From: Chachezhania sediminis
GTDB taxonomy: Bacteria; Pseudomonadota; Alphaproteobacteria; Rhodobacterales; Rhodobacteraceae
Assembly (NCBI RefSeq): GCF_009765275.1
Contig: NZ_VOPH01000006.1
Span: forward strand, 62,001 to 126,000
Reading direction: 5' to 3'
DNA: 64,000 nt
This document shows positions 1 through 64,000 of the stretch, one piece after another. Below the pieces are notes generated by a model. The model ran no database searches, was not told the origin of the DNA, and worked only from the letters and a program-made list of their open reading frames with translations. Positions within the stretch are counted from its first letter, which is position 1; the number at the start of each line of letters is the position of its first letter. The translations under genes and the position numbers were made by a program.

Positions 1-90
1 TTCGCATACGGTATCGTCTGACGGTATTGTCATTCGGTGGATCGTTGACTAGTCTTGGTCCAGACAACAACGACAGATCCGGACACGCAC

Positions 91-1365
91 ATGATCCCCG
101 AGAAATCCCAGAAGGTCCTGCGCCTTGAAGCGCAGCTGCACGCCTTCATGGAGGCACATATCTATCCCAACGAGGCGCGGTACTATCGCGAGTCCGAGGA
201 TGTCGGCCCCTGGGGTGTGCAGCCCGTGGTCGAAGAGCTGAAGGCCCTGGCCAGGGAAAAGGGTCTGTGGAACCTGTTCCTGCCCGAAAGCGACCGCGGT
301 GCCGGCCTGACCAACCTGGAATATGCGCCGCTGTGCGAGATCATGGGCCGCAGCCACCTGGCGCCCGAGGTCTTCAACTGCTCTGCCCCTGACACCGGCA
401 ACATGGAAGTGCTGGAACGTTATGGCACTGAAGAGCACAAGAAACAGTGGCTTGAACCGCTGCTGAATGGCGAGATCCGATCCTCCTTCGCGATGACGGA
501 GCCGGCGGTCGCGTCCTCGGATGCGCGCAATATCGAAAGCGCCATTGTCCGGGACGGCGATCACTACGTGATCAACGGGCACAAGTGGTACACGACGGGC
601 GCCACAGATCCGCGCTGCAAGATCCTGATCTTCATGGGGAAATCAGATCCGACAGCCGAAACCTACCGCCAGCAGTCGATGATCCTTGTGCCCAAGGACA
701 CCCCCGGCGTGACCGTGAAGCGGTCGATCCCGGTCTTCGGCTTCTACGGCGTGCCTGATCGGGCGGCGGAGGTCGTGTTCGAGAATGTGAAAGTTCCGGC
801 CTCGAATATGCTGCTGGGAGAAGGTTGCGGTTTCGAAATTGCACAGGGCCGCCTCGGGCCGGGCCGCATCCATCACTGCATGCGGCTGATCGGTCTGGCG
901 GAACGGACCCTGGAAAAGATGGTCGCCCGGGCCGAAGACCGCGTGGCCTTCGGCAAGAAACTGTCCGAACAGTCGGTGACCCGGGAACGGATCGCGGAAA
1001 GCCGCATCCTGATCGAACAGTCCCGGCTTTTGACGCTGCGTGCCGCGCACATGATGGACACGGTCGGCAACAAGGAAGCCAAGTCCGAGATCGCGATGAT
1101 CAAGGTCGCCGTGCCCAACATGGCCTGCAAGGTCGTCGACTGGGCGATCCAGCTGTTTGGCGGCGGCGGCACTTCCAACGATTTCGGTCTGGCCGCGGCT
1201 TATGCCACTGCTCGGCTGTTGCGACTGGCCGACGGCCCGGACGAGGTGCACCGCGACCAGATTGCCCGGCTGGAATACAAGCGCCAGGCGGCGCGGAATT
1301 CGGGCCGACCCATGACCGACTGGTCGCCGGCCGTCAGCACCGTGGCACTTGGGCCCCTAGCATGA
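91..1365 (+). CDS. Acyl-CoA dehydrogenase, ACAD10/11-like
   Basis: FAD-dependent enzyme that introduces a 2,3 double bond into an acyl-CoA, passing electrons to ETF. The 424-residue protein has the usual order of N-terminal helical, middle beta and C-terminal helical domains. Visible motifs are [15 protein letters not shown] (flavin/substrate loop), the glycine-rich [12 protein letters not shown], and [12 protein letters not shown] near the end, typical of the ACAD10/11 branch. I prefer ATG 91; a TTG at 55 would add 12 residues and neither start has a clear ribosome binding site. An in-frame TGA at 46-48 rules out a longer form. It is followed after 75 bases by a GntR-family regulator. The substrate is unknown; the branch includes enzymes acting on branched or hydroxylated acyl-CoAs. 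Confidence 0.9.
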
Positions 1366-1440
1366 CACACTCCGTGCCGGCGCCCGTGGACAGCGGAACG
1401 CCGGCACTCTAACTTGCCGCGACCTAGACGAAGAGACAGC

Positions 1441-2085
1441 GTGACAGACGTGAGCGCAGAACCGGACGAGACGCCAAGTGCCGCCGAAATCATCGTCCGC
1501 GACATCCTGCGCGGGCTTTACGAGGGGCGCTATGTCTCGGGGCAGCGGCTGGTCGAACCGGACCTGATCGAACGCTATGGCGTCAGCCGCTCGACGGTGC
1601 GCGAGGCGATCAAGCGGCTGGCCGCGCAGGGCGTCGTGGAAACCCGCCACCAGCACGGGGCGCGGATCCTGAACGTCACGCGCGAAGAGGCGCTGAACAT
1701 CCTTTCCATCGCCGAGTTGCTGGTGGGACTTGCCGCCCGCCAGGCGGCCGAGCACATCGACGAGGGCGACGGCCGCAAGGCCCTGCAGGACGCGCTGGAC
1801 TACGTAACCGAGGCGGCGGCGGCCGAGGACCGGTTCACCTTCATCCAGGCGCGAAACCGCTTTCACCGCGCGCTGGCGCGGATCGCGCGCAGTCGGGTTC
1901 TGGAACAGACTCTGGCCAACCTTCATGTCCATCTTGTGCGCAACAAGCTGGTCATGACGCCGGAAGAGCGCGCCACCTCCTACCGTTGGATCGCCGACGC
2001 CGTCTTTGCCCGCGATCCCGAACAGGCCGAAGCCCGCGCCCGCGCCCATGTCCGCGCCATGTCGGACAAGCTGGGCCAGGGCTGA
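1441..2085 (+). CDS. FadR-type GntR transcriptional regulator with FCD domain
   Basis: DNA-binding repressor or activator, 214 residues. The N-terminal winged helix-turn-helix contains YGVSRSTVREAIKRLAAQG, and the C-terminal all-helical FCD domain carries the histidines expected for metal/ligand binding (FHRALA, NLHVHL, RAHVRAM). The start is taken at GTG 1441, preceded by GAAGAGA; a TTG at 1414 would add nine arginine-rich residues not typical of the family. Family members usually bind palindromes of the form TNGTNNNACNA. Two perfect TTGT-N3-ACAA sites occur nearby, in front of the alcohol dehydrogenase/SDR pair and of the ABC transporter operon, so this is the likely local regulator. The effector is unknown. 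Confidence 0.9.
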   Translation: MTDVSAEPDETPSAAEIIVRDILRGLYEGRYVSGQRLVEPDLIERYGVSRSTVREAIKRLAAQGVVETRHQHGARILNVTREEALNILSIAELLVGLAARQAAEHIDEGDGRKALQDALDYVTEAAAAEDRFTFIQARNRFHRALARIARSRVLEQTLANLHVHLVRNKLVMTPEERATSYRWIADAVFARDPEQAEARARAHVRAMSDKLGQG

Positions 2086-2184
2086 GGCCCGGTTCCCTGC
2101 TCCCACGAACGCAGACCCGGACACCGCGTCACCTGCATATCTTCTGCCGCCGGCAGCATCTGCGCCAGCGGCAAGGGCGGTCGC

Positions 2185-3228
2185 CTACCCGTTCGGATGG
2201 ATCATCAGCTTGATCTGGCTGCCAGGTTTCCGCAGTGCTTCGAAAGCGTCCGGCAGACCTTCAAGGTTGGTCGTGTCCGTGATCATCGACTTCGCATCGA
2301 TCAGCCCACGGCCCATCATATCCAGCACCCGGGCGAAATCGGCCTCGGCATAGCCCAGCACGAACTGCAGCTTCAATTCCTTAAGCGTTGCCGAAATCGG
2401 GATGATCTGGTCGGGTTTCATGCAGACGCCGACCAGCACGATGGTGCCCCGGACAGGCGCCAGATCGATGGCCTGCTGGATGATACCCGGCACGCCGACA
2501 CAGTCGAAGATCACGTCCGGTGGCCCGCCCGCGGCTTCGGCAAAGGCCGCCCCGACATCCGGCGTCTGGCCCGGGTCCAGCACCGTGTCGGCGCCGAAGG
2601 CCGCCGCGGCCTCGCGTCTTGCCGGGGCGTATTCGGACACGACCACCGCCCCCGCCCCGCGCAGGCGCGCGAAGGCCGTGACCGCCAGGCCGATGGGCCC
2701 TGCCCCGATCACCAGCACCCGGCCGCCCAGCGGGATGTCGGCCCTGTCGACCGCATGCAGGCCCACGGCCAGCGGCTCCACCAGCGCGCCCTCGTCGTAG
2801 GAGACGCCTTCGGGCAGGGGCACGACCTGCTTTGCCCCCACCCGGATCGTCTGCGCATAGGCACCGGGGACGGACAGGGCCAGACCGGTGATCCGGTTTT
2901 CCGGGCACAGGATGCCCAGGTTCTTGCGGCAGGAACCGAACCCCATCTGGCGGCAACTGTCGCAGGCATTGACCGGCACCGCGGCCGCCCGCAGCCCCAC
3001 CGGGACGTCCGGATCGTCAGAGGCGATAACCTCGCCCGCGAATTCGTGGCCCAGGATGGTGCCCGCCTCCTGCAGGAAGACGCCTTCCTGCGTGGCGTGA
3101 AGGTCCGATCCGCAGACTCCGCAGGCCTGGACCCGGATGACGACATGCCCGCCGTCGACCACGGGTTCAGGGACCTGTTCGATCGACAACGGCTGTCCCG
3201 TTCCGTGAAAAACGGCTGCTTTTCCCAT
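2185..3228 (-). CDS. Zinc-dependent alcohol dehydrogenase (MDR family)
   Basis: NAD(P)-dependent medium-chain dehydrogenase/reductase of 347 residues, probably oxidising a secondary alcohol or polyol. The catalytic zinc ligands are in CGVCGSD and GHEFAGEV, the structural-zinc loop is a cysteine cluster (CDSCRQMGFGSCRKN), and the Rossmann motif is GAGPIGLAV. The frame is open much further upstream, but ATG 3228 has a perfect GGAGG seven bases before it and begins exactly where family members begin. It is divergent from the SDR gene at 3340, with a TTGT-N3-ACAA palindrome between them. The exact substrate cannot be told; sorbitol/threonine dehydrogenase-like enzymes look similar. Confidence 0.92.
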   Translation of the reverse strand: MGKAAVFHGTGQPLSIEQVPEPVVDGGHVVIRVQACGVCGSDLHATQEGVFLQEAGTILGHEFAGEVIASDDPDVPVGLRAAAVPVNACDSCRQMGFGSCRKNLGILCPENRITGLALSVPGAYAQTIRVGAKQVVPLPEGVSYDEGALVEPLAVGLHAVDRADIPLGGRVLVIGAGPIGLAVTAFARLRGAGAVVVSEYAPARREAAAAFGADTVLDPGQTPDVGAAFAEAAGGPPDVIFDCVGVPGIIQQAIDLAPVRGTIVLVGVCMKPDQIIPISATLKELKLQFVLGYAEADFARVLDMMGRGLIDAKSMITDTTNLEGLPDAFEALRKPGSQIKLMIHPNG

Positions 3229-3261
3229 GAAGAATCCTCCCGTTTGCATTGTTGGTCTTTT

Positions 3262-3272
3262 TTGTAGGACAA
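3262..3272. promoter_or_regulatory. Candidate FadR/GntR operator TTGTAGGACAA
   Basis: Perfect TTGT-N3-ACAA palindrome in the 111-base divergent region between the alcohol dehydrogenase (ATG 3228) and the SDR (ATG 3340). It fits the TNGTNNNACNA consensus known for FadR-subfamily GntR regulators, and such a regulator is encoded 1.2 kb away. The assignment is inferred. Confidence 0.6.
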
Positions 3273-3339
3273 TAATGTGTGTATGTCTATAAAGGGCATC
3301 CCGGGGAGGGGATGTCGAACCGATACGGGAGGACCAGGA

Positions 3340-4122
3340 ATGGACCGTTTGAAGGACAAGGTCGCGCTGATTACCGGCGCCGGCACCGGGGTGGGCCGCG
3401 CCTGCATGGAAATCTTCGCGAAGGAAGGCGCAAAGGTCGTGGGGGTTTCGCGCACGCAAGGAAATCTGGACGAAGCGCTGAAGGCCGTGACCGATGCCGG
3501 CGGCGAAGGGGCCGTTGTGGCAGCGGATCTGGCCACGCCGGAAGGGGCGCAAAAAGCCGTCGACGGGGCGCTGGCGGCCTTCGGGCGGATCGACGTGCTC
3601 GTGAACTCGGCCGGTGTGGGCTACAGCTTCCAGGACGCCAACCCGGGCACGATGGAGGATACCGTCAACACCACGCCCGACGCCTGGCACAAGGTGCTGG
3701 CGATCAACCTGGACAGCGGATTCTACATGTGCCGGCTGGTGATCCCGCTGATGCAGAAGCAGGGCGGCGGATCCATCGTCAACGTAACCTCGATCTCGGG
3801 CTATCAGGGCCTGCCGGGCGCACATACCTACACGGCAGCGAAGGGCGGCATGATCAACCTGACGCGGTCGCTGTGCGTGGCCTACGCCAAGGACGGGATC
3901 CGCGCCAATGCCATCGCGCCGGGATTTATCGCCACGCGGATGGTGGAAAGCTTCCTGCCGCTGTTCGAGGACGAGGCCGTCGCCGAATCGATCACGCCCA
4001 TGCGGCGCCCCGGCACCCCGGAGGAGATGGCCTATGGTTGTCTTTACCTTGCCAGTGACGAGGCCGGGTATTGCAACGGCACGATCCTGACGATCGACGG
4101 CGGCACCACCGCGCGGCAATGA
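3340..4122 (+). CDS. Short-chain dehydrogenase/reductase (SDR)
   Basis: Classical SDR of 260 residues that interconverts an alcohol and a ketone with NAD(P). The cofactor motif TGAGTGVGRA is near the N-terminus, the NSAG motif follows, and the active site shows Ser (TSISGYQG) and the YTAAK tyrosine/lysine pair; PGFIATRM follows as in the family. The start is ATG 3340, with GGGAGGA just upstream; the longer frame from 3277 would run through the ribosome binding site. The gene is divergent from a zinc dehydrogenase and probably shares its operator, so the two may act on successive intermediates of one compound. It ends convergent with bioY, with a hairpin between. The substrate is unknown. Confidence 0.93.
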   Translation: MDRLKDKVALITGAGTGVGRACMEIFAKEGAKVVGVSRTQGNLDEALKAVTDAGGEGAVVAADLATPEGAQKAVDGALAAFGRIDVLVNSAGVGYSFQDANPGTMEDTVNTTPDAWHKVLAINLDSGFYMCRLVIPLMQKQGGGSIVNVTSISGYQGLPGAHTYTAAKGGMINLTRSLCVAYAKDGIRANAIAPGFIATRMVESFLPLFEDEAVAESITPMRRPGTPEEMAYGCLYLASDEAGYCNGTILTIDGGTTARQ

Positions 4123-4145
4123 AAAGGCCCGGCCTCGGCCGGGCC
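4122..4145 (-). terminator. Hairpin terminator of the ABC/ACAD/bioMNY operon
   Basis: Perfect stem GGCCCGGCC / GGCCGGGCC (4126-4145) followed, reading on the minus strand, by TTTT at 4125-4122. It lies 50 bases after the bioY stop, so it fits a factor-independent terminator for the minus-strand operon. It may also act weakly on the convergent SDR transcript. Confidence 0.75.
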
Positions 4146-4193
4146 GGATCCAGGTCGGCGCAGGGTAAAACCGCGCCGACCTTGTAACAGGGT

Positions 4194-4727
4194 TCAGACC
4201 AGCGCCGGACGGGCTTTCCACAGGGCGGCGGTGATGCCTGCGGTCAGCACGGCCTTGATCACGTCACCCGGCAGGAAGGGCAGCGCGAAGGTCGTGGCCT
4301 TGGCAAGCGACACACCCATCGTCACCGACATGCCGATGATCCCGCAGATCGTCATCACGATGATGCCGCCGACGACGGCGCCAGTCAGCGCCGGGACGAA
4401 GGCCATGCGGTTTTCGAACCGTTCGGCCGTGTAGCCGGTCACGAAGGCCCCAAGCACGAAGCCCACAAGGTAGCCCAGCGTCGGGCCCACGAAAACGCCC
4501 AGGCCGCCGCGGCCGCCGGCCAGAAGCGGCAGGCCAAGCGCCACCAGCAGCAGGAACAGCAGCACCGCCAGCGCGCCCTTGCGCGCGCCCAGGATCGTGC
4601 CGCACAGCATGATCCCCATGCTTTGCGCGGTCAGCGGAATGCCGGAGGCCAGCGTCAGTTTCGGCATCAGGCCCAACACTGCGATCAACGCCGCGAAAAG
4701 CGCGATACGGGACAGGTCACGTTCCAA
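4194..4727 (-). CDS. bioY: Biotin transporter substrate-binding component BioY
   Basis: S-component of an energy-coupling-factor transporter, an inner-membrane protein of 177 residues with about six hydrophobic segments. The BioY hallmark loop AGGRGGLGVFVGPTLGYL is present, together with the conserved N-terminal IPLTAQSMGIMLCG. The start is placed at TTG 4727: GGAGG lies seven bases upstream, and a GTG five codons earlier would overlap that site. It is the last gene of a long minus-strand operon, after the bioN and bioM genes that supply its membrane and ATPase partners. Together they import biotin. That biotin uptake sits behind a catabolic ABC transporter and an acyl-CoA dehydrogenase suggests supply for a biotin-dependent acyl-CoA carboxylase. 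Confidence 0.93.
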   Translation of the reverse strand: MERDLSRIALFAALIAVLGLMPKLTLASGIPLTAQSMGIMLCGTILGARKGALAVLLFLLLVALGLPLLAGGRGGLGVFVGPTLGYLVGFVLGAFVTGYTAERFENRMAFVPALTGAVVGGIIVMTICGIIGMSVTMGVSLAKATTFALPFLPGDVIKAVLTAGITAALWKARPALV

Positions 4728-4756
4728 TTGAATTCCTCCCACGGGTCACTTTGGGG

Positions 4757-5356
4757 TCAGTTCAGGTCGGCACGGGCGCGCAGGGCTTCGGCTGCCCGGT
4801 CGGCTTCGTCCAGCGCCCCTATCGCAAGCGGCGGCAGGATGCGCCAGCCCGGCCGTTTCGGGGACCGGCTGCGATGGGCGTCGGTCAGCCGGCCGGCACG
4901 CTCGGAGAGGGCCGGAATGAAGCGCAATGTCAGTGCGACCGCAAGGGCCAGCCTGCGGCGCGGTCTTTCCGGGACACCCAGCCCCCCCAGCCAGCGGTCG
5001 ACCGTGTCCAGAAGCTCGGCCGGAGAGGTCGTGCGAGTCAGCATCATTGCGGCCCCGATGCAGGACAGAAGCCCGCCGGCGACCGCGACGCCCTGCATGG
5101 GGTCGCCAAGAATGGCATGGAAGATCGCGATCAGCGCAGCGATCACCACGGCCGGCCTCAGGTCCGACAGGATCAGCTTCAGGAACCAGCCGCCCGCAAC
5201 GACAGCCATTCCCAGAACGACAACCAGCCCGACCCAGCCTGCGAAAGGCCAGCGGAGGAAACCGATGACCGTGCAGAACACGCAAAGCGCGATCAGTTTC
5301 GCCCCGGCCGGCCAATCGTGATAGCGCGTCTTCCGCGCCGACAGGGCCCCGATCAC
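4757..5356 (-). CDS. bioN: ECF transporter transmembrane component BioN (EcfT)
   Basis: Membrane coupling subunit of the BioMNY importer, 199 residues. Several hydrophobic segments are followed by the EcfT coupling region around FIPALSERAGRLTDAHRSR and an arginine-rich C-terminal end that contacts the ATPase. It starts at GTG 5356, overlapping the bioM stop as GTGA, so translation is coupled. It is short for the EcfT family but normal for BioN. The bioY start follows after 29 bases. Confidence 0.9.
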   Translation of the reverse strand: MIGALSARKTRYHDWPAGAKLIALCVFCTVIGFLRWPFAGWVGLVVVLGMAVVAGGWFLKLILSDLRPAVVIAALIAIFHAILGDPMQGVAVAGGLLSCIGAAMMLTRTTSPAELLDTVDRWLGGLGVPERPRRRLALAVALTLRFIPALSERAGRLTDAHRSRSPKRPGWRILPPLAIGALDEADRAAEALRARADLN

Positions 5357-6108
5357 AGCGCGTCGGGCGGCAGGATGCGCCCTTCCATCGCGTCACGATA
5401 GGCCGGCAGGATCTGTTCCGGCGTGCCGGTCGTGCGGACCGTGCCCGCGTCTATCCAGATCAGGCTGTCGTTTCGGGCAAGGGCCGCAAGGTCATGGCTG
5501 GCCGCAATCTGCGCGACGCTCAGCCGCGACAGCATCCGGTGCAGGCTGGTTTCCGTCGGCAGGTCCAGTCCGGCAAAGGCCTCGTCCAGCAGCAGCAGCC
5601 CGGGCCCGGGCGCCAGGGCGACCATCAGGCACAGAAGGTGCTTCTGGCCCTGGGACAGCGAATGAACCAGCCGGTCCGGCCAGCCGGGCACGCCGAAGCG
5701 GGCAAGGATCCTGTGCGCCTGCGCCTCGGCCTCGCGCTTGCCCATGCCGTGGGCTTTCAGGCCAAAGGTGAGCTCCTCCAGCACCGTTGGGAAAAGCAGC
5801 CCGTGTTCAGGGTTCTGGAAGACGAAGCCGATCTCGGTCGTGGCCCGCTTGCGGTCGGCGGCCGGGTCGAAGCCGTTCACCGTCACGTTGCCGCTGTCGG
5901 GTTTCACCAGCCCCGCGACCAGCCGCAGGAACTGGGACTTGCCCGCGCCGTTCCGTCCCACGAGCCCGGTGCGCGAAACGTCGACATCAAGGCTGAGGCC
6001 ATCGAAGACCACCCGGTCCTCGAGCTTCAGCGAAACATCCTCGAACCGGATCCGCGCAGGCGTGATCTCGGCCTCCAGGAACCGGTCGGGGGTCTCGCTT
6101 CGGCTCAT
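5353..6108 (-). CDS. bioM: ECF transporter ATPase BioM
   Basis: ATP-binding subunit of the biotin importer, 251 residues, peripheral on the cytoplasmic membrane. Walker A is GRNGAGKS at residues 51-58, the ABC signature is LSQGQKHLL, Walker B is LLLLDEAFAGLD and the switch histidine is in AASHDLAAL. It starts at ATG 6108, overlapping the stop of the preceding acyl-CoA dehydrogenase as ATGA, which ties the biotin genes to the catabolic genes upstream. Biotin specificity is inferred from the neighbouring bioY. Confidence 0.93.
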   Translation of the reverse strand: MSRSETPDRFLEAEITPARIRFEDVSLKLEDRVVFDGLSLDVDVSRTGLVGRNGAGKSQFLRLVAGLVKPDSGNVTVNGFDPAADRKRATTEIGFVFQNPEHGLLFPTVLEELTFGLKAHGMGKREAEAQAHRILARFGVPGWPDRLVHSLSQGQKHLLCLMVALAPGPGLLLLDEAFAGLDLPTETSLHRMLSRLSVAQIAASHDLAALARNDSLIWIDAGTVRTTGTPEQILPAYRDAMEGRILPPDAL

Positions 6109-7844
6109 AGTGCCGCTTCGTCCAGATCGGCCATCAGGGGCGATTTGGCCATGACCGGCGCCAGCCAGGCCGCGACCTGGGGCAGTTCGAAGCCCGCGAA
6201 GTAGCGGCAGGCCAGGCGCTGGCCTTCGCCCGCGGCCGGCAGGCTTGCCAGATCCAGCAGCAGCCAGCCGGCGACCAGGTGCCCCACGGCCGACAGCATC
6301 GGCGTCGCATTGGCCAGCGCTGCGGCGGGGTCGTTCATGCCGTGGGCCGTGGCGACTGCGGCCTCTACCGCTTCGCGCGCGGATCGCAGGGCGGTGGCGC
6401 AGTCGGCCAGCGCCTCGGGTGCCTGGTCCTCGGTCGCGCGGATGCGCTTCGCCAGCAGGTCGAAGCCGCCGGTCCGGTCGAACAGCATCTTGCGGCCCAT
6501 CAGGTCGATGGCCTGGATACCGGTCGTGCCTTCGTGGATCGGGTTCAGGCGGTTGTCGCGATAGATCTGTTCGACTTCGAAATCGCGGGTATAGCCATAG
6601 CCGCCGTGGATCTGGATCGCATAGTGGTTGGCGATCAGACCCATTTCCGACGGCCAGCTTTTCACCACCGGAGTCATAAGGCTCAGCAGAACCTCTGCCT
6701 CGGCATCGCCAGCCCCGGCCAGGTCGACCAGTCGTGCGGCGTAAAGGCAGATGGCCAGGCTGCCTTCGGCAATCGCCTTCTGCGCCAGAAGCATACGGCG
6801 CACGTCAGGGTGGCGGGTCAGGGGCACCGGCGCAGGTGCATCGCGCGCGTCCAGCGGACGCCCCTGCACCCGTTCCTGCGCATATTCGCGCGAGGTCATG
6901 TAGCCCCGCCAGGCCAGCGCCGCGGCGCCGATGCCGACACCGATCCGGGCCTCGTTCATCATCTGGAACATGATCGGCAGGCCCTGCCCTTCGGCCCCGA
7001 TACGCCAGCCCAGGGCGCCGTCGGTTTCGCCAAAGGCCATCACGCAGTTGGGCGTGCCCCGCCAGCCCATCTTGTGGTTCAGACCCGCTACGACCACGTC
7101 GTTCGGCGTGCCGTCCGGCAGTACAGCGGGCACGGCGAACAGGGACAGGCCTTTCGAGCCTGCGCTGACCGTGCCGTCCGCAGCCTCTGCCTTTGCCAGT
7201 ACAAGATGCATGGTCTCCGGCACGACGTCCTGACCGCCGACGCTGATCCACATCTTGGTGCCGTGCACGCGGTAGCGGGGACCAAGCGCATCTTCTTCCT
7301 CGAACCGCGCGCGCGTCGTCACGTCCCCCAACGAGGATCCGACTGCCGGTTCCGAAAGGCACATCGTCCCAAGCGCGCGGCCTTCCAGCTGGGGAACCGC
7401 GAAGGCCTCGATCTGGGCGGGCGTGCCGAAGGTGCGGATCACCCGGCAATTGGCGACAGACAGCATCGGGAAGGATGCGGCGGCAATGTGGCTTGCCATG
7501 CTCATCGCCATGGTTGCGGCCGAAACGGTAAAGGGCAAGGACATGCCGCCCTGATCTTCCGGCACGGCGGCGAGGTGCAGCCCCGCCTCCAGCCAGGCAC
7601 GGACGGCGTCGCGGGTACCGGGTTCGACCCTGACCTGACCGTCGGCCAGTTCGGGCTCCACCTTGTCGGACGCCCGCCAGGCCGGCGCGAACCGCTCTCG
7701 CGAGACGCGGTCGGCCAGATCCAGCACCGCGCGCCAGTCCTCTTCGGTCTGGCCCCGGTGTGCGGGCAGGTCGGTCAGGTCTCCGGTCTTAAGCCAGTCG
7801 AACAGCAGAAGATCCAGGACGTCCCGGTCGAAGGGCGCCGCCAT
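6105..7844 (-). CDS. Acyl-CoA dehydrogenase, DmdC-like (long form)
   Basis: FAD-dependent acyl-CoA dehydrogenase of 579 residues, the long class that includes DmdC (methylmercaptopropionyl-CoA dehydrogenase) and has a C-terminal extension of about 150 residues. Motifs: MCLSEPAVGSSLGDV (flavin loop), GTKMWISVGGQD, GGYGYTRDFEVEQIYRDNR and the catalytic-glutamate segment IHEGTTGIQAIDL. It overlaps the permease stop by one base (TGATG) and the bioM start by four bases, so it belongs to the same transcript as the ABC transporter and bioMNY. No other dmd gene is nearby, so a true role in dimethylsulfoniopropionate use is not shown; it more likely acts on an acyl-CoA derived from the imported compound. 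Confidence 0.9.
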   Translation of the reverse strand: MAAPFDRDVLDLLLFDWLKTGDLTDLPAHRGQTEEDWRAVLDLADRVSRERFAPAWRASDKVEPELADGQVRVEPGTRDAVRAWLEAGLHLAAVPEDQGGMSLPFTVSAATMAMSMASHIAAASFPMLSVANCRVIRTFGTPAQIEAFAVPQLEGRALGTMCLSEPAVGSSLGDVTTRARFEEEDALGPRYRVHGTKMWISVGGQDVVPETMHLVLAKAEAADGTVSAGSKGLSLFAVPAVLPDGTPNDVVVAGLNHKMGWRGTPNCVMAFGETDGALGWRIGAEGQGLPIMFQMMNEARIGVGIGAAALAWRGYMTSREYAQERVQGRPLDARDAPAPVPLTRHPDVRRMLLAQKAIAEGSLAICLYAARLVDLAGAGDAEAEVLLSLMTPVVKSWPSEMGLIANHYAIQIHGGYGYTRDFEVEQIYRDNRLNPIHEGTTGIQAIDLMGRKMLFDRTGGFDLLAKRIRATEDQAPEALADCATALRSAREAVEAAVATAHGMNDPAAALANATPMLSAVGHLVAGWLLLDLASLPAAGEGQRLACRYFAGFELPQVAAWLAPVMAKSPLMADLDEAAL

Positions 7845-8854
7845 CAGACGCGCCGGACAGTGTTCAGCGACGCCGAGATCAGCGCAAGGATCAGGATCCC
7901 GCCCTGCACGATATATTGCCAGAAAGTTGCCACACCCATCACCGAAAGCCCGTTGTTGATCACACCAATCAGCAGAACGCCGACCGCTGTCCCGATAATG
8001 TGGAACTTCCCGGGTTTCAATGTCGACGCCCCGATGAACACGGCGACGAAAGCATTCAGAAGATAGACGTCCCCCACCCCCTGCGGTCGCCCGGCGCCCA
8101 GATTTGCGCCGGCCACCAGACCGCCAAGCGCCGCGCAGGAGGCGCTGATGGCCATGGCGATCAGCGCATGGCGCGCGAAGGAAATGCCGGAAAGCCTTGA
8201 TGCTTCACGGTTTCCCCCCAGGGCATACATGTTGCGGCCCGTCTGGGTGTGTTCCAGGAAGACCCACAGCGCCAGCCCCAGCAGCAGCAGGATCAGGATC
8301 GGGTTCGGGATGCCCGCGATCTTGCCCTGGCCGATGATCGTGAACGCCTCTGGAATGTCCGTCGAATAGACGGTGCGCCCGCCGGAGACGCCAAGGATGA
8401 CGCCGGTGGCAACGAAGCTCATCGCCAGGGTTTCGACGATGGCGGAGATCCCGAGATAGGAGATCAGCGCCCCGTTCAGCATCCCGATCACCGCCGACAG
8501 CGCCAGCACGGCCAGGATGACCAGCGCAACGACGATCCCGCTTTCGGCACCCAGTTCCGCCAGGAAGCGCGCCGCGAAATAGCCGCCGAAGGTGGCCATC
8601 GCACCGATGGACAGGTCGAACAGGCCCACGACCAGACAGATCGTCAGGCCGAAGGCGATCATGCCCAGGATCGACACCTGGTTCAGGATGTTCAGCATGT
8701 TGCGAAGGGTCATGAAGACCTCGGGCCGACCGATGGAAAAGAGGACAATCAGGAGGCCCAGCGAGATCAGCGTGCCCCAGCGCGACAGGAATGTGATCCA
8801 GTCAAAGCCCTGCCGGTCAACGGCGGTGCCCTTGGCGGTATCCGTAGTGCTCAT
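7844..8854 (-). CDS. ABC transporter permease, ribose/xylose type
   Basis: Inner-membrane permease of 336 residues with about eight to ten hydrophobic helices, of the BPD_transp_2 family that serves sugar-type (CUT2) importers. The family loop around GALISYLGISAIVETLAMSF and the segment LGGNREASRLSGI are visible. The start is ATG 8854, forming an ATGA overlap with the ATPase stop; the frame stays open upstream inside the ATPase gene but that part is not membrane-like. It works with the ATPase at 8851 and the binding protein at 10458. The transported compound is unknown, and neighbouring acyl-CoA and dehydrogenase genes argue that it need not be a sugar. Confidence 0.92.
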   Translation of the reverse strand: MSTTDTAKGTAVDRQGFDWITFLSRWGTLISLGLLIVLFSIGRPEVFMTLRNMLNILNQVSILGMIAFGLTICLVVGLFDLSIGAMATFGGYFAARFLAELGAESGIVVALVILAVLALSAVIGMLNGALISYLGISAIVETLAMSFVATGVILGVSGGRTVYSTDIPEAFTIIGQGKIAGIPNPILILLLLGLALWVFLEHTQTGRNMYALGGNREASRLSGISFARHALIAMAISASCAALGGLVAGANLGAGRPQGVGDVYLLNAFVAVFIGASTLKPGKFHIIGTAVGVLLIGVINNGLSVMGVATFWQYIVQGGILILALISASLNTVRRV

Positions 8855-10401
8855 GCGGCGAGTGCCCCTCCGGCGGCGAGTGTCATGATGTTGGGTTCGG
8901 TCACCTGGTCGCCGGTCAGTTCGCCCACCACCCGTCCGGCGGCGAAGACAAAGACCCGGTCGCAGACCAGCGCGTATTCTTCCAGTTCGGTCGAGGCGAA
9001 GACGATGCCCTTGCCCTCGCGGGCCAACTCGTCGATCAGGTCGTAGATTTCCTTCTTGGCGCCCACGTCGACCGCCGCGGTGGGCGAGTTCAGAAGGAAG
9101 ATCCGCGCGCCGGTGGTCAACCACCGGCCCAGCACGACCTTCTGCTGGTTGCCCCCGGACAGAGAGTCGATGGACGCCCCGATCCCGGCCATACGCACGC
9201 GCATCTTGGCGGTGACCTCCTCGGCCGCCGCATCCTCGCGGCCCCGGTGGATCAGCCGCAGGACCGGTTCCCGCAGGTAATTCGCAAGACTGGGCAGGGT
9301 CACGTTGGCCCGCACGCTGTCGGCGTGAAAGATCGCCTCGGCCAGCCGGTTCTTCGGCACGTTGGCGATCCCCGCCGCGATGGCATCGGCCGGATCGCGC
9401 AACGGCACGGGTCGCCCCTCGACCTCGATCCCGCCGCCGGTCGGGCGGTTCCGGCCGAACAGCAAGTTCATCGTCTCGTCCGCGCCCGATCCGGGCAGGC
9501 CGGCCAGCCCCACGATTTCACCCGGGGCCAGGTCGAAGGAGATGCCGCGCGCCCGCTGGCCCGACAGGTCCCGCACCTTCATCAGGGTCCCGGTGCGCGC
9601 ATGGCTGGTGCCCCGGCGTTCGGCCAGCGAACCGCCACGGCCCACGATAGCCTCGACAATGCCGGAATGGGTCATGTCCGCCCGTTCGAAGGTGCCCGCA
9701 TGGCGACCGTCCCTCAGGACGGTGGCGCGGTCGGCGATCTCGAACACCTCGGACAGGCGGTGGCTGATGTGCAGGAACGAATGCCCCCTGGTCGCCAGGG
9801 CGCGCATCTGTTCGAAAAGCCGTTCCACCTCGTGCGGCAGAAGCGCGTTCGTCGGTTCGTCCAGGATGACGATCCGCGCATCCGCCGATACGGCCCGCGC
9901 GATGGAAATCATCGCGTGCTGTTCCGGCCGCAGGTCCCCCACGATCGCCGTGGTCGGCACGTCCAGTGCGACGCGGTCCAGTACCTCGCGCGCACGGCGG
10001 TGGACCTTGCGCCAGTGAAGCAGACCAGCCCGGCGGGGTAGCCTTTCGCCCAGGTGCAGGTTCTCGGCCACGCTGAGTGTCGGCACCAGGTTCATGTGCT
10101 GGTGCACCACGGCGATGCCGGCGGCCGCGGCATCGGCGGGCGACGTCATGGTGACAGGCCGCCCGTCGATCAGGATCTCGCCGCCGGTCGGCGCATAGGC
10201 GCCGCAGACGCATTTGATCAGGGTGGACTTGCCGGCGCCGTTCTCGCCCAGAAGCGCGTGGATCTCTCCCGGGCGGACGCCGAAGGATACGGCGTCCAGC
10301 GCCAGCGTTCCGGGGAATTGCTTGGTCAGACCGCGGATCGTCAGCACCTCTCCCGAAGGATCGGAGGCGCCGGTCGCGGCCGGGTGATCTGTCGATGTCA
10401 T
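8851..10401 (-). CDS. ABC transporter ATP-binding protein with two ABC domains (RbsA/MglA type)
   Basis: Fused double ATPase of 516 residues that powers the adjacent permease. The N-terminal domain has Walker A GENGAGKST, an unusual signature region (DLRPEQHAMISIARA) and Walker B IVILDEPTNAL. The C-terminal domain has a degenerate Walker A (GLAGLPGSGADE) but an intact signature SLSGGNQQKVVLGRWL, as is normal for CUT2 ATPases. The gene starts at ATG 10401, 56 bases after the binding-protein stop, with a strong hairpin in between, and overlaps the permease by four bases. Confidence 0.95.
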   Translation of the reverse strand: MTSTDHPAATGASDPSGEVLTIRGLTKQFPGTLALDAVSFGVRPGEIHALLGENGAGKSTLIKCVCGAYAPTGGEILIDGRPVTMTSPADAAAAGIAVVHQHMNLVPTLSVAENLHLGERLPRRAGLLHWRKVHRRAREVLDRVALDVPTTAIVGDLRPEQHAMISIARAVSADARIVILDEPTNALLPHEVERLFEQMRALATRGHSFLHISHRLSEVFEIADRATVLRDGRHAGTFERADMTHSGIVEAIVGRGGSLAERRGTSHARTGTLMKVRDLSGQRARGISFDLAPGEIVGLAGLPGSGADETMNLLFGRNRPTGGGIEVEGRPVPLRDPADAIAAGIANVPKNRLAEAIFHADSVRANVTLPSLANYLREPVLRLIHRGREDAAAEEVTAKMRVRMAGIGASIDSLSGGNQQKVVLGRWLTTGARIFLLNSPTAAVDVGAKKEIYDLIDELAREGKGIVFASTELEEYALVCDRVFVFAAGRVVGELTGDQVTEPNIMTLAAGGALAA

Positions 10402-10424
10402 GGGGTCCGTCCCGCGGAAGGGGG

Positions 10425-10445
10425 TCCGGGCGCAGGGCGCCCGGA
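10425..10445 (-). other. Intergenic hairpin between binding-protein and ATPase genes
   Basis: Perfect nine-base stem TCCGGGCGC / GCGCCCGGA with a three-base loop. It has no T run, so it is more likely a transcript-stabilising or attenuating structure that keeps the binding-protein mRNA in excess over the ATPase and permease, as is common in ABC operons. Confidence 0.5.
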
Positions 10446-10457
10446 AAGCTGGTTCAG

Positions 10458-11429
10458 TCAGTTCGTGCCGACGCCTTCGCCCGAGAAGAGCCCGCAGGTA
10501 TCGAAGTCCAGCGGCTGGCCCTTGGCCGGGGCGGTGGCCTCGGTCACCAGGCAGGGGCGCAGTGTCAGAAGCGACGAGGACGGCATCTTTCCATCCAGCG
10601 CATCGGCGATCACGTCAACGGCCACGACGCCCATCCGTTTCACATTATAGGCAACGGTCAGTTCGACCGGCCCGCCCTGGCGCACCAGCTCCAGCACTTC
10701 CGGGATGCCGTCCTGGCTGACGACGAAGACCTCGTCCGCCTTGCCCGCCTGCTCGATCGCGCGGGCCACCGGTGCGGCCAGTTCGTCCCAGCCGACCCAG
10801 ATCGCCTTCAGGTCGTCATTGGCCAGTAGCAGGTTCGTGGTCTGCGCATAGGCATCGTCGACCTGGCCCGGGACCTTGATCTCGATATTGGTAACCTCGA
10901 TGCCGGGGAAACCGACCATCACCGCCTCGAACCCGCGCTGGCGTTCGATCAGTGCCGGCAGGACGTTCCAGTTCAGCGCCGCGACATGGCCCGTACCCTG
11001 GATCCGGCCGGCCAGTTCCGTCGCCGCGATCACCCCGTCGGCGGTATTGTTCGACCCGATATCGGCCGTGATCCCCGGGACCAGACCCGAGAACGTGGAC
11101 ACGAAGGGAACCTCGTTTTCCTGAGCGTACCTGATGACGCCCGACATCTGGGTGTTGGCCGAAGCCACGTTCAGGATCGCGTCGAAGCCCCGGTCGATGA
11201 AGGCCATGGCCGCGTTGTTCGTCGCCACCTGGTCGCCCTGGCCGTCGAACAGCTCGACCTCCCAGCCAAGGTCCTTGGCCCGTGCGATGCCGCTGTCGGC
11301 CTGCAGCTGGATCGAGGGCGAGTTGTAGTTCACCGCCACGACGCCCAGCTTTACGTCCCCGGCCGCGGCCGCGGTCGCCAAGGCACCCAAGACGACGGCC
11401 CCGGCGAGCCTGGTCATGTAATTGATCAT
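10458..11429 (-). CDS. Periplasmic sugar-type substrate-binding protein
   Basis: Secreted binding protein of 323 residues for the ABC transporter downstream. The N-terminus MINYMTRLAGAVVLGALATA is a Sec signal peptide ending at an AAAAG cleavage region. The mature part has the two-lobed Peripla_BP_4 pattern (VKLGVVAVNYNSPSIQ, DRGFDAILNVASANTQ, DIGSNNTADGVIAATEL, IWVGWDELAAPVARAI). The start is ATG 11429, with GGGAGGAC upstream; the open frame continues to 11540 but that part lacks a signal peptide. It is the first gene of the operon, 140 bases from the palindrome at 11568. The ligand is unknown. Two cysteines near the C-terminus (RPCLVTE, DTCGLF) could form a disulfide. Confidence 0.92.
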   Translation of the reverse strand: MINYMTRLAGAVVLGALATAAAAGDVKLGVVAVNYNSPSIQLQADSGIARAKDLGWEVELFDGQGDQVATNNAAMAFIDRGFDAILNVASANTQMSGVIRYAQENEVPFVSTFSGLVPGITADIGSNNTADGVIAATELAGRIQGTGHVAALNWNVLPALIERQRGFEAVMVGFPGIEVTNIEIKVPGQVDDAYAQTTNLLLANDDLKAIWVGWDELAAPVARAIEQAGKADEVFVVSQDGIPEVLELVRQGGPVELTVAYNVKRMGVVAVDVIADALDGKMPSSSLLTLRPCLVTEATAPAKGQPLDFDTCGLFSGEGVGTN

Positions 11430-11567
11430 TTTGTCCTCCCTGTGCGCCCCTCGAGGCGCATCGTGTCGCCCTGCGGTGGCCGGGCTCCCCACCCTTGGCC
11501 GCCTGGGGTCGATGGGGGCGAGCCTAGCCATGAAGCTCAATGTTGGTCAACGTTTTTGCAGTACAAG

Positions 11568-11580
11568 ATTGTCAAACAAT
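11568..11580. promoter_or_regulatory. Candidate FadR/GntR operator in divergent promoter
   Basis: Perfect 13-base palindrome ATTGTCAAACAAT, the same TTGT-N3-ACAA form as the site at 3262. An imperfect relative (TTGCAGTACAA) lies at 11556. It sits between the divergent ABC binding-protein gene (ATG 11429) and the phosphatase gene (ATG 11657), so one site could control both transcripts. The FadR-type protein at 1441 is the best candidate; this is inferred from consensus and proximity. Confidence 0.6.
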
Positions 11581-11656
11581 ATTGGGAGACGTAAACTCGG
11601 CCCGTTCCACGTTCTGCCGTGGAGCGGAGAAATCTAACCATCAGCGGACCTTACCG

Positions 11657-12409
11657 ATGAGCCAGCCCCGCCGCCTTCCTTTCGAAGGAGCCATCAACTT
11701 TCGCGATCTGGGCGGATATCCCGCAGGTCCGGGCCGGCAGACGCGCTGGAGCCGGATCTATCGCAGCGATTCTCTGGCCGAGCTGACGGACCCGGACCTT
11801 GAGCGCCTGTCGGCTCTGGGTCTTTACGGTATTTGCGACTATCGCTTGCCCGGGGAGGCCGCGAAGAATCCCGACCGCCTGCCGGACGGCCACGGAATGC
11901 GGGTGACGAACCCCGGTTTCCTGCCGCGCGGCACCGAACGGATGCTGGACGGCATCGCCGCCGGAACGATGACCGCCGGCGCGATCCAGACCGAGGTCAT
12001 CGGCCACTATCGGCTTTTCGCGCAGGAGCACATCGCCGACTACATCCCCTTCTTCCGCATGCTGCTGGAGGCCGACGGGCGCCCGGTGCTGATCCATTGC
12101 ACGTCCGGTAAGGACCGGACCGGCTGGGGGTCCGCCCTGGCCCTGCTGGCCGCGGGCTGTGCCGACGGGACGGTGATCAGGGATTATGTCCTGACCGACA
12201 CCTATCGCCGCGACGTGGGCTTCATGTTTCCCGATGGCGTGGATGCCGGGGCGATGGACATGCTGACCAGTGCCCGCCCCATCTATATCGAGACGGCCCT
12301 GTCCGAACTGCGCCGACTGCACGGGACCGGCGACGGGTGGATGGATCTTCTGGGCCTGGACGGGTCCGAACGGGCACAGTTGCGCAATCTTCTCAGCGTC
12401 GCGGGGTGA
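11657..12409 (+). CDS. Tyrosine-phosphatase-like protein (Y_phosphatase3 family)
   Basis: Cysteine-dependent phosphatase of 250 residues. The signature HCTSGKDRTG matches HCX5R with the general arrangement of the atypical bacterial tyrosine/phosphoinositide phosphatases, and the family start NFRDLGGYP is present at about residue 15. No signal peptide is seen, so it should be cytoplasmic. I chose ATG 11657 because similarity begins there; the frame is open to 11540 and no strong ribosome binding site is visible. It is divergent from the ABC binding-protein gene and shares its candidate operator. It may dephosphorylate a phosphorylated form of the imported compound or a protein; the sequence cannot decide. 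Confidence 0.85.
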   Translation: MSQPRRLPFEGAINFRDLGGYPAGPGRQTRWSRIYRSDSLAELTDPDLERLSALGLYGICDYRLPGEAAKNPDRLPDGHGMRVTNPGFLPRGTERMLDGIAAGTMTAGAIQTEVIGHYRLFAQEHIADYIPFFRMLLEADGRPVLIHCTSGKDRTGWGSALALLAAGCADGTVIRDYVLTDTYRRDVGFMFPDGVDAGAMDMLTSARPIYIETALSELRRLHGTGDGWMDLLGLDGSERAQLRNLLSVAG

Positions 12410-12780
12410 CGTAGCGCGCCCCTCGCCCCCTCGCCCGCGCGGGCGGCCAGACCCGTTCGTCGCCGGGGGCTCTTCCCCCACCCGCCCGTTCCGGGCGGAC
12501 TCCCCCGGAGGTATTTTCGAAGAGAAGAAGCGGGCTCAACCGTCCCGGCGGTGGCCTGCAAGGCCCGCGACACAGGGGCGATGCCGGCCGTCTTGGCGTT
12601 GCGGTTTCACCCGGTGGGCATCCTGTCATTCGCCGCGCCGTCGAGGCCATTTCGCAGGACCTGCGCCATCCCGTGACCCTGCCACGGGAAGGCCTGCGGC
12701 AGGAGGAAGCGGCGGGCGAGTTCCGCTTCGAGTGAGGGCGAAACATGCACGGCCGTCGACCGGCCGCGCGCCCCTGACCC
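12410..12780. other. Convergent intergenic region, no recognised gene
   Basis: Stretch between the phosphatase and the convergent CoA ligase. It contains a GGAGGTATTTTCGAAG-like segment near 12508, and a similar one occurs near 21795. A short plus-strand frame ending at 12736 reads HPVIRRAVEAISQDLRHP; it has no start signal and I do not recognise it, so it may be a gene remnant or chance. Confidence 0.4.
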
Positions 12781-14391
12781 TTACACGGTGGTCCGGACCA
12801 GCGACTGCCGATCGATCTTGCCGGTGCCGGTCTTCGGCAGCTCGGCGACATAGATGAAGGTCCGCGGCGACTTGAACGGCGTCAGCTTCGCCTTGACGTA
12901 ATCGCGCAGCTTCAGCGTCTGCACATCGTCCCCGGCCACGCCCGCCATCAGGCTCACCACCGCCCGCAGCGCCATCCGCTTGTCCGGCAACTGATGCGCC
13001 AGCACCGCGCATTCGTGAACGTCGGGATGTTCGTTCAGGCAGCGTTCGACCTCCAGCGGCCAGACCCACTGGCCCGAGACCTTGATCAGGTCGTCCGCCC
13101 GCCCCTGGAAGTAATAGTATCCGTCCTTCTCGACGAAACGATCGCCGGTATAGATCCAGTCGTCGCGCATCGTCTCGGCAGTCTTGTCGGGGCGGTTCCA
13201 GTAGCTGGGGGCCGAAGAATGGCCGCGCACCAGCATCACGCCTTCCTCGCCCGGGCCCGCGGGCGCCCCTTCCGGCGTTTCCAGCCGGATCTCGTATCCC
13301 GGCACCCGGGCGCCCGCCGCGCCGGGGCGGTGATCGTCCAGCCGGTTCGACAGGTAGACATGCAGAAGCTCGGTCGAGCCCAGGCCTTCGGTCGGCCCGT
13401 GGCCGGCAAGGTCTTTCCACGAGGCATAGACGTCTTCCGACAGGATTTCGGCCGCGGACATCGACTGGCGCAGGGACGAGAGGTCGAATGTGCCCTGCTT
13501 CGCCCGCCGGACCAGCGCGGTGTAAAGCGTGGGCAACCCGTACAGCACCGTCGGCCGCCAGGTCTGGATCGCACCCAGCACGACGTCGGGCACCGGTTGC
13601 CCCGGCATCAGCAACGCAGTGGCCCCGACCGAGGCCGGGAAGACGATGGAATTGCCGAAACCGTAGGCGAAATAGGCCTTGGGCACGGAATAGCAGATAT
13701 CGTCGGCGCGCAGCTTCAGCACGTGGTTGCCAAAGCTTTGCTGGATATAGGCCACGTCGTGGTGCAGGTGGACGATCCCCTTGGGCCGCCCGGTGGAGCC
13801 CGAGGAATACATCCAGAAGGCCATGTCGTCGGGGCCGGTATCCGCGCAATCCAACGTGCCCGGCTGCCCGTCCAGGAAATCGGCCGCGGCAATGGCACCC
13901 TCGGCCGCGCCGTTGGCGACGATCACCTGCTCCAGCGCGGTGCCGGTCGTGGTCTCGGCCCCGAACAGTTCCATCAGGTCGGCGTCGGTCACCGCCAGCC
14001 GCGCGGCGCTGTCGGCCAGGAAATAGTTCAGGACATCCGGTCGGGTCTGGATGTTCAGCAGCACCGGCACGAACCCGGCCCGCACCGCCCCCCAGAAGGC
14101 CGCGGGAAAGGTTGGCGTGTCGTCCAGGAAGAAGGCGATCCGTTCGCCCCGGGCCAGCCCGAAGGCTGTGAAGGCATTGCCCCAGCGGGCCGCCTCGGCG
14201 ATCAGTTCTGCATAGGTCAGCTGGCCCAGCGGGCCGGTCACGGCGACCTTGTCGGGATTGCGGGCCAGATTCTGCCACAGGACCTGCGAACAGTTGGGAT
14301 GGTCGGCCTTGACGAAGCCGATCTCGTCGGCGCCGGGTGTGGTCGAGCCGACCGGATCTGCCAGGGCGCCGCTGGCCGTCTGGATCGTCAT
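12781..14391 (-). CDS. Benzoate-CoA ligase family enzyme
   Basis: AMP-forming acid:CoA ligase of 536 residues that activates an aromatic carboxylate. Motifs in order: phosphate loop YSSGSTGRPKGIVHLH, adenine-binding GSTELLHVYLSN, the YTGDRF motif and the C-terminal PKTGTGKIDRQSL containing the catalytic lysine. Overall it resembles benzoate/4-hydroxybenzoate-CoA ligases (BclA/BadA/HbaA). The start is ATG 14391; GGAGGAG lies about ten bases upstream and a TTG at 14412 would contain it. It is the last gene of a minus-strand cluster, after a flavin monooxygenase resembling salicylyl-CoA hydroxylase. That pairing suggests salicylate, anthranilate or a related acid as substrate. Confidence 0.9.
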   Translation of the reverse strand: MTIQTASGALADPVGSTTPGADEIGFVKADHPNCSQVLWQNLARNPDKVAVTGPLGQLTYAELIAEAARWGNAFTAFGLARGERIAFFLDDTPTFPAAFWGAVRAGFVPVLLNIQTRPDVLNYFLADSAARLAVTDADLMELFGAETTTGTALEQVIVANGAAEGAIAAADFLDGQPGTLDCADTGPDDMAFWMYSSGSTGRPKGIVHLHHDVAYIQQSFGNHVLKLRADDICYSVPKAYFAYGFGNSIVFPASVGATALLMPGQPVPDVVLGAIQTWRPTVLYGLPTLYTALVRRAKQGTFDLSSLRQSMSAAEILSEDVYASWKDLAGHGPTEGLGSTELLHVYLSNRLDDHRPGAAGARVPGYEIRLETPEGAPAGPGEEGVMLVRGHSSAPSYWNRPDKTAETMRDDWIYTGDRFVEKDGYYYFQGRADDLIKVSGQWVWPLEVERCLNEHPDVHECAVLAHQLPDKRMALRAVVSLMAGVAGDDVQTLKLRDYVKAKLTPFKSPRTFIYVAELPKTGTGKIDRQSLVRTTV

Positions 14392-14423
14392 GTGAGTTTC
14401 GTCTCCTCCCAAAGATCTGCGTC

Positions 14424-14445
14424 GGCGGACCTCCTCCGGTCCGCC
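14424..14445 (-). other. Hairpin between monooxygenase and CoA-ligase genes
   Basis: Perfect eight-base stem GGCGGACC / GGTCCGCC with a six-base loop, no T run. It lies between two genes that are otherwise arranged as one transcript, so it could be an attenuator, an RNA-stability element or a weak terminator. Confidence 0.4.
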
Positions 14446-14471
14446 TGCCCCGCCGGGTCTGCCGGGCCTTG

Positions 14472-15614
14472 TCAGCCCTGAGCGGTGCTCTGCGCCTCGT
14501 AATCGGCCGCGAATTTCGGCGCGATGGCGCGCAGCCGGTCCGGGGTCATCCGGCCTGACCGCATCAGGTAGTCATGGGCGAAATCCATCGGCGCCAGCCG
14601 CATCTTTTCGCCAAAGTTTTCGTACCACGTGGCCGATGTATTGGCCGCGTCCACGATCTTGCGCGCAATCGGCGGGCGGGCCGCGTCATAGGCCGCCAGC
14701 GCTTCGTCCACGTCGTCATACTGAAGCAGCGCATTGATCAGCGCGATCGCGTCCTCCAACGCCAGTCGCGTGCCCGACCCGATGGAGAAATGCGCGGTGT
14801 GGACCGCATCGCCCAGCAGCGCATAACGCCCGGCCACCCAGCTGTCGCACCAGAGCCGCGGGAACTGCCGCCACATCGACTTGTTCGTGACCAGTTCTGT
14901 GCCCTTCAGCACCTCGCCGAACAGCTGGCTGCACAGTTTCGCGCTTTCCAGCTCGTCCATCTGCCCGAAGCCCCAGGCCTTGTAGGTGGCGTCGTCGCAT
15001 TCGACGATGAAGGTGCTGAGGTTCGGCGCGAAGCGGTAGTGGTGCGCGTTCATCGGACCGTTTTCGGTCCGGATAAAGGTCTGGGTCAGCGTGTCGAAGG
15101 GGATGGTCGCGCCGAACCAGGCGAAGTGATTGTCGAAATATTCCAGCGTTGGCCGGAACCGGTCTTCGTAGGTCGCCCGCATCAGCGAATTCAGGCCGTC
15201 CGCGCCGATCACCAGGTCGGCCTGCAGGTCGTCCATGGACCGGACGACGGTGTCGAACCGGATCTCGACCCCCAGGGCCTGGGCGCGTTCGCGCAGAATC
15301 TCGATCAGTTCCAGGCGGCCGATGGCGGTAAAGCCCACACCGTCCAGGGTCACCTGTCCTTCGGGATGGTTCAGGGTCATGTCCTGCCAGCGTTCCATGT
15401 GCGGCACGATCAGGTCATGAGTTTCCGGATCGTCGGCCTTCAGGAAATCCAGCGCTCGGTCGGAAAAGACCACGCCGAAGCCAAAGGTTGCACCTTCGGG
15501 GTTCTGTTCCGTCACCCGCACCTTCACGTGCGGCAGCAACCGGCGGACGAGGATCGCGGTGTAAAGCCCCCCCGGGCCTCCGCCCAGAATCTCGATGGTG
15601 TTCAGCTTCGTCAT
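14472..15614 (-). CDS. FAD-dependent monooxygenase, salicylyl-CoA 5-hydroxylase-like
   Basis: Flavoprotein hydroxylase of 380 residues. It has the dinucleotide motif GGGPGGLYTAILV near the N-terminus, the DG motif LVIGADGLNS and the GD motif ALLGDAVHTAHFSIGSGTRLALEDA. The pattern matches salicylyl-CoA 5-hydroxylase (SdgC) and the N-terminal half of anthraniloyl-CoA (2-aminobenzoyl-CoA) monooxygenase/reductase. The C-terminal old-yellow-enzyme half of the latter is absent and no OYE gene follows, which favours simple hydroxylation of an aryl-CoA. The start is ATG 15614, preceded by GGGGGGAG. The next gene is an aryl-CoA ligase, which fits this role. The true substrate is not shown. Confidence 0.85.
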   Translation of the reverse strand: MTKLNTIEILGGGPGGLYTAILVRRLLPHVKVRVTEQNPEGATFGFGVVFSDRALDFLKADDPETHDLIVPHMERWQDMTLNHPEGQVTLDGVGFTAIGRLELIEILRERAQALGVEIRFDTVVRSMDDLQADLVIGADGLNSLMRATYEDRFRPTLEYFDNHFAWFGATIPFDTLTQTFIRTENGPMNAHHYRFAPNLSTFIVECDDATYKAWGFGQMDELESAKLCSQLFGEVLKGTELVTNKSMWRQFPRLWCDSWVAGRYALLGDAVHTAHFSIGSGTRLALEDAIALINALLQYDDVDEALAAYDAARPPIARKIVDAANTSATWYENFGEKMRLAPMDFAHDYLMRSGRMTPDRLRAIAPKFAADYEAQSTAQG

Positions 15615-16263
15615 GGCTCCCCCCAAGGCTTGCTGCAGGATCGTTTCCTACGCAATTCCGCCCCATCGTGCAATCGTTTTTATAATGGACAAATCTCGTA
15701 CAGCCGTTGCACCTTTGGACAGGGGCGCAAACCCCGCCGCCGTTCCAAGGGGAAGTGCCCGCGCCGCTTGCCAAACAGGGCCTTCGCGGACGGAATAGGG
15801 CCACCACCTGCGACAGCCGGCCTTGTATCCGGGGCTGTCCGGATCGCTTCGAGCCAGTAGTGCATCGCGAAACGGTCCATCGATGGCAGCGCTCGGACGC
15901 ACAGGCGGCCCAAGTGGGGGCCAAGGCCATCCCGATCTCGGACCTGGCCTGGGACCTTGCACGCCGGCACGGCGTCTGACCCGAACCGGGAATTCCCATT
16001 TCCAAGCTCTTCCCTGTCTACGGCCAGACGCCGTGATCACCGGATCCTCGGGCGGGACCAGCCACGGCATCAGGACGATCATGACACTGACAGGTGCGAC
16101 GCCTGAAGGCCCGCGATCAGCGGGACCGGGGGGCGCCAATCCGCTAACCCATGGACGGCCGGCTTGTCGGGCGCCGGGGCCCTGAAGGCACTTTTGGCTC
16201 TTGCAGGTGTCACCTTAGGCCGCGCCGGCACCCGGAACCGCCGTTTGATCCGTCAGTAACGGC
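15615..16263. other. 649-base region without a recognised gene
   Basis: Lies between the monooxygenase promoter side and the enoyl-CoA hydratase stop. Short frames on both strands (about 90 residues) are not similar to anything I know and lack ribosome binding sites. The AT-richer part at 15640-15690 probably holds the promoter of the monooxygenase/ligase pair. No confident terminator was found. Confidence 0.4.
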
Positions 16264-17028
16264 CTAACGGCCTTTCCAGACCGCCGCGCGTTTCTCGACG
16301 AAGGCGCGGGATCCTTCGGTGGCGTCCTCGGATGCCTCGATCTCGGGCCAGAGACGGTCGTTCATCGCCCATTCCGCCACCTCGTCCCCATCGTTGGCCA
16401 TTTTCGACAGCGAAAGCGAATGACGTAGCGACAGGGGAGCATTGGCGGCAATGGTGCCGGCCAGTTTCAGGGCCTCGTCTATAAGCGCATCGGCAGGGAC
16501 CACAGCATTGATCATGCCATGAGCCAGCGCGGTCGCGCAGGCGATAGGATCGCCGGTCAGCAGGATCTGGTTGGCCAGCACATGGGGCAGCCGCCGGGTC
16601 AGGCGGAAGGCACCGCCGGCGCCGGCGACCAGACCGCGCTTGGCCTCCGGCAGACCGAACAAGGTTCCTTCGGCAGCAATCACCATGTCACAGGCCAGCA
16701 TGATCTCCAGCCCGCCCGCCAGGGCCGCGCCATGAACGGCCGCGATCACGGGCTTGGTCCGTTCCGCGGCAACAAATCCGCCGAAACGGCCCTGCCCCCG
16801 CAGGATCTCCTCTGCCTCGCCGGAGGCGAAGGCGGCCAGGTCCATGCCCGCGCAGAAGACCTTGCCCCGCCCCGACAGGATGCCGACCCGCAGCTCGGGA
16901 TCGGCCTCGAATTCCGCCAGAACGGCCCGCATCTCGCGGGTCATCGCCCCGTCCATGGCATTACGCCGGTCGGGACGGTCCAGCGTGATCAGGGCAATGT
17001 TGCCCCGCTTCTCCAACACTACGGGCAT
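16264..17028 (-). CDS. Enoyl-CoA hydratase/isomerase (crotonase family)
   Basis: Crotonase-fold enzyme of 254 residues, adding water to or isomerising an enoyl-CoA. The oxyanion-hole segments GKVFCAGMDLAAF and HGAALAGGLEIMLACD are clear, and a candidate catalytic glutamate lies in GLPEAKRGLVAGAGG. Length is typical. It starts at ATG 17028, 215 bases after the FadB-like stop on the same strand, and precedes the monooxygenase/ligase pair by about 650 bases. It may take part in beta-oxidation of the same compound; crotonase subtype cannot be fixed by eye. Confidence 0.92.
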   Translation of the reverse strand: MPVVLEKRGNIALITLDRPDRRNAMDGAMTREMRAVLAEFEADPELRVGILSGRGKVFCAGMDLAAFASGEAEEILRGQGRFGGFVAAERTKPVIAAVHGAALAGGLEIMLACDMVIAAEGTLFGLPEAKRGLVAGAGGAFRLTRRLPHVLANQILLTGDPIACATALAHGMINAVVPADALIDEALKLAGTIAANAPLSLRHSLSLSKMANDGDEVAEWAMNDRLWPEIEASEDATEGSRAFVEKRAAVWKGR

Positions 17029-17199
17029 GTCCGGTACTCCCTTCCCGTTGACCTCGAAAAGCCCTGCTGCCGCTGATGAGCATGGTCACGTCAGGCACCG
17101 CCCTTGATCTTCACGTGACTGCGGCACCGACACGCCACGGGGATGCCCGGCAGGGAAACCGTCCCTGCCGAAGACGGGACCGCTAGGGCGATGGCGGCA

Positions 17200-17227
17200 T
17201 CGCTCATGCCGGATCGCTCATGCCGGA
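17200..17227. repeat. Two tandem copies of a 14-base unit
   Basis: The unit TCGCTCATGCCGGA is repeated twice without a gap just after the stop of the FadB-like gene. Probably a replication-slippage product. Confidence 0.8.
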
Positions 17228-17243
17228 TCCTGGTGTCCCTGCA

Positions 17244-19352
17244 TCATTCCCGGCGCCAGTCAGTCAGGCTTGCCCTCGCCTCTGCCAGTTGCCGCAGCAG
17301 GGGCGAGACGGTCCAGTATCCATGCGGATCGCCATCCCGGGCGGCATAGTGGTCCATCCGGGCGACGATCCGGTCCAGCCCGATCTCGTCCGCCATGAAC
17401 AGCGGCCCGCCACGCCACGCAGGAAAGCCATAACCGGCGGTCCAGACGACATCGATGTCCGACGGGCGATAGGCGATGCCTTCGTCCAGGATCATCGCCG
17501 CCTCGTTCACCATCGGGAACAGCAGCCGCTCCAGGATCTCCTGATCCGGGATCGCGTCGCGGCGGGTCACGCCGTGCTTGGCCGCCATCTCCTCGGCCAG
17601 GGCCGCGGTCTTTTCCGACGGCACCGGCTGGCGATTTTCATAGCGATAGTACCCCTCGCCCGTCTTCTGTCCGTGATCCCCGCGTTCATAAAGCGCGCGG
17701 CACATGGCGCGGTAGCCGGGGTCAGTCGGCCCTTCGCCGCCTGCGATCCATTCGACCACGGTGCGCGCACCCACGTCGACGCCGGCCATGTCCAGCATCC
17801 GGTTGGGTCCCATCGCCATGCCAAGATATTCGGTCGACTGCACCACCCCGTCGATCTGGCTTGGCGACGCGCCCTCCATCTGCAGCGCCTCGCTTTCGCG
17901 CATGTAGACCTCGGCCATGCGGTTGCCGATGAAGCCGTAGCAGACGCCGCTGACCACGGCCGTCTTGCCGATTTTCCGCGCCAGCCCCATCACGGTCTGC
18001 AATGTGTCCGGCGCCGTTTCCGCGCCGCGCACGACCTCCAGAAGGCGCATGATATGGGCCGGGCTGAAGAAATGGGTGCCGATCACGTCCCCCGGCCGCG
18101 CTGTCGCCGCCGCGATCCGGTCGACGTCCAGGGTCGAGGTATTGGTGGCGATGATCGCCCCCGGCCTGCAGATCGCGCCCAGTTGTGCCGCGATGTCCAG
18201 CTTCAGGGCCATGTCCTCGAACACGGCTTCGATCACCATGTCGCAATCGCCCACGGCGGACAGGTCCAGCCCCAGAGTCAGCCGGTCCAGCGTCTTCGCC
18301 GCCTGCGCCTCGGTCATCCGGCCGCGCTTCACGGCCGAGGCCAGATTGCCCTGGATGATCGACAGGCCCCGGTCGAGGCCTGCCTGCGTCGCATCCGTGA
18401 CGGTCACGGCAAAGCCCGCGTTCAGAAAGGCCGTGGCGATGCCTGCCCCCATGGTCCCCGCGCCGATCACGCCCACGCGGGACACGTCCCGCGATGCCGT
18501 CTCGCGCCCCAGTCCGGGGATCTTCCGCGCCTCTCGTTCGGCAAAGAACAGGTGCCGCATGGCACGCGACTGGGGGCTGGCGACCAGTTTGGCAAAGCGG
18601 GCCTGTTCCAGTTCAACCCCGGCGTCATAGGGCATCGTCACGGCGGCAAGCATGGTGTCGTGGATCGCCCGCGGTGTGGCCAGCCATGGCGCCGCATCGG
18701 CCGCGGCTTTCAGTCCAGCCAGGACATCGCCGGCCTGGTCGCGATCGGGAACGGGCAGGTCCTGCGTGCGTCGTGGGGGACTGCCCGCCAGCTTCCGCGC
18801 CAGCGTTCTTGCGCCCTGCCCCGGATCGTCTGCCAGCGCGTCAATGATCCCGGCCTCCAGCGCGGCCTCGGCCCCGATGGGCTTGCCGTCGGAAATCATC
18901 CGTGCGGCGGTCTTCAGCCCCGCCAGGCGCGGCAGGTTCTGCGTGCCAAGGGACCCCGGGATCAGGCCCAACGTCACCTCCGGCATGCCGAACCTGGTGC
19001 CGGGCGCCGCGACACGGCCGTGGCAGGCCATCGCCAGTTCCAGACCGCCCCCCAGCACCGTACCGAAGAGCGCCGCCACCGCCGGACGGTCCATATCAGA
19101 CAGGCGCTGCAAGGTGGCATTGAAAGGGCCGGCCGTGAAATCCGGGCTACCGAATGCCGCGATGTCGCCGCCCGCCACGAAGGTCGACCCCGCACATTCC
19201 ACCACCAGCGCCACTGCGTCCCCGTCGGCCTGGAACGCATCCAGCGCCGCGGCCAACTCCCGCGCCAGCGCAGGGCCGATGGCATTCACCGGCGGGTTAT
19301 CGATCGTGATCACGCCGATATCGGCGTCGCGGCCGTAGCTTACGATTGTCAT
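17244..19352 (-). CDS. Bifunctional enoyl-CoA hydratase / 3-hydroxyacyl-CoA dehydrogenase (FadB-like)
   Basis: Two-step beta-oxidation enzyme of 702 residues. The N-terminal crotonase domain (about 1-190) carries ECAGSTFVAGGDIAAF and GTVLGGGLELAMACHG. The NAD-binding domain begins near residue 300 with VGVIGAGTMGAGIATAF, followed by the 3HCDH C-terminal domains (CYGFIGNRM). The start is ATG 19352; the frame stays open to 19430 but similarity begins at MTIVSYG. It is the first gene of a minus-strand group and faces the IclR regulator at 19603 across 250 bases, which is the usual regulator-target layout. It lacks a thiolase partner in the window. Confidence 0.95.
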   Translation of the reverse strand: MTIVSYGRDADIGVITIDNPPVNAIGPALARELAAALDAFQADGDAVALVVECAGSTFVAGGDIAAFGSPDFTAGPFNATLQRLSDMDRPAVAALFGTVLGGGLELAMACHGRVAAPGTRFGMPEVTLGLIPGSLGTQNLPRLAGLKTAARMISDGKPIGAEAALEAGIIDALADDPGQGARTLARKLAGSPPRRTQDLPVPDRDQAGDVLAGLKAAADAAPWLATPRAIHDTMLAAVTMPYDAGVELEQARFAKLVASPQSRAMRHLFFAEREARKIPGLGRETASRDVSRVGVIGAGTMGAGIATAFLNAGFAVTVTDATQAGLDRGLSIIQGNLASAVKRGRMTEAQAAKTLDRLTLGLDLSAVGDCDMVIEAVFEDMALKLDIAAQLGAICRPGAIIATNTSTLDVDRIAAATARPGDVIGTHFFSPAHIMRLLEVVRGAETAPDTLQTVMGLARKIGKTAVVSGVCYGFIGNRMAEVYMRESEALQMEGASPSQIDGVVQSTEYLGMAMGPNRMLDMAGVDVGARTVVEWIAGGEGPTDPGYRAMCRALYERGDHGQKTGEGYYRYENRQPVPSEKTAALAEEMAAKHGVTRRDAIPDQEILERLLFPMVNEAAMILDEGIAYRPSDIDVVWTAGYGFPAWRGGPLFMADEIGLDRIVARMDHYAARDGDPHGYWTVSPLLRQLAEARASLTDWRRE

Positions 19353-19602
19353 CTGCGCGCTTTTCCCCAACCTTGCATCTGCCCCGCCGAACGGCCGGGC
19401 ATCTGGCGCCGCCCCCGCAGGCGCCGGCATCCATCCCAGATCGTCCGCCGATTTCGTCAGACCTTATGAGGCTCGGTTTGGGAATGTCAATTGCCGGCCC
19501 GGAAGGTTACCCAAAGAGCCGGGCCCCGGAATTCCATTCAGTTTCGCTTGGTTGCCCGGCCGACAGGCAGTAAGGATCGGTGGATTTCAGTACGAGGGCC
19601 CT

Positions 19603-20388
19603 ATGACCAAGGACACAAGCACGCGTCGCGGCATCCAGTCGGTCGAAATCGGCATGCGTGTGCTGAAATCCGTCGCTCGGATGTCCGGGCCGTCGACCCT
19701 GACCGGCATCGCGCAGGCTGCGGGCCTGTCGTCCAGCCAGACCCACCGTTATCTGTCCAGCCTGATCGTCAGCGGCATGGTCGCCCAGGACCCGCATTCG
19801 GGGCTTTACGACCTTGCATCGGGCGCGATCCATCTGGGGCTGGCGGCGCTGGGGCGGATCGATGCCTTCGCCACCGCCGAACAGCACATGAAGTCTCTGG
19901 TGCTGCAGACCGGGCGGACCGGACTGGTCACCGTCTGGGGCGACGCCGGCGCCACCGTCATCCGCCTGATCCCTGGCGTGCCCCGGGTCGTGACCAACCT
20001 GGCAGTGGGAACCACCCTGCCCCTGCTCACCTCTGCCAACGGAATGATCCACTTCGCTTTCGGCGACCCGGCCGAGATGGACGCCCAGGCCGCCGTCATC
20101 GCGGCCGGGGATCCGGACATGGCGCCGAAAGACCCGCAGGCGCTGCGTAACGCGATCCTGTCGGAAGGCTTTGCCGCGGTATCGGGCGATTTCATCCCCG
20201 GCCTGCGAGCCGTGGCCGCCCCCGTGCTGGACGCACAGGGCGACCTTGTCCTGACCGCGTCGCTGATCGCCAGCCGCGCGTTTCGCAAGACTGGCGACAG
20301 CGAGGCCACCCGCAACCTGATCGAAACCGCATCCACAATCTCCGAGGCGATCGGCTATCGCGCGGGCCCGGCCGCGACCCCGACTTAG
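19603..20388 (+). CDS. IclR-family transcriptional regulator
   Basis: DNA-binding protein of 261 residues with an N-terminal winged helix-turn-helix (LTGIAQAAGLSSSQTHRYLSSLIVSGMV) and a C-terminal effector-binding domain. ATG 19603 is preceded by GAGGG and gives the usual family length; an earlier start at 19552 adds 17 unrelated residues. It is divergent from the FadB-like operon and probably controls it together with the downstream CoA-ligase and monooxygenase genes. IclR members in this position commonly respond to aromatic acids or their CoA esters. It is convergent with the Hsp70-like gene, 34 bases away. Confidence 0.92.
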   Translation: MTKDTSTRRGIQSVEIGMRVLKSVARMSGPSTLTGIAQAAGLSSSQTHRYLSSLIVSGMVAQDPHSGLYDLASGAIHLGLAALGRIDAFATAEQHMKSLVLQTGRTGLVTVWGDAGATVIRLIPGVPRVVTNLAVGTTLPLLTSANGMIHFAFGDPAEMDAQAAVIAAGDPDMAPKDPQALRNAILSEGFAAVSGDFIPGLRAVAAPVLDAQGDLVLTASLIASRAFRKTGDSEATRNLIETASTISEAIGYRAGPAATPT

Positions 20389-20422
20389 GGTCCGAACAGC
20401 CGTTTCCCGTTGTCGGTCCCTG

Positions 20423-21658
20423 TCAGGCAGCGGTGGCCAGGGCGAGCCCGTCGACCACCGCGGTAAAGGCTTCGGTCCGGGCCACGACGGCATCGGGGCA
20501 GACCACCCGCATCTCGCGCTCGATCAACTGCATCAGGCTGGAACCGCCGACAAGGACGATGGTGTCGATCCGCGTGACGCCGGCCATCTGCAGCGTCTCG
20601 GCCGCGGCCTTGCGCAGGGCTTCACCGAAACCGGTCAGGCAGTCGTCCAGCGAAGCGGGCGTGACCGGGGCCGTCAGCCCTTTCTCGATCAGGCCCATGG
20701 CGATCCTTGCGTCGTTCTCGGCTCCGTTCGCCGCGATCTTTCCGCGTTCGACGGCAAAGGCCAGGTCGTGGCCCAGCTCCTCCTCCAGCACGGTTGACAG
20801 ACGGCGCAGGACACGCGGCTTTTCCGCCAGCTTCACCATCCGTGCGACGTCCCGGCGGATTTCGGCGGTGTAAAGGAACGGGATCTTGGCCCAGGTGGCC
20901 AGATCGGCATAGATCGCATTGGGCATGGGCAGCAGGCCTTCGCCCATCTCGCGCTTCAGGGCACCGCCCTGCCCCAGAAGCGGCATCGCGTGGGCCATCG
21001 ACACAGCATGATCGAAATCGGTGCCACCCAGCCGGATCCCGTGGCTGGCCAGGATGCGGACCTCGCCGTCCTCTGCCCGGAATACCGAGAAGTCCGATGT
21101 CCCCCCGCCGATGTCGACGATCAGCCCCGTCCCGCCGGCGGCATTGGCGCCGTGGCTGGCCAGCGCCGCAGCCTCGGGTTCGAACAGGAAGTCGACCTGC
21201 GCAAAACCCGCCGCGTCATAGCAGGCGCGCAGGTCCGCCTCGGCCCGGGCATCGCGGTCGGGGTCGGCGGTATGAAAGTGGACGGGCCGGCCCGACAGCG
21301 CGCGGGTGAAGGTGCGCCCCGTTTCCCGTTCCGCCCGGCCTTTCAGTTCGACGAGAAAGGCCGTGACCACATCCGTCAGCGTCCGCCGCTTGCCAGAGAT
21401 CAGGCGTTCCTCGTGGAACAGCGAAGTGCCCAGCACACTTTTCAGCGCGCGCATGTAACGCCCCTCCTCCCCCGCGACCAGCGCCCGGGCGGCGGCGGCA
21501 CCGATCTGCATGGCGCCACCCCCTGCGGGGAAGAACACGGCGGTGGGCAGCGTTTCGGCCCCGGCCTCGATCGGCAGGCGGCGGGGACGGCCATTGTCCA
21601 GGACGGCAGCGGCGGAATTCGACGTGCCGAAATCGATGGCAAGCGTGTCGGTCGACAT
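20423..21658 (-). CDS. Hsp70-like protein (YegD type)
   Basis: Actin-like ATPase-fold protein of 411 residues. Phosphate-1 motif AIDFGTSNSAAAV at the N-terminus, phosphate-2 GLIVDIGGGTSDFSVF and adenosine motif IVLVGGSSLMQLIE are present. There is only the nucleotide-binding domain plus a short tail, with no peptide-binding domain, as in YegD and other divergent Hsp70 proteins. ATG 21658 is used; the frame is open to 21727 without family similarity. No DnaJ or GrpE gene is near, and it stands alone between an IclR gene and IS debris. Function unknown. Confidence 0.85.
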   Translation of the reverse strand: MSTDTLAIDFGTSNSAAAVLDNGRPRRLPIEAGAETLPTAVFFPAGGGAMQIGAAAARALVAGEEGRYMRALKSVLGTSLFHEERLISGKRRTLTDVVTAFLVELKGRAERETGRTFTRALSGRPVHFHTADPDRDARAEADLRACYDAAGFAQVDFLFEPEAAALASHGANAAGGTGLIVDIGGGTSDFSVFRAEDGEVRILASHGIRLGGTDFDHAVSMAHAMPLLGQGGALKREMGEGLLPMPNAIYADLATWAKIPFLYTAEIRRDVARMVKLAEKPRVLRRLSTVLEEELGHDLAFAVERGKIAANGAENDARIAMGLIEKGLTAPVTPASLDDCLTGFGEALRKAAAETLQMAGVTRIDTIVLVGGSSLMQLIEREMRVVCPDAVVARTEAFTAVVDGLALATAA

Positions 21659-21981
21659 GGGCAAGACCGTCTCAGGGCTGGGAATCGGGAAGGGGCACCG
21701 GGTAGCCAATCCCGCGGACGGCTGCAAGGCGGGAGACGGCGGGTTTTTTTGGGGGCCCGCCCCCGGTCCGCACGGGGTGCGACCTTCCCCCCCTGAGGTA
21801 CTTCAAAATCAATTCGGCGGGCCGTCCCGCCTATACGGCGCCGTTGCAAGGCCGCTGGGATACCCGGACCCACCCTGCGGCGGGCGTCACATTTGGTCCC
21901 TATATCCAGCGCGGCGATAGGTGTGACCTGGCGCATCGCCTGCCGGACATGGCGGCCCTTGTTGGAAGTGTCGTTCGGATC

Positions 21982-22153
21982 GGGCTCTGTTGTACAAATC
22001 AGCCGTTGGCCGGAGTTCCCCTTTCCCCGGACAGGCTGATCCCACGGCTTCCGTGATAGGGATGCCAAGCGCGGTGTAGCCCTTCAGGACGGTGATGCGG
22101 ACCTGGAGTTCGGGGACCTGACGGTCGAAGTCCCGAGCCATAAGCCGCTGGCC
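21982..22153 (-). mobile_element. IS5-type transposase, C-terminal remnant with its outer end
   Basis: Minus-strand peptide GQRLMARDFDRQVPELQVRI plus TALGIPITEAVG matches the C-terminal end of IS5-group DDE transposases. Just beyond it, GGGCTCTGTTGTACAAA at 21982-21998 looks like the terminal inverted repeat of such an element. Upstream sequence is missing, so only one end survives. Family naming is from memory of these motifs. Confidence 0.6.
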
Positions 22154-22267
22154 CAACGGAGCGGCCGTGCGTGGAAACCCGGTTTCCCCGCCGCGATCTT
22201 GCGCAATGAGAGCCTGCGAGCGACCAGATTTCTGGTCCGGGCTCTCTGGAAAAAATGGACAGGCTGT

Positions 22268-22432
22268 CATGCCCGAAGCCGTATCGAGACGCAAATGGAC
22301 TGCCTCAAGCTCTCCGGCGAACGGATCATGTCACGCGATCACGGCCGCCAAACCGCCGAAATCCAGATCCGCATCGCTATCATGAATCGCTGCTCGGCCC
22401 TCGGAAGAGCCGACACCGAAGTCGTCGCCTGG
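22268..22432 (+). mobile_element. Second IS5-type transposase C-terminal remnant, opposite orientation
   Basis: The plus-strand peptide HARSRIETQMDCLKLSGERI followed by SRDHGRQTAEIQIRIAIMNR is a divergent copy of the same IS5-group C-terminus as the fragment at 21982, but in the other direction, so the two stumps are head to head. It ends exactly where the IS3 fragment on the minus strand begins. Confidence 0.55.
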
Positions 22433-22559
22433 CCTTCGTCGGTTTGCGGTCATGGACGGCCTGCTCGAAGGCATCCAGGACGAACCCACTCTGCGCCGAC
22501 GCGTTGACGCGCCAGCCAGCGATCTTGCGCGCATAGGCCAACCCGAACCAGTACAAGGA
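22431..22559 (-). mobile_element. IS3-family OrfB fragment
   Basis: The minus-strand peptide ARKIAGWRVNASAQSGFVLD followed by AFEQAVHDRKP matches the DDE core of IS3-family OrfB proteins (usual form ARRIVGWRV...FVLDALEQALHDR). It is cut at both sides and frameshifted. Not functional. Confidence 0.6.
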
Positions 22560-22673
22560 GATGAAGGCCTCCCATGGGTCAAGAGCGTGCCCCTGACCTT
22601 TGCATCCTGAGGGGCGCATCCAGTCCGTCAGGGGCGGCGCTCGAGTCCTTTTCCACAGGCAACCAGGCCTCCG

Positions 22674-23591
22674 TCAGGGGAGCCGGCGGGAAAACTGAAG
22701 ACCGGCACGGCGGAACATGTCAGACAGGAACTCGGCCAACGGGGTCAGCGGCAGATCGGCCCGGCGCACGATACAGATCGGCGGGGTTTGCAGAACCGCA
22801 TTCGGCAGGAGAATTTGGAGAAGATCGGTGTCGAGAGGAGTCCTGATGATCGCCGGAGGAAGATAGGCCAACAGGTCGGTGCTGGCGACGGCAACGAGGG
22901 CGGCGATCGAAGAGCCTGTTTCCATGACGACCTTGGGGGGCGGCAAGTTCTGTTGTTTGAAAATAAGATCGTAGTCCGCTTCACTCGCCTGGTTCAAAGG
23001 GGCAGCCTTGACCCATTCCGCATCGACGAGATCCTTAAGATCACTGGCACCGGAAAGGGGATGCCCTTTGCGGGCAATGACAGCGCGGAAGTTGCGGTGA
23101 AGGCATTCGCACTTGAAACTCGGCTGGATCGTCGTCTCGTTGAAAGGCCCGACAAAGAAATCGATCTGTCCACGCAGCAGCAGCTGCTCGACCGACTCGA
23201 ACAGGGACTCCGTGACCTGTACCTGGGCCCGAGGATACTGTTTTCTGAAGGCGCTCAATGCACCAGGCATTAAGTTGAACATGGTCGCCGGTGACATCGC
23301 GATCGAAACTAGGCCGGTCAGGTCACCGTTGATTTGCCGTACCTCTTCTTCGGCCTTGCGCAGTTCGGACAGAACAGTCTGAGCACGCAGAACAAAGGCC
23401 CGGCCCGCCGAGGTCAGCCGTATCCCCTGTTGATGCCGTTCGAAGAGCGGGGCGCCAAGACTCCGCTCGATTTCATTCATGCTGCGACTGATCGCGGGTT
23501 GTCCGATTCCGAGTTTGCGTGCGGCGGCGCGCAGGCTTCCCTCTTCGGCCGCGGCAACCACATAACGCAATTGGGCAAGCTTAAGTGACAT
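22674..23591 (-). CDS. LysR-family transcriptional regulator
   Basis: Regulator of 305 residues. The N-terminal helix-turn-helix reads AAARKLGIGQPAISRSMNEIE, followed by a LysR substrate-binding domain of about 210 residues. The start is ATG 23591 with GGAGGGG upstream; the longer frame to 23726 would overlap that site. It is divergent from the truncated FAD-protein/BKACE pair, and a perfect inverted repeat lies in the intergenic region. It probably activates the BKACE gene. Its 3' end abuts IS debris. Confidence 0.9.
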   Translation of the reverse strand: MSLKLAQLRYVVAAAEEGSLRAAARKLGIGQPAISRSMNEIERSLGAPLFERHQQGIRLTSAGRAFVLRAQTVLSELRKAEEEVRQINGDLTGLVSIAMSPATMFNLMPGALSAFRKQYPRAQVQVTESLFESVEQLLLRGQIDFFVGPFNETTIQPSFKCECLHRNFRAVIARKGHPLSGASDLKDLVDAEWVKAAPLNQASEADYDLIFKQQNLPPPKVVMETGSSIAALVAVASTDLLAYLPPAIIRTPLDTDLLQILLPNAVLQTPPICIVRRADLPLTPLAEFLSDMFRRAGLQFSRRLP

Positions 23592-23738
23592 CTTTCCCCT
23601 CCTTCTACTCTCCACCTGCAGCCAGATCTGCGGCCGAAACGAGAACTCGCGAACCTTCGGCTCAAATCGCCTTTCCTGTGGAAGAGTGAGATGGCGATCC
23701 TCCCGAGTAGCATACTTGTTGGTCATAGGGCTGCATAG

Positions 23739-23763
23739 TCATGATGCTTGCAGGGCATCATGA
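23739..23763. promoter_or_regulatory. Candidate LysR operator (9-base inverted repeat)
   Basis: Perfect arms TCATGATGC and GCATCATGA separated by seven bases, in the divergent region between the LysR gene (ATG 23591) and the FAD-fragment/BKACE genes (ATG 23863). The size and position fit a LysR regulatory site. Assigned by position only. Confidence 0.55.
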
Positions 23764-23862
23764 TCACCGGTCTGCCATCTGCCCTCCGACCGGCGCCTGA
23801 TCTCTTCTCAGATCGGGGCTTCATGCCGCGGAAGATGTCCACGGCTGAACTTGGAGGAAGAG

Positions 23863-24363
23863 ATGGCTGGCACTCCGGCTGATTGCGACGGGTTGATCTT
23901 AGGCGCAGGACCGGCCGGTCTCGCGCATGCAGCACAAATGGCGCTGCGCGGTCACAGCTTTGCAATTGTCGAAAAAAGCGAGCCTGTGGGCCATCAGGCC
24001 CCTGCCAAGACGATCAACGTGTGGTCGATTGCGCCTATCCCCCGATGGGGATCAGCGATACCCGCTCGCGAACGAGCGACCTTTCCTCCGGCCTTCTTCA
24101 AGCGCATCCGGTTTCGGCTTCACCCATATAAGGCATGGGGCGGAAGATACGACGCTGGAAAGTGCTCTCACCACGGCCTGCCGATGGGGCTTGCCCAGAT
24201 TTCACGAAAAGAAATCGCCGGCCTTGACGGCGCCGATGTCCCGCCGATCCGGCCGGATCGGCAACTCGTTTGGCGTGGGAACAGGATCACCACCCCAACA
24301 GCCCTGGTCGACATCATGCGCCAAGCGACGGCGTCAAACAGTTCCGTTGAACAAAGAGGATAA
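23863..24363 (+). pseudogene. Truncated FAD/NAD-binding protein in front of BKACE
   Basis: Frame of 166 residues starting at ATG 23863 with an excellent GGAGG seven bases upstream. The first 35 residues are a clear dinucleotide-binding start (LILGAGPAGLAHAAQMALRG followed by HSFAIVEKSE). After that the sequence becomes proline- and arginine-rich and loses any flavoprotein pattern, while short sensible stretches appear in another frame. This looks like a flavoprotein or opine-dehydrogenase-like gene broken by frameshift or deletion. The stop is three bases before the BKACE start, so it still forms the front of that transcript. A genuinely novel short protein cannot be excluded. Confidence 0.5.
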
Positions 24364-24366
24364 GAA

Positions 24367-25305
24367 GTGGCAGCCAAATCTGAGAAAGTCATAATCACCT
24401 GCGCCGTGACCGGTGGCATTCATACCCCGACCATGTCGGAGCATCTGCCCGTCACTCCAGAAGAGATCGCCACGCAGTCGATAGAGGCCGTCGAAGCCGG
24501 TGCTTCGATCATACACCTGCACGCCCGCAATCCCGAGGATGGGCGACCCACGGGCGATCCTTCCGTGTTCATGAAGTTTCTGCCGCGTATCAAACAGTCT
24601 ACCGATGCCATCCTCAACATCACCACAGGGGGCGCACCGAACATGAGTGTCGAGGAGAGGCTTGCGGCGGCTCTCGCGACCAAGCCAGAAATGTGCTCGC
24701 TCAACATGGGCTCGATCAATTTTGGCCTTTTTCCGCTGGCCTCGCGCTATTCCGAATGGAAACATCCCTGGGAGAAACCAGCCCTCGAGTCGACGGACGA
24801 CGTCGTATTCCGAAACACTTTCAAGGACATGAAATACATCCTTCAAACATTGGGGGAAGAGCACGGCACCCGCTTTGAACATGAATGCTATGATCTTGGC
24901 CATCTCTACAACGTCGCGCACTTTCTTGATCGCGGCCTGATTCAGCCGCCGTTCTTTGTTCAGATGGTTTTCGGCATCCTGGGCGGCGTCGGAGCGGATC
25001 TGGACAATCTGATGTTCATGAAGCGAACGGCAGACCGGTTGTTCGGCGACGATTATCGCTGGTCCGTGCTGGCGGCAGGTCGCTTTCAGATGCCCTTCGC
25101 AACGCAGGCCGCGATGATGGGCGGATCGGTGCGCGTCGGGCTCGAGGATTCCCTGTCCATCAGCCGAGGGAAACTGGCCAGATCCAACGCAGAGCAGGTT
25201 TCGAAAGTCAGGAGAATCCTGACTGAACTGGGCCACGAGATCGCCACCCCCGCCGATGCCCGCCGGATGCTGGCTCTGAAAGGAGTCGACAACGTCGGCT
25301 TTTGA
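24367..25305 (+). CDS. Beta-keto acid cleavage enzyme (BKACE, DUF849)
   Basis: Zinc-dependent enzyme of 312 residues that condenses a beta-keto acid with acetyl-CoA and cleaves it to acetoacetate (or analogue) and a new CoA ester. The zinc ligands H50 and H52 are in IIHLHARNP, the substrate-carboxylate loop is NITTGGAPNMSVEERLA, and CSLNMGSINF, FEHECYDLGHL and GGSVRVGLEDSL match the Kce (3-keto-5-aminohexanoate cleavage) pattern. It starts at GTG 24367 behind AGAGGA. Length is typical. Substrate class among BKACE subgroups (carnitine-derived dehydrocarnitine, lysine-derived, others) cannot be read by eye; a LysR regulator and broken flavoprotein gene are its neighbours. Confidence 0.9.
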   Translation: MAAKSEKVIITCAVTGGIHTPTMSEHLPVTPEEIATQSIEAVEAGASIIHLHARNPEDGRPTGDPSVFMKFLPRIKQSTDAILNITTGGAPNMSVEERLAAALATKPEMCSLNMGSINFGLFPLASRYSEWKHPWEKPALESTDDVVFRNTFKDMKYILQTLGEEHGTRFEHECYDLGHLYNVAHFLDRGLIQPPFFVQMVFGILGGVGADLDNLMFMKRTADRLFGDDYRWSVLAAGRFQMPFATQAAMMGGSVRVGLEDSLSISRGKLARSNAEQVSKVRRILTELGHEIATPADARRMLALKGVDNVGF

Positions 25306-25459
25306 TCCTGGCGTTGACCTTGCAACGTACAAATGTCCGACTGTAAGGGCGACTTCATACGTTGTGCGGCAGGACTTCCTGGGATTGACCTTCCTTGAAG
25401 CCGGAGGCGGATGAAATTGGGCGCCGTCGTCTTGTTCTGTGCGCTTCGCTCTCCGGGCT

Positions 25460-26011
25460 AGAACCGAGGTGCACCTGGTTTCCGAGACCCCTGCGTGGTT
25501 CGGTTTCTGCTGCCGGATCTCGAAGTCAACGGGCGACAGCATGCCGTTGTTCGTGTGCTTGCGCTTCGGGTTGTGGAACAGCCCGATGTATTCGAACACG
25601 TTTCGACGCGGGTCTTCACGGGTCGGATATGTCCGCTGTCCGATCCGGTCCCGCTTCGACAAATGGAGAGTTTTGTGCGACACCATAGTCAGGGCAGTTG
25701 CCGCGCCGGCTCATGCCGGGTTCGGGGTCGTGCTGGCGCAGGACTATCCGCCAGTCCTGGCTTGTGAACTGGGGGTCCTGGTGCGAATGCACGGCGGCCC
25801 GGCCCAAAGGCTTTCGTGGCCAGATCGCCATGGGAAGAGCCTGGAGCGCCGGGTCCGGCGTCATGCGGGATAGTGCGGACCGACCGACGACACGACAGGA
25901 AAACAGGCCGATGATAGCACACGGATCCAGCCATCCTTCGTGCGTTCTCAGGCAGGTGATGTCGGTCCCCCATTCCCGCCTGACCTCAGCGCTGCAATTG
26001 CTTGTCCCCAT
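25460..26011 (-). mobile_element. Degenerate IS3-family transposase (OrfB)
   Basis: Minus-strand pieces in two frames form one OrfB: REWGTDITCLRTHEGW, then SRRGNCPDYGVAQNS (catalytic-core region), then after a frameshift near 25690 FEYIGLFHNPKRKHTNNGML followed by SPVDFE. The frameshift and several substitutions make it inactive. The rest of the 25306-26233 gap holds no recognised gene. Confidence 0.7.
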
Positions 26012-26233
26012 TTCGGCCTCCTCGCCTCAGAGTCAGGCAGCAAAGCGTCTGCAAATCCAGGGGCACCTCGGCGTGGTTCCGTGAGCAGCCCAGTTCTGCG
26101 GAGAGATTGACCCCGACCCGCGATCAACATACCGGCCAGCGGTCGCACAGGTAGGTCTGACAGAAGACCGCACTCCATCTCCAAGCCGGGAAGTTGGACG
26201 GAATTGCACAATGGGCGGCAACCACGGAAGTCG

Positions 26234-27142
26234 CTAGAAAAGAAGATTGATGTTTCCGGCCGGTGCCCGCGCCTTGAGGAATTCCATCGATGCAGCGCTG
26301 ATGGTCTCGACCTGAGCCTTTTGCGGACCATCCAGATAGGACATCGTGAAGCGCAGCTCAGGCAGCGCCATCGTGATGTCGAGCACCACCAGATCGCCGC
26401 GCGCCAGTTCGTCCTCGACCGCGGCCAGCGGCACGTGGCCGATGCCCAGCCCTTTGCGCGTCAGCAGGATAACGCTGTTCAGCGCACTGATCGGATTGAG
26501 CTTCGCCGAAACGTTGTGCTGTTTCATCAGCCGTCTGAGGCTCTCGTAGGGACGGGTGACCTTCTCGGATGTCAGCAGGTTCATGCCGGCAAGATCCCCG
26601 GGCCCAAGGCGCCGTCCGTGCAGCGCAAGCGCCGGGGCTGCGACAAGGGCCATGGGACAGTCGCAAAAATCGATATTGGTGGCGTCGGCGTGCAGGATCG
26701 GCGCCAGCGTGAACGCCGCGTCTATCGTTTGGCTCAGCAGGTCTTCCTGCAGCAGTGGCGAGGCGCGCACGATCAATTCGATGCCAAGCCGAGGATGGCT
26801 GCGTTCTAACGTCATCAGGAAGTCGGCCAGCCAGATCGAAATCATCGGGTCGACGACGCCGATGCGGATCGTCCCGGACAGCTCCTCGTGACACTGGAGA
26901 TCGTGCAGCGCGGCGCGTTGCAGCTCCAACATCCTTTCGGCATAGTCGAGAAAAGCCCGTCCCTGCGGGGTCAGTGCAACACGATAACCGCTGCGATTAA
27001 AAAGCTTGGTCTGAAGCCGGTCCTCCAGCGCCAAGATTCGGGCCGAGATCGTGGGTTGGCTTGCATTCAGCCGTTCGGCCGCCGCCTGATAGGTCCCGAG
27101 CTTGGCGACCATATAGAAGCTGTGTATCTGCGAGAACCTCAT
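26234..27142 (-). CDS. LysR-family transcriptional regulator
   Basis: Regulator of 302 residues with helix-turn-helix AAAERLNASQPTISARILALE and a LysR ligand-binding domain. ATG 27142 has GGAG eight bases upstream; a GTG at 27154 is less likely. Upstream on the same strand are remnants of an amino-acid ABC transporter, which may once have been its target, so the regulator could be orphaned. Downstream is IS3 debris. Confidence 0.9.
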   Translation of the reverse strand: MRFSQIHSFYMVAKLGTYQAAAERLNASQPTISARILALEDRLQTKLFNRSGYRVALTPQGRAFLDYAERMLELQRAALHDLQCHEELSGTIRIGVVDPMISIWLADFLMTLERSHPRLGIELIVRASPLLQEDLLSQTIDAAFTLAPILHADATNIDFCDCPMALVAAPALALHGRRLGPGDLAGMNLLTSEKVTRPYESLRRLMKQHNVSAKLNPISALNSVILLTRKGLGIGHVPLAAVEDELARGDLVVLDITMALPELRFTMSYLDGPQKAQVETISAASMEFLKARAPAGNINLLF

Positions 27143-27249
27143 CGCCTTCTCCACCCCATGCCTGTCCCCGCCGGGGGGACGCCTTCGTTTTTATGCATCG
27201 GCTCACCGCACCCCCTGACGCCTCGGCCAGAACGGCCGCGGGCGGGGTT

Positions 27250-27309
27250 GTCCAGTTCGGAATAATTCTTGTGCATGCCCTGAAGCGACAGGATGGGTTG
27301 CGCCGTCAT
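27250..27309 (-). pseudogene. N-terminal stub of an amino-acid ABC transporter ATPase
   Basis: From ATG 27309 the minus strand reads MTAQPILSLQGMHKNYSEL, which is the standard start of a polar amino-acid ABC ATPase, then changes abruptly into unrelated sequence just before the Walker A region would follow. The preceding codons (WRQSDRRNPEAV) overlapping the start look like the C-terminus of a permease. Confidence 0.55.
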
Positions 27310-27384
27310 GACGGCCTCCGGGTTGCGGCGATCCGACTGACGCCAGATACGGCCCCATTCCGCATCTGCCCGCGTGTCATGGGA

Positions 27385-27708
27385 TCACTGATCGCATTGT
27401 GGAAGCTGATATTCCGCCGTCCGGTCGACACCGGCGCGGAAATTTTTGCCCGAGGCGATGGGGCCCGACCATTCCATCAGGGCGGGGGCCAAAGTCAGGC
27501 TGATCCTCTCGGTGGCGATTTGCATGACCTTGCTGTCGTAGCCGATCAGCCTGCCGTCCTGCCAGTTGGAGCCGGGCATGTCGCCGGTGAATGCCACGGT
27601 CAGCGTGCGGTTCGCGACAAACTTGGACGCCGCAGCATCGTCCCCGACCGCGACCAAGGCAAGCCCCGGGGCGCGACAGGCGCAAGAGAGATTCTGGGGA
27701 AGCACCAT
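27385..27708 (-). pseudogene. Truncated amino-acid-binding periplasmic protein
   Basis: Frame of 107 residues on the minus strand. It contains LTVAFTGDMPGSN and GRLIGYDSKVMQIATERISL, typical of the first lobe of SBP_bac_3 binding proteins, then stops after a change of sequence near GPIASGKNFR. Normal members have about 260 residues. With the ATPase stub 76 bases further on, it shows that a whole transporter operon was deleted internally. Confidence 0.6.
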
Positions 27709-27789
27709 GCGGAGAAGGGCCTAGCTGTCGTGTGGAAAAACCGCGTCTTGATTGTGTTAGCATCTGCAGAAAAAGCGTGGCACGTATTT

Positions 27790-27819
27790 CAGAATTCGGC
27801 CAATATCGGCAGAATTCGG
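27790..27819 (+). promoter_or_regulatory. Direct repeat CAGAATTCGG x2 upstream of glxA-like gene
   Basis: Two identical ten-base copies start exactly 20 bases apart, 20-50 bases before the start codon of the GlxA-type regulator. AraC-family proteins bind direct repeats on one face of the helix, so this may be an autoregulatory site. Inferred from position and spacing. Confidence 0.5.
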
Positions 27820-27838
27820 ACAAGACCGGTTTATCTTC

Positions 27839-28918
27839 ATGCCACAGTCGCAAAAGCTGGAGCCAGGGTCGGGCGACAGCGACCATGTCGGACCGCTCGA
27901 CCAGATCTGGGAGCGGCGCCTGAAGACGAAGCGCCCCGGCCGACCGTCGCTGTCGGTCGGGATTCTTGTCTGCCCGAGCTTTTCGCTGATGTCGCTGACC
28001 GGGATCGTCGAAAGCCTGCGCCATGCCGGTGATTTCGGCGATCAGTCCCGGCAGATCGACTGTCAGTGGGAAATCCTCGGGACCGCGAAATCGTCAGTCC
28101 GTTCGAGTTGCGGCATCGCGATCGCCACGACGCGGGACTATGTCAATCCGAACGACCTCGACTATCTCTTCGTTGTCGGCGGTCTACTGGAGCAGGCGGA
28201 ATACCTTCCTGCCGCGCACCGGCGCTATCTGCAGGCCGCAAAGGCGGTGGACGTCACCATCGTTGGCGTCTGCACCGGCATCTTCCTGTTGGCCGAGGAG
28301 AGGCTGCTGGCGGGCAAGACGGTGTGCGTCCACCCCTATCACTTGCAGGACTTCGCACTGGCCTTTCCTGGCCACAAATGCACCACCCGCAATGATTACG
28401 TGGTTGACGGCAGGATCATCACGGTCCCCGGCGGCATATCTATCCTTAGCCTGATGGCGGCCATCATAAAAGCGCACCTTGGGCCGGATCGGGCCTCCAA
28501 GGCGGTGCACCAATTGTCGGTGACCGGGAAACGGTCGCTCAGCGAGTTCGAACGCACAGGTCTGATGCGTCAGGTCAGCGTCTCCGATCCGCGGATTCAG
28601 AAAGCCCTGGTTCTGATCGAGAACGATGTAAAGGGGCGGTTGTCGATCCCTGATCTCGCGGCCCAACTGGGGCTGAGCCCGCGCCATTTTTCGCGCCGCT
28701 TCGCCGAGCAGGTGGGACATTCGCCGAAGGCGTACATCCAGCAGACGCGGCTGCGCTACGCCATGTGGATGCTCAGCAATTCCAGCAACTCGATCACTTC
28801 GATTGCCTATGCGGCCGGATTTTCCAGCAGCTCGCATTTCTGCTCGGCCTTCCGCGAGCGGTTCGGCATTTCCCCGGGCTCTGTCCGCGCCCGGCATGAC
28901 ATCGGGGAAGAACAGTAA
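27839..28918 (+). CDS. GlxA-family transcriptional regulator (DJ-1/PfpI-like plus AraC HTH)
   Basis: Regulator of 359 residues. The N-terminal part (about 40-210) is a DJ-1/PfpI glutamine-amidotransferase-like domain with the nucleophile-elbow cysteine in VGVCTGIFLLAEERLL. The C-terminal 100 residues are an AraC-type double helix-turn-helix (LSIPDLAAQLGLSPRHFSRR, SITSIAYAAGFSSSSHF). Such proteins control catabolism of glycine betaine, carnitine, arginine or similar nitrogen compounds, which would suit the BKACE gene and the amino-acid transporter remnant nearby. ATG 27839 is the first start; no strong ribosome binding site is visible. A direct repeat lies upstream. Confidence 0.9.
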   Translation: MPQSQKLEPGSGDSDHVGPLDQIWERRLKTKRPGRPSLSVGILVCPSFSLMSLTGIVESLRHAGDFGDQSRQIDCQWEILGTAKSSVRSSCGIAIATTRDYVNPNDLDYLFVVGGLLEQAEYLPAAHRRYLQAAKAVDVTIVGVCTGIFLLAEERLLAGKTVCVHPYHLQDFALAFPGHKCTTRNDYVVDGRIITVPGGISILSLMAAIIKAHLGPDRASKAVHQLSVTGKRSLSEFERTGLMRQVSVSDPRIQKALVLIENDVKGRLSIPDLAAQLGLSPRHFSRRFAEQVGHSPKAYIQQTRLRYAMWMLSNSSNSITSIAYAAGFSSSSHFCSAFRERFGISPGSVRARHDIGEEQ

Positions 28919-29129
28919 TGTCGCTGGTTCAACAAGGAACGCGGATCACCGATCGATGGCGGGACAGTTAGGCGCGGTTCCGCGGCCGGCAATCGGTGCA
29001 CGGAATGGCGAACGGCATTCGGCTCCAGACTTGGGTAATGGGTCTCTCTGAGTCACGAGATTCCGGCTACGCGACTTGACGCCTCCGACAGGCTGGTCCT
29101 GCCCGGTCGATCTGCCCGGCGTCTTGCGG

Positions 29130-30115
29130 CTCTTTCGGGAGCCCTTCCATTGCGCCGAAGAGGCCGAGTTGCTCTGGCGCTGATCTTCAGATGCCGTGGA
29201 CGGTGCGGTTTCCGACGGGGGCGGTGTGCTTCTGGATGCGTGCGAGCAGGTCGGGGGCCGTGCGGAAGGGGGCTTGCCGGATGGCCCGTGGCTTCAGGCG
29301 CATGCCCATGACACAGTACAGGACCTGCGCAGGAAAGCAGATCTGGGGATGGGCACCAAGGGGTCAGCCAGCCGGTGATGAACGGGCCAATCTCGCTGTT
29401 TCTTTTGAGAACGTGGGACCTGAGCTCAATATTGACAAGGCTTTTGAAGCCAGCGGCCACCACGGCAGGGTGTAGATCAGCGGCATTTGTCAGCAGGGCG
29501 AGCGTGCCATCCAAGGACTCGGCCCAGGCAACGGCGTCTTCATCGACACCCTGGGTGTTCAGTCCCGGCATTTGACGGATCGGATCGAAGATGCGGGTCG
29601 ACACGGCTGCGGCGACGGCGTGCGAGAGCTGGTTACAGGCGCCGTGGTCGGAGGCCCTGCACCTGCGGCCAGTCTGGCCGCCTTCCCGTCGGTCGAGGTT
29701 CGCCGCCATGTTTTCCGCCTTCTCCCCGCGTTCAAGGATGCGGTCGCGGCACCTTTCACGCTGCAATCCGGCACGGAGGGGATCGAGGGCGACGATCAGT
29801 CGTTGCGCGGCGAAGCCGGCCTCTGCCTTGGCCTCGCCATGGATGCGCACCGTGGTCGGGTCGTCGAAGACGAGGGCGAGGTGGACCAACGGCCGGACGG
29901 GGGGCAAGCGCCCCTCCTCGACAGCCCCGGTATGGTCCATGAACTTATCCGTGGCGCGGCGCAGATGCTGTTGGGTTGCGGTTTCCGGCCTGGGGAGATG
30001 GCGACCGTCTCCGGCCAGCTCAGGCGGTCCAGCTAGCTGACCCTGACACAGAGCCAGTTGAACACCATCGCCCGGATCAACGCATCGGCATCGATCTCCT
30101 GCCATTCGGATCGAA
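29130..30115 (-). mobile_element. Degenerate IS1634-family transposase
   Basis: Read on the minus strand, fragments follow the IS1634 order: DADALIRAMVFNWLC, RRATDKFMDHTGAVEE, LVFDDPTTVRIHGE, LDGTLALLTNAADLHPAVV, GFKSLVNIELRSHVLKRNSE, and at the end MGMRLKPRAIRQAP and APEQLGLFGAMEGLPK. Several frameshifts and an internal deletion between the TTVRIHGE segment and the tail make it inactive. The 28919-29129 stretch before it has no recognised gene. Confidence 0.65.
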
Positions 30116-30640
30116 GCGCGCGGCTGACAACGAGGACCGCCATGACGCTCATCATGATAGGAAATTGCATCGGTTTTAGACCAATCATCAGAAAATTTTC
30201 CGATTTGCTTTGCATTCGGCCGCCACGCACCATGCCGTTACTCCACCACTGACCCGATTGCCGCATGACACCCAGAACTTTTTCGACGCGCCTGCTTGCA
30301 GAGGAGGCCGCTTGCCTTCCTGTGCCCGGATGGCGCCGCAGGTCCTGTTGCAGACAGAGCGCTGCATTCCCGACTTCGCGGGATATGCCGCCGAAGGCAG
30401 GGACAACGAAGTGTCCGCCGCCGTCCGAAGTGTGGCCGTCGCGTTCCGGCGAAAACAAGTGATGGAACAGCCGAGTCAGGCGACGTTCGTGCCGAAAGAC
30501 AGGCGGCCTAGAGAATGTTGGCGAGTGAAATCGGACAAGGCTGGCCTGAGAAGGCGGACCTCGCGAAGGGGGACGCTCGTCAGAAGCGGTGCAAGTGAAT
30601 CTGACAGCACATTACAAAATTCAGCGAAAGCGGCAGAGCA
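30116..30640. other. Region upstream of the autotransporter, no recognised gene
   Basis: About 525 bases between the IS1634 remnant and the autotransporter. Short frames on both strands are not family-like. It should hold the autotransporter promoter, but I see no convincing -35/-10 pair or operator. Confidence 0.35.
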
Positions 30641-33600
30641 TTGATCAAGGAACTCAAGGTACTTCTCGTGACCGGTTCAGAGCGTCCTTGCGCTGCGAGC
30701 CGAGCACTTTTCCGGGACAATGGCGAGCCGGCCACGCCGCGTTTGTTGAAATTGTCAGTATCGGTTGTTGCCTTGATCGCTGCGGCGCCCGCCCTCTTGG
30801 GCAGTCCCGCTGCGGCGCAGGTTGTCGACATGGTTCAGTATTTTGAAGGCCCGACGGGTCAGACAAATGAGAACCAAGACAATATCACGATGGATGTTTC
30901 CGCCAACGGCGTGAACACATTTTCTATTTCCGAAACGGTCGACAGTAGCGACACGGATTGGATCGGGGCCTTTACGCTGACCCAGGCGCAGATCGGGACG
31001 GACAATTCGGACGATCTGCCATATTCCAGCAACGGCACGTCAACATTTACGGTGGATGGCACGATAACCAACGCGATAACGAATGGTTATAGCGATTCAA
31101 TCACCAGTTCGAACGAGTACATTTCGAGTGTCTTTGCCCTGCATTCCGCCGGGCAGCAGGCCAACGAAACCTACGGCTACGAAAAGAAGACGACGAATTA
31201 CGATCCCTATCCCGGCGCGAATGCCCCGGACGTCACGTTGACAGTCGAGGCGGGCGATGACAGCCCGCTTCTGGACTATTCCCCTGTATTGGTGGGCAAA
31301 GCTTCCGTCCAGGTCACGATTGGCGAGTACAATGACGGCGACAGCATTACCTACGCCTATGGCGGCAATGGCGCGCTGAGCGCAGTTTCCATCGGGGCGC
31401 CGGGGTCCGTCCAGAAGGCAAAGGATTCGACGAACCAGGCCGAATACTATGGCGGCAACGGCGGCGATGTCACCCTGTCGAACGAGGTCGACATCACGGT
31501 CGAGGGATATGCTGGCGACGCCACCGTGGGGAGCGACGACGCGCTTTTGGCGCTGTTTGGCGATAAGGCCTATATTGGCGCAATCACGGCCTATTCCCTG
31601 GGAGGTCAGGGCCAGTACGAGGGCGGCGTCGGTGACGATTACGCAGGGCCGGGCGGACCCGGCGGGGACGTCTCGGTCACACAAAGCGGCGATGTCGACA
31701 TGCATGGAATTTCCAATCCGGATGGATCGAATTTCATGCCGTCGATCGGGCTTTGGGCGATTTCGAGCGGCGGCCCCGGGGTGACCTTCGAAGGGAACGG
31801 CGTAGGAAACGGCGGCGACGCGGGCGACATAACCGTGTCCTGGACCGGCGGGCTGACCACCGGCGATGATGTGGTTAATACCACCGGCATCGTCGCGGGG
31901 TCCGTGGGGGGGAGTGCCGATCTCGAATCCTCGAACCCGGCCGCTCCCGGAAATGGTGGGGATGTCACAGTCGACATATCGAACGACTGGAACCTCGCGG
32001 TGGGCAGCGACGGGTACGGTGCCATTGGCGTTTTTGCCTTTAGCGCCGGCGGTCAGCAATCGCAGAGCAACGATGCGAGTGGCTATGCAGGCGATGTGTC
32101 GATTTCGGCCGATTCCGATACAAACATGTCGATCACGGGGAACAATCTGGGGTTTGGCCTTCTCGGACTCAGCACCGGCGATATCGCCAACTTTCTTTCG
32201 GATGAATCCGGCACGGGTGTCGGCAATGCCGGCGAAGTATCGATCGAGAATGACGGGTCAATTTCCGTTTCCGCCCAGTCCACCGGCGCCGCCTTCGGTA
32301 TCGTCGCTCTCTCCGCAGGCGGCTACTCTCAGATCGATACGTTTTCCGAAGCGCCGTCAGGCGGCTCTGTTCTCGGTTTCTCGGGGGACGGTAACTCGAA
32401 CCTAGGCAGCAACGGGGTTTCCGGCCAGGCCGTCTCGGTCACCAATACCGGGACGGTCACGGTCAGCGGCCCGACCTCGAGCGCCATTATGGCCATGTCG
32501 GTCGGCGGAAGCGGCGGGCTCGCGCTCTATCTGGCAGATGCTGCAGAAGGCATCACCGATGGCGGGTTCATGAATCTCGGCTCGCAGGCCAGTTCCGGCT
32601 TCGCTGGCGGGGGCGACGGCGGTCCGGTGAGAGTCGACAACACCGGCACGGTCGTCTCGGGATCGTCCGACTGGGTCGATGACGAGACCGACCAGTACAA
32701 CAACGCCATGTCCTTCGGCATCGTGGCGCAGTCCATTGGCGGCGGTGGCGGCGCCGGCACATCCGGCCGAAACATCGGCGGCAGCGATGTCGGAGGCCAG
32801 GGGGGCGGTTATGGCAGCAGTGTCAGCGTGACCCATGGGACGGGGTCGGTCACGACCTATGCCGCGGCCTCCTCGGCGATCATCGCACAGTCCATCGGCG
32901 GTGGCGGCGGGGCCGGCGGAAACCGCAGCGGCATCGGCGGGGCGACAGGTGGGTCGGGCGGCAATGGCGGCGACGGCGGCAAGGTCACCGTCGACATCAA
33001 CAGCGGCGACGGCATCTATACTGTCGGCGATTTTTCGTTCGGCGTGGTGGCCCAGTCCATCGGCGGCGGCGGCGGGGCCGGCGGCTCTGCCACAGCAGAC
33101 GGGCTGCTGGTGGACCTGTTCTCGATGGCGACGGGCGGGTCGGGCGGCTCCGGCGGGTCCGGGGACAGCGTGACGGTCTCGCTCGATCAGACTTTCGTTT
33201 CGTCGGGCGCGCGTGCGGTCGGCATCGTGGCCCAGTCGATCGGCGGCGGCGGCGGCACCGGGGCCCAGGGCACCGCCCAGGGCGGATTCTTCGGCGGCGT
33301 CAGCTATGCCGTTGGCGGATCGGGCGGCGACGGCGGGAACGGCGGGACGCTCACGGTCACCAATGAGTCGAACGGCGTCATCATGACAGGCTGCGACGCG
33401 CAGGATTCCTTTGAATGCTCCGAGCTCAGCAGCTTTCTTGACGAATTGGACGACGATTCCTCGGTCGAAGATCAGAGCGACACGGTCAGCGACTGGACCC
33501 CGTTCGGAACAATCAACCTCCAGGGCGCCGACGCCATTGGCATCATGGCCCAGTCGATCGGCGGCGGCGGCGGCGATGGCGGCACAGCGACCTCCGGGTC

Positions 33601-36600
33601 CAGCGACGACGATAATGACAGCGACGATAACGATTCCGACATCAGCTTTAGCATCGGTATCGGCGCAACGGCCGGCGCGGGCGGCGCCGCGGGTGTCGGC
33701 GGGACGGTCACCATCGACAATGACGGCGCCATCATAACGGCTGGCGACCAGGCCTATGGCATTCTCGCCCAATCCATCTCGGGCGGCGGGGGCAATGGCG
33801 GCGATGCAACAGCCTCCAGCTTCGCCAGCGGATTGCCGGTCGGCTTCTCGCTGAGCGTCACGCTTGGCGGAGATGGCGGCGCGGGCGATCAGGATGCAGG
33901 CGATGTGACGATCACCAACGGCAGCGGCAGCTTCGACGGGGCGGCCGGTTCCATCGTGACCTTCGGGCAATATTCCACAGCGATCCTTGCTCAATCCATC
34001 GGTGGCGGTGGCGGCACCGGCGGGGCGGGAAGCTCGTCTTCCACCGCCGAAAGCTCTGCCGACGGCGACGACATCTCGATTTCGGTCGGACTGTCGGTTT
34101 CCATCGGTGGCAGCGGCGGAACCGGCAACGACGGCGGCGACGTCTCGGTCAGCAACGAACTGGGCGCGGCGATCCGCACGCTGGGTGCCGGATCGCGTGG
34201 GATCCTGGCGCAATCCATCGGCGGGGGCGGCGGCAGCGCCGGCGCGGCCGATGCCGCCGCCAGCAGCTCTGCGACAGGCGAAGTCAGCGCCACGATCTCG
34301 GCAAGCGCCTCGGTCGGTGGGTCGGGCGGCGCGGGCGGCGACGGCGGCGCGGTCACGGTCGTCAACGACGGGCTCATCTATACCGGTGGCATCCTGACCG
34401 GCAGCGATGGCAGCACTTTGACCACTGGCGGCGACGGGGTCGGCATATTTGCCCAGTCGATCGGCGGCGGCGGCGGCACCGGCGGCTCCTCGACGGCAGA
34501 GACGACGGTCGGCGCCAGCGAGGACGATTCCGACGACGTCAACGCCACCCAGTCCTCGGTCGGCAGCTATTCGGCGAACGTGTCGGTCGGCGGAGCCGGC
34601 GGCGCCTCGGGCGATGGAGGCACGGTCAGCGTGACCAACACGGGTCAGGCGACGACGACCGGCATGCGCGCCCATGCGATCTTTGCCCAGTCGATTGGCG
34701 GCGGCGGCGGGGCCGGCGGTTCCGCCACATCGACGGCCGACAACAACGCCTCCGACGGCAGCGAGGATGACGACAGCGACAACGGCACTGCCTATGCCGC
34801 CAGCATCGCGGTCGGCGGCACAGGCGGCGGCAGCGGCAATGGGGGCGAGATCGACATCACCCAGAGCGGGGCCATCGTGACCTACGGCTATGGGGCGGCC
34901 GGGATCAACGCCCAGTCGATCGGTGGTGGTGGCGGCCAGGGTGCCGATGGGACTGTCAGCAACAACGTGGACATCCAGATCGGTTTGAACGTCAGCAGCA
35001 GCGGCGGTGCCGGCGGCGATGGCGGGACCATCGACATCACCACCCAGACTGCGAATTCTTCGGTTTCGAACCCCGGTTCTGTCGCAACGATGGGCGACGA
35101 TGCAATCGGGATCTTCGCCCAGAGCATCGGCGGCGGCGGCGGGACCGGCGCAGGCGGCTGCACCAACTCGAGCAACTCTGCCGTCGGCGAACTTCTCGAT
35201 GCAGGTGTGAGCTATCTGGAAGACGAAAGCGCCAGCCTCTGCTTTGGCAACACCGAGGTCGACGGCGACTTCTCTGACGGCACCAGCCTGTCCCTGAGTA
35301 TCGGCGGCAGCAGCGGCAACACGGGCGACGGCGGCACCGTGACGATAGATCACCAGACGGCCATCACAACGTTCGGCGACCGGGCCATCGGCATCGTCGC
35401 CCAATCCATCGGCGGCGGTGGCGGTTTCGTCATCAGCGCGAACGACCAGATCGAGTCCTCGACGGTGATAAGCAATACCAGTACCTCTGAAAGCGGCGTT
35501 GGCGGGCTTCTCAGCATGAGTGTCGACGCTGGCGCCACCATCCAGACCTTTGGCGATGGCGCCTGGGGCCTTCTTGCCCAGTCGATTGGCGGCGGCGGTG
35601 GCTTTGCGGGCGACCCGTCGGTCGGACTGCCGACCGCGCTCAGCGGGGCATCGGTGCAGAACGGCACGACCAGTTCGGGGATTGCGAGCAACGCATCGGG
35701 CTTCGACATCTCGGTCTCTGGAAAAATCGAGACCTCCGGCACCGCGGCCCACGCGATCTTTGCCCAGGCTATCGGCGGTGGCGGCGGCTACCTGACGGAT
35801 TCTGACGGGACGCTGACGATCGGCCTCGACCTGCCGGGGGTCAATTTTGAGGATACCTACTACGCGGTCAACGGCGCCTCTTCGATCACCATCGCGGACG
35901 GCGCGTCGGTTCTTGCAAATGGCGCCTCCTCGGTCGGGATCTTCGCCCAGTCAGTCGGTGCGGTCGGCCCCAACCCCGGAACCGATGTCACGATCACCGT
36001 CGACGGCACGGTAAGTGGCGGCACCGGCGGACTTTCCGATGCCAGCGGCGTCGCGGCGGGCATCTATGCGCAAACGGCCAACGGCGGGACGATCACCATC
36101 GGTTCGACGGGGACGCTGACAACGGCCGATGGTGTCGATGGCTATGCCGTCTACACTCCAAGCAGCGATGCATGGACCATCACCAATGCGGGTACACTCA
36201 CCGGCGCCGTGTTCACCGGCGCACCGACCGGGGGCGGTGACTTCAACCTCACGGTAACCAATACAGGCACGTTCAATTTCGGCCAGGAATTCACCAGCAG
36301 CTATCTCATCAATCAGGGCAAGTTCAGTATCGGCGGCGACGGCAACATCTATCAGTCGACGGCGTACGACCAATCGTACTTCGATTTGACGGACAGCAAT
36401 TCCAACTGGCTGGTCGACATCGACGCCACGGCAAGCGACGGCGTCTTGAACGACGTCCTTTGGTTCGGTTCGGATAGCCTCAGTTATTCGACGGCGGCGA
36501 TCGGCGGCACGATCACGCCCAACGTCATCGGTGGCCTGCTGCCACAAGGCTACGGGATCATAAACGCGCCTGACGGGCTGACGCTCCCCGAAGGGTCGGC

Positions 36601-37846
36601 CGTCATCGATAGCGACACAGTGGTGACGGGCAGCTATCTCTATTCCTGGGATCTGGCGATGAATTCGGACAATACCGCGCTCGACCTGACCCCGTCGGCC
36701 GATTTCACGCCAAGCGACGCAGATCTCACGAGCAACGAAGAGAACGCGGCGAGCTACCTGGGCGACGTCTGGGACGCGCTCGACGAAGGAGAGACGCCGA
36801 CATCGAGCGACGGAACCAACGAGACCGACGCGTTCGCCGCCATGTTTGGCGCGCTCTATCAGGTAGACTCGGCGTCGGATTACGAGGACGCCCTGAGCGG
36901 CATGACAAATGCCGCCTTTGGCGCCATGACCTATGGCGCGGTTTCCGGATCGCAGACGGCCATGTCCTCGAGCCTCAGTTGCCCGCAGTTCGAAGGCGAA
37001 AGCATGCTGCTGCGCGAGCACAGCTGCTATTGGGGAAAGGCAAGCGGCGGTCGAACCGAGCTTCCCGGCGACAATGGCGCGACGATCAAGAGCCAGGACT
37101 ATCGCGTTGGCGGGCAGATCGCCTTTGCGGATAACTGGATCCTGGGTGGCAGCGCCGCTTATGTCCAGAGCCAGACGTCGAATGACGATGGCTCGTTCCA
37201 CAGCGATGGCGAAGGCTTCAACCTTGCCGCTGCCGTGAAATACGATGCGGACCGGTGGTATCTGGCGGCTGTCGGCACCGTAGGATACATGTGGAATGAC
37301 AATCAGCGGAACGCCAGCATGCCGGGTCTGGGAGCGGCGACCGTCACGAGCCACAGCGATACCCTGGTCCTGGGCACGCGCTTTCGGGCTGCTTACGAAT
37401 TTCCTTTCGAGCGTTGGTATGTCAGGCCAAGGGCGGACCTGGATATCCTTTATGCCCATACGCCTGGCTATACCGAAAAAGGCTCGGACACGCTGGCAAT
37501 GCAGGTTGGAGACACCGATTACTTTGGTGTGACCGTCCTGCCGGCTGTGGAATTCGGTGGACAGGCCGACCTTTCAAAGAATTGGACGGCACGTCTGTTC
37601 GGAACTGTCGGAGCTTCCATTTCGGCTGCGGGATCGATCAAAAATGATCTGTCCTTCGTGATGGCCCCGGACAGTGTCGGGCCGTTCACAATCGAGACTG
37701 AAACTCCGAAATATCTCGGAAATGTCGGTCTTGGCCTTCAAATCTACAGCACGGAAGGGTTGGATTTGAGAGCGGACTATAATGCATCTTTCGGAGGCGG
37801 CTTTGAGAACCACTCAGTATCTTTGAAATTGAGCTATGTCTTTTAG
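30641..37846 (+). CDS. Giant autotransporter with AQSIGGGGG-repeat passenger
   Basis: Type V secreted surface protein of 2,401 residues. A long N-terminal region ends in a signal peptide at about 35-60 (LLKLSVSVVALIAAAPALLG, then SPAAAQ). The passenger (about 60-2100) is Gly/Ser/Asp/Thr-rich. Between residues 695 and 1715 it carries 15 AQSIGGGGG-type units (13 exact), each preceded by a G-I/V pair and followed by a GGSGGxGGDGG turn, with degenerate relatives on both sides. It predicts a long beta-helix. The last ~290 residues (from CPQFEGESMLLREH) are the outer-membrane barrel with terminal LSYVF. The first start is TTG 30641, with only a weak GGCAGAG before it; a GTG at 30668 is also possible. 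Role unknown: adhesion, biofilm or a scaffold for hydrolases are options. An arylsulfatase follows after 163 bases. Confidence 0.9.
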   Translation: MIKELKVLLVTGSERPCAASRALFRDNGEPATPRLLKLSVSVVALIAAAPALLGSPAAAQVVDMVQYFEGPTGQTNENQDNITMDVSANGVNTFSISETVDSSDTDWIGAFTLTQAQIGTDNSDDLPYSSNGTSTFTVDGTITNAITNGYSDSITSSNEYISSVFALHSAGQQANETYGYEKKTTNYDPYPGANAPDVTLTVEAGDDSPLLDYSPVLVGKASVQVTIGEYNDGDSITYAYGGNGALSAVSIGAPGSVQKAKDSTNQAEYYGGNGGDVTLSNEVDITVEGYAGDATVGSDDALLALFGDKAYIGAITAYSLGGQGQYEGGVGDDYAGPGGPGGDVSVTQSGDVDMHGISNPDGSNFMPSIGLWAISSGGPGVTFEGNGVGNGGDAGDITVSWTGGLTTGDDVVNTTGIVAGSVGGSADLESSNPAAPGNGGDVTVDISNDWNLAVGSDGYGAIGVFAFSAGGQQSQSNDASGYAGDVSISADSDTNMSITGNNLGFGLLGLSTGDIANFLSDESGTGVGNAGEVSIENDGSISVSAQSTGAAFGIVALSAGGYSQIDTFSEAPSGGSVLGFSGDGNSNLGSNGVSGQAVSVTNTGTVTVSGPTSSAIMAMSVGGSGGLALYLADAAEGITDGGFMNLGSQASSGFAGGGDGGPVRVDNTGTVVSGSSDWVDDETDQYNNAMSFGIVAQSIGGGGGAGTSGRNIGGSDVGGQGGGYGSSVSVTHGTGSVTTYAAASSAIIAQSIGGGGGAGGNRSGIGGATGGSGGNGGDGGKVTVDINSGDGIYTVGDFSFGVVAQSIGGGGGAGGSATADGLLVDLFSMATGGSGGSGGSGDSVTVSLDQTFVSSGARAVGIVAQSIGGGGGTGAQGTAQGGFFGGVSYAVGGSGGDGGNGGTLTVTNESNGVIMTGCDAQDSFECSELSSFLDELDDDSSVEDQSDTVSDWTPFGTINLQGADAIGIMAQSIGGGGGDGGTATSGSSDDDNDSDDNDSDISFSIGIGATAGAGGAAGVGGTVTIDNDGAIITAGDQAYGILAQSISGGGGNGGDATASSFASGLPVGFSLSVTLGGDGGAGDQDAGDVTITNGSGSFDGAAGSIVTFGQYSTAILAQSIGGGGGTGGAGSSSSTAESSADGDDISISVGLSVSIGGSGGTGNDGGDVSVSNELGAAIRTLGAGSRGILAQSIGGGGGSAGAADAAASSSATGEVSATISASASVGGSGGAGGDGGAVTVVNDGLIYTGGILTGSDGSTLTTGGDGVGIFAQSIGGGGGTGGSSTAETTVGASEDDSDDVNATQSSVGSYSANVSVGGAGGASGDGGTVSVTNTGQATTTGMRAHAIFAQSIGGGGGAGGSATSTADNNASDGSEDDDSDNGTAYAASIAVGGTGGGSGNGGEIDITQSGAIVTYGYGAAGINAQSIGGGGGQGADGTVSNNVDIQIGLNVSSSGGAGGDGGTIDITTQTANSSVSNPGSVATMGDDAIGIFAQSIGGGGGTGAGGCTNSSNSAVGELLDAGVSYLEDESASLCFGNTEVDGDFSDGTSLSLSIGGSSGNTGDGGTVTIDHQTAITTFGDRAIGIVAQSIGGGGGFVISANDQIESSTVISNTSTSESGVGGLLSMSVDAGATIQTFGDGAWGLLAQSIGGGGGFAGDPSVGLPTALSGASVQNGTTSSGIASNASGFDISVSGKIETSGTAAHAIFAQAIGGGGGYLTDSDGTLTIGLDLPGVNFEDTYYAVNGASSITIADGASVLANGASSVGIFAQSVGAVGPNPGTDVTITVDGTVSGGTGGLSDASGVAAGIYAQTANGGTITIGSTGTLTTADGVDGYAVYTPSSDAWTITNAGTLTGAVFTGAPTGGGDFNLTVTNTGTFNFGQEFTSSYLINQGKFSIGGDGNIYQSTAYDQSYFDLTDSNSNWLVDIDATASDGVLNDVLWFGSDSLSYSTAAIGGTITPNVIGGLLPQGYGIINAPDGLTLPEGSAVIDSDTVVTGSYLYSWDLAMNSDNTALDLTPSADFTPSDADLTSNEENAASYLGDVWDALDEGETPTSSDGTNETDAFAAMFGALYQVDSASDYEDALSGMTNAAFGAMTYGAVSGSQTAMSSSLSCPQFEGESMLLREHSCYWGKASGGRTELPGDNGATIKSQDYRVGGQIAFADNWILGGSAAYVQSQTSNDDGSFHSDGEGFNLAAAVKYDADRWYLAAVGTVGYMWNDNQRNASMPGLGAATVTSHSDTLVLGTRFRAAYEFPFERWYVRPRADLDILYAHTPGYTEKGSDTLAMQVGDTDYFGVTVLPAVEFGGQADLSKNWTARLFGTVGASISAAGSIKNDLSFVMAPDSVGPFTIETETPKYLGNVGLGLQIYSTEGLDLRADYNASFGGGFENHSVSLKLSYVF
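32725..35794 (+). repeat. Coding repeat array (15 AQSIGGGGG-type units) inside the autotransporter
   Basis: Thirteen exact AQSIGGGGG nonapeptides plus AQSISGGGG and AQAIGGGGG, spaced about 45-110 residues apart, encoded by near-identical GCCCAGTCSATCGGCGGCGG stretches. Further degenerate relatives (AQSVGAVGP, AQTANGG after it; AISSGGPG, AGSVGGS, AFSAGGQ, ALSAGGY, AMSVGGSGG before it) suggest growth by repeat duplication from the centre. Confidence 0.9.
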
Positions 37847-38009
37847 GCGTCGGATTCGATAGCGGAGGGGCAATCTGAACGATGGGCAAGTCCGAACAGA
37901 TCTCCGGCTATGCGTTGGCCAGCCTTAAGCTAAAAAGGGCTCCACGTTTTCAGAAGCAGACAATCACTGAACACAATCGACGGCCAGAGCAGTAAAGTGG
38001 ATCAAATTC

Positions 38010-40739
38010 ATGAAGGCAGTAAATTTCTCAAGTCTGCAAAACAGCCAAGGATGCGAGAGTGGTGCAGATAAGGGATACATTTCTTGCGACAATCTTCTGA
38101 GTTTGCCTACCGCCCTTGAAACGGGGGCTCGTTCCACTGTCGATCTTGCGGGGACTGCGGCTGCGGCGCGGCTCAGCATAAAAGGCAAATGGACCTTTTC
38201 TGGCAGATGCCTTTCCTTTTTCGGGTGGCTGGCATCGGCTGTCATGATTTGCTCTGCCGCGTGGTCCGACGAATTGAGTGGGCCCCCTGATGCCACCCAG
38301 CCGACGATCGAAATTGGCGGCGCCCAACTGCCTCCACAGCCCCAGCCTTTCAGGGGGGAGATCAAGACGCTCGCAAGTGAATCCAGACCGTCGTGGCCAG
38401 CTCGGATCGTGCCGCCACAAGGTGCGCCGAATGTCTTGCTCATTATGACCGACGACGTCGGGTTTGGGGCGCCGTCCACCTTTGGCGGTGTCATTCCCAC
38501 CCCGGCTCTTGACAGAATTGCCGCTGAAGGCCTGCGCTACACAAACTTCCATTCCACCGCCCTATGCGCGCCGACCCGGGCAGCCCTGCTGACCGGGCGC
38601 AATCCGCATATGGTCGGGTTCGGCGTGGTCCCGGAGATGTCCACCGGCTATCCTGGCTATGACGGCGTGATCACGAAGGACAAGGCGACAATCGGCCGGG
38701 TGCTGCGCGACAACGGGTATCGCACCGCCTGGTTCGGCAAGAACCACAACACGCCGTTTTCGTTCACGGAACTTTACGGACCGTTCGATCAATGGCCGAC
38801 CGGGCTGGGCTTCGACTACTTCTATGGCTTCATGGGCGGCGAATCCAATCAGTGGCGGCCGGGCGATCTAGTCCGCAACACCACCTATATCCAGCCCTTC
38901 CTGGCCGATCCGGATTTCAACCTGATTACGGCCATGGCCGATGAAGCGATCACATATGTCAGGGCGGCAGACACGCTGGCACCCGAGCAGCCATTCTTCA
39001 TTTATTATGTCCCCGGAGCCGCGCATTCACCCCATCATCCGACAAAGGAATGGATCGAAAGGGCCGACAAACTTCACCTATTCGATCAGGGCTGGAACGC
39101 GCTGCGCGAGACGATCTTCGAAAAACAAAAGGCGCTCGGCGTTATTCCGGACAGCGCCCGGCTGACGCCTTGGCCGGACGGTTTGCTCAAGCGCTGGGAA
39201 CAGCTGTCGGCCGATGAACAAAAGCTGTTCAAACGTCAGGCGACGGTATTTGCAGCCTATCTTATGTATGCCGATCACGAGATCGGCAGGGTCATACAGG
39301 CCATCGACGATCTGGGGCGGCTCGACAATACGCTGATCGTCTACATCAGCGGCGACAACGGGACGAGCGCAGAAGGGACCATGAACGGCACCCCCAACGA
39401 AGTCGCGTCGGCCAATCTGATCGACGTCCCGGTGGCGCAACAGCTCTCGGATTTCTACGATATCTGGGGATCAGAGGCGACCTATCCTCACATGGCTGCC
39501 GCCTGGGCATGGGCATTTGACACGCCTTTTTCCTGGACCAAGCAGATCGCATCCCATTTCGGCGGCACGCGGCAGGGCATGGCCGTCGCGTGGCCCCGGC
39601 GGATCAAGGACAAGGGCAGCATCCGTCACCAGTTCCACCACGTCATCGACATTCTTCCGACCATTCTCGACGCATCTGGGATCGCGGCCCCGACAGAGGT
39701 CGACGGGATCAGGCAGGCGCCGATCGACGGGGTCAGCATGACCTATACCTTCGATGCGGCGAATGCCGATGCGCCATCGGCACGGAAAACCCAGTATTTC
39801 GAGATGCTTGGTGACCACGCCCTTTACCATGATGGCTGGATCCTGAGCACCAAGGTCATGCGAGCGCCGTGGGAAAGTTCGGGTGCCGGTAATTCGGACC
39901 CGACCAGCTACCCCTACGAGCTCTTCGACCTGAGCAAGGACTGGACACAATATGAGGATGTGGCGGCCGCTCATCCCGGCAAGGTGGCGGAACTGACAGC
40001 CCTTTTCTATCAAGAAGCGGGGAAAAATCAGGTCTTCCCGCTCGATGCATCCGTCGCGACCCGGCAGAACGCATCGAAGCCAAGCATCGCAACGGGCCGC
40101 GACATGTATGTCTGGACCGGCCCGCTTACCGGCGTGTCGAGCACCAACGCGCCCTCGGTCCTCAACACGTCCTACAGGTTCACAGCCGAGATCGAGGTGC
40201 CCGAGACCGGCGGCGCGGGCATGCTGATCACGCAAGGCGGCCGCTTTGCCGGTTTCGGCTTCTACTTGCTCAAAGGCATCCCGACCTTCAGTTGGAACCT
40301 CGCCGGTCTCGATCACAAGACGTGGCGGGGCGCCACGGCACTGAGCCCAGGCAAACATGTCCTGGTTTTCGACTTCAAGTATGACGGGCTGGGCGCGGAT
40401 ACGCTGGCCTATGGCTCGATCGCCGGTTTCGGCCGGTCTGGCACCGGAACCCTGCAGGTGGACGGCAAGATCGTCGACAGCAAGACGATGACCAGAACGA
40501 TCCCCTTTACCCTCGCCTGGGATGAACATCTCGACGTCGGCTCCGATACGGGTACGTCGGTCAACGTCGCCGATTACGACATCCCCTTCGCCTTTGACGG
40601 CAAAATCGAAAAGATCACCCTTTCGGTCGATGCTCCGACACTGTCGAGCAATGACATCGCCAAGCTTAAGGCGGCTCAAGCCAAAGCGGCGGACGGCGCC
40701 GTCCCGCCGGTGCCGCCAGATTCCGAGAACAAGCGATGA
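38010..40739 (+). CDS. Large type I arylsulfatase with C-terminal extension
   Basis: Sulfate-ester hydrolase of 909 residues. The formylglycine site is C186 in LCAPTRAALLTGR, matching CxPxR. Calcium ligands are in IMTDDVGFG and in YISGDNGTS, and active-site basic residues in WFGKNHNTPF and ETPF-like SHFGGTRQG. The catalytic region ends near residue 690; the remaining 200 residues form a beta-rich domain typical of the 80-90 kDa arylsulfatases. A hydrophobic segment at 68-84 looks like a signal peptide after an unusually long 60-residue lead, so the true start may lie later, but no better start codon with a ribosome site was found. Likely periplasmic. It needs a formylglycine-generating enzyme encoded elsewhere. 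It follows the autotransporter and precedes an MBL-fold and an FAH gene. Confidence 0.92.
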   Translation: MKAVNFSSLQNSQGCESGADKGYISCDNLLSLPTALETGARSTVDLAGTAAAARLSIKGKWTFSGRCLSFFGWLASAVMICSAAWSDELSGPPDATQPTIEIGGAQLPPQPQPFRGEIKTLASESRPSWPARIVPPQGAPNVLLIMTDDVGFGAPSTFGGVIPTPALDRIAAEGLRYTNFHSTALCAPTRAALLTGRNPHMVGFGVVPEMSTGYPGYDGVITKDKATIGRVLRDNGYRTAWFGKNHNTPFSFTELYGPFDQWPTGLGFDYFYGFMGGESNQWRPGDLVRNTTYIQPFLADPDFNLITAMADEAITYVRAADTLAPEQPFFIYYVPGAAHSPHHPTKEWIERADKLHLFDQGWNALRETIFEKQKALGVIPDSARLTPWPDGLLKRWEQLSADEQKLFKRQATVFAAYLMYADHEIGRVIQAIDDLGRLDNTLIVYISGDNGTSAEGTMNGTPNEVASANLIDVPVAQQLSDFYDIWGSEATYPHMAAAWAWAFDTPFSWTKQIASHFGGTRQGMAVAWPRRIKDKGSIRHQFHHVIDILPTILDASGIAAPTEVDGIRQAPIDGVSMTYTFDAANADAPSARKTQYFEMLGDHALYHDGWILSTKVMRAPWESSGAGNSDPTSYPYELFDLSKDWTQYEDVAAAHPGKVAELTALFYQEAGKNQVFPLDASVATRQNASKPSIATGRDMYVWTGPLTGVSSTNAPSVLNTSYRFTAEIEVPETGGAGMLITQGGRFAGFGFYLLKGIPTFSWNLAGLDHKTWRGATALSPGKHVLVFDFKYDGLGADTLAYGSIAGFGRSGTGTLQVDGKIVDSKTMTRTIPFTLAWDEHLDVGSDTGTSVNVADYDIPFAFDGKIEKITLSVDAPTLSSNDIAKLKAAQAKAADGAVPPVPPDSENKR

Positions 40740-40851
40740 TCGCGCCCGGCGCCTGTTGGAATTCTGCGACAATGCTCGGTCGACGATCATTTTGTATGGT
40801 CGACAGTTCCGAAAACGAAGAACAATCTCGATCCAATTATGGAGAGTTAGC

Positions 40852-41832
40852 ATGAAGATGGAACAGGTCAGCAATAATTGCTATGCAGTTCTGAATGAAA
40901 AAAACAGAGTCTGCGATGCCAATTCCGGGCTGATCAATATCGGCGGCGGCATGGTGATCGACACGCAGTCCGATCTGCCGCATGCCCAGGCAATGATCAA
41001 CATGTTCAGCAGAGTCTGGACGGGCATGCCGGAAAAGGTCGTCAATACTCATGAAGATTCCGATCACGTATACGGAAACCAGCTGTTTGGCAGCGCCCAG
41101 ATCATCGGGCATCGCAGCCTGCCCGAGCGAATGAAGTTGGTGGCAGACCCTGATGAATTTCAACATATGATCGATGCGGCCCAAAGCGTCACCATCGGTT
41201 CGCAATTGAAAGCCGCTCACCCGGGTGTATTTGCCGCCGCGAAACAGATTGCCGAGGATTATGAATTCCGGGGCGTTCACCTGGTGCCGCCAAGCGTCCT
41301 GTTCGACGATCGTCTCAAAGTCGTTCTCGATGACGTCGAGGTTCACATCATTCACGTAGGACCTTGTCACCAGGCCGGGGATTCCATCGTTTGGCTTCCT
41401 CGGGAGCGCGTTCTTTTTGCCGGAGATGTTCTGTTCCGTTTGTGCACACCGATGGGCTGGGTGGGTTCTTTTAACAAATGGTATCAAGCCCTGGACATGA
41501 TAATCAACGAATTGAAACCCGATGTCATCGTACCCGGCCATGGTCCGGTTTGCGGACTGGACGGGGTGCATGAGATGAAATCCTACCTGCAGTATGTGGA
41601 AAAGGAATCGCGCATCCATTTCGACGACGGGCGCAGTGCCAGCGAAGCCGCGCGCAGGATTGACCTGGGGCCTTATGCAGACTGGCTCTGTCCTGAACGA
41701 ATCTACATGAACGTCGAACGGGCCTATCGCGAGTTCCGATCGGAACCGCAGGACAAACCGTGGGACAAGCCCGAAACCTTCGACGAGATTTACGGCGTCG
41801 CCATAACACGCGGCCTGACGCCAACATTCTGA
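40852..41832 (+). CDS. MBL-fold metallo-hydrolase
   Basis: Metallo-beta-lactamase-fold hydrolase of 326 residues, no signal peptide. The metal motif reads THEDSDHVYGN (H67, D69, D71, H72), a form in which the middle histidine of HxHxDH is replaced by aspartate; further ligands are in HVGPCHQAGDS, LFAGDVLF and VPGHGPVCG. The start is ATG 40852 with GGAGAG upstream. It follows the sulfatase by 112 bases and precedes the FAH gene by 27, so the three likely form one transcript. The role may be hydrolysis of a thioester, lactone or ester intermediate; it is too short and lacks the domains of alkylsulfatases such as SdsA1. Confidence 0.88.
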   Translation: MKMEQVSNNCYAVLNEKNRVCDANSGLINIGGGMVIDTQSDLPHAQAMINMFSRVWTGMPEKVVNTHEDSDHVYGNQLFGSAQIIGHRSLPERMKLVADPDEFQHMIDAAQSVTIGSQLKAAHPGVFAAAKQIAEDYEFRGVHLVPPSVLFDDRLKVVLDDVEVHIIHVGPCHQAGDSIVWLPRERVLFAGDVLFRLCTPMGWVGSFNKWYQALDMIINELKPDVIVPGHGPVCGLDGVHEMKSYLQYVEKESRIHFDDGRSASEAARRIDLGPYADWLCPERIYMNVERAYREFRSEPQDKPWDKPETFDEIYGVAITRGLTPTF

Positions 41833-41859
41833 TCTGTCTTCGAATCGAAAGAACATCCC

Positions 41860-42891
41860 ATGAAAATTGCACGCTTTCTCCCACCGGCATCTGAAGTTCC
41901 CGTTTTCGGAGGCGTGATCGGCACGCATGTCGTTGGCTTCGGGACGCTGCTGAAACGGTCCGGGCTGGACACTGACATTGTCAGCAACAGCAGGATATAC
42001 CTTTCGAATTTGCCGGATAGCGAAGACATGGCCCGTAAGCTTCTTGATTGGGGCGCAGAGCATCTGAGTGAACTCGGAGACGACGAAGTTTTCAGTCTGG
42101 AGTCGGTGCAACTTCTGGCACCGGTGGAAGTTGCAGCCCTGTTCGATTTCGGACTTACACCAACCCACCTGCGGAACTCTCTGGAAACGTTCTTAAAACT
42201 CGAACACGGAAATCCAAAAACAGAGCCGATTCTGAACTCTTTGAAGGCTGGCCTTATTTCTGAGCCGGAGGATAAGCCCTCTGCCGGACCTCAACCACTC
42301 TCTTACTACAAATGCAACATGAACTCTATTGTCGGGGACGGGCAACATGTTCCATGGCCGACATACACCGCTCGTCTGGACATCGAGCCGGAGCTTGCCG
42401 TGATATATGGAAATACTCGACAACCCGTTTCCGGCTACTGCATCTTCAACGACATTTCCGCACGAGACGTTCAGGTCCCCGAGTTCATTGGCGGCCTTTG
42501 CCTTTCAAAGGACATGGGATTTGGAAATCAGCTTGGCCCGTTTCTTGTTACGGCTGACGAGGTCGGCAACCCGTTTGATCAAGATGTCGATGTGATCGTA
42601 AATGGCAAGGCGCGTTTCAAAGGTTCAACATCCGAGATCAGCCACGGCGCTGAGGACATCTTTCAGTGGATGGAAATGATTGGCCCCATCCGTCCTGGCA
42701 CAGTTTTCGGGTTCGGAACCACCCCCGGATGCACCGGGTTGGATTTTGACGACTTTCTGGATCCGGGAGATACTGTCGAGATCAGGTTTTCCCGACTGGG
42801 AGCGTTGAAGTGCACTCTCGAGGAGCCAAAATCGAAGCTGTCCAGAAGCCGTTGGCCGGTTCGAAAACCCCTGGAAAGGTTCTATGAGTAA
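41860..42891 (+). CDS. Fumarylacetoacetate hydrolase (FAH) family protein, fumarylacetoacetase-like
   Basis: Protein of 343 residues with the FAH fold, acting on a C-C bond in a diketo acid or on a keto/enol isomerisation. The metal-binding ExE is in RLDIEPELAVIYG, followed by YCIFNDISARDVQVPE and GFGTTPGCTGLDFDDFLDPG. The N-terminal 140 residues form an extra domain, as in two-domain FAH proteins. No obvious -35/-10 precedes it; it lies 27 bases after the MBL gene. Together with the extradiol-type dioxygenase further on it fits hydrolysis of a ring-cleavage product. The exact substrate is open. Confidence 0.88.
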   Translation: MKIARFLPPASEVPVFGGVIGTHVVGFGTLLKRSGLDTDIVSNSRIYLSNLPDSEDMARKLLDWGAEHLSELGDDEVFSLESVQLLAPVEVAALFDFGLTPTHLRNSLETFLKLEHGNPKTEPILNSLKAGLISEPEDKPSAGPQPLSYYKCNMNSIVGDGQHVPWPTYTARLDIEPELAVIYGNTRQPVSGYCIFNDISARDVQVPEFIGGLCLSKDMGFGNQLGPFLVTADEVGNPFDQDVDVIVNGKARFKGSTSEISHGAEDIFQWMEMIGPIRPGTVFGFGTTPGCTGLDFDDFLDPGDTVEIRFSRLGALKCTLEEPKSKLSRSRWPVRKPLERFYE

Positions 42892-42971
42892 TGTGTCGCC
42901 TCTGAGCATCACACTGTCAGCGCGCAGAGACGATCCAACCATCTGTTGCTGGGATCGGGCTTGATACTGTA

Positions 42972-43034
42972 ACCGCCTCCCTACGGCATCGACGCGCCAA
43001 AGTTGGGTCGCATCATTCCATATCGGGAGGCGGT
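42972..43034. repeat. Inverted repeat in the 5' non-coding end of an IS110 remnant
   Basis: Ten-base arms ACCGCCTCCC (42972-42981) and GGGAGGCGGT (43025-43034) flank about 43 bases directly before the IS110 start codon at 43036. In the IS110 group the left non-coding end encodes a structured bridge RNA, so this may be the remains of that RNA. Confidence 0.5.
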
Positions 43035-43035
43035 C

Positions 43036-43650
43036 ATGTCGGAGATTATCACGGTCGGATTGGATCTGGCGAAGAATGAGTTTCGGGTTGACGGTTCAGA
43101 CAGGAATGGCAGTGCCATCTTGCGCAGGAAGCTTAGAAGGGCCCCGATGCTTGACTTCTTTGCCAAGTTGCCGCCCTGCCTGGTGGCGATAGAGGTCGGC
43201 GGCGGCGCGATTTTTCTGGGTGCGGGAATTGTCCAAGATCGACCACGATTTCAGGCTCATCCGGCAGCGCACCTAGGCCGTCAATGCAATACGCGGACAT
43301 CTTACTGAATTCGGCTGCGTCGTACCTTAGGGCGCAACGAATGCCCGGCGCCTGTTTGCCCTTGTCGCGGGCGAACAATTGGTCCTCCCTGATGGTCCGG
43401 ACTGTTATGCTTGCCCAACCCGACGGTCGGATCGAGACCCTGGATGCCGACATTGGCCGGGGCACCAAGACAGATGAGGTTCCCCGTCGTCTGATGTCGA
43501 TCCCAAGCATAGGCCCGTTGATCGCCGCAGCCATCGCCACTATGGCTCCGCCGCCGAAAGCGTTCCGGAAGGGCCGAGACTTCGTGGCATGGCGCGGCCT
43601 CACCCGGCGGCAGCGCGCAACAGGCGGCAAGCACGCACCCGCCGCGCCGT
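43036..43650 (+). mobile_element. Degenerate IS110-family transposase
   Basis: Starts MSEIITVGLDLAKNEFRVDG, the DEDD-domain start of IS110 transposases, continues RRKLRRAPMLDFFAKLPPC, then is frameshifted and internally deleted, picking up NALRGHLTEFGCVVP-like sequence and finally TKTDEVPRRLMSIPSIGPLI and FRKGRDFVAWRGLTRRQ of the C-terminal Tnp20 domain. A full-length copy would be about 1 kb. Not functional. Confidence 0.75.
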
Positions 43651-43708
43651 CATGTTTGCCAAGCACGATCTCTCCACCGTGCCGGTTCCAGCCCTGTCGT
43701 GCCGGTCA

Positions 43709-44260
43709 TCACGCCATGCGATCTATGAGTTGGGCAAAACGCTCGGCAAAGGCTGCAATGAAGTCACGCAGGTCCTGATCCGCAATGACGCCGTCTTCGG
43801 AGATCATTTCGGGAGTTCTGAAACTGATATAGGTTTCCCCCGGCATGACAATGCTGCCCTGTACCGCCATGATTTGTCGCAGATGCTGTTGCCCGATTGC
43901 TGTTCCTATCGAGCCGGGGGACGCACCCGTCATGGCGAAGACCTTGCCATTCCAGACGTTTTCCGAAGGAGGTTTTGATCCCCAATCGATGGCATTTTTC
44001 AGGAGAGCGGGAATCGATCGGTTGTACTCCGGCGTCACGCAGCAAACGCCATCCGCTTCCCTGATCGCGTTGGTGAAGTTGCGAACCGCGTCGGGCCGGT
44101 CAGGTTCGAGATCGCCGTTGTAGAATGGCATGTCGTCCATACGTATGTAACGAAAGGCCATCGAAGCGGGCGCATAAAGTTGGATGGCCTTCGCAAGCCT
44201 GAGGTTGATCGACTGTTTGCGAATGCTGCCAACGAGCATGGCAATTGATTTTCGGGACAT
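43709..44260 (-). CDS. NADPH-dependent FMN reductase family protein
   Basis: Flavodoxin-like reductase of 183 residues that supplies reduced FMN or reduces quinones/azo compounds. The phosphate loop is LVGSIRKQSINLRLAK and the family motif TPEYNRSIPALLKNAIDWGS is intact; GKVFAMTGASPGSIGTA follows. Full length for the family. It is the last gene of the minus-strand cluster IOR, VOC dioxygenase, flavoprotein hydroxylase, and may reduce quinone by-products of phenol oxidation. The transcript runs into the IS110 remnant. Confidence 0.92.
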   Translation of the reverse strand: MSRKSIAMLVGSIRKQSINLRLAKAIQLYAPASMAFRYIRMDDMPFYNGDLEPDRPDAVRNFTNAIREADGVCCVTPEYNRSIPALLKNAIDWGSKPPSENVWNGKVFAMTGASPGSIGTAIGQQHLRQIMAVQGSIVMPGETYISFRTPEMISEDGVIADQDLRDFIAAFAERFAQLIDRMA

Positions 44261-44529
44261 GGCTTCTCCTATCCTAGCTTTTCTTCCAGTTTGATCCGAA
44301 ACTCAGCTTCTCCGTCGCGCACGCACCGGGCCCTCCGGGACGATCGCCATCGACAGCGAAATTCCTGCCTTCACGCCTGCGTCCAGCACGACGTTCGGGA
44401 CAACACGTTCCCGCGATGCCGCGACCCGGCTTTCAGCAGAAATTGGTGCCGGTTTGTGGTCGCGGATTGACATTGCCGGTTTCGGGACAAGGCCGCCCAA
44501 ATCGAAATTCCGCGCGGCCTTTTTTCAGC
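44261..44529. other. Intergenic region with a possible gene fragment
   Basis: Between FMN reductase and hydroxylase genes. A minus-strand frame at 44303-44500 contains NVVLDAGVKAGISLSMAIVP, loosely like the start of HbpS/GlcG heme-binding proteins, then stops. It could be a remnant; no start signal is seen. Confidence 0.25.
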
Positions 44530-46236
44530 TCATTCCCCTTTGAGGAGGCCAAGGGCTTGCTGGAACCCATCCAGGTTCAGCACCGATGCGTCTCGCCAAA
44601 GAACATGTCCGTCGGGACGAACCGTGACCGCGCCGCTTTTCTCGATACCAAGCAAATCAGAGGCGTTCGGGCCGAAATTCGCATCGGCGCCGATGGTCAG
44701 CACCGTGACAGGGACTCCCGTCGCTGCCACCGCGGATTGCGCTGCCTCGTGCCAGGCCGGATCCAGGGCAAAGAGCGTGATGCCGACTGGCGCCACTCGC
44801 CCAAGAGTGGATGCCGCAAAACTACCGTCCGGGGAACTGAACGGAAGCCGTGCGCCGGGATGGGCGTCCGGGCGATACCGCGAAATGTCGCTTGGCCCAG
44901 GCGCGCATCCATCGTGCGCGACAAGTCCCTCATCATAGATGAACCCAAGGTCCATCCCTGCTCCCTGATCGAAGTGCTCCGCCTGGTTTTCGATTGCCGC
45001 CTGAACCGCCGCGCGGCGCCTCTGAGCCATGGCACCGTCCCCGTCGATTCCGACAACCGCGGCGTCATGCTGCCGCACGGGTCCCCGGATGTCGTCGAGC
45101 GAGACCGGCGCCAGAAGTGGCACCCCCAGGGCCTCGTCGATCTGACCCATTTTCATCATGTTCTTCACGCTTTGATCGGTATTGCGCTGCGCAATCGCAC
45201 GACGCTCGACCTGATAGCTGTCCAACAGCGCAGACGGGGCCAAGCCGGAGACGACGGCATCGAGCTTCCACGCCAGGTTGTGCGCGTCCTGAATGCCGGT
45301 ATTCATCCCCAGCCCACCCATCGGCGGGAACCGGTGGCAGGCATCCCCCGCCAGAAGCACATGCCCCGCCCGATAGGACTGGGCCACCTGCGCGCTCATG
45401 TTCCATGTACTGATCGAGTCGATCTTCACTTCGATGTCGAAATCGCCCATCGCCTTGTTGAGGATCCGGGTGGCGTCTTCATTGCTGAAATCCTCGACCC
45501 GGGCATCGCCGATAGGCACAAGCATGGCCCAGCTGCGACCATGCTTGTCGAAGTTCAGGAAGACCCCGCGCGCATCCGTGCCGCCGATCCAGTACAAAAC
45601 GGCCTTGCGCCCTTCCCGATATCTGTCGAAATCGGCATGGAAGTAGATCGTCATGAACCGCGCCAGCGAAGGCGGGCCATCCATATCGATCCCGACCGAC
45701 CTTCGCACCATGCTGCCGGCACCATCGCAACCGATCAACCAATCGAACTTCATCACCTGCTGGCCATCCGCGGTATCGACCGTTACCTCGCCTTCTGTTT
45801 CGTCCTGCCGCAGATCGCTAACGCAATGGCCATAGCGCAAGTCGCCCCCCAGCTCCATGAACCGTTCGGCCAGGATGCGTTCCAGATGCGTCTGCGGAAG
45901 GTTCAACGAGCGATACCGGCTGAGGGGGCCGCGGTCGTCCTCGGCCGCCCCCCGGACAGACAGCACTCCGTATTCACGACCGGCCATGCTTTCGACCCAG
46001 ACGATCTTTCCGCTCATTGCCGTGTTGTCGCCTTCCGCCCACATCCGTTCGCCAACGCCCAGTTCGGCCATGATTTCCATTGTGCGGGTGTTGACAACAT
46101 GGGCCGCGGGATAGCCGATCTGGTCGTGCCGACGCTCCAGAACGATCGGGTTCAAGCCACGCTGGCGCAGAAGGATGCCAGCGGTCAGCCCCGTCGGCCC
46201 ACCGCCGACAATGATGATTTTCGAATCCCTCGACAT
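44530..46236 (-). CDS. FAD-dependent phenol/aromatic hydroxylase (PheA/TfdB family)
   Basis: Flavoprotein monooxygenase of 568 residues that adds a hydroxyl group to a phenol-like ring using NAD(P)H and O2. N-terminal GGGPTGLTAGILLRQRG, middle GCDGAGSMVRRSVG and the FAD-ribityl segment GDACHRFPPMGGLGMNTGIQ are all intact, and a thioredoxin-like C-terminal domain covers the last ~170 residues, as in TfdB, MhpA and PheA. ATG 46236 has GGAG nine bases upstream. The next gene upstream is an extradiol-type VOC dioxygenase, so the product is probably a catechol. Two arylsulfatases on either side could provide the phenol. Confidence 0.92.
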   Translation of the reverse strand: MSRDSKIIIVGGGPTGLTAGILLRQRGLNPIVLERRHDQIGYPAAHVVNTRTMEIMAELGVGERMWAEGDNTAMSGKIVWVESMAGREYGVLSVRGAAEDDRGPLSRYRSLNLPQTHLERILAERFMELGGDLRYGHCVSDLRQDETEGEVTVDTADGQQVMKFDWLIGCDGAGSMVRRSVGIDMDGPPSLARFMTIYFHADFDRYREGRKAVLYWIGGTDARGVFLNFDKHGRSWAMLVPIGDARVEDFSNEDATRILNKAMGDFDIEVKIDSISTWNMSAQVAQSYRAGHVLLAGDACHRFPPMGGLGMNTGIQDAHNLAWKLDAVVSGLAPSALLDSYQVERRAIAQRNTDQSVKNMMKMGQIDEALGVPLLAPVSLDDIRGPVRQHDAAVVGIDGDGAMAQRRRAAVQAAIENQAEHFDQGAGMDLGFIYDEGLVAHDGCAPGPSDISRYRPDAHPGARLPFSSPDGSFAASTLGRVAPVGITLFALDPAWHEAAQSAVAATGVPVTVLTIGADANFGPNASDLLGIEKSGAVTVRPDGHVLWRDASVLNLDGFQQALGLLKGE

Positions 46237-46339
46237 TTTCGAGCTCTCCTCCCCTGTGACGGCCAGCACGGCCGAACCGGGGGACTTGCCCCCGGTAACG
46301 CGCCCGGGCCTCGAATGTGGTGCTGTGAGTGGCCTCGCC

Positions 46340-46394
46340 GGGGGGTAAGTTCCACAACCCCCCGCCAGGTCCGGCCCGTCGCGCGATGCGCGAC
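46340..46394 (-). other. Two hairpins between VOC-dioxygenase and hydroxylase genes
   Basis: GGGGGG / CCCCCC with a 12-base loop at 46340-46363, and GTCGCGC / GCGCGAC with a three-base loop at 46378-46394, in a 188-base gap between two same-strand genes. No T run follows, so they may be attenuating or processing structures rather than a full terminator. Confidence 0.4.
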
Positions 46395-46424
46395 AAGCGG
46401 TTGAGATTCTTGTCGCGCGCGCCC

Positions 46425-47018
46425 TCAGCCCGGCAAATGCATGTTGCCGGGGACCTCTGGTTGGTATTCGCCTGCCCGCGACTTCTTCAGCAGCTCCGAC
46501 ACCGACAGGCCGCCTTTCAACGCAGCGATCAGCTTGGCCGGGTCCACCATGACGCCGATCGGCTCGCGGGCGAAATCCTCCGAGGTCCGCATCCAGTGCG
46601 TCGAATGAATCCAGTTGCCGAAGTTGTCGCTTTGCAGCTCGACCAGATTGCCGTCCGGATCGACGTAATAGAACGACATGGTCGCCCCATGGTCAAAGCA
46701 GACGTCTGGCAGGATGCCGACCTCGGCCAGACGCTCGTAATTGTCCACCAGGTCCTCGAGCGTGCCGAATTCGAAAGCCGTGTGATGGATGCCGGTATGG
46801 GAGATCTTTTCGGGGTCGTCCTTCATCGCCGGGCTGGTCAGAAAGGCGATGCGGTGGTTCGCGGTGTCGTTGGTCGTCCAGCCCGCGCCCTCGAAGGTAA
46901 AACCTGCGGTGCAGCCCACGACGGCCTCATACCAATCGAGCATTTCCTGCAGACGCGAGGTCTTGAAGGTGACGTGATGCAGAACAGGTTTGCGCGCGAG
47001 CGGCCTGGGTTGTTTCAT
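46425..47018 (-). CDS. VOC-family extradiol-type dioxygenase
   Basis: Vicinal-oxygen-chelate protein of 197 residues, related to 2,3-dihydroxybiphenyl/catechol 2,3-dioxygenases. Candidate iron ligands are His in VLHHVTFKT, His in TGIHHTAFEF and Glu in DPDGNLVELQS, in the classical H-H-E order. It is shorter than two-domain type I extradiol enzymes (about 290 residues), so it is either a one-module dioxygenase or a related isomerase/glyoxalase. It lies next to the phenol hydroxylase, which supports ring cleavage. The ATG at 47018 gives the normal family start. Confidence 0.85.
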   Translation of the reverse strand: MKQPRPLARKPVLHHVTFKTSRLQEMLDWYEAVVGCTAGFTFEGAGWTTNDTANHRIAFLTSPAMKDDPEKISHTGIHHTAFEFGTLEDLVDNYERLAEVGILPDVCFDHGATMSFYYVDPDGNLVELQSDNFGNWIHSTHWMRTSEDFAREPIGVMVDPAKLIAALKGGLSVSELLKKSRAGEYQPEVPGNMHLPG

Positions 47019-47185
47019 GATGTCAATTCCTTTTGGGTGGAGTGCTGGTGATGGGCGCCCGGATCGCCTTCCTCCTCACGGCAGATCGGGACGTCGGGGG
47101 TTTCCCCGGAAGACCGAAGCCCGGTGACGGGCCCGCCTGTTTCCAAGCCCGCAAAGTGCGGGGACCTTTCGAAGGCATGTTTCCG

Positions 47186-50100
47186 TTACCGGGCCGCCTC
47201 TTGCTTCAACGCCGCTTCCAATTTTGCCCATTTGGGGCGCACGGCGGCGATGCTCCGCGCCTTGACCGGGCCAAAGCCGCGTATCCCGTCTGGAATCGCT
47301 GCAAGTTCGAGAGCCGTCTCCATCGTCTCGGGCGACAGGGTGGCAAGGATGAGTTCGATGCTCTGCCTGAAGTCCTCGATCAACTGACGTTCTTCCCGCC
47401 GTTCCACCGTGTGGCCGAAGGGGTCGAGCCGCGTGCCGCGCAGGCATTTCCCAATGGACATCAAGCGCAAAAGGGTGAAGATCCACGGCCCAAATCGCCG
47501 CTTTGCAGGTTCGCCCGTCGCCGGGTCGACCCTAGCCAGGATCGGTGGCGCGAGATGCAGATACATCCGTCCCTGCGCTCCGAAAGCCTCGTCGATCATG
47601 GCCTTGAAAGAGCTGGCGGCGTAGAGGCGCGCAACCTCGTATTCGTCCTTGTATGCCATCAGCTTGAAAAGCGACCGGGCCACCGTCTCGGTTAGCGGGC
47701 CCTCCTGTCCCATTGCCGCGGTCTCTCTGGCGCGAACCCTTTCAATCGTCTTGCGATAGCTCTCGCCATAGCGGCTATTCTGATAGCCGGTCAGGAAGTC
47801 GACCCGCCGCGCGATGGTCTCGTCCAGTGTCCGCGACGGCAGGCGATGCGCCAGTCCGGGCGCCGGAGACTCGTCCAGGAACCCGGAAAGCCGTTCCGGA
47901 TGTTGCGCCGCGACACGGCCCAGACGGAACGCCGTCTCGTTCATCTCGATCGCCACCCGGTTCAGGCGGATCGCGTTCAGGATCGCCGCCTCGGAGAGCG
48001 GGATCAGCCCTTTCTGGAAGGCGTAGCCGACAAGGAACAGGTTCGCACCGATTGCGTCGCCAAGGGTGCGCTCGGCCAGCCTTGTCGCACTGACGAGATC
48101 GACATGATCGCCACCCGCATGGCGCCGCACCGTATCCGCGAGCTTTTCCGTCGGAACATGAAAGGCGGGATCCCGGATGAAGTCGGACGTGATGGGTTGC
48201 TGTGCATTCAGGATCACGCGGCTGCGGCTGCCCGAGACCACCCCCAGCGCCTCCCGGCTTGCGGTCACGACCGGATCGCCACCGATCACCAGGTCGGCCT
48301 CGGCATCGGGAATGCGATGGGCCAGCGCGGTATCCGGCGAGGCGCAGAGCCGGATATGCGAGGTGACGGCGCCCCCTTTCTGGGCCATGCCGGTCATATC
48401 GAGGGTTGAACAGCCCTTACCCTCGGTATGGGCCGCCATCGCGAGGATCGCGCCGATGGTTATGATCCCCGTTCCCCCAACGCCGGTCACCATGATGTTC
48501 CAGGGTTCGTCCAGCGCCGGCAGCGCCGGCATCGGCAGATCGGCCGACAGGATGTCACTCAAAGCGTCCTTCAACGGCTTGCGCAGCTCGGCACCTTCCA
48601 GGGTGACAAAGGAAGGGCAGAAACCGTTGACACACGAATGATCGAGATTGCAGGACGATTGATCAATCCGCCGCTTACGCCCGAATTCCGTTTCCATAGG
48701 CGTCACGGAAAGGCAGTTGGACTTTTTCGAGCAGTCGCCGCAGCCCTCGCACACGAGTTCGTTGATAAACACGCGGCGGGTGAGCGTCGGCGTGGGGGCC
48801 GCGCGCTTGCTCCGCCGTCGCTTTTCAGCCGCGCAGACCTGATCATAGACAAGGGCCGTCACGCCCTCGACCTCGCGCAGCTCTCTCTGAACGGCGTCGA
48901 GCTCTTCGCGGGGATGGATCGTCACCCCCTCTGCGAAGCGCTTTTGCCCGCGGTACTTTGCGATGTCATCGGACGCCACAGCGATACGTTCGACGCCTTC
49001 GGCACGCAATTGATGCGTGATCCGCTGCGGATCCAGGGGCCCGTCATGCGTCTGGCCGCCGGTCATCGCCACTGCGTCATTATACAGGATCTTGTAGGTA
49101 ATATTGACCTTCGCGGCCACGGCAGCCCGGATCGCCAGAAGACCCGAATGAAAATATGTGCCATCGCCGATATTCTGGAAAACATGGCGGGTCGGAACAT
49201 ATGGCGCCTGGCCGATCCAGTTCGCGCCTTCTCCGCCCATATGGGTGTAGGTCGCGGTGTTCCGATCCATCTTCTGGGCAAGATAGTGGCAGCCGATCCC
49301 GGCGAAGGCGCGACTTCCCTCGGGCACTTTGGTCGAGCTGTTATGTGGGCAGCCCGAGCAGAAATAGGGGGTTCGTTCCCAAAGCGGCACGTCCGGCAAA
49401 GCGGCACGTGCGTCCGTCGCCTGCCGCAACCGTTCGCCCAGATCGGGTGCATCGATCAAGGGCAGAAGACGCTGCGCCAGCACGGCAGCGATGCGGTCGC
49501 TCGACAGATCGCCATGCAAGGGGAACACGATTTGCCCCTGCGCGTCACGCTTGCCCAGAACCCGCGGGCGGCGGTCGGCCGGCATATGAAAAAGCTGATC
49601 CTTGATCTGGCTTTCGATCAGGGGGCGTTTTTCCTCGATCACCAACAGCTCTTCCAGCCCCTCGGCAAAGGCATGAAGACCTTGCGGTTCGAGAGGCCAG
49701 ACAAGGCCCACCTTGTAGACCGAGATCCCCAGCTCCGCGGCACGTTCGAGAGGCAGCCCCAGGATTTCCAAAGCCTGCAGAAGGTCGAGATAGGATTTGC
49801 CCGTTGTCACGATGCCGATCCTTCGGCGCGCCGTGGCCCCTTCGACCCGGTCGATCCGGTTGGCCCGCGCAAAGGCGCCAACGGCCGGGATCTTGTGATT
49901 GTGCAGGCGGCGTTCCATTGCCTGCGGGCTGTCCGGCCAGCGAATGCTGAGCCCGCCGTCAGGCAGTTCGATATCGGTCGGCGTCGCAAAACTACGAAGG
50001 CCCGGAACGGCAATGGAGGCAGAAGAATCCATCGTGTCTGCGACCAGTTTCAAGGCCGCCCAGGTCCCGGAAAATCGGGATAGAGCCCATCCGAAGAGAC

Positions 50101-50647
50101 CGAACTCCAGAATCTCCCGAACCCCCGAAGGGTTGAGCACCGGGATCATCGCGTCCACCAGCGCGTATTCGCTCTGGTGCGATGTCGTCGACGATTTGGC
50201 CGTATGATCGTCACCTGCCAGAACCAGAACGCCCCCGTGGGGTGCGGTGCCAGCCAGATTGCCATGTCGGAGAGCATCGCCCGAGCGATCGACGCCCGGC
50301 CCCTTGCCATACCACATCGAGAAGACACCGTCGCGATGCGCCCGCTCCATCAGATTTATCTGCTGCGTCCCAAGAACGCTGGTCGCGGCGAGGTCTTCGT
50401 TCACGGCGGGATGCAGCGTGATGTCCTGAGGATCAGTGAAGCTCCGCGCGCGCAGGAAAGTCTGGTCAACCCCACCCAAAGGCGAGCCTCGGTAGCCAGT
50501 TACAAATCCTGCGGTGTTCAGGCCCGCAGCCATATCTGCCCGCTTCTGCATCAGCGTCAGCCGGACCAAAGCCTGGGTTCCGGTCGTAAAAATGCGATCT
50601 TCAGAAAGATCGTACTTGTCATCGAGTTCTATTGTCTGGTCCAGCAT
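47186..50647 (-). CDS. Indolepyruvate ferredoxin oxidoreductase, fused single-chain form
   Basis: Thiamine-diphosphate and iron-sulfur enzyme of 1,153 residues that oxidatively decarboxylates aryl-2-oxo acids to aryl-acyl-CoA. Order of parts: N-terminal pyruvate-oxidoreductase domain (GYRGSPLGGVDQ), a TPP-binding domain (YFCSGCPHNSS, GGEGANWIGQAPY, NITYKILYNDAVAMTGGQ), a cysteine-rich segment (VCEGCGDCSKKSNC, DHSCVNGFCPSF), the gamma domain (VTGVGGTGIITIGAILAMAA) and the C-terminal DUF6537 region. Start ATG 50647 has GGAGG eight bases before it. It is divergent from an Lrp-type regulator. It probably handles phenylpyruvate or indolepyruvate from aromatic amino acids, or a 2-oxo acid made in the nearby aromatic pathway. 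Confidence 0.93.
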   Translation of the reverse strand: MLDQTIELDDKYDLSEDRIFTTGTQALVRLTLMQKRADMAAGLNTAGFVTGYRGSPLGGVDQTFLRARSFTDPQDITLHPAVNEDLAATSVLGTQQINLMERAHRDGVFSMWYGKGPGVDRSGDALRHGNLAGTAPHGGVLVLAGDDHTAKSSTTSHQSEYALVDAMIPVLNPSGVREILEFGLFGWALSRFSGTWAALKLVADTMDSSASIAVPGLRSFATPTDIELPDGGLSIRWPDSPQAMERRLHNHKIPAVGAFARANRIDRVEGATARRRIGIVTTGKSYLDLLQALEILGLPLERAAELGISVYKVGLVWPLEPQGLHAFAEGLEELLVIEEKRPLIESQIKDQLFHMPADRRPRVLGKRDAQGQIVFPLHGDLSSDRIAAVLAQRLLPLIDAPDLGERLRQATDARAALPDVPLWERTPYFCSGCPHNSSTKVPEGSRAFAGIGCHYLAQKMDRNTATYTHMGGEGANWIGQAPYVPTRHVFQNIGDGTYFHSGLLAIRAAVAAKVNITYKILYNDAVAMTGGQTHDGPLDPQRITHQLRAEGVERIAVASDDIAKYRGQKRFAEGVTIHPREELDAVQRELREVEGVTALVYDQVCAAEKRRRSKRAAPTPTLTRRVFINELVCEGCGDCSKKSNCLSVTPMETEFGRKRRIDQSSCNLDHSCVNGFCPSFVTLEGAELRKPLKDALSDILSADLPMPALPALDEPWNIMVTGVGGTGIITIGAILAMAAHTEGKGCSTLDMTGMAQKGGAVTSHIRLCASPDTALAHRIPDAEADLVIGGDPVVTASREALGVVSGSRSRVILNAQQPITSDFIRDPAFHVPTEKLADTVRRHAGGDHVDLVSATRLAERTLGDAIGANLFLVGYAFQKGLIPLSEAAILNAIRLNRVAIEMNETAFRLGRVAAQHPERLSGFLDESPAPGLAHRLPSRTLDETIARRVDFLTGYQNSRYGESYRKTIERVRARETAAMGQEGPLTETVARSLFKLMAYKDEYEVARLYAASSFKAMIDEAFGAQGRMYLHLAPPILARVDPATGEPAKRRFGPWIFTLLRLMSIGKCLRGTRLDPFGHTVERREERQLIEDFRQSIELILATLSPETMETALELAAIPDGIRGFGPVKARSIAAVRPKWAKLEAALKQEAAR

Positions 50648-50690
50648 TTCGGGCCTCCTGTGACGACAGAATATTTTCCCAAAAGCGCAA

Positions 50691-50710
50691 TTTCTTGACT
50701 TTTCTTGACC
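50691..50710. promoter_or_regulatory. Tandem 10-base repeats in IOR/Lrp divergent promoter
   Basis: TTTCTTGACT followed directly by TTTCTTGACC, i.e. two copies one helical turn long, in the AT-rich 119-base region between the IOR gene and the Lrp gene. TTGACT at 50695-50700 with TATCTT 18 bases later could form the Lrp gene promoter. Repeats in helical phase are how Lrp/AsnC oligomers bind, so autoregulation plus IOR control is likely. Confidence 0.5.
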
Positions 50711-50766
50711 TTTTTTGATATCTTAATGACAAATATTATCAATGTTACGCGAATTTTGGACATAAA

Positions 50767-51240
50767 ATGACCGAGCCACTGAGCCCCGTAGATTTGAAGA
50801 TCCTTGAGGTGCTGCAGCAGCAGGGGCGCATCAGCATGACCGAATTGGGAGAGCGCGTCGGATTGTCGACGTCCCCCTGCGCCCGCCGTGTCAAACGGCT
50901 GGAAGACGAGGGGCATATCACGAAGTATGTCGCGCTGTTGAACCCGGAGTCGCTGGGAGCATCGCTGATCGTCTTCGTCAACGTACGCCTTGGCAGCCAA
51001 ACCCGAGACGCCTTCAACCGCTTCGAAGCGGCCGTGCAGAAATTTCCCGAAGTCGTCGCCTGCCATCTCCTCGCCGGCGGTTTCGACTATCTGGTTCAGG
51101 TTCGGGCACGTGACATCAAGGAATTTCGGGATTTCATGCGGAACAGTTTCACGGTGATCGAGGGCGTGGCCGAAACCCAATCCAGCATTGTCCTGGAAGA
51201 ACTGAAATCGACCACGGAAATTCCTTTTGCACACCCCTAG
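50767..51240 (+). CDS. Lrp/AsnC-family transcriptional regulator
   Basis: Small regulator of 157 residues with an N-terminal helix-turn-helix (ISMTELGERVGLSTSPCARR) and a C-terminal RAM domain (VACHLLAGGFDYLVQVRARD, GVAETQSSIVLEELKSTTEI). It binds amino or oxo acids as effectors. It is divergent from the indolepyruvate oxidoreductase, a frequent arrangement in proteobacteria, and probably induces it in response to aromatic amino acids. Confidence 0.95.
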   Translation: MTEPLSPVDLKILEVLQQQGRISMTELGERVGLSTSPCARRVKRLEDEGHITKYVALLNPESLGASLIVFVNVRLGSQTRDAFNRFEAAVQKFPEVVACHLLAGGFDYLVQVRARDIKEFRDFMRNSFTVIEGVAETQSSIVLEELKSTTEIPFAHP

Positions 51241-51345
51241 CGGGACAGGCGTGCGCGCCATGGGCCCGCCTTGGGAAATCAAGCACCTTGCCGACACGTT
51301 CATTCGCCAATTTGCCGGCCGACGATGAACAGACAGGGACAGTCG

Positions 51346-51440
51346 GTGCCGCGAAATCGCCAGATCAAGCTGGGCGCCTTCGCCCCGGTTTGCTGTGATC
51401 TTGCCCCCGGTCGACCTGCGACACAGCCCGGCTGCCCGGA
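51346..51440 (+). pseudogene. Possible N-terminal stub of an LLM-class flavin monooxygenase
   Basis: From GTG 51346 (AGGGAC upstream) the frame reads PRNRQIKLGAFAPVC, which resembles the start of NtaA/SnaA/DszA-type luciferase-like monooxygenases, then loses similarity. Such enzymes serve desulfurisation or chelator breakdown, which would suit the sulfatase next door. The match is only about 15 residues, so this is tentative. Confidence 0.3.
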
Positions 51441-51659
51441 ACGCCCAGGGCCCGACGTGACCTCTTCCGGAAGATAAGGCATTATTCTTGATCGCGATTG
51501 TCACGTTTCAGAAATCCTGATCTCTTTGTCTTGGCCGTGGTTATTGCCGCGTTTCGCGGCCTTGGCCGGGGCAGGTGACGGGGCGTTCTGTGGTGAAAGA
51601 AGGCACAGATCCGCACGTCTCATTTCCATGAGCGTCGATTGTTCCGGTCTTTTGAGAAA

Positions 51660-51693
51660 GCGGCGTAAACCGGGGTTGTGCGGGTTACGCCGC
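51660..51693 (-). terminator. Hairpin after arylsulfatase 2
   Basis: Stem GCGGCGTAAACC / GGGTTACGCCGC (one mismatch) with a ten-base loop, 27 bases beyond the sulfatase stop. Followed on the minus strand by CTTTCTC, a poor T run. Probable transcription terminator. Confidence 0.5.
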
Positions 51694-51719
51694 CGATCAT
51701 GCAGTGCGCTTGCGCTGAC

Positions 51720-53429
51720 CTATTTTTCGGATGTCGTATGTGGCGGTTCAAACAGATATTGCGTCTGGTTGGTTGCAACAATTTTCTGAGAGAGCCCGGT
51801 GTACCAGTAGATATCGTAGGCAGCCCGGCAATGCTCCCAATCAGCTTTCAATTCTGCCAGCTTGTCTTTCCGCTCCGCTGCAAGGTCTTGTCTCTCCACC
51901 GGATCATTCCCAAGGTCGAACAATTCGAAATCGCCGGCGCCCCATGGCGCGTTGCTATGGACAATTTTCCAGCCGTCCTTCCATACAGCCACCCTTCCAA
52001 ACAGCTCCGTGCAGACTGGATCCTGTTGGGGGCGCGGCACGTCCTGCACACCTTGCAGCCAAGGCATCAGGGAATGTCCCGTCATCGGCTTCAGGTCGGG
52101 AGTGTCAATTTCAGTGACGCCGGCAATGTCCAGAAGGGTGGGCGCGATGTCGGTGATATGCACGAAATGGTCCTGTCGACCCCCCGCGCCCCAACCGGGA
52201 TACGAGATGAAAGCGGGCGACCGAGTGCCGCCTTCGTACGTGAATCCCTTGGTCATCCGGAACGGCGTCTGGCTTACCGCGGCCCAGGACGGCCCATACC
52301 CGAAATACGACCCCCGTCGACCCAGGTTTTCCAACGAATTATCGAATGCGCGACTGATGTACTCGCGGTTCCGACCGCCAAGGACCTCTCCGGGCAACGT
52401 TCCTTCGGCGCCGTTGTCAGAGAAGAAGATGAAAACCGTATCGTCGTATTCGCCCTTCTCTTTCAGATAGGTAACGAGGCGACCGACATTCTGGTCAATC
52501 TCGTAGATCATCGCCGCATAGACCTCCATCTTGCGGGCTTCGATCTTGCGCTGTTCCGCATCCAGTTCGTTCCAGTGCGGCCAGAGGTCGGGTTCCAGGT
52601 TGGGCTGCACATCCGGCCCGATCAGTCCGATCTCCCGCATGCGTTCGAGCCTGGCACCCCGGATTTCATCATATCCCCCATCGTACTTGCCCTCGAACAG
52701 AGCGATGGAGTCGTCCGGTGCCTGCAGTGGCCAATGCGGTGCCGAGAAGCCGAGAAAGGCAAAGAACGGTGCATTGTCCGTTGCGGCTTCGATCTGATCG
52801 ATCAGGTGCGTCGTGAAATACTCGGTCGAATAGGTGAAATCCTCGCCGAGATCGACCAGCTCCCCGTCACGCGTATAGGTCGCCTTGGGTAGGGCCTCGA
52901 TCGCGCCCGTCTGGTCGAAATGATGGGCGGCACCGTTTATCAGGGCAAAGGAACGTTCAAACCCGCGTGCGGCAGGGCGCTGTTCTTCCCGGCCGCCGAG
53001 ATGCCACTTTCCCGACATGTAAGTATGATATCCATTGTCTCGCAGCACCTGGGGAAAGCTGACGACACGGTCGTTCAGAAAGCCCTCGTACCCCGGAAGA
53101 CCGCGCTGTTCATCAAGGATTTCCTCGGCCATGGTGCCCAACCCGGCCACATGATTGTCCGTGCCCGACATCAGCATGGCCCGGCTGGGCGAGCACGTCG
53201 GTGCCACGTGGAAATTGGTGAACCTGGTGCCTTCGCGCGCAAGCGCATCGAGAGAGGGGGTAGGGATTTCCCCGCCAAATGCGCCGATGTCCGAATAGCC
53301 CATGTCATCAGCGACAATCAGGACAATGTTCGGTCGCCCCTCCTGCGCCTCTACGGGCTGTCCGAGCGCCAGCGTCGCGGCTCCAAGCATGAAACACGCC
53401 GCCGATCTGTTTGAAAGAAACCCTGTCAT
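51720..53429 (-). CDS. Type I arylsulfatase (periplasmic)
   Basis: Sulfate-ester hydrolase of 569 residues. A signal peptide (residues 1-28, ending ALGQPVEAQ) sends it to the periplasm. The formylglycine cysteine is C79 in TCSPSRAMLMSG; calcium ligands are in IVADDMGYSD and FFSDNGAEG; basic active-site residues are in YMSGKWHLGG and SAPHWPLQ. This is the common 55-65 kDa class, unlike the 909-residue enzyme at 38 kb; the two share fold but not length or C-terminal domain. It needs formylglycine maturation encoded outside the window. It is downstream of the FAH and NTF2-like genes on the same strand, 112 bases after the FAH stop. Confidence 0.95.
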   Translation of the reverse strand: MTGFLSNRSAACFMLGAATLALGQPVEAQEGRPNIVLIVADDMGYSDIGAFGGEIPTPSLDALAREGTRFTNFHVAPTCSPSRAMLMSGTDNHVAGLGTMAEEILDEQRGLPGYEGFLNDRVVSFPQVLRDNGYHTYMSGKWHLGGREEQRPAARGFERSFALINGAAHHFDQTGAIEALPKATYTRDGELVDLGEDFTYSTEYFTTHLIDQIEAATDNAPFFAFLGFSAPHWPLQAPDDSIALFEGKYDGGYDEIRGARLERMREIGLIGPDVQPNLEPDLWPHWNELDAEQRKIEARKMEVYAAMIYEIDQNVGRLVTYLKEKGEYDDTVFIFFSDNGAEGTLPGEVLGGRNREYISRAFDNSLENLGRRGSYFGYGPSWAAVSQTPFRMTKGFTYEGGTRSPAFISYPGWGAGGRQDHFVHITDIAPTLLDIAGVTEIDTPDLKPMTGHSLMPWLQGVQDVPRPQQDPVCTELFGRVAVWKDGWKIVHSNAPWGAGDFELFDLGNDPVERQDLAAERKDKLAELKADWEHCRAAYDIYWYTGLSQKIVATNQTQYLFEPPHTTSEK

Positions 53430-53541
53430 TGCACTCCTCCATTGCTGACAGATGCGGTACTGGCTCGTGTCCGAGCCATTCGCATGGCCACCGCGACGTA
53501 CTCCTCGACGTGGCGGGGCTCTCGACGTGTCCGTCCGTCGT

Positions 53542-54408
53542 TCATTCGCTGACAGCTACGTTCCGGATATGCCCAAGACCCGTGATCGCGGCATGCATCA
53601 CGTCGCCCGGCTTGACGAAGGTCGGCGGCTGCATGGCGATGCCCACCCCGCCGGGCGTGCCGGTCGCCAGGATGTCGCCTGGCTTGAGCGTCATGACCTG
53701 CGACAGGTAGGACACTTGCTCGGCGATGCTGAACACCATGTCCCGGGTATTGGCGCTTTGCCGGATCTCGTCGTTGATCCGCATCTCAAGGTCCAGGTTC
53801 TGCGGATCTTCGATCTCGTTGTCGAAGGTCAACCAGGGACCTGTCGGTCCGTGCGTGTCAAAAGACTTGCCCAGCGTCACGCTGGGGGACCTCATCTGCC
53901 AGTCGCGCGCGGAAACATCATTGGCGACCATGTAACCGCCGATCACGCTGCGCGCCTCGGCTTCATCGACATATCGGCAGCTCTGCCCGATCACGACGGC
54001 AAGTTCGACTTCGTAATCGACCTTTTCGCTGACCGAAGGAATGACCACCTCGTCTACCGGACCGACGATGCAGGACACTTGCTTGTTGAACCACACCTGC
54101 GTTTCCGGCGGCTTTAGGCCCAGCCGCTCCGCTTCCGCGCCGTGCGCCTTGTAGTTCAGCCCGATGCCGAGGAACTTCTCGGGAGCCGGGATCGGAGCAA
54201 GGAGGCGCACATCTTCAATCGCGATCCGGCCCGGCGCATCCGGCCCGATTGCATCGAAGCCCGCACGGGCTTCCGAAGCCGGGTCGAGATAGGCCACGAT
54301 TTCGCGAGGAAGATCCGGCGCGGCGACGGAGAGATCCACCATGAAGCCGTCGAACACCTTTGCAAGTGCCGTCGCTCCATCGGATTTGCAAATGCGGGCA
54401 ATAGGCAT
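53542..54408 (-). CDS. FAH-family hydrolase/isomerase (HpcE/acylpyruvase type)
   Basis: Protein of 288 residues of the short FAH class, which includes acylpyruvases, HpcE-type isomerase/decarboxylases and 2-keto-3-deoxy-fuconate-type hydrolases. The metal-binding ExE is in DYEVELAVVIG, the family core in GYMVANDVSARDWQ, and the C-terminal motif in LKPGDILATGTPGGVG. It is ten bases downstream of the NTF2-like gene, so translation is likely coupled. It differs from the 343-residue FAH protein at 41.9 kb, so the two may take consecutive steps after ring cleavage. Confidence 0.92.
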   Translation of the reverse strand: MPIARICKSDGATALAKVFDGFMVDLSVAAPDLPREIVAYLDPASEARAGFDAIGPDAPGRIAIEDVRLLAPIPAPEKFLGIGLNYKAHGAEAERLGLKPPETQVWFNKQVSCIVGPVDEVVIPSVSEKVDYEVELAVVIGQSCRYVDEAEARSVIGGYMVANDVSARDWQMRSPSVTLGKSFDTHGPTGPWLTFDNEIEDPQNLDLEMRINDEIRQSANTRDMVFSIAEQVSYLSQVMTLKPGDILATGTPGGVGIAMQPPTFVKPGDVMHAAITGLGHIRNVAVSE

Positions 54409-54418
54409 GCTCTGTCCC

Positions 54419-54808
54419 TCACCCTTCCTGCGCCAGCATGGCGTTGTGACAGGTGTTCAAGAGCCACCGTCGATCCTGCTTTCGCCAGACCTGGGTGGAC
54501 ATTGCGGTTGCCGACAGGCGCTGTCCGGTGTCGTTGGCCACTATGGTCTGGCGCAGCTCGCCGATCATGACGGCGAACCCATCGTAGACGCGGATCTGCA
54601 ACGGACCCCGCTCGATGTGTTCGACGCTGAACTTCGTTCCCACACTGGCCAGATAGCCCACCTTGTCATCAAGCACGCCGTTCAGGTGAACATGCGCAAG
54701 ATCGTCGCTGAGCATTGGGCCAAGCGCATCAAGATTGGCGGCGAGAATATAGTCGCAGCGCTCCCGTTCCCGGGCTTCAAGCTCTGCGGTTTCGGTTTCC
54801 TCCAACAT
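54419..54808 (-). CDS. NTF2-like protein (SnoaL/DUF4440 type)
   Basis: Small protein of 129 residues with the NTF2/SnoaL alpha+beta fold pattern (LGPMLSDDLAHVHLNG, YDGFAVMIGELRQTIV, WRKQDRRWLLNTCHNAM). Such proteins are dehydratases, isomerases or ligand-binding partners in aromatic and steroid degradation. It is the first gene of a minus-strand group with FAH hydrolase and arylsulfatase. No catalytic residue can be named with certainty. Confidence 0.85.
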   Translation of the reverse strand: MLEETETAELEARERERCDYILAANLDALGPMLSDDLAHVHLNGVLDDKVGYLASVGTKFSVEHIERGPLQIRVYDGFAVMIGELRQTIVANDTGQRLSATAMSTQVWRKQDRRWLLNTCHNAMLAQEG

Positions 54809-55069
54809 GCCTGTCCTCCCTGACGCATGCCCCGTTCATTGCGGGGGGGCTGTGACAGCCATTACTTCCCCGCGTCGTCAAACCTATGCCCGCGGCAACC
54901 GGTTTGCCTCGATACCAATATCCCCGCCACGATGCCCCCAAGGCATCGCAACGGCCTGTCAGTCAGACTGATCTAGACACCGGCACTGAACTGATGCGGT
55001 GGATGCCCCCACGGAACGGCATCTCATATGCCCTGATCGTTCCATCGGAACCAAACGGAGGGCGCATCG

Positions 55070-55390
55070 ATGACGACGAAGATCGGTATGCTGGCGATCG
55101 ACCTGGCGAAGGGCACCCTCCAGGTCTGAGCAAGCGGAGCGGATGGGGGGTTCTATACAACCGAGTATTATCACGGACGCGCCTGATGACGCTTCTCGCC
55201 GGGCAGCCGACCTGCATTCTTTGCGATGGACGCTTGCGCCCCGTCGCATCGCTGGGCCCGAGTGGCGCTTTCGCACGGTCACGAGGTGCGCCTGGTTCCG
55301 GCGGCGTATGTGAAGCCGTTTGTCAAACGGCAGAAAGACGACAAGGCCGAAGCTACAGCGGAGGCAGCCGCCCGAGGCCATCTCGATGTC
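55070..55390 (+). mobile_element. Second degenerate IS110-family transposase (5' part only)
   Basis: From ATG 55070: MTTKIGMLAIDLAKGTLQV then an in-frame TGA at 55127, later WARVALSHGHEVRLVPAAYV and KPFVKRQKDDKAEATAEAA in other frames. These are the DEDD-domain segments of an IS110 transposase; the C-terminal half is absent. It comes from a different IS110 copy than the one at 43 kb. The rest of the gap 54809-55542 shows no gene. Confidence 0.7.
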
Positions 55391-55542
55391 TACGAGTTCG
55401 CCGACGGGCGCTTGCGGGTCTGGCCTGCTGCCGGTTTCGTGTACGGCAGTTTAAGCGCTCATATCCCGCTGCGCCCACAGCCTCCGGCCATAATGCGCGA
55501 AGCCGCTGGGCAGCCGATAGGCGCTGGTCGAATCGGGACGGA

Positions 55543-55866
55543 TCAGACCTTGGCGGTCTCGGTGATCTCGACCATCAGGCGGTCGTTTTCCACCTTCACC
55601 GGATAGGTTTTCAGCGGCCGCTTCGCAATGCGCGACCGGGCTTCGCCCGTGGGTACGTGGAACAGCGCCTGGTGGACCGGGCATTCGATGCAGTCGTCTT
55701 CCAGATACCCGTCCGACATCAGCGCGAAGGCATGGGTGCAGATGTTCGAGGTGGCATAAAACACGCCTTCGATCCGGTAGAGGGCGATCATTTCCTCGCC
55801 GATGGTCACGCCCAGCACCTGGCCTTCGGCCACTGCGCTTGTTTCGGTCACGTCATGCCAAGCCAT
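55543..55866 (-). CDS. Rieske-type ferredoxin
   Basis: [2Fe-2S] electron-transfer protein of 107 residues. The Rieske ligands are C43, H45, C62 and H65 (NICTHAF, ECPVHQALF). It resembles ferredoxins of naphthalene/biphenyl dioxygenase systems (NagAb, BphF). It is the last gene of the minus-strand group that begins with the Rieske oxygenase at 62.5 kb and probably passes electrons to it. No matching ferredoxin reductase is in the window. Confidence 0.93.
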   Translation of the reverse strand: MAWHDVTETSAVAEGQVLGVTIGEEMIALYRIEGVFYATSNICTHAFALMSDGYLEDDCIECPVHQALFHVPTGEARSRIAKRPLKTYPVKVENDRLMVEITETAKV

Positions 55867-55895
55867 GGGTCTTCGTCTCCGTCAAATCCAAATGT

Positions 55896-57494
55896 TCACC
55901 AGGCCACCGCCGCGCCGTCCTTGCGGCTGTCGGTGGCGGCCAGCCAGGCGTCGTCCAGACGCCACAGCATCTGTGCGGACCCGAAATCCATGTAGCCGGG
56001 CACCGGCGGCACGATCTTGTGCCCACGTTCGGCCAACGCCGCTACGACATGGGGCGCGATGCCCGCCTCCAGGTTGATGTCCAGCCCGGCGACGTGGCGG
56101 TGGCGCGGGCCGTCGATGGCAGTCTGGGGTTCGCCCCCCGCCGCAAGCAGGCGCAGGGCCAGCGCGATCTGCACCTGCGGCTGCATGTTGCCGCCGGATA
56201 CGGCGACAGCGGCCTGTCCCAGTCCGTCCACCGTCAGAAGCGACGGCATCAGCGTGTGCAGCGGCCGTTTCCCTGCCACCAACAGGTTCGGATGACCGGG
56301 TCGCAGGGAAAAGCCGCCCATCCGGTTGTGGAAACTGATCCCCGTACCGGGCACCACGACGCCGGATCCGAAGCCCACGAAATTCGACTGCAGGAAGGAC
56401 ACCATACGCCCTTCGCGGTCGGCGGCGACCACGGCCACAGTGCCGCCACGTCCCGGCAGGCCAGGCTTCCGCGCCGCGGCCCTGCGTTCGACCCGTGCCG
56501 CCCGCCTCGCTGCATGGTCCGGGTCGCGCAGTTCGTTCAGCGGCAGCCGCTGCCCGGCCGGATCGCCAAGAGCCGCGGCAACATCGGCCGAGGCGCATTT
56601 GAACGCCTCGATCTGAAGATGCCGGCCTTCGACGCTGTCGGGGTCCTGCAGGGGCGCATCGAAATGCGACAGGATTCCCAGCGTCAGTTCGATCACCAGC
56701 GCCTGCGTGTTGGGCGGTGCGACGTGCATCACGGCCTCGGGCGCGCCCGGGGGCGTGGACGACAGCGCCACACCCCATTCGGACCGGTGTTGCACCAGAT
56801 CCTCGTGCCTCAGAAGGCCTCCATGTTCCACCGCGTGCGCCACCATCGCATCGGCCAGCGGACCCTCGTAGAAGGCGCGCCCCCGTGTGGACGCGATCAA
56901 TTCAAGGCTGGCGGCCAGGTCGGGCTGGCGGAAGATCGCGCCGGGTTGTGGCACCAAGCCCTGCGGCAGGTAGGCCTCGGCAAAGCCAGGCTGGTCCTTC
57001 AACCCGTCGACCTGGATCTGCCAGCGGCCCCGGACGCCCGGGGCCAGCGGCGCGCCTTCGCGGGCCCAGTCGATGGCCGGTTCGAACAGGGTCTCGAACG
57101 GCAGACGGCCGAAACGCTCCGACAGGTCGACCCAGGCCGCAACGGTGCCGGGCGTGGTGACGCTGCCCCAGCCACGGGGTGGGATCCTGTCCAGTGCCGC
57201 GACCCGGTCTTCGGTCCAGGCCAGGGGGGCCCGGCCGGTGCCGTTCAGAACGACCGGATCCTGACCCGGTTCGGACACCATGGCAAAGGCGTCGCCACCC
57301 AGCCCGGTCGACACCGGTTCCAGCACGATCAGCGCGATACCTGCCGCGAGCGCCGCATCCACCGCGTTTCCACCGGCGCGCAACATCGCAAGCCCGGCCT
57401 GCGCGGCAAGCGGGTGCGATGTCGCGACCGCGTCGCGGCCGATGGCGGGCGCCCGGGCGACGGTCTTGCGGCTGTCCCAGCGGACGTCCTTCAC
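55896..57494 (-). CDS. Gamma-glutamyltransferase-like amidohydrolase (YwrD/HpxW type)
   Basis: Ntn-hydrolase of 532 residues, made as a precursor that cleaves itself. The expected nucleophile is Thr352 in RGGTVAVVAAD, followed by FLQSNFVGFGSGVVVPGTGI, the pattern of the YwrD/HpxW (oxamate amidohydrolase) branch rather than classical glutathione-degrading GGT, which has TTH. No signal peptide, so cytoplasmic. The start is GTG 57494 with GGAG upstream; the frame stays open to 57713 but overlaps the neighbouring gene. It lies between an ABM-domain gene and the Rieske ferredoxin. It may split an amide or gamma-glutamyl group off the imported substrate. Confidence 0.88.
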   Translation of the reverse strand: MKDVRWDSRKTVARAPAIGRDAVATSHPLAAQAGLAMLRAGGNAVDAALAAGIALIVLEPVSTGLGGDAFAMVSEPGQDPVVLNGTGRAPLAWTEDRVAALDRIPPRGWGSVTTPGTVAAWVDLSERFGRLPFETLFEPAIDWAREGAPLAPGVRGRWQIQVDGLKDQPGFAEAYLPQGLVPQPGAIFRQPDLAASLELIASTRGRAFYEGPLADAMVAHAVEHGGLLRHEDLVQHRSEWGVALSSTPPGAPEAVMHVAPPNTQALVIELTLGILSHFDAPLQDPDSVEGRHLQIEAFKCASADVAAALGDPAGQRLPLNELRDPDHAARRAARVERRAAARKPGLPGRGGTVAVVAADREGRMVSFLQSNFVGFGSGVVVPGTGISFHNRMGGFSLRPGHPNLLVAGKRPLHTLMPSLLTVDGLGQAAVAVSGGNMQPQVQIALALRLLAAGGEPQTAIDGPRHRHVAGLDINLEAGIAPHVVAALAERGHKIVPPVPGYMDFGSAQMLWRLDDAWLAATDSRKDGAAVAW

Positions 57495-57511
57495 GTCAGG
57501 CGCTCCGGTCT

Positions 57512-57877
57512 TCAGGCCCGGTCGAGGATTTCCTGCGGGGTCGAAACCACCACCTCGACATAAAGCGGCTTCATCGACGCCGGGCCATCCGCCAGCAGCG
57601 GCGCGTAGTCGGGCTTCAGTTCGGCGATCAGGGGCAGGATTTCCTTGTGCTCGGCGATGCTTTTCCATTCGCCGATCAGGAAGAACCGGTTGGGATCGTC
57701 CGACGCCCGGCACAGCACGCCGTCACGGACCTGCGCGGGGGACTTGTGCATCGGGTTCTCGTCCGAATAGTCGAACTTTTCGAACCGCTTGATGAACTCG
57801 TCGCCCATCCCGTCCTTCACCTTGAAGTCAAAGATGTGGAGAATGTTGCCCTTGTCGGCAAGTGCGGTCATGGCCAT
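57512..57877 (-). CDS. ABM-domain protein (antibiotic biosynthesis monooxygenase-like)
   Basis: Small protein of 121 residues with a dimeric alpha+beta-barrel pattern (ILHIFDFKVKDGMGDEFIKR, FFLIGEWKSIAEHKEILPLI). ABM-type proteins oxidise quinols or anthrones without cofactors, or bind intermediates. It sits between the transporter permease and the GGT-like gene in the Rieske operon. Function beyond the fold is not determined. Confidence 0.8.
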   Translation of the reverse strand: MAMTALADKGNILHIFDFKVKDGMGDEFIKRFEKFDYSDENPMHKSPAQVRDGVLCRASDDPNRFFLIGEWKSIAEHKEILPLIAELKPDYAPLLADGPASMKPLYVEVVVSTPQEILDRA

Positions 57878-57910
57878 GGGTTCTGGTCCTTCAGTTTGAT
57901 ATGGGTGGGA

Positions 57911-58750
57911 TCACGCCTTGGCGTCGCTGGCGACGGGCTGTGCGACAGGTCCCTTGGCGGGCTTGGACGGGGCGGTCGGCCGGGCATGGCTGCGGCGGCT
58001 TTCGTGCCAGGGGATCAGCTTCGCCTCGGCATATTCCATCATGTAGTAAAGCGCGGTGCCGATGGCGGCCAAAACGATGATCGAGGCATAGACACGGTCG
58101 GTCCGGAAGGCGCCCTGCGACGACAGGATGACGAAGCCCAGGCCGTTCTGCGCGGCCACGAATTCGCCCACGATGGCCCCCACCAGTGCCAGCGAGATGG
58201 CGACCTTCATGCCGGCCAGGATCGACGGCATGGCATTGGGCAGGCGCAGCTTCATCAGCACCTTGAATTCGGACCCGCGCATGGCGCGGCCCAGGTCGAT
58301 CAGGTCGGGATGAAGCGAGCGCAGGCCCAGCACCGTGTCGATGACGATGGCGAAGATGGAAATCAGGACGCCCATCGCGATCTTGGACGCGTTCCCCGTG
58401 CCCAGCCAGATGACGAAAAGCGGCGCCAGCGCCACCTTCGGCACGTTGTTGACCGTCACCAGCAGGGTATAGAGCGTCTTTTCCAGGAATTTCGAATAGA
58501 CGATGCCGATGGCCATGCCGACGCCCGCGACGACGGAAATGGCAAAGGCGATCAGTGTATTGCCCAGCGTATGACCGCCGTGGCGCAGGTAGAGGCCGAA
58601 ATTACCGAAAAGTTCACCCAGAACCTTGGGCACGGGTGGCAGGATGATCGGCTTGATGTCCAGCACCATCACGCAGGCCTGCCAGACGGCAAAGATGCCG
58701 ACGATGGTCCAGACCTGCATCGGGATATAGGCCAGAGGGTTCTTCTTCAT
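57911..58750 (-). CDS. ABC transporter permease, SsuC/TauC/ThiX type
   Basis: Membrane subunit of 279 residues with about six helices and the permease EAA-type loop (LGRAMRGSEFKVLMKLRLPNAMPSI split over its centre). The C-terminal tail is rich in Ala/Pro/Lys and unusually long. Works with the ATPase at 58754, three bases away, and the binding protein at 59570. Family members import sulfonates, nitrate, riboflavin or pyrimidine precursors; the neighbouring Rieske genes suggest an aromatic or heterocyclic acid. Confidence 0.92.
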   Translation of the reverse strand: MKKNPLAYIPMQVWTIVGIFAVWQACVMVLDIKPIILPPVPKVLGELFGNFGLYLRHGGHTLGNTLIAFAISVVAGVGMAIGIVYSKFLEKTLYTLLVTVNNVPKVALAPLFVIWLGTGNASKIAMGVLISIFAIVIDTVLGLRSLHPDLIDLGRAMRGSEFKVLMKLRLPNAMPSILAGMKVAISLALVGAIVGEFVAAQNGLGFVILSSQGAFRTDRVYASIIVLAAIGTALYYMMEYAEAKLIPWHESRRSHARPTAPSKPAKGPVAQPVASDAKA

Positions 58751-58753
58751 GGC

Positions 58754-59554
58754 TCAGGCCCTCCGGGCGCTGTGGCCGTCCAGCACGCCGCGCAGGTGGC
58801 GGGCGATGCGGCCGAATTCCGGTTCTTCCCGGATTTCAAGCGGACGGGGACGTTCGAAGGGAATTTCCGTAATGTCGACGATCCGGCCCGGCTTGTCGGA
58901 AATCACGACGACACGGTCCGACAGATAGACGGCTTCGTTGATCGAGTGGGTGACGAAGACGGCGGTCTTTTCCGGATCGGGCCACAGGGCCTGCAGTTCG
59001 AAATTCAGGTCGTCCCGGGTCAGCGCGTCCAGCGCGCCGAAGGGTTCGTCCATCAGCAGAAGCTGGGGATCGTCGATCATGGCGCGGCAGATCGCGGCGC
59101 GCTGGCGCATGCCGCCCGACAGTTCCCACGGGTTGCGATCCTCGAATTCTGCAAGACCGAAGGTGGCCAGCAGGTCCCTGGCCCGCTGATATGCGGCTTT
59201 GGTCCGGCGGCCCTTGAATTCCAGGGGCAACAGCACGTTTTCGATGATGGTGCGCCAGTTGACCAGAGCATCGCGCTGGAACACGAAGCCCAGGCCATCC
59301 AGCCCCCGACCCGGCAGCCAGATGCTGCCCTGGGTCGGGTCTTCAAGCCCCGCGATCATGCGCAGAAGCGTCGTCTTCCCGCAGCCCGAAGGGCCCAGCA
59401 GGCTGATGAATTCACCCTTGCGCACGTCCAGGTTTACCAGGTCGAGTGCCGTCACCGCACCGTCGCCAGAGCCGTAGGTCTTGCCCACGCCGTCGATCTC
59501 GATGGCGTAACGCGGGTGCGTTTCGGGGGCGGGTGCGGTGAGGGTCTCGGTCAT
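58754..59554 (-). CDS. ABC transporter ATP-binding protein, SsuB/TauB type
   Basis: ATPase of 266 residues. Walker A GPSGCGKTTLL, signature LSGGMRQRAAI, Walker B LLLMDEPFGALD and switch FVTHSINEAVYL are intact. It is 15 bases after the binding-protein stop and three bases before the permease, so the three form one transporter. Confidence 0.95.
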   Translation of the reverse strand: MTETLTAPAPETHPRYAIEIDGVGKTYGSGDGAVTALDLVNLDVRKGEFISLLGPSGCGKTTLLRMIAGLEDPTQGSIWLPGRGLDGLGFVFQRDALVNWRTIIENVLLPLEFKGRRTKAAYQRARDLLATFGLAEFEDRNPWELSGGMRQRAAICRAMIDDPQLLLMDEPFGALDALTRDDLNFELQALWPDPEKTAVFVTHSINEAVYLSDRVVVISDKPGRIVDITEIPFERPRPLEIREEPEFGRIARHLRGVLDGHSARRA

Positions 59555-59569
59555 GGTCCCTTGGTCTTC

Positions 59570-60610
59570 TTACTGGCCGACGATGCTGCGGCCGTAGTCG
59601 GCATCGTTGTAGGTGGTGGCGATGTAGTCCGCCGGATCGGTGCTGGCGTCGATGATGCCGGCGGCCTTCATCTCTTCCAGGACGGTGGCCCATTCCTCGA
59701 CCGACATGGTGCCGGGGAAGGCGCCGTCGCCGGCATAATAGGGCTTGTTCAGGTTGAATTCGGACACCAGCCGTTCGACCGAGGTCGGCGCGTCGGGGCG
59801 CTGTGCCATCACCGCTTCGGCGGCTTCCTGTTCATGGCCGTCCAGGATGTATTCCCAGGCTGCCGAAACCACCGAGGTGAAGCGCTTGATCGCGTCGCCC
59901 TTGTCGGCCAGCGAATCCGTGTTGGCGATGATGCCGAAGGCCGGCAGGTTCAGGCCGTGATCGGCAAACAGGAAGTAATCCGAGTCACGCTCTTCTTCGA
60001 CGTGGGGCATGTCGCCCGGCACGGTGGTGATGAAGGCATCGGCATTGCCGGTGGCATAGGAAGAGATCTTGGCCGACGCCTCGACGCCCACCAGTTCGAT
60101 GTCCGACGGGTCGATGCCGTTCATCTTGAAGAAGGGTTCGATGAAGGGCGTTTCGAAGGACCCGGGCGTGTAGATGACGGTCTTGCCCTTCAGGTCTTCC
60201 AGCGTCTCGATGCCGGCATCCTCGGCATATATGATCCCCAGCGGGCTTTTCGCCATGTAGGAGGCAAGCGCCGTCACGTCGAGGCCCGCGGCCGCACCCA
60301 CGGCTGCAGACGACAGCGCGGCATGGCCCAGGTCGAACTGGCCGGTCCCGACCAGGTTGACGGTAGTGGTGGATCCGTTGCCGTCCTCGATCATCACGTC
60401 AAGGCCGGCATCCTTGAACCAGCCCTTCTCGACCGCCAGATGCAGCGGCAGGTGGGCGACGAAGGCGGTCCATTCCAGGCGCATCGTCAGCGGATCGAGG
60501 TCCTGCGCCCTGGCCGCACCCGGGATCGAGGCCAGCGGCAGCATCGCGGCCAGGCCGGCCAGCAACGTCCGCCGGCCGAACCGGCCGGAAAGGAAGGAAT
60601 GTCTGGTCAT
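59570..60610 (-). CDS. NMT1/THI5-like periplasmic binding protein
   Basis: Secreted binding protein of 346 residues. The N-terminus RFGRRTLLAGLAAMLPLASI with a twin arginine looks like a Tat signal. The mature protein has the NMT1 pattern (AHLPLHLAVEKGWFKDAGLD, NLVGTGQFDLGHAALSSA, YTPGSFETPFIEPFFKMNGI). Such proteins bind pyrimidine precursors, riboflavin, sulfonates or aromatic acids. It is 96 bases downstream of the Rieske beta subunit and is followed by its ATPase and permease. Confidence 0.92.
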   Translation of the reverse strand: MTRHSFLSGRFGRRTLLAGLAAMLPLASIPGAARAQDLDPLTMRLEWTAFVAHLPLHLAVEKGWFKDAGLDVMIEDGNGSTTTVNLVGTGQFDLGHAALSSAAVGAAAGLDVTALASYMAKSPLGIIYAEDAGIETLEDLKGKTVIYTPGSFETPFIEPFFKMNGIDPSDIELVGVEASAKISSYATGNADAFITTVPGDMPHVEEERDSDYFLFADHGLNLPAFGIIANTDSLADKGDAIKRFTSVVSAAWEYILDGHEQEAAEAVMAQRPDAPTSVERLVSEFNLNKPYYAGDGAFPGTMSVEEWATVLEEMKAAGIIDASTDPADYIATTYNDADYGRSIVGQ

Positions 60611-60706
60611 TGCACGTCTCCTTGTTGGCCAGTCTGGCCGGTCCAGTCCTGGTCGATTTTTTCTTGTTGTGAGTGGTGGCCCGGACGGGCCGGGGTCGTT
60701 TCGAGT

Positions 60707-61234
60707 TTAAGGCGGAAACACGACGCTGACCGGCACGCAGACCGTGTCGTAAAGCGCGCAGCGTTCCTTCAGCAGAAGCGTTTCGCCATCCAGCGCGAAC
60801 CGGTCGTGATAGCTGCCGACCTGCAGGATCCGGGTCGGTTCATCCACATGGGTTTCGAAGATGACATAGTTGGACCGGGCCGACAGGATGTTGCCCTCCA
60901 GCCCAAGGATACGGGTGTTCGTCACCTGGTGCTTGCTGTAGCGGGGGCCGAACATCTCGGTATTCTCGATCGCATAGGCCCGGTCCTTCAGCATCCCCCG
61001 GCCGTTGCAGTACATCAGCGACAGCGGCAGCCCGGCTTCGGCATTGTCCCGCGCCAGCAGGCGATAGACGCCGTCTTCGGTGAAGAAATCGGGCCAGTCC
61101 GCGATCCGCCCGGCATCCAGCACCTCGGCATAGAGGCTGTTGAACTCCTCGACCAGGAAGGTCAGGCGGAGGCGTTCGTCGACCGGCAGGGTCGAAATCA
61201 CGGAAACGGGTGGCTCCATCTCGGCGATGTTCAC
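60707..61234 (-). CDS. Aromatic-ring-hydroxylating oxygenase beta subunit (NagH/AndAd-like)
   Basis: Structural small subunit of 175 residues with an NTF2-like fold. The segments WPDFFTEDGVYRLLARDN, GLPLSLMYCNGRGMLKDRAY and KHQVTNTRILGLEGNILSAR follow the pattern of NagH (salicylate 5-hydroxylase) and related beta subunits. It starts at GTG 61234 behind GGAGATGG and overlaps the alpha-subunit stop as GTGA, so the two subunits are translationally coupled. Confidence 0.93.
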   Translation of the reverse strand: MNIAEMEPPVSVISTLPVDERLRLTFLVEEFNSLYAEVLDAGRIADWPDFFTEDGVYRLLARDNAEAGLPLSLMYCNGRGMLKDRAYAIENTEMFGPRYSKHQVTNTRILGLEGNILSARSNYVIFETHVDEPTRILQVGSYHDRFALDGETLLLKERCALYDTVCVPVSVVFPP

Positions 61235-62508
61235 AGGCCCATCTCCTTGCGATACCACGCGTACATGCCGCGCAGGGCACGGTCGGTGATGACGGTGTCG
61301 TCGGGCTCGTCGTCCTTGCCCAGAGGGATGACCCCGTCGCGTTCCGACCCGCGCAACGCGCCGTCGGACACGAACTTGATCACCTCGTTGTCGTCGATCC
61401 CGATGAACCCGCCCGGGCCGAAGATGTTGTTCTGTTTCAGCCGGTGTTCCTGCATCGCCTCGTCATCGTCGGCATAGCCGTAGCTGGCCCAGATCAGCAT
61501 GAACTTGTCCGGCCCCATCGGCACGATCTGCCGGGCGGAAAAGATGTTGGTCTGCCGGATCAGGATCATGTTCGGCCAGATCGTCAGCGCATTCGACGTC
61601 CAGGGGCTGTCGGATTCCTTGACGATGTTCAGCACAGACGGATCTTCCAGCTGCATCGCCGAATGGAAGGACCCGATTTCGGCCGTGGTCTCGTCGTTTT
61701 CGGGGCGGCCTTCAGGGCGGCGGTTGCAGGTCGCGCTGTGGCGGCCGGCCTCGTCGGTGATCACGAATGTCTCGTTCGATGCCACGAACAAGCCGAAGGT
61801 CGTCAGGTAGGTGTGCAATAGCGTGGCGTGGTACGTGTCCTTCAGGTTTTCCTGGTACAACTTCCAGTTGCCTTCCAGGATGTTCCGGTGGACCCCCAGC
61901 AGCCGCAGCGGACGTCCGTCCATCGCGGTGTCGAACTGTTCCAGCATCTGCGGACCCAGATAGTCTTCGAAGGGTTCCATGTCGTCATGGGCCGACACGA
62001 AGATCGCACCGTTGCGCGTCGTGACGTTCAGGCGGCGCAGCGAATTCGCCCCCATATCGAAGTCCTTGGGCATGCCGCCCTTGCCCTTCACGCCACGGCG
62101 GAACGGGACCGACTGCAGGCTGCCGTCCAGACCATAGTTCCACTGGTGGTACGGGCAGGTAAAGCTTTCGGCCTTGCCGCGATAGCTGCGGCAGAACTCG
62201 GCGCCGCGATGGGCACAGCGGTTTTCGAAGGCGCGGATCACGCCTTCCTCGTCGCGGACGACGATGATCGGCATGGATCCCAGATAGGACCGGATGAAGC
62301 TGCCGACTTCGGGCACCTCGACTTCCAGTCCGGCATAGTTCCAGGTGCGGCCCTGGAAGATGCGCTGCTGTTCCAGCTCGGCGATGTATTCGTCCGTATA
62401 GATCCACTCGGGCACATGGTGGGGATCTTCCGGCCACGTGTAGTCCTTCAGCCGTTCGGCATCCGGGGCAACCTTCGAGCGGTCGGGGAATTGGGTCATG
62501 TTGCCCAT
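61231..62508 (-). CDS. Rieske non-heme iron oxygenase alpha subunit (salicylate 5-hydroxylase/anthranilate dioxygenase-like)
   Basis: Catalytic subunit of 425 residues that hydroxylates an aromatic ring. The Rieske ligands are C98, H100, C118, H121 (RCAHRGAEFC, TCPYHQW); the mononuclear iron site and bridging Asp are D224, H227, H232 in KDTYHATLLHT. PFRRGVKGKGGMPKDFD and LYQENLKDTYH match NagG (salicylate 5-hydroxylase) and AndAc closely. ATG 62508 is preceded by GGAGG. Electrons would come from the Rieske ferredoxin at 55.5 kb. Likely substrate class is a salicylate, anthranilate or similar ring acid brought in by the ABC transporter encoded just downstream. Confidence 0.94.
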   Translation of the reverse strand: MGNMTQFPDRSKVAPDAERLKDYTWPEDPHHVPEWIYTDEYIAELEQQRIFQGRTWNYAGLEVEVPEVGSFIRSYLGSMPIIVVRDEEGVIRAFENRCAHRGAEFCRSYRGKAESFTCPYHQWNYGLDGSLQSVPFRRGVKGKGGMPKDFDMGANSLRRLNVTTRNGAIFVSAHDDMEPFEDYLGPQMLEQFDTAMDGRPLRLLGVHRNILEGNWKLYQENLKDTYHATLLHTYLTTFGLFVASNETFVITDEAGRHSATCNRRPEGRPENDETTAEIGSFHSAMQLEDPSVLNIVKESDSPWTSNALTIWPNMILIRQTNIFSARQIVPMGPDKFMLIWASYGYADDDEAMQEHRLKQNNIFGPGGFIGIDDNEVIKFVSDGALRGSERDGVIPLGKDDEPDDTVITDRALRGMYAWYRKEMGL

Positions 62509-62865
62509 GGCAGTCCTCCGCATCGGTACGCCCGTCCAGAACGGTCGGGCGGCCTGTCGTTCCGGGATCAGACTGCGGCCCGCAAAACGTCCTGTCAAAG
62601 CAAACCGTACGAATTTTGAAACTTTTCGTATTTTTGGTGAGGCTGAGCAAATCTTATGCGCACCCACCCCATGACCTCGCCCATTCCGTGTGGGTTGCCG
62701 AAGAATCAGGCGAATTCTTGAGAAACGGAGATGGAAACGGGGCCGCACCGACCCTGCATCCTGCCGGGACCGGTGCAGATTCGCCGCGCTCGGCGCACGG
62801 GCGGATCAAATGTAAAATTTCCGGAACAAGTACCGAAAACAGAACGTCCCGACCGCGATACGCGA
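62509..62865. other. Intergenic region upstream of the Rieske operon
   Basis: About 357 bases between the oxygenase alpha start and the TcuB stop. The AT-rich stretch 62600-62640 probably contains the promoter and the inverted repeat at 62608. No gene is recognised in the rest. Confidence 0.4.
62608..62630. promoter_or_regulatory. Inverted repeat upstream of Rieske oxygenase operon
   Basis: Arms TACGAA and TTCGTA separated by 11 mostly A/T bases, 100 bases upstream of the alpha-subunit start, in the only AT-rich part of the gap. Fits an operator for a MarR-, LysR- or GntR-type regulator, but no regulator gene is adjacent. Confidence 0.4.
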
Positions 62866-63984
62866 TCAATGACCGGCGCGGCGCTGCTCCCACGCGTTTC
62901 GGGCCAGGGCCATGCCGCGATAGATGCCGTGCACGAACTTGCCATAGGGCATGGTCAGAAACAGCGTCATCACCGCACCCAGATGCAGGACCAGCATCGG
63001 CCCCATCGCAGGGGTGTGACGCAGGAAGGCCAGCAGCAGCCCGGTCAGACCCGTCGCGAACAGCATCGCGATGAAGGCCACGTCCATGCCGCGGCTTTCG
63101 GTGTCCCACAGATGGGCCGGGCGCTTCATCTTGGCCAGGAACAGGCCCACCGGCCCCACGACCAAACCGATACCGCCCAGCGTGCCCAGCACGACGGGCA
63201 GATCCCAATAGGGATAGGGCGCCTCGCGCCCCAGCAGGTAGTGGTACAGCGTCGCGATGCAGGTCGCGGCAAAGCACAGGCCGAAGCCATAGAAGGTAAG
63301 ATGGTGCCACAGCTTGCGCGGATCGCCCCCCTGCCCTTCGTTCCCGGCACAGCCCGGCCCGCCCCCGTCCAAATGGGTTAGCCGCGCGGCCTGGTGCCCG
63401 GCGCGCGCCAGGTCGATCGCGGCGGGCGCCCCGCCCGCCAGATCGCGCCAGAAGGCCAGCGCCCCCATGCCGATAGCCACCAGCATGTACAGGAACGCGG
63501 CCCCGAACAGCGCCGCCATCACGTTGTGGGGCATCAGGGCATAAAAGTTCTCGGGGTGCAGATAGGCGGTGAACAGGTCGCCGCCATGGACCACGATCAT
63601 GCCCAGCAGGAAGGCCGAGACGACGACCAGGAAACCCAGCCCGATCCACAAGCCGTTTCGCCTGAACACCGGCTGCAGCGCGGCGGGCCAGGCGTATTCG
63701 GCGTAGCTGTCGTTCCTGACCTTCGCCAGAACCTGGGGCACGTTCACGTCGAATTCGTGCGGGGGCGAAAACTGGCACGCATCGTGGCAGGCCCCGCAGT
63801 TGTGGCAGAGGTTGGCAAGATAGCGCAGGTCCGCGTCGTGGAAGGCACGGCGCAGTTCCATCGCCGGGAAGACCGGACAGATCCCTTCGCAATAGCGGCA
63901 GGAATTGCAGACCGTCATCAGGCGGTCGGCCTCGGCCAGCATCGGCGTGGCGTGGGGCAGGATGGGTGCTCCGGCGTCAGACAT
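62866..63984 (-). CDS. tcuB: Tricarballylate/citrate utilisation protein TcuB (CitB family)
   Basis: Membrane iron-sulfur and b-type-heme protein of 372 residues that reoxidises the flavoenzyme TcuA by passing electrons to the quinone pool. Two [4Fe-4S] motifs are near the N-terminus (CNSCRYCEGICPVF, CHNCGACHDACQF), followed by about six membrane helices with histidines for heme (LWHHLTFYGFGLCF, ATLYHYLLG, GKFVHGIYRG). It starts at ATG 63984 and overlaps the end of an upstream frame. It precedes the Rieske operon on the same strand, but with a 357-base gap it is probably a separate transcript. Confidence 0.92.
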   Translation of the reverse strand: MSDAGAPILPHATPMLAEADRLMTVCNSCRYCEGICPVFPAMELRRAFHDADLRYLANLCHNCGACHDACQFSPPHEFDVNVPQVLAKVRNDSYAEYAWPAALQPVFRRNGLWIGLGFLVVVSAFLLGMIVVHGGDLFTAYLHPENFYALMPHNVMAALFGAAFLYMLVAIGMGALAFWRDLAGGAPAAIDLARAGHQAARLTHLDGGGPGCAGNEGQGGDPRKLWHHLTFYGFGLCFAATCIATLYHYLLGREAPYPYWDLPVVLGTLGGIGLVVGPVGLFLAKMKRPAHLWDTESRGMDVAFIAMLFATGLTGLLLAFLRHTPAMGPMLVLHLGAVMTLFLTMPYGKFVHGIYRGMALARNAWEQRRAGH

Positions 63985-64000
63985 GGGCCGCGGCCTCCTC
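63977..64000 (-). CDS. C-terminal end of an upstream gene, probably tcuA (partial)
   Basis: The minus-strand frame entering at 64000 reads EEAAAHV and stops at TGA 63979-63977, overlapping the TcuB start by eight bases. Seven codons cannot prove identity; tcuA (the FAD dehydrogenase) is the usual neighbour with this kind of overlap. Confidence 0.3.
   Translation of the reverse strand, partial: EEAAAHV

Follow-up and report, generated by a model that had tools for sequence, protein, structure and literature searches.

The ~27 kb divergent catabolic cluster of Chachezhania sediminis described here, with an optional oxygenase block as the distal module of one of its arms, probably (at a rough probability of 0.55, judged from the encoded gene set) serves the catabolism of an N-heteroaromatic acid, for which a 4-carboxypyridine resembling isonicotinate is the likeliest candidate. 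Gene content and order are conserved in two Chachezhania species, and the core of the cluster occurs elsewhere without the module. The preliminary description of the window (the whole analyzed stretch of 64,000 nucleotides) had named the parts of the block correctly, but had read the substrate from a hydrolase, which did not hold; it is the wider cluster, only partly located inside the window, that indicates an N-heteroaromatic acid.

Organization and conservation of the oxygenase block

Eight minus-strand reading frames were confirmed at 55543-62508, with intergenic gaps of 2-96 bp as first called. They are listed here together with the adjoining tcu genes:

63977..64000, minus strand: 3' end of tcuA, FAD-dependent tricarballylate dehydrogenase (NCBIfam PRK08274, 680 bits, cut-off 369; TIGR02485, 584 bits, cut-off 373); the whole gene (L005:78-1481) extends to about window position 65380
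62866..63984, minus strand: tcuB, electron-transfer partner of TcuA (TIGR02484, 391 bits, cut-off 246.6; subfamily model PRK15033, 454 bits, below cut-off 524)
61231..62508, minus strand: Rieske oxygenase alpha subunit (PF00355, PF00848; C-X-H..C-X2-H and D..H..H residues present)
60707..61234, minus strand: Rieske oxygenase beta subunit, GTG start at 61234 (PF00866, 42.3 bits)
59570..60610, minus strand: NMT1/THI5-type substrate-binding protein (PF09084, 150 bits; THI13/THI5 and ThiY-type chains in PDB), with a twin-arginine-like leader as read from its sequence
58754..59554, minus strand: ABC transporter ATPase (PF00005)
57911..58750, minus strand: ABC transporter permease (PF00528)
57512..57877, minus strand: ABM-fold protein that recurs as a partner within this clade of oxygenases (structure model, neighbourhoods)
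55896..57494, minus strand: GGT-family Ntn-hydrolase, predicted nucleophile Thr352 (PF01019, 416 bits; TIGR00066, 270 bits, below cut-off 358)
55543..55866, minus strand: Rieske-type ferredoxin (PF00355, 67 bits; AndAb/HcaC-like, below cut-offs)

Two starts were corrected, each with a ribosome-binding-like sequence upstream: that of the beta subunit, now overlapping the alpha stop by 4 bp, and that of the GGT-like hydrolase (GTG at 57494). All eight genes recur in the same order and on the same strand in Chachezhania antarctica (75-96 % identity), and this gene-for-gene conservation implies more than a chance arrangement, so that the proposed eight-gene operon stands as a real block. When named genomes were scanned with narrow patterns picked from the alignment of the alpha pair, this one locus was retrieved. 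The postulated operon of a catabolic oxygenase, accompanied by a dedicated NMT1-type importer, an ABM-fold protein and a GGT-family Ntn-hydrolase, was likewise borne out by a structure model of the ABM protein and by the Pfam matches (Rieske plus Ring_hydroxyl_A, Ring_hydroxyl_B, NMT1, ABC_tran, BPD_transp_1, G_glu_transpept and a second Rieske). No dedicated reductase gene for the oxygenase was found among the frames of the block (frame list and Pfam), and a promoter scan yielded none, an outcome expected by chance. Genes for DUF4440, FAH and sulfatase proteins at 51.7-54.8 kb were rejected as operon members, having no counterpart beside the C. antarctica cluster.

The GGT-like hydrolase and the ABM-fold protein

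From the hydrolase, the substrate had been proposed to carry an amide, oxamate or gamma-glutamyl group. Thr352 aligns with the catalytic threonine of the family, but the gamma-glutamyl-binding residues, which we take to be E. coli R114, Q430, D433, S462 and S463, are not conserved: in the alignments, FREMAP, NNQMDDF and RPLSSM are replaced by GTGRAP, HNRMGGF and RPLHTL. With TIGR00066 also below cut-off, identity as a true gamma-glutamyltransferase is not supported. Family and catalytic threonine are shared with YwrD and with the closest solved relative, 2nlz (named cephalosporin acylase; 354 bits), whereas 5hft, presumably the oxamate amidohydrolase HpxW, is a much more distant member of the same family (127 bits). 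The hydrolase is predicted from the lack of a visible leader to be cytoplasmic.

In genome G762, the oxygenase (alpha 64 %, beta 54 %), the NMT1-type importer and the ABM protein are kept, and no GGT-like gene is present in the 98 kb of contig read; among 18 further oxygenase loci (alpha 44-52 %), only that of G452 has one. An oxygenase without the hydrolase is thus found in G762 and 17 other loci, an outcome that the preliminary description had itself named as refuting its reading. The substrate assignment based on this enzyme was rejected, because the hydrolase does not accompany the oxygenase in its nearest relatives from other genera and the gamma-glutamyl pocket is not conserved. The G452 gene, located between a Mo-hydroxylase and the oxygenase, belongs to another subfamily and is nearer another Chachezhania paralogue (47 %) than the block hydrolase (36 %). 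The C. sediminis genome harbours four GGT-family genes, and the odds that one of a dozen loci has a GGT gene less than 10 kb away by chance are about one in six (rough estimate from ~4 copies in ~5 Mb). Co-location of GGT and oxygenase genes is weak proof of linkage, since GGT-family genes are common and G452 is the only extra case. If the present reading is right, the comparison shows the GGT-like hydrolase to be an optional extra of the cluster. A second GGT-family gene of the same genome (L141) lies ~8 kb from another Rieske oxygenase, separated by genes that look unrelated. The frames examined, which covered 51.7-64 kb and the adjoining ~20 kb, include no glutamine-synthetase-like gene, the partner expected in an aniline dioxygenase (gamma-glutamylanilide) system, in agreement with the preliminary description.

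The ABM protein scores below the Pfam cut-off (20.1 versus 23.1 bits), but its confident structure model (pLDDT 93.7) matches ABM-fold structures, which suggests that the domain had been named correctly. It is a recurrent partner of the oxygenase (10 of 12 class-sample genomes with an alpha match of at least 49 %); a search of plasmids gave no ABM match.

Relationships of the oxygenase

Cluster motif, catalytic domain and beta subunit (PF00355, PF00848, PF00866) place the enzyme among the Rieske alpha-beta oxygenases. In the alpha tree it forms a clade with C. antarctica and G762 (100/100), whose sister group comprises 19 rows belonging to picolinate-type or ABM clusters. Among the loci used, this sister clade represents PicB, the 6-hydroxypicolinate 3-hydroxylase of the pic clusters, known from Alcaligenes faecalis JQ135 and Bordetella RB50; the comparison covered clusters assigned to the pic type by their gene content. 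PicB systems likewise comprise a two-subunit oxygenase adjoining a Mo-hydroxylase (for the picolinate pathway and picB1B2B3B4 see PMC10142695). The Chachezhania block differs in its ABM, GGT and NMT1-importer genes, and the Mo-hydroxylases are not PicA-like.

The best solved relative of alpha is NagG of salicylate 5-hydroxylase NagGH (7c8z, 374 bits) and its best NCBIfam model is AndAc of anthranilate 1,2-dioxygenase AndAcAd; the gene neighbours of both differ. The block proteins miss the cut-offs for AndAc, AndAd and AndAb (373/750, 111/230 and 104/150 bits), and an AndA identity was rejected on the score far below the AndAc equivalog cut-off.

The wider cluster and a candidate 4-carboxypyridine route

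Beyond a 357-bp gap, the strand of the block continues with TcuB at the window edge, followed by TcuA, a reductase, a CoA ligase and an amidase; a single transcript across the gap is putative. The cluster further contains two Mo-hydroxylases, an imidase-like hydrolase, two isochorismatase-like hydrolases with weak PicF likeness (74 bits), a regulator and a TRAP importer. Both Tcu proteins score above equivalog thresholds (TcuB above that of TIGR02484) for tricarballylate dehydrogenase, known from Salmonella, and are here located within a heteroaromatic cluster; no TcuC-like transporter was noticed beside them. TcuA converts tricarballylate to cis-aconitate, going by a title cited in PMC10468695. 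The imidase-like protein stays below the PuuE cut-off (112.7 versus 424.6 bits) and matches solved PuuE structures with E values of 1e-25 to 1e-24. According to PMC9304392, fungi that degrade nicotinate use HxnM, a cyclic imidase related to PuuE, to open a piperidinedione. This fungal pathway shares with the predicted Chachezhania route a Mo-hydroxylase, ring reduction, cyclic imide opening and amide hydrolysis, but involves neither a CoA step nor TcuAB and ends at 2-hydroxyglutarate. Annotated plasmid relatives of the first Mo-hydroxylase include KdhC (41 %); in the KdhC record, a gene for 2,6-dihydroxypyridine 3-monooxygenase lies nearby.

In terms of gene content, candidates for the whole citrazinate-type isonicotinate set lie together: a pair of Mo-hydroxylases, a CoA ligase, a reductase, an imidase, an amidase and TcuAB. 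The molybdenum hydroxylases would hydroxylate both carbons flanking the ring nitrogen to form a 2,6-dihydroxypyridine, for instance citrazinate. Activation of the acid may then fall to the CoA ligase; the medium-chain reductase may help to reduce the ring to a glutarimide, and the PuuE-like hydrolase may open the cyclic imide. The amidase, perhaps with the isochorismatase-like hydrolases, would remove the amide nitrogen to yield tricarballylate, the predicted substrate of TcuA-TcuB for cis-aconitate formation. Judged from structure, tricarballylate should arise by this route only if the ring carboxyl is at position 4. Mycobacterium sp. INA1 reportedly degrades isonicotinate via citrazinate, its CoA ester and tricarballylate, to our knowledge without a Rieske module; the Chachezhania core offers a candidate enzyme for each of these steps. 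Genes for isonicotinate degradation via citrazinate were not found in the open papers searched.

The module would add uptake of a related pyridine acid by the NMT1-type importer and its hydroxylation by the alpha-beta oxygenase, with electrons supplied via the ferredoxin and a reductase encoded elsewhere; a hydroxypyridine carboxylate is proposed as substrate in view of the role ascribed to the sister enzymes in picolinate clusters. The ABM protein may act on the oxygenase product, and the GGT-like hydrolase may cut an amide other than gamma-glutamyl.

The core without alpha, beta, ABM, GGT and NMT1 binding protein is present in G520 (CoA ligase 55 %, reductase 49 %, PuuE-like 54 %, TcuA 72 %, TcuB 59 %), on Alicycliphilus plasmid pDP3 (CoA ligase 56 %, reductase 55 %, PuuE-like 52 %, amidase 46 %, regulator 59 %; tcuA and tcuB annotated) and partly in G667. 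Several observations count against the isonicotinate-type reading: the two pDP3 Mo-hydroxylases share only 33-34 % identity with the Chachezhania enzymes, neither a CoA ligase nor a reductase occurs in 35 kb of G667, G001 has TcuAB at the opposite cluster end (TcuA 59 % identical), and in G762 the TcuA-like protein (37 % identity) passes one of two TcuA models and TcuB is absent from the region read. The 357-bp gap between tcuB and alpha also belongs here.

Alternative explanations

The gap, together with cores that lack the module and oxygenase-ABM pairs, partly with the NMT1-type importer, that stand apart from any core (among them G514, G767 and G708), would also suit mere neighbours acting on two unrelated substrates, the module alone handling one aromatic or heteroaromatic acid. 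This is somewhat unlikely: in G762, a member of another family, oxygenase, ABM protein, NMT1-type importer, CoA ligase, reductase, PuuE-like hydrolase and both Mo-hydroxylases again lie within ~46 kb on one contig, and the TcuA-like gene directly adjoins alpha. A picolinate-type pathway, with the oxygenase as 6-hydroxypicolinate 3-hydroxylase and ending via 2,5-dihydroxypyridine and maleamate, appears improbable. The nearest relatives beyond G762 (49-52 %) are mostly beside a PicA-like Mo-hydroxylase, several with PicC-G, and the PicF likeness points the same way; however, at E<=1e-10 neither PicC nor PicD has a counterpart in the C. sediminis genome, PicG has only a partial match there (24 %), its Mo-hydroxylases are ~35 % identical to PicA-type ones, and alpha is outside the clade of picolinate-cluster oxygenases. 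That the GGT-like enzyme performs the defining step on a gamma-glutamyl or similar conjugate of an aniline- or amide-bearing aromatic is highly improbable given the unconserved pocket, the 18 loci without the gene and the lack of a glutamine-synthetase-like partner among the frames examined, even though both Chachezhania species carry the gene in the block and G452 has its other-subfamily GGT next to the oxygenase.

More speculatively, and on balance rather doubtful, oxygenase, ABM protein and importer might constitute an undescribed pyridine-carboxylate branch, in which a cofactor-free ABM protein oxidises or opens a Rieske-made dihydroxypyridine in place of PicC-PicG; joined to the citrazinate-tricarballylate genes, one 27-kb cluster would then channel two pyridine acids to cis-aconitate.

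Implications

The ABM-fold protein marks a set of oxygenase clusters without the known lower picolinate pathway, and its role is directly testable. If the isonicotinate-type reading is true, the cluster would provide a testable candidate gene set for the little-studied isonicotinate-type breakdown via tricarballylate, and TcuAB would become a marker for 4-carboxypyridine catabolism.

The eight-gene operon and its wider cluster

The preliminary description placed an eight-gene Rieske oxygenase operon on the minus strand of this 5.6-Mb genome. All eight genes were found, with gaps of 2–96 bp, and the domains named for them were recovered (ABM weakly in Pfam, supported by a structure model). The operon is genuine and was rightly seen; it is one part of a two-part catabolic cluster. 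All eight genes recur in identical order in Chachezhania antarctica SM1703, of the same genus.

Features of the window (identity to C. antarctica in brackets)
55543-62508 (-), module: oxygenase alpha (87 %) and beta (75 %), NMT1-type binding protein (89 %), ATPase (90 %), permease (87 %), ABM protein (96 %), GGT-like hydrolase (82 %), ferredoxin (86 %)
40522-54408, another aromatic-catabolism-like stretch: FAD monooxygenase, VOC-like, indolepyruvate oxidoreductase-like and two FAH-like proteins (by eye, except FAH-like 53542-54408)
38010-40739 and 51720-53429, sulfatase-like genes alongside that stretch (by eye)
30641-37846 (+), 2401-aa frame with many SIGGGGG-type repeats, autotransporter-like in look

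Upstream of the module, on the same strand, lie genes for TcuB, TcuA, a medium-chain reductase, a CoA ligase and an amidase. The divergent arm encodes an XRE-type regulator, a TAXI/TRAP importer, two Mo-hydroxylase large subunits, FAD and 2Fe-2S subunits, a class II aldolase-like protein, a PuuE-like hydrolase and two isochorismatase-like hydrolases. About 27 kb in total are conserved in C. antarctica, except for the position of TcuA-TcuB, which in that species occupy the far end (TcuA 59 %); the genes at 51.7–54.8 kb have no match at its cluster.

The GGT-like hydrolase

Thr352 of the hydrolase aligns with the GGT-family nucleophile, and its best solved relative is 2nlz (354 bits); 5hft, which we take to be HpxW, scores 127 bits. 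The preliminary description had read an amide, oxamate or gamma-glutamyl substrate from this protein and likened it to gamma-glutamylanilide handling. This analogy finds no support: the gamma-glutamyl-binding stretches of E. coli GGT (2e0w) and of the canonical-looking paralogue L001 are replaced in the hydrolase, and genome G762 (alpha 64 %) keeps the oxygenase without any GGT-family match in the 98 kb read around its cluster, where a ferredoxin match and TcuB were likewise not found. Since, in addition, the GGT-family gene between Mo-hydroxylase and oxygenase in G452 belongs to a different subfamily, the hydrolase is an optional member of the cluster. Elsewhere in the window's genome (L141, contig C12), another GGT-family gene lies ~8 kb from another Rieske oxygenase and its reductase.

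The ABM protein as cluster marker

The weak Pfam hit to ABM is backed by the predicted structure (pLDDT 93.7): the top Foldseek hits of this model have the ABM fold, among them SnoaB, a cofactor-independent oxygenase. Residues H14, D17, N41, H44, Q49, D52, C56, E70, W71 and H77 are invariant among the aligned ABM proteins. Twelve other genomes of the class sample harbour alpha at no less than 49 % identity, ten of them with ABM on the same contig at a distance of 1–23 kb. Of the other four genomes among the 15 with ABM, one (G591) carries the gene next to a PicA-like Mo-hydroxylase and one (G615) next to an NMT1-type binding protein. NMT1-type importer genes are also recurrent (G514, G762, G767 and others). 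In the family sample (394 genomes), four besides C. antarctica contain alpha at 50–52 %, with no ABM in the stretch read.

PicC and PicD of the lower picolinate pathway were found near none of the 12 ABM-bearing oxygenase loci, whereas ABM-lacking picolinate-type loci, not counting the Variovorax source of the Pic queries, possess PicC in nine of nine and PicD in seven of nine cases. Thus, ABM marks clusters without the known lower picolinate pathway nearby. Matches to other Pic proteins at ABM loci are weak: PicE 51 bits (G452), PicG 37–41 (G527, G627) and PicF 71–74 (Chachezhania). Genome-wide (E<=1e-10), PicD is absent from eight of the 12 genomes; the others contain it at 49 % (G452), at 36 % (G514, G479) or as a 47-residue fragment at the end of a contig (G762).

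Phylogeny and fusions of the oxygenase alpha subunit

In the alpha tree (38 rows, long branches elsewhere), the window, C. antarctica and G762 form one clade (100/100), sister to 19 rows; these 22 split from the remainder at 100/100. Ferredoxin, ferredoxin reductase and alpha share a single 944–964-aa frame at L096:9324-12155 (G708) and L097:8044-10935 (G497). Open frames of 949–1295 aa at the alpha match suggest a similar fusion in G003, G010, G250, G153, G768, G527 and G627. The corresponding frame of Paracoccus seriniphilus (L042) spans 989 aa, and the annotation table shows the alpha part alone.

Core genes without the module

A search with one of the Mo-hydroxylases (MoHyd1; 385 class genomes, E<=1e-160) matched 17 genomes besides its own, 16 of them at 52 % identity or more. 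Around MoHyd1, G520 contains CoA ligase, reductase, both Mo-hydroxylases, amidase, PuuE-like protein, TcuA, TcuB, regulator and TRAP permease; G667 (35 kb read) contains this set minus CoA ligase, reductase and amidase, and G496 has amidase, regulator, PuuE-like protein and the Mo-hydroxylases, along with a distant TcuA. None of these three belongs to the 28 genomes carrying alpha (E<=1e-100) or the 15 carrying ABM in the same sample. Such a set was not seen at the majority of the other 13 loci read around MoHyd1 homologues.

Plasmid pDP3 of Alicycliphilus denitrificans harbours homologues of the CoA ligase (56 %), a quinone-reductase-like protein (55 %), the PuuE-like protein (52 %), amidase (46 %) and regulator (59 %), accompanied by annotated tcuA and tcuB and two Mo-hydroxylases with just 33–34 % identity to those of the window. 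Searches of pDP3 for oxygenase alpha, ABM, GGT and the NMT1 binding protein gave no match. The plasmid (62.8 kb; L187/L191) is apparently devoted to the core pathway, with several genes duplicated.

Predicted substrate of the core

TcuA and TcuB exceed equivalog cut-offs; TcuB stays below that of an additional subfamily model. Within the polysaccharide-deacetylase family, the PuuE-like protein falls on the allantoinase side, with a score far below the PuuE cut-off; a relative, HxnM, opens the ring of a piperidinedione during the fungal degradation of nicotinate (PMC9304392). One of the annotated plasmid relatives of MoHyd1 is KdhC (41 % identity), with a 2,6-dihydroxypyridine 3-monooxygenase gene close by.

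At L093:9215-16507, the G762 cluster adjoins F420 biosynthesis genes (F420 ligase, CofD, CofC) and an F420-dependent-type reductase; this system might supply electrons for ring reduction.

A pyridine with a 4-carboxyl group would be converted to a glutarimide and, upon hydrolysis, to tricarballylate, which on chemical grounds the other two carboxyl positions would not yield. The isonicotinate route reportedly used by Mycobacterium sp. INA1 fits the core step by step. As judged solely from gene content, the core probably represents a route from 4-carboxypyridine to tricarballylate.
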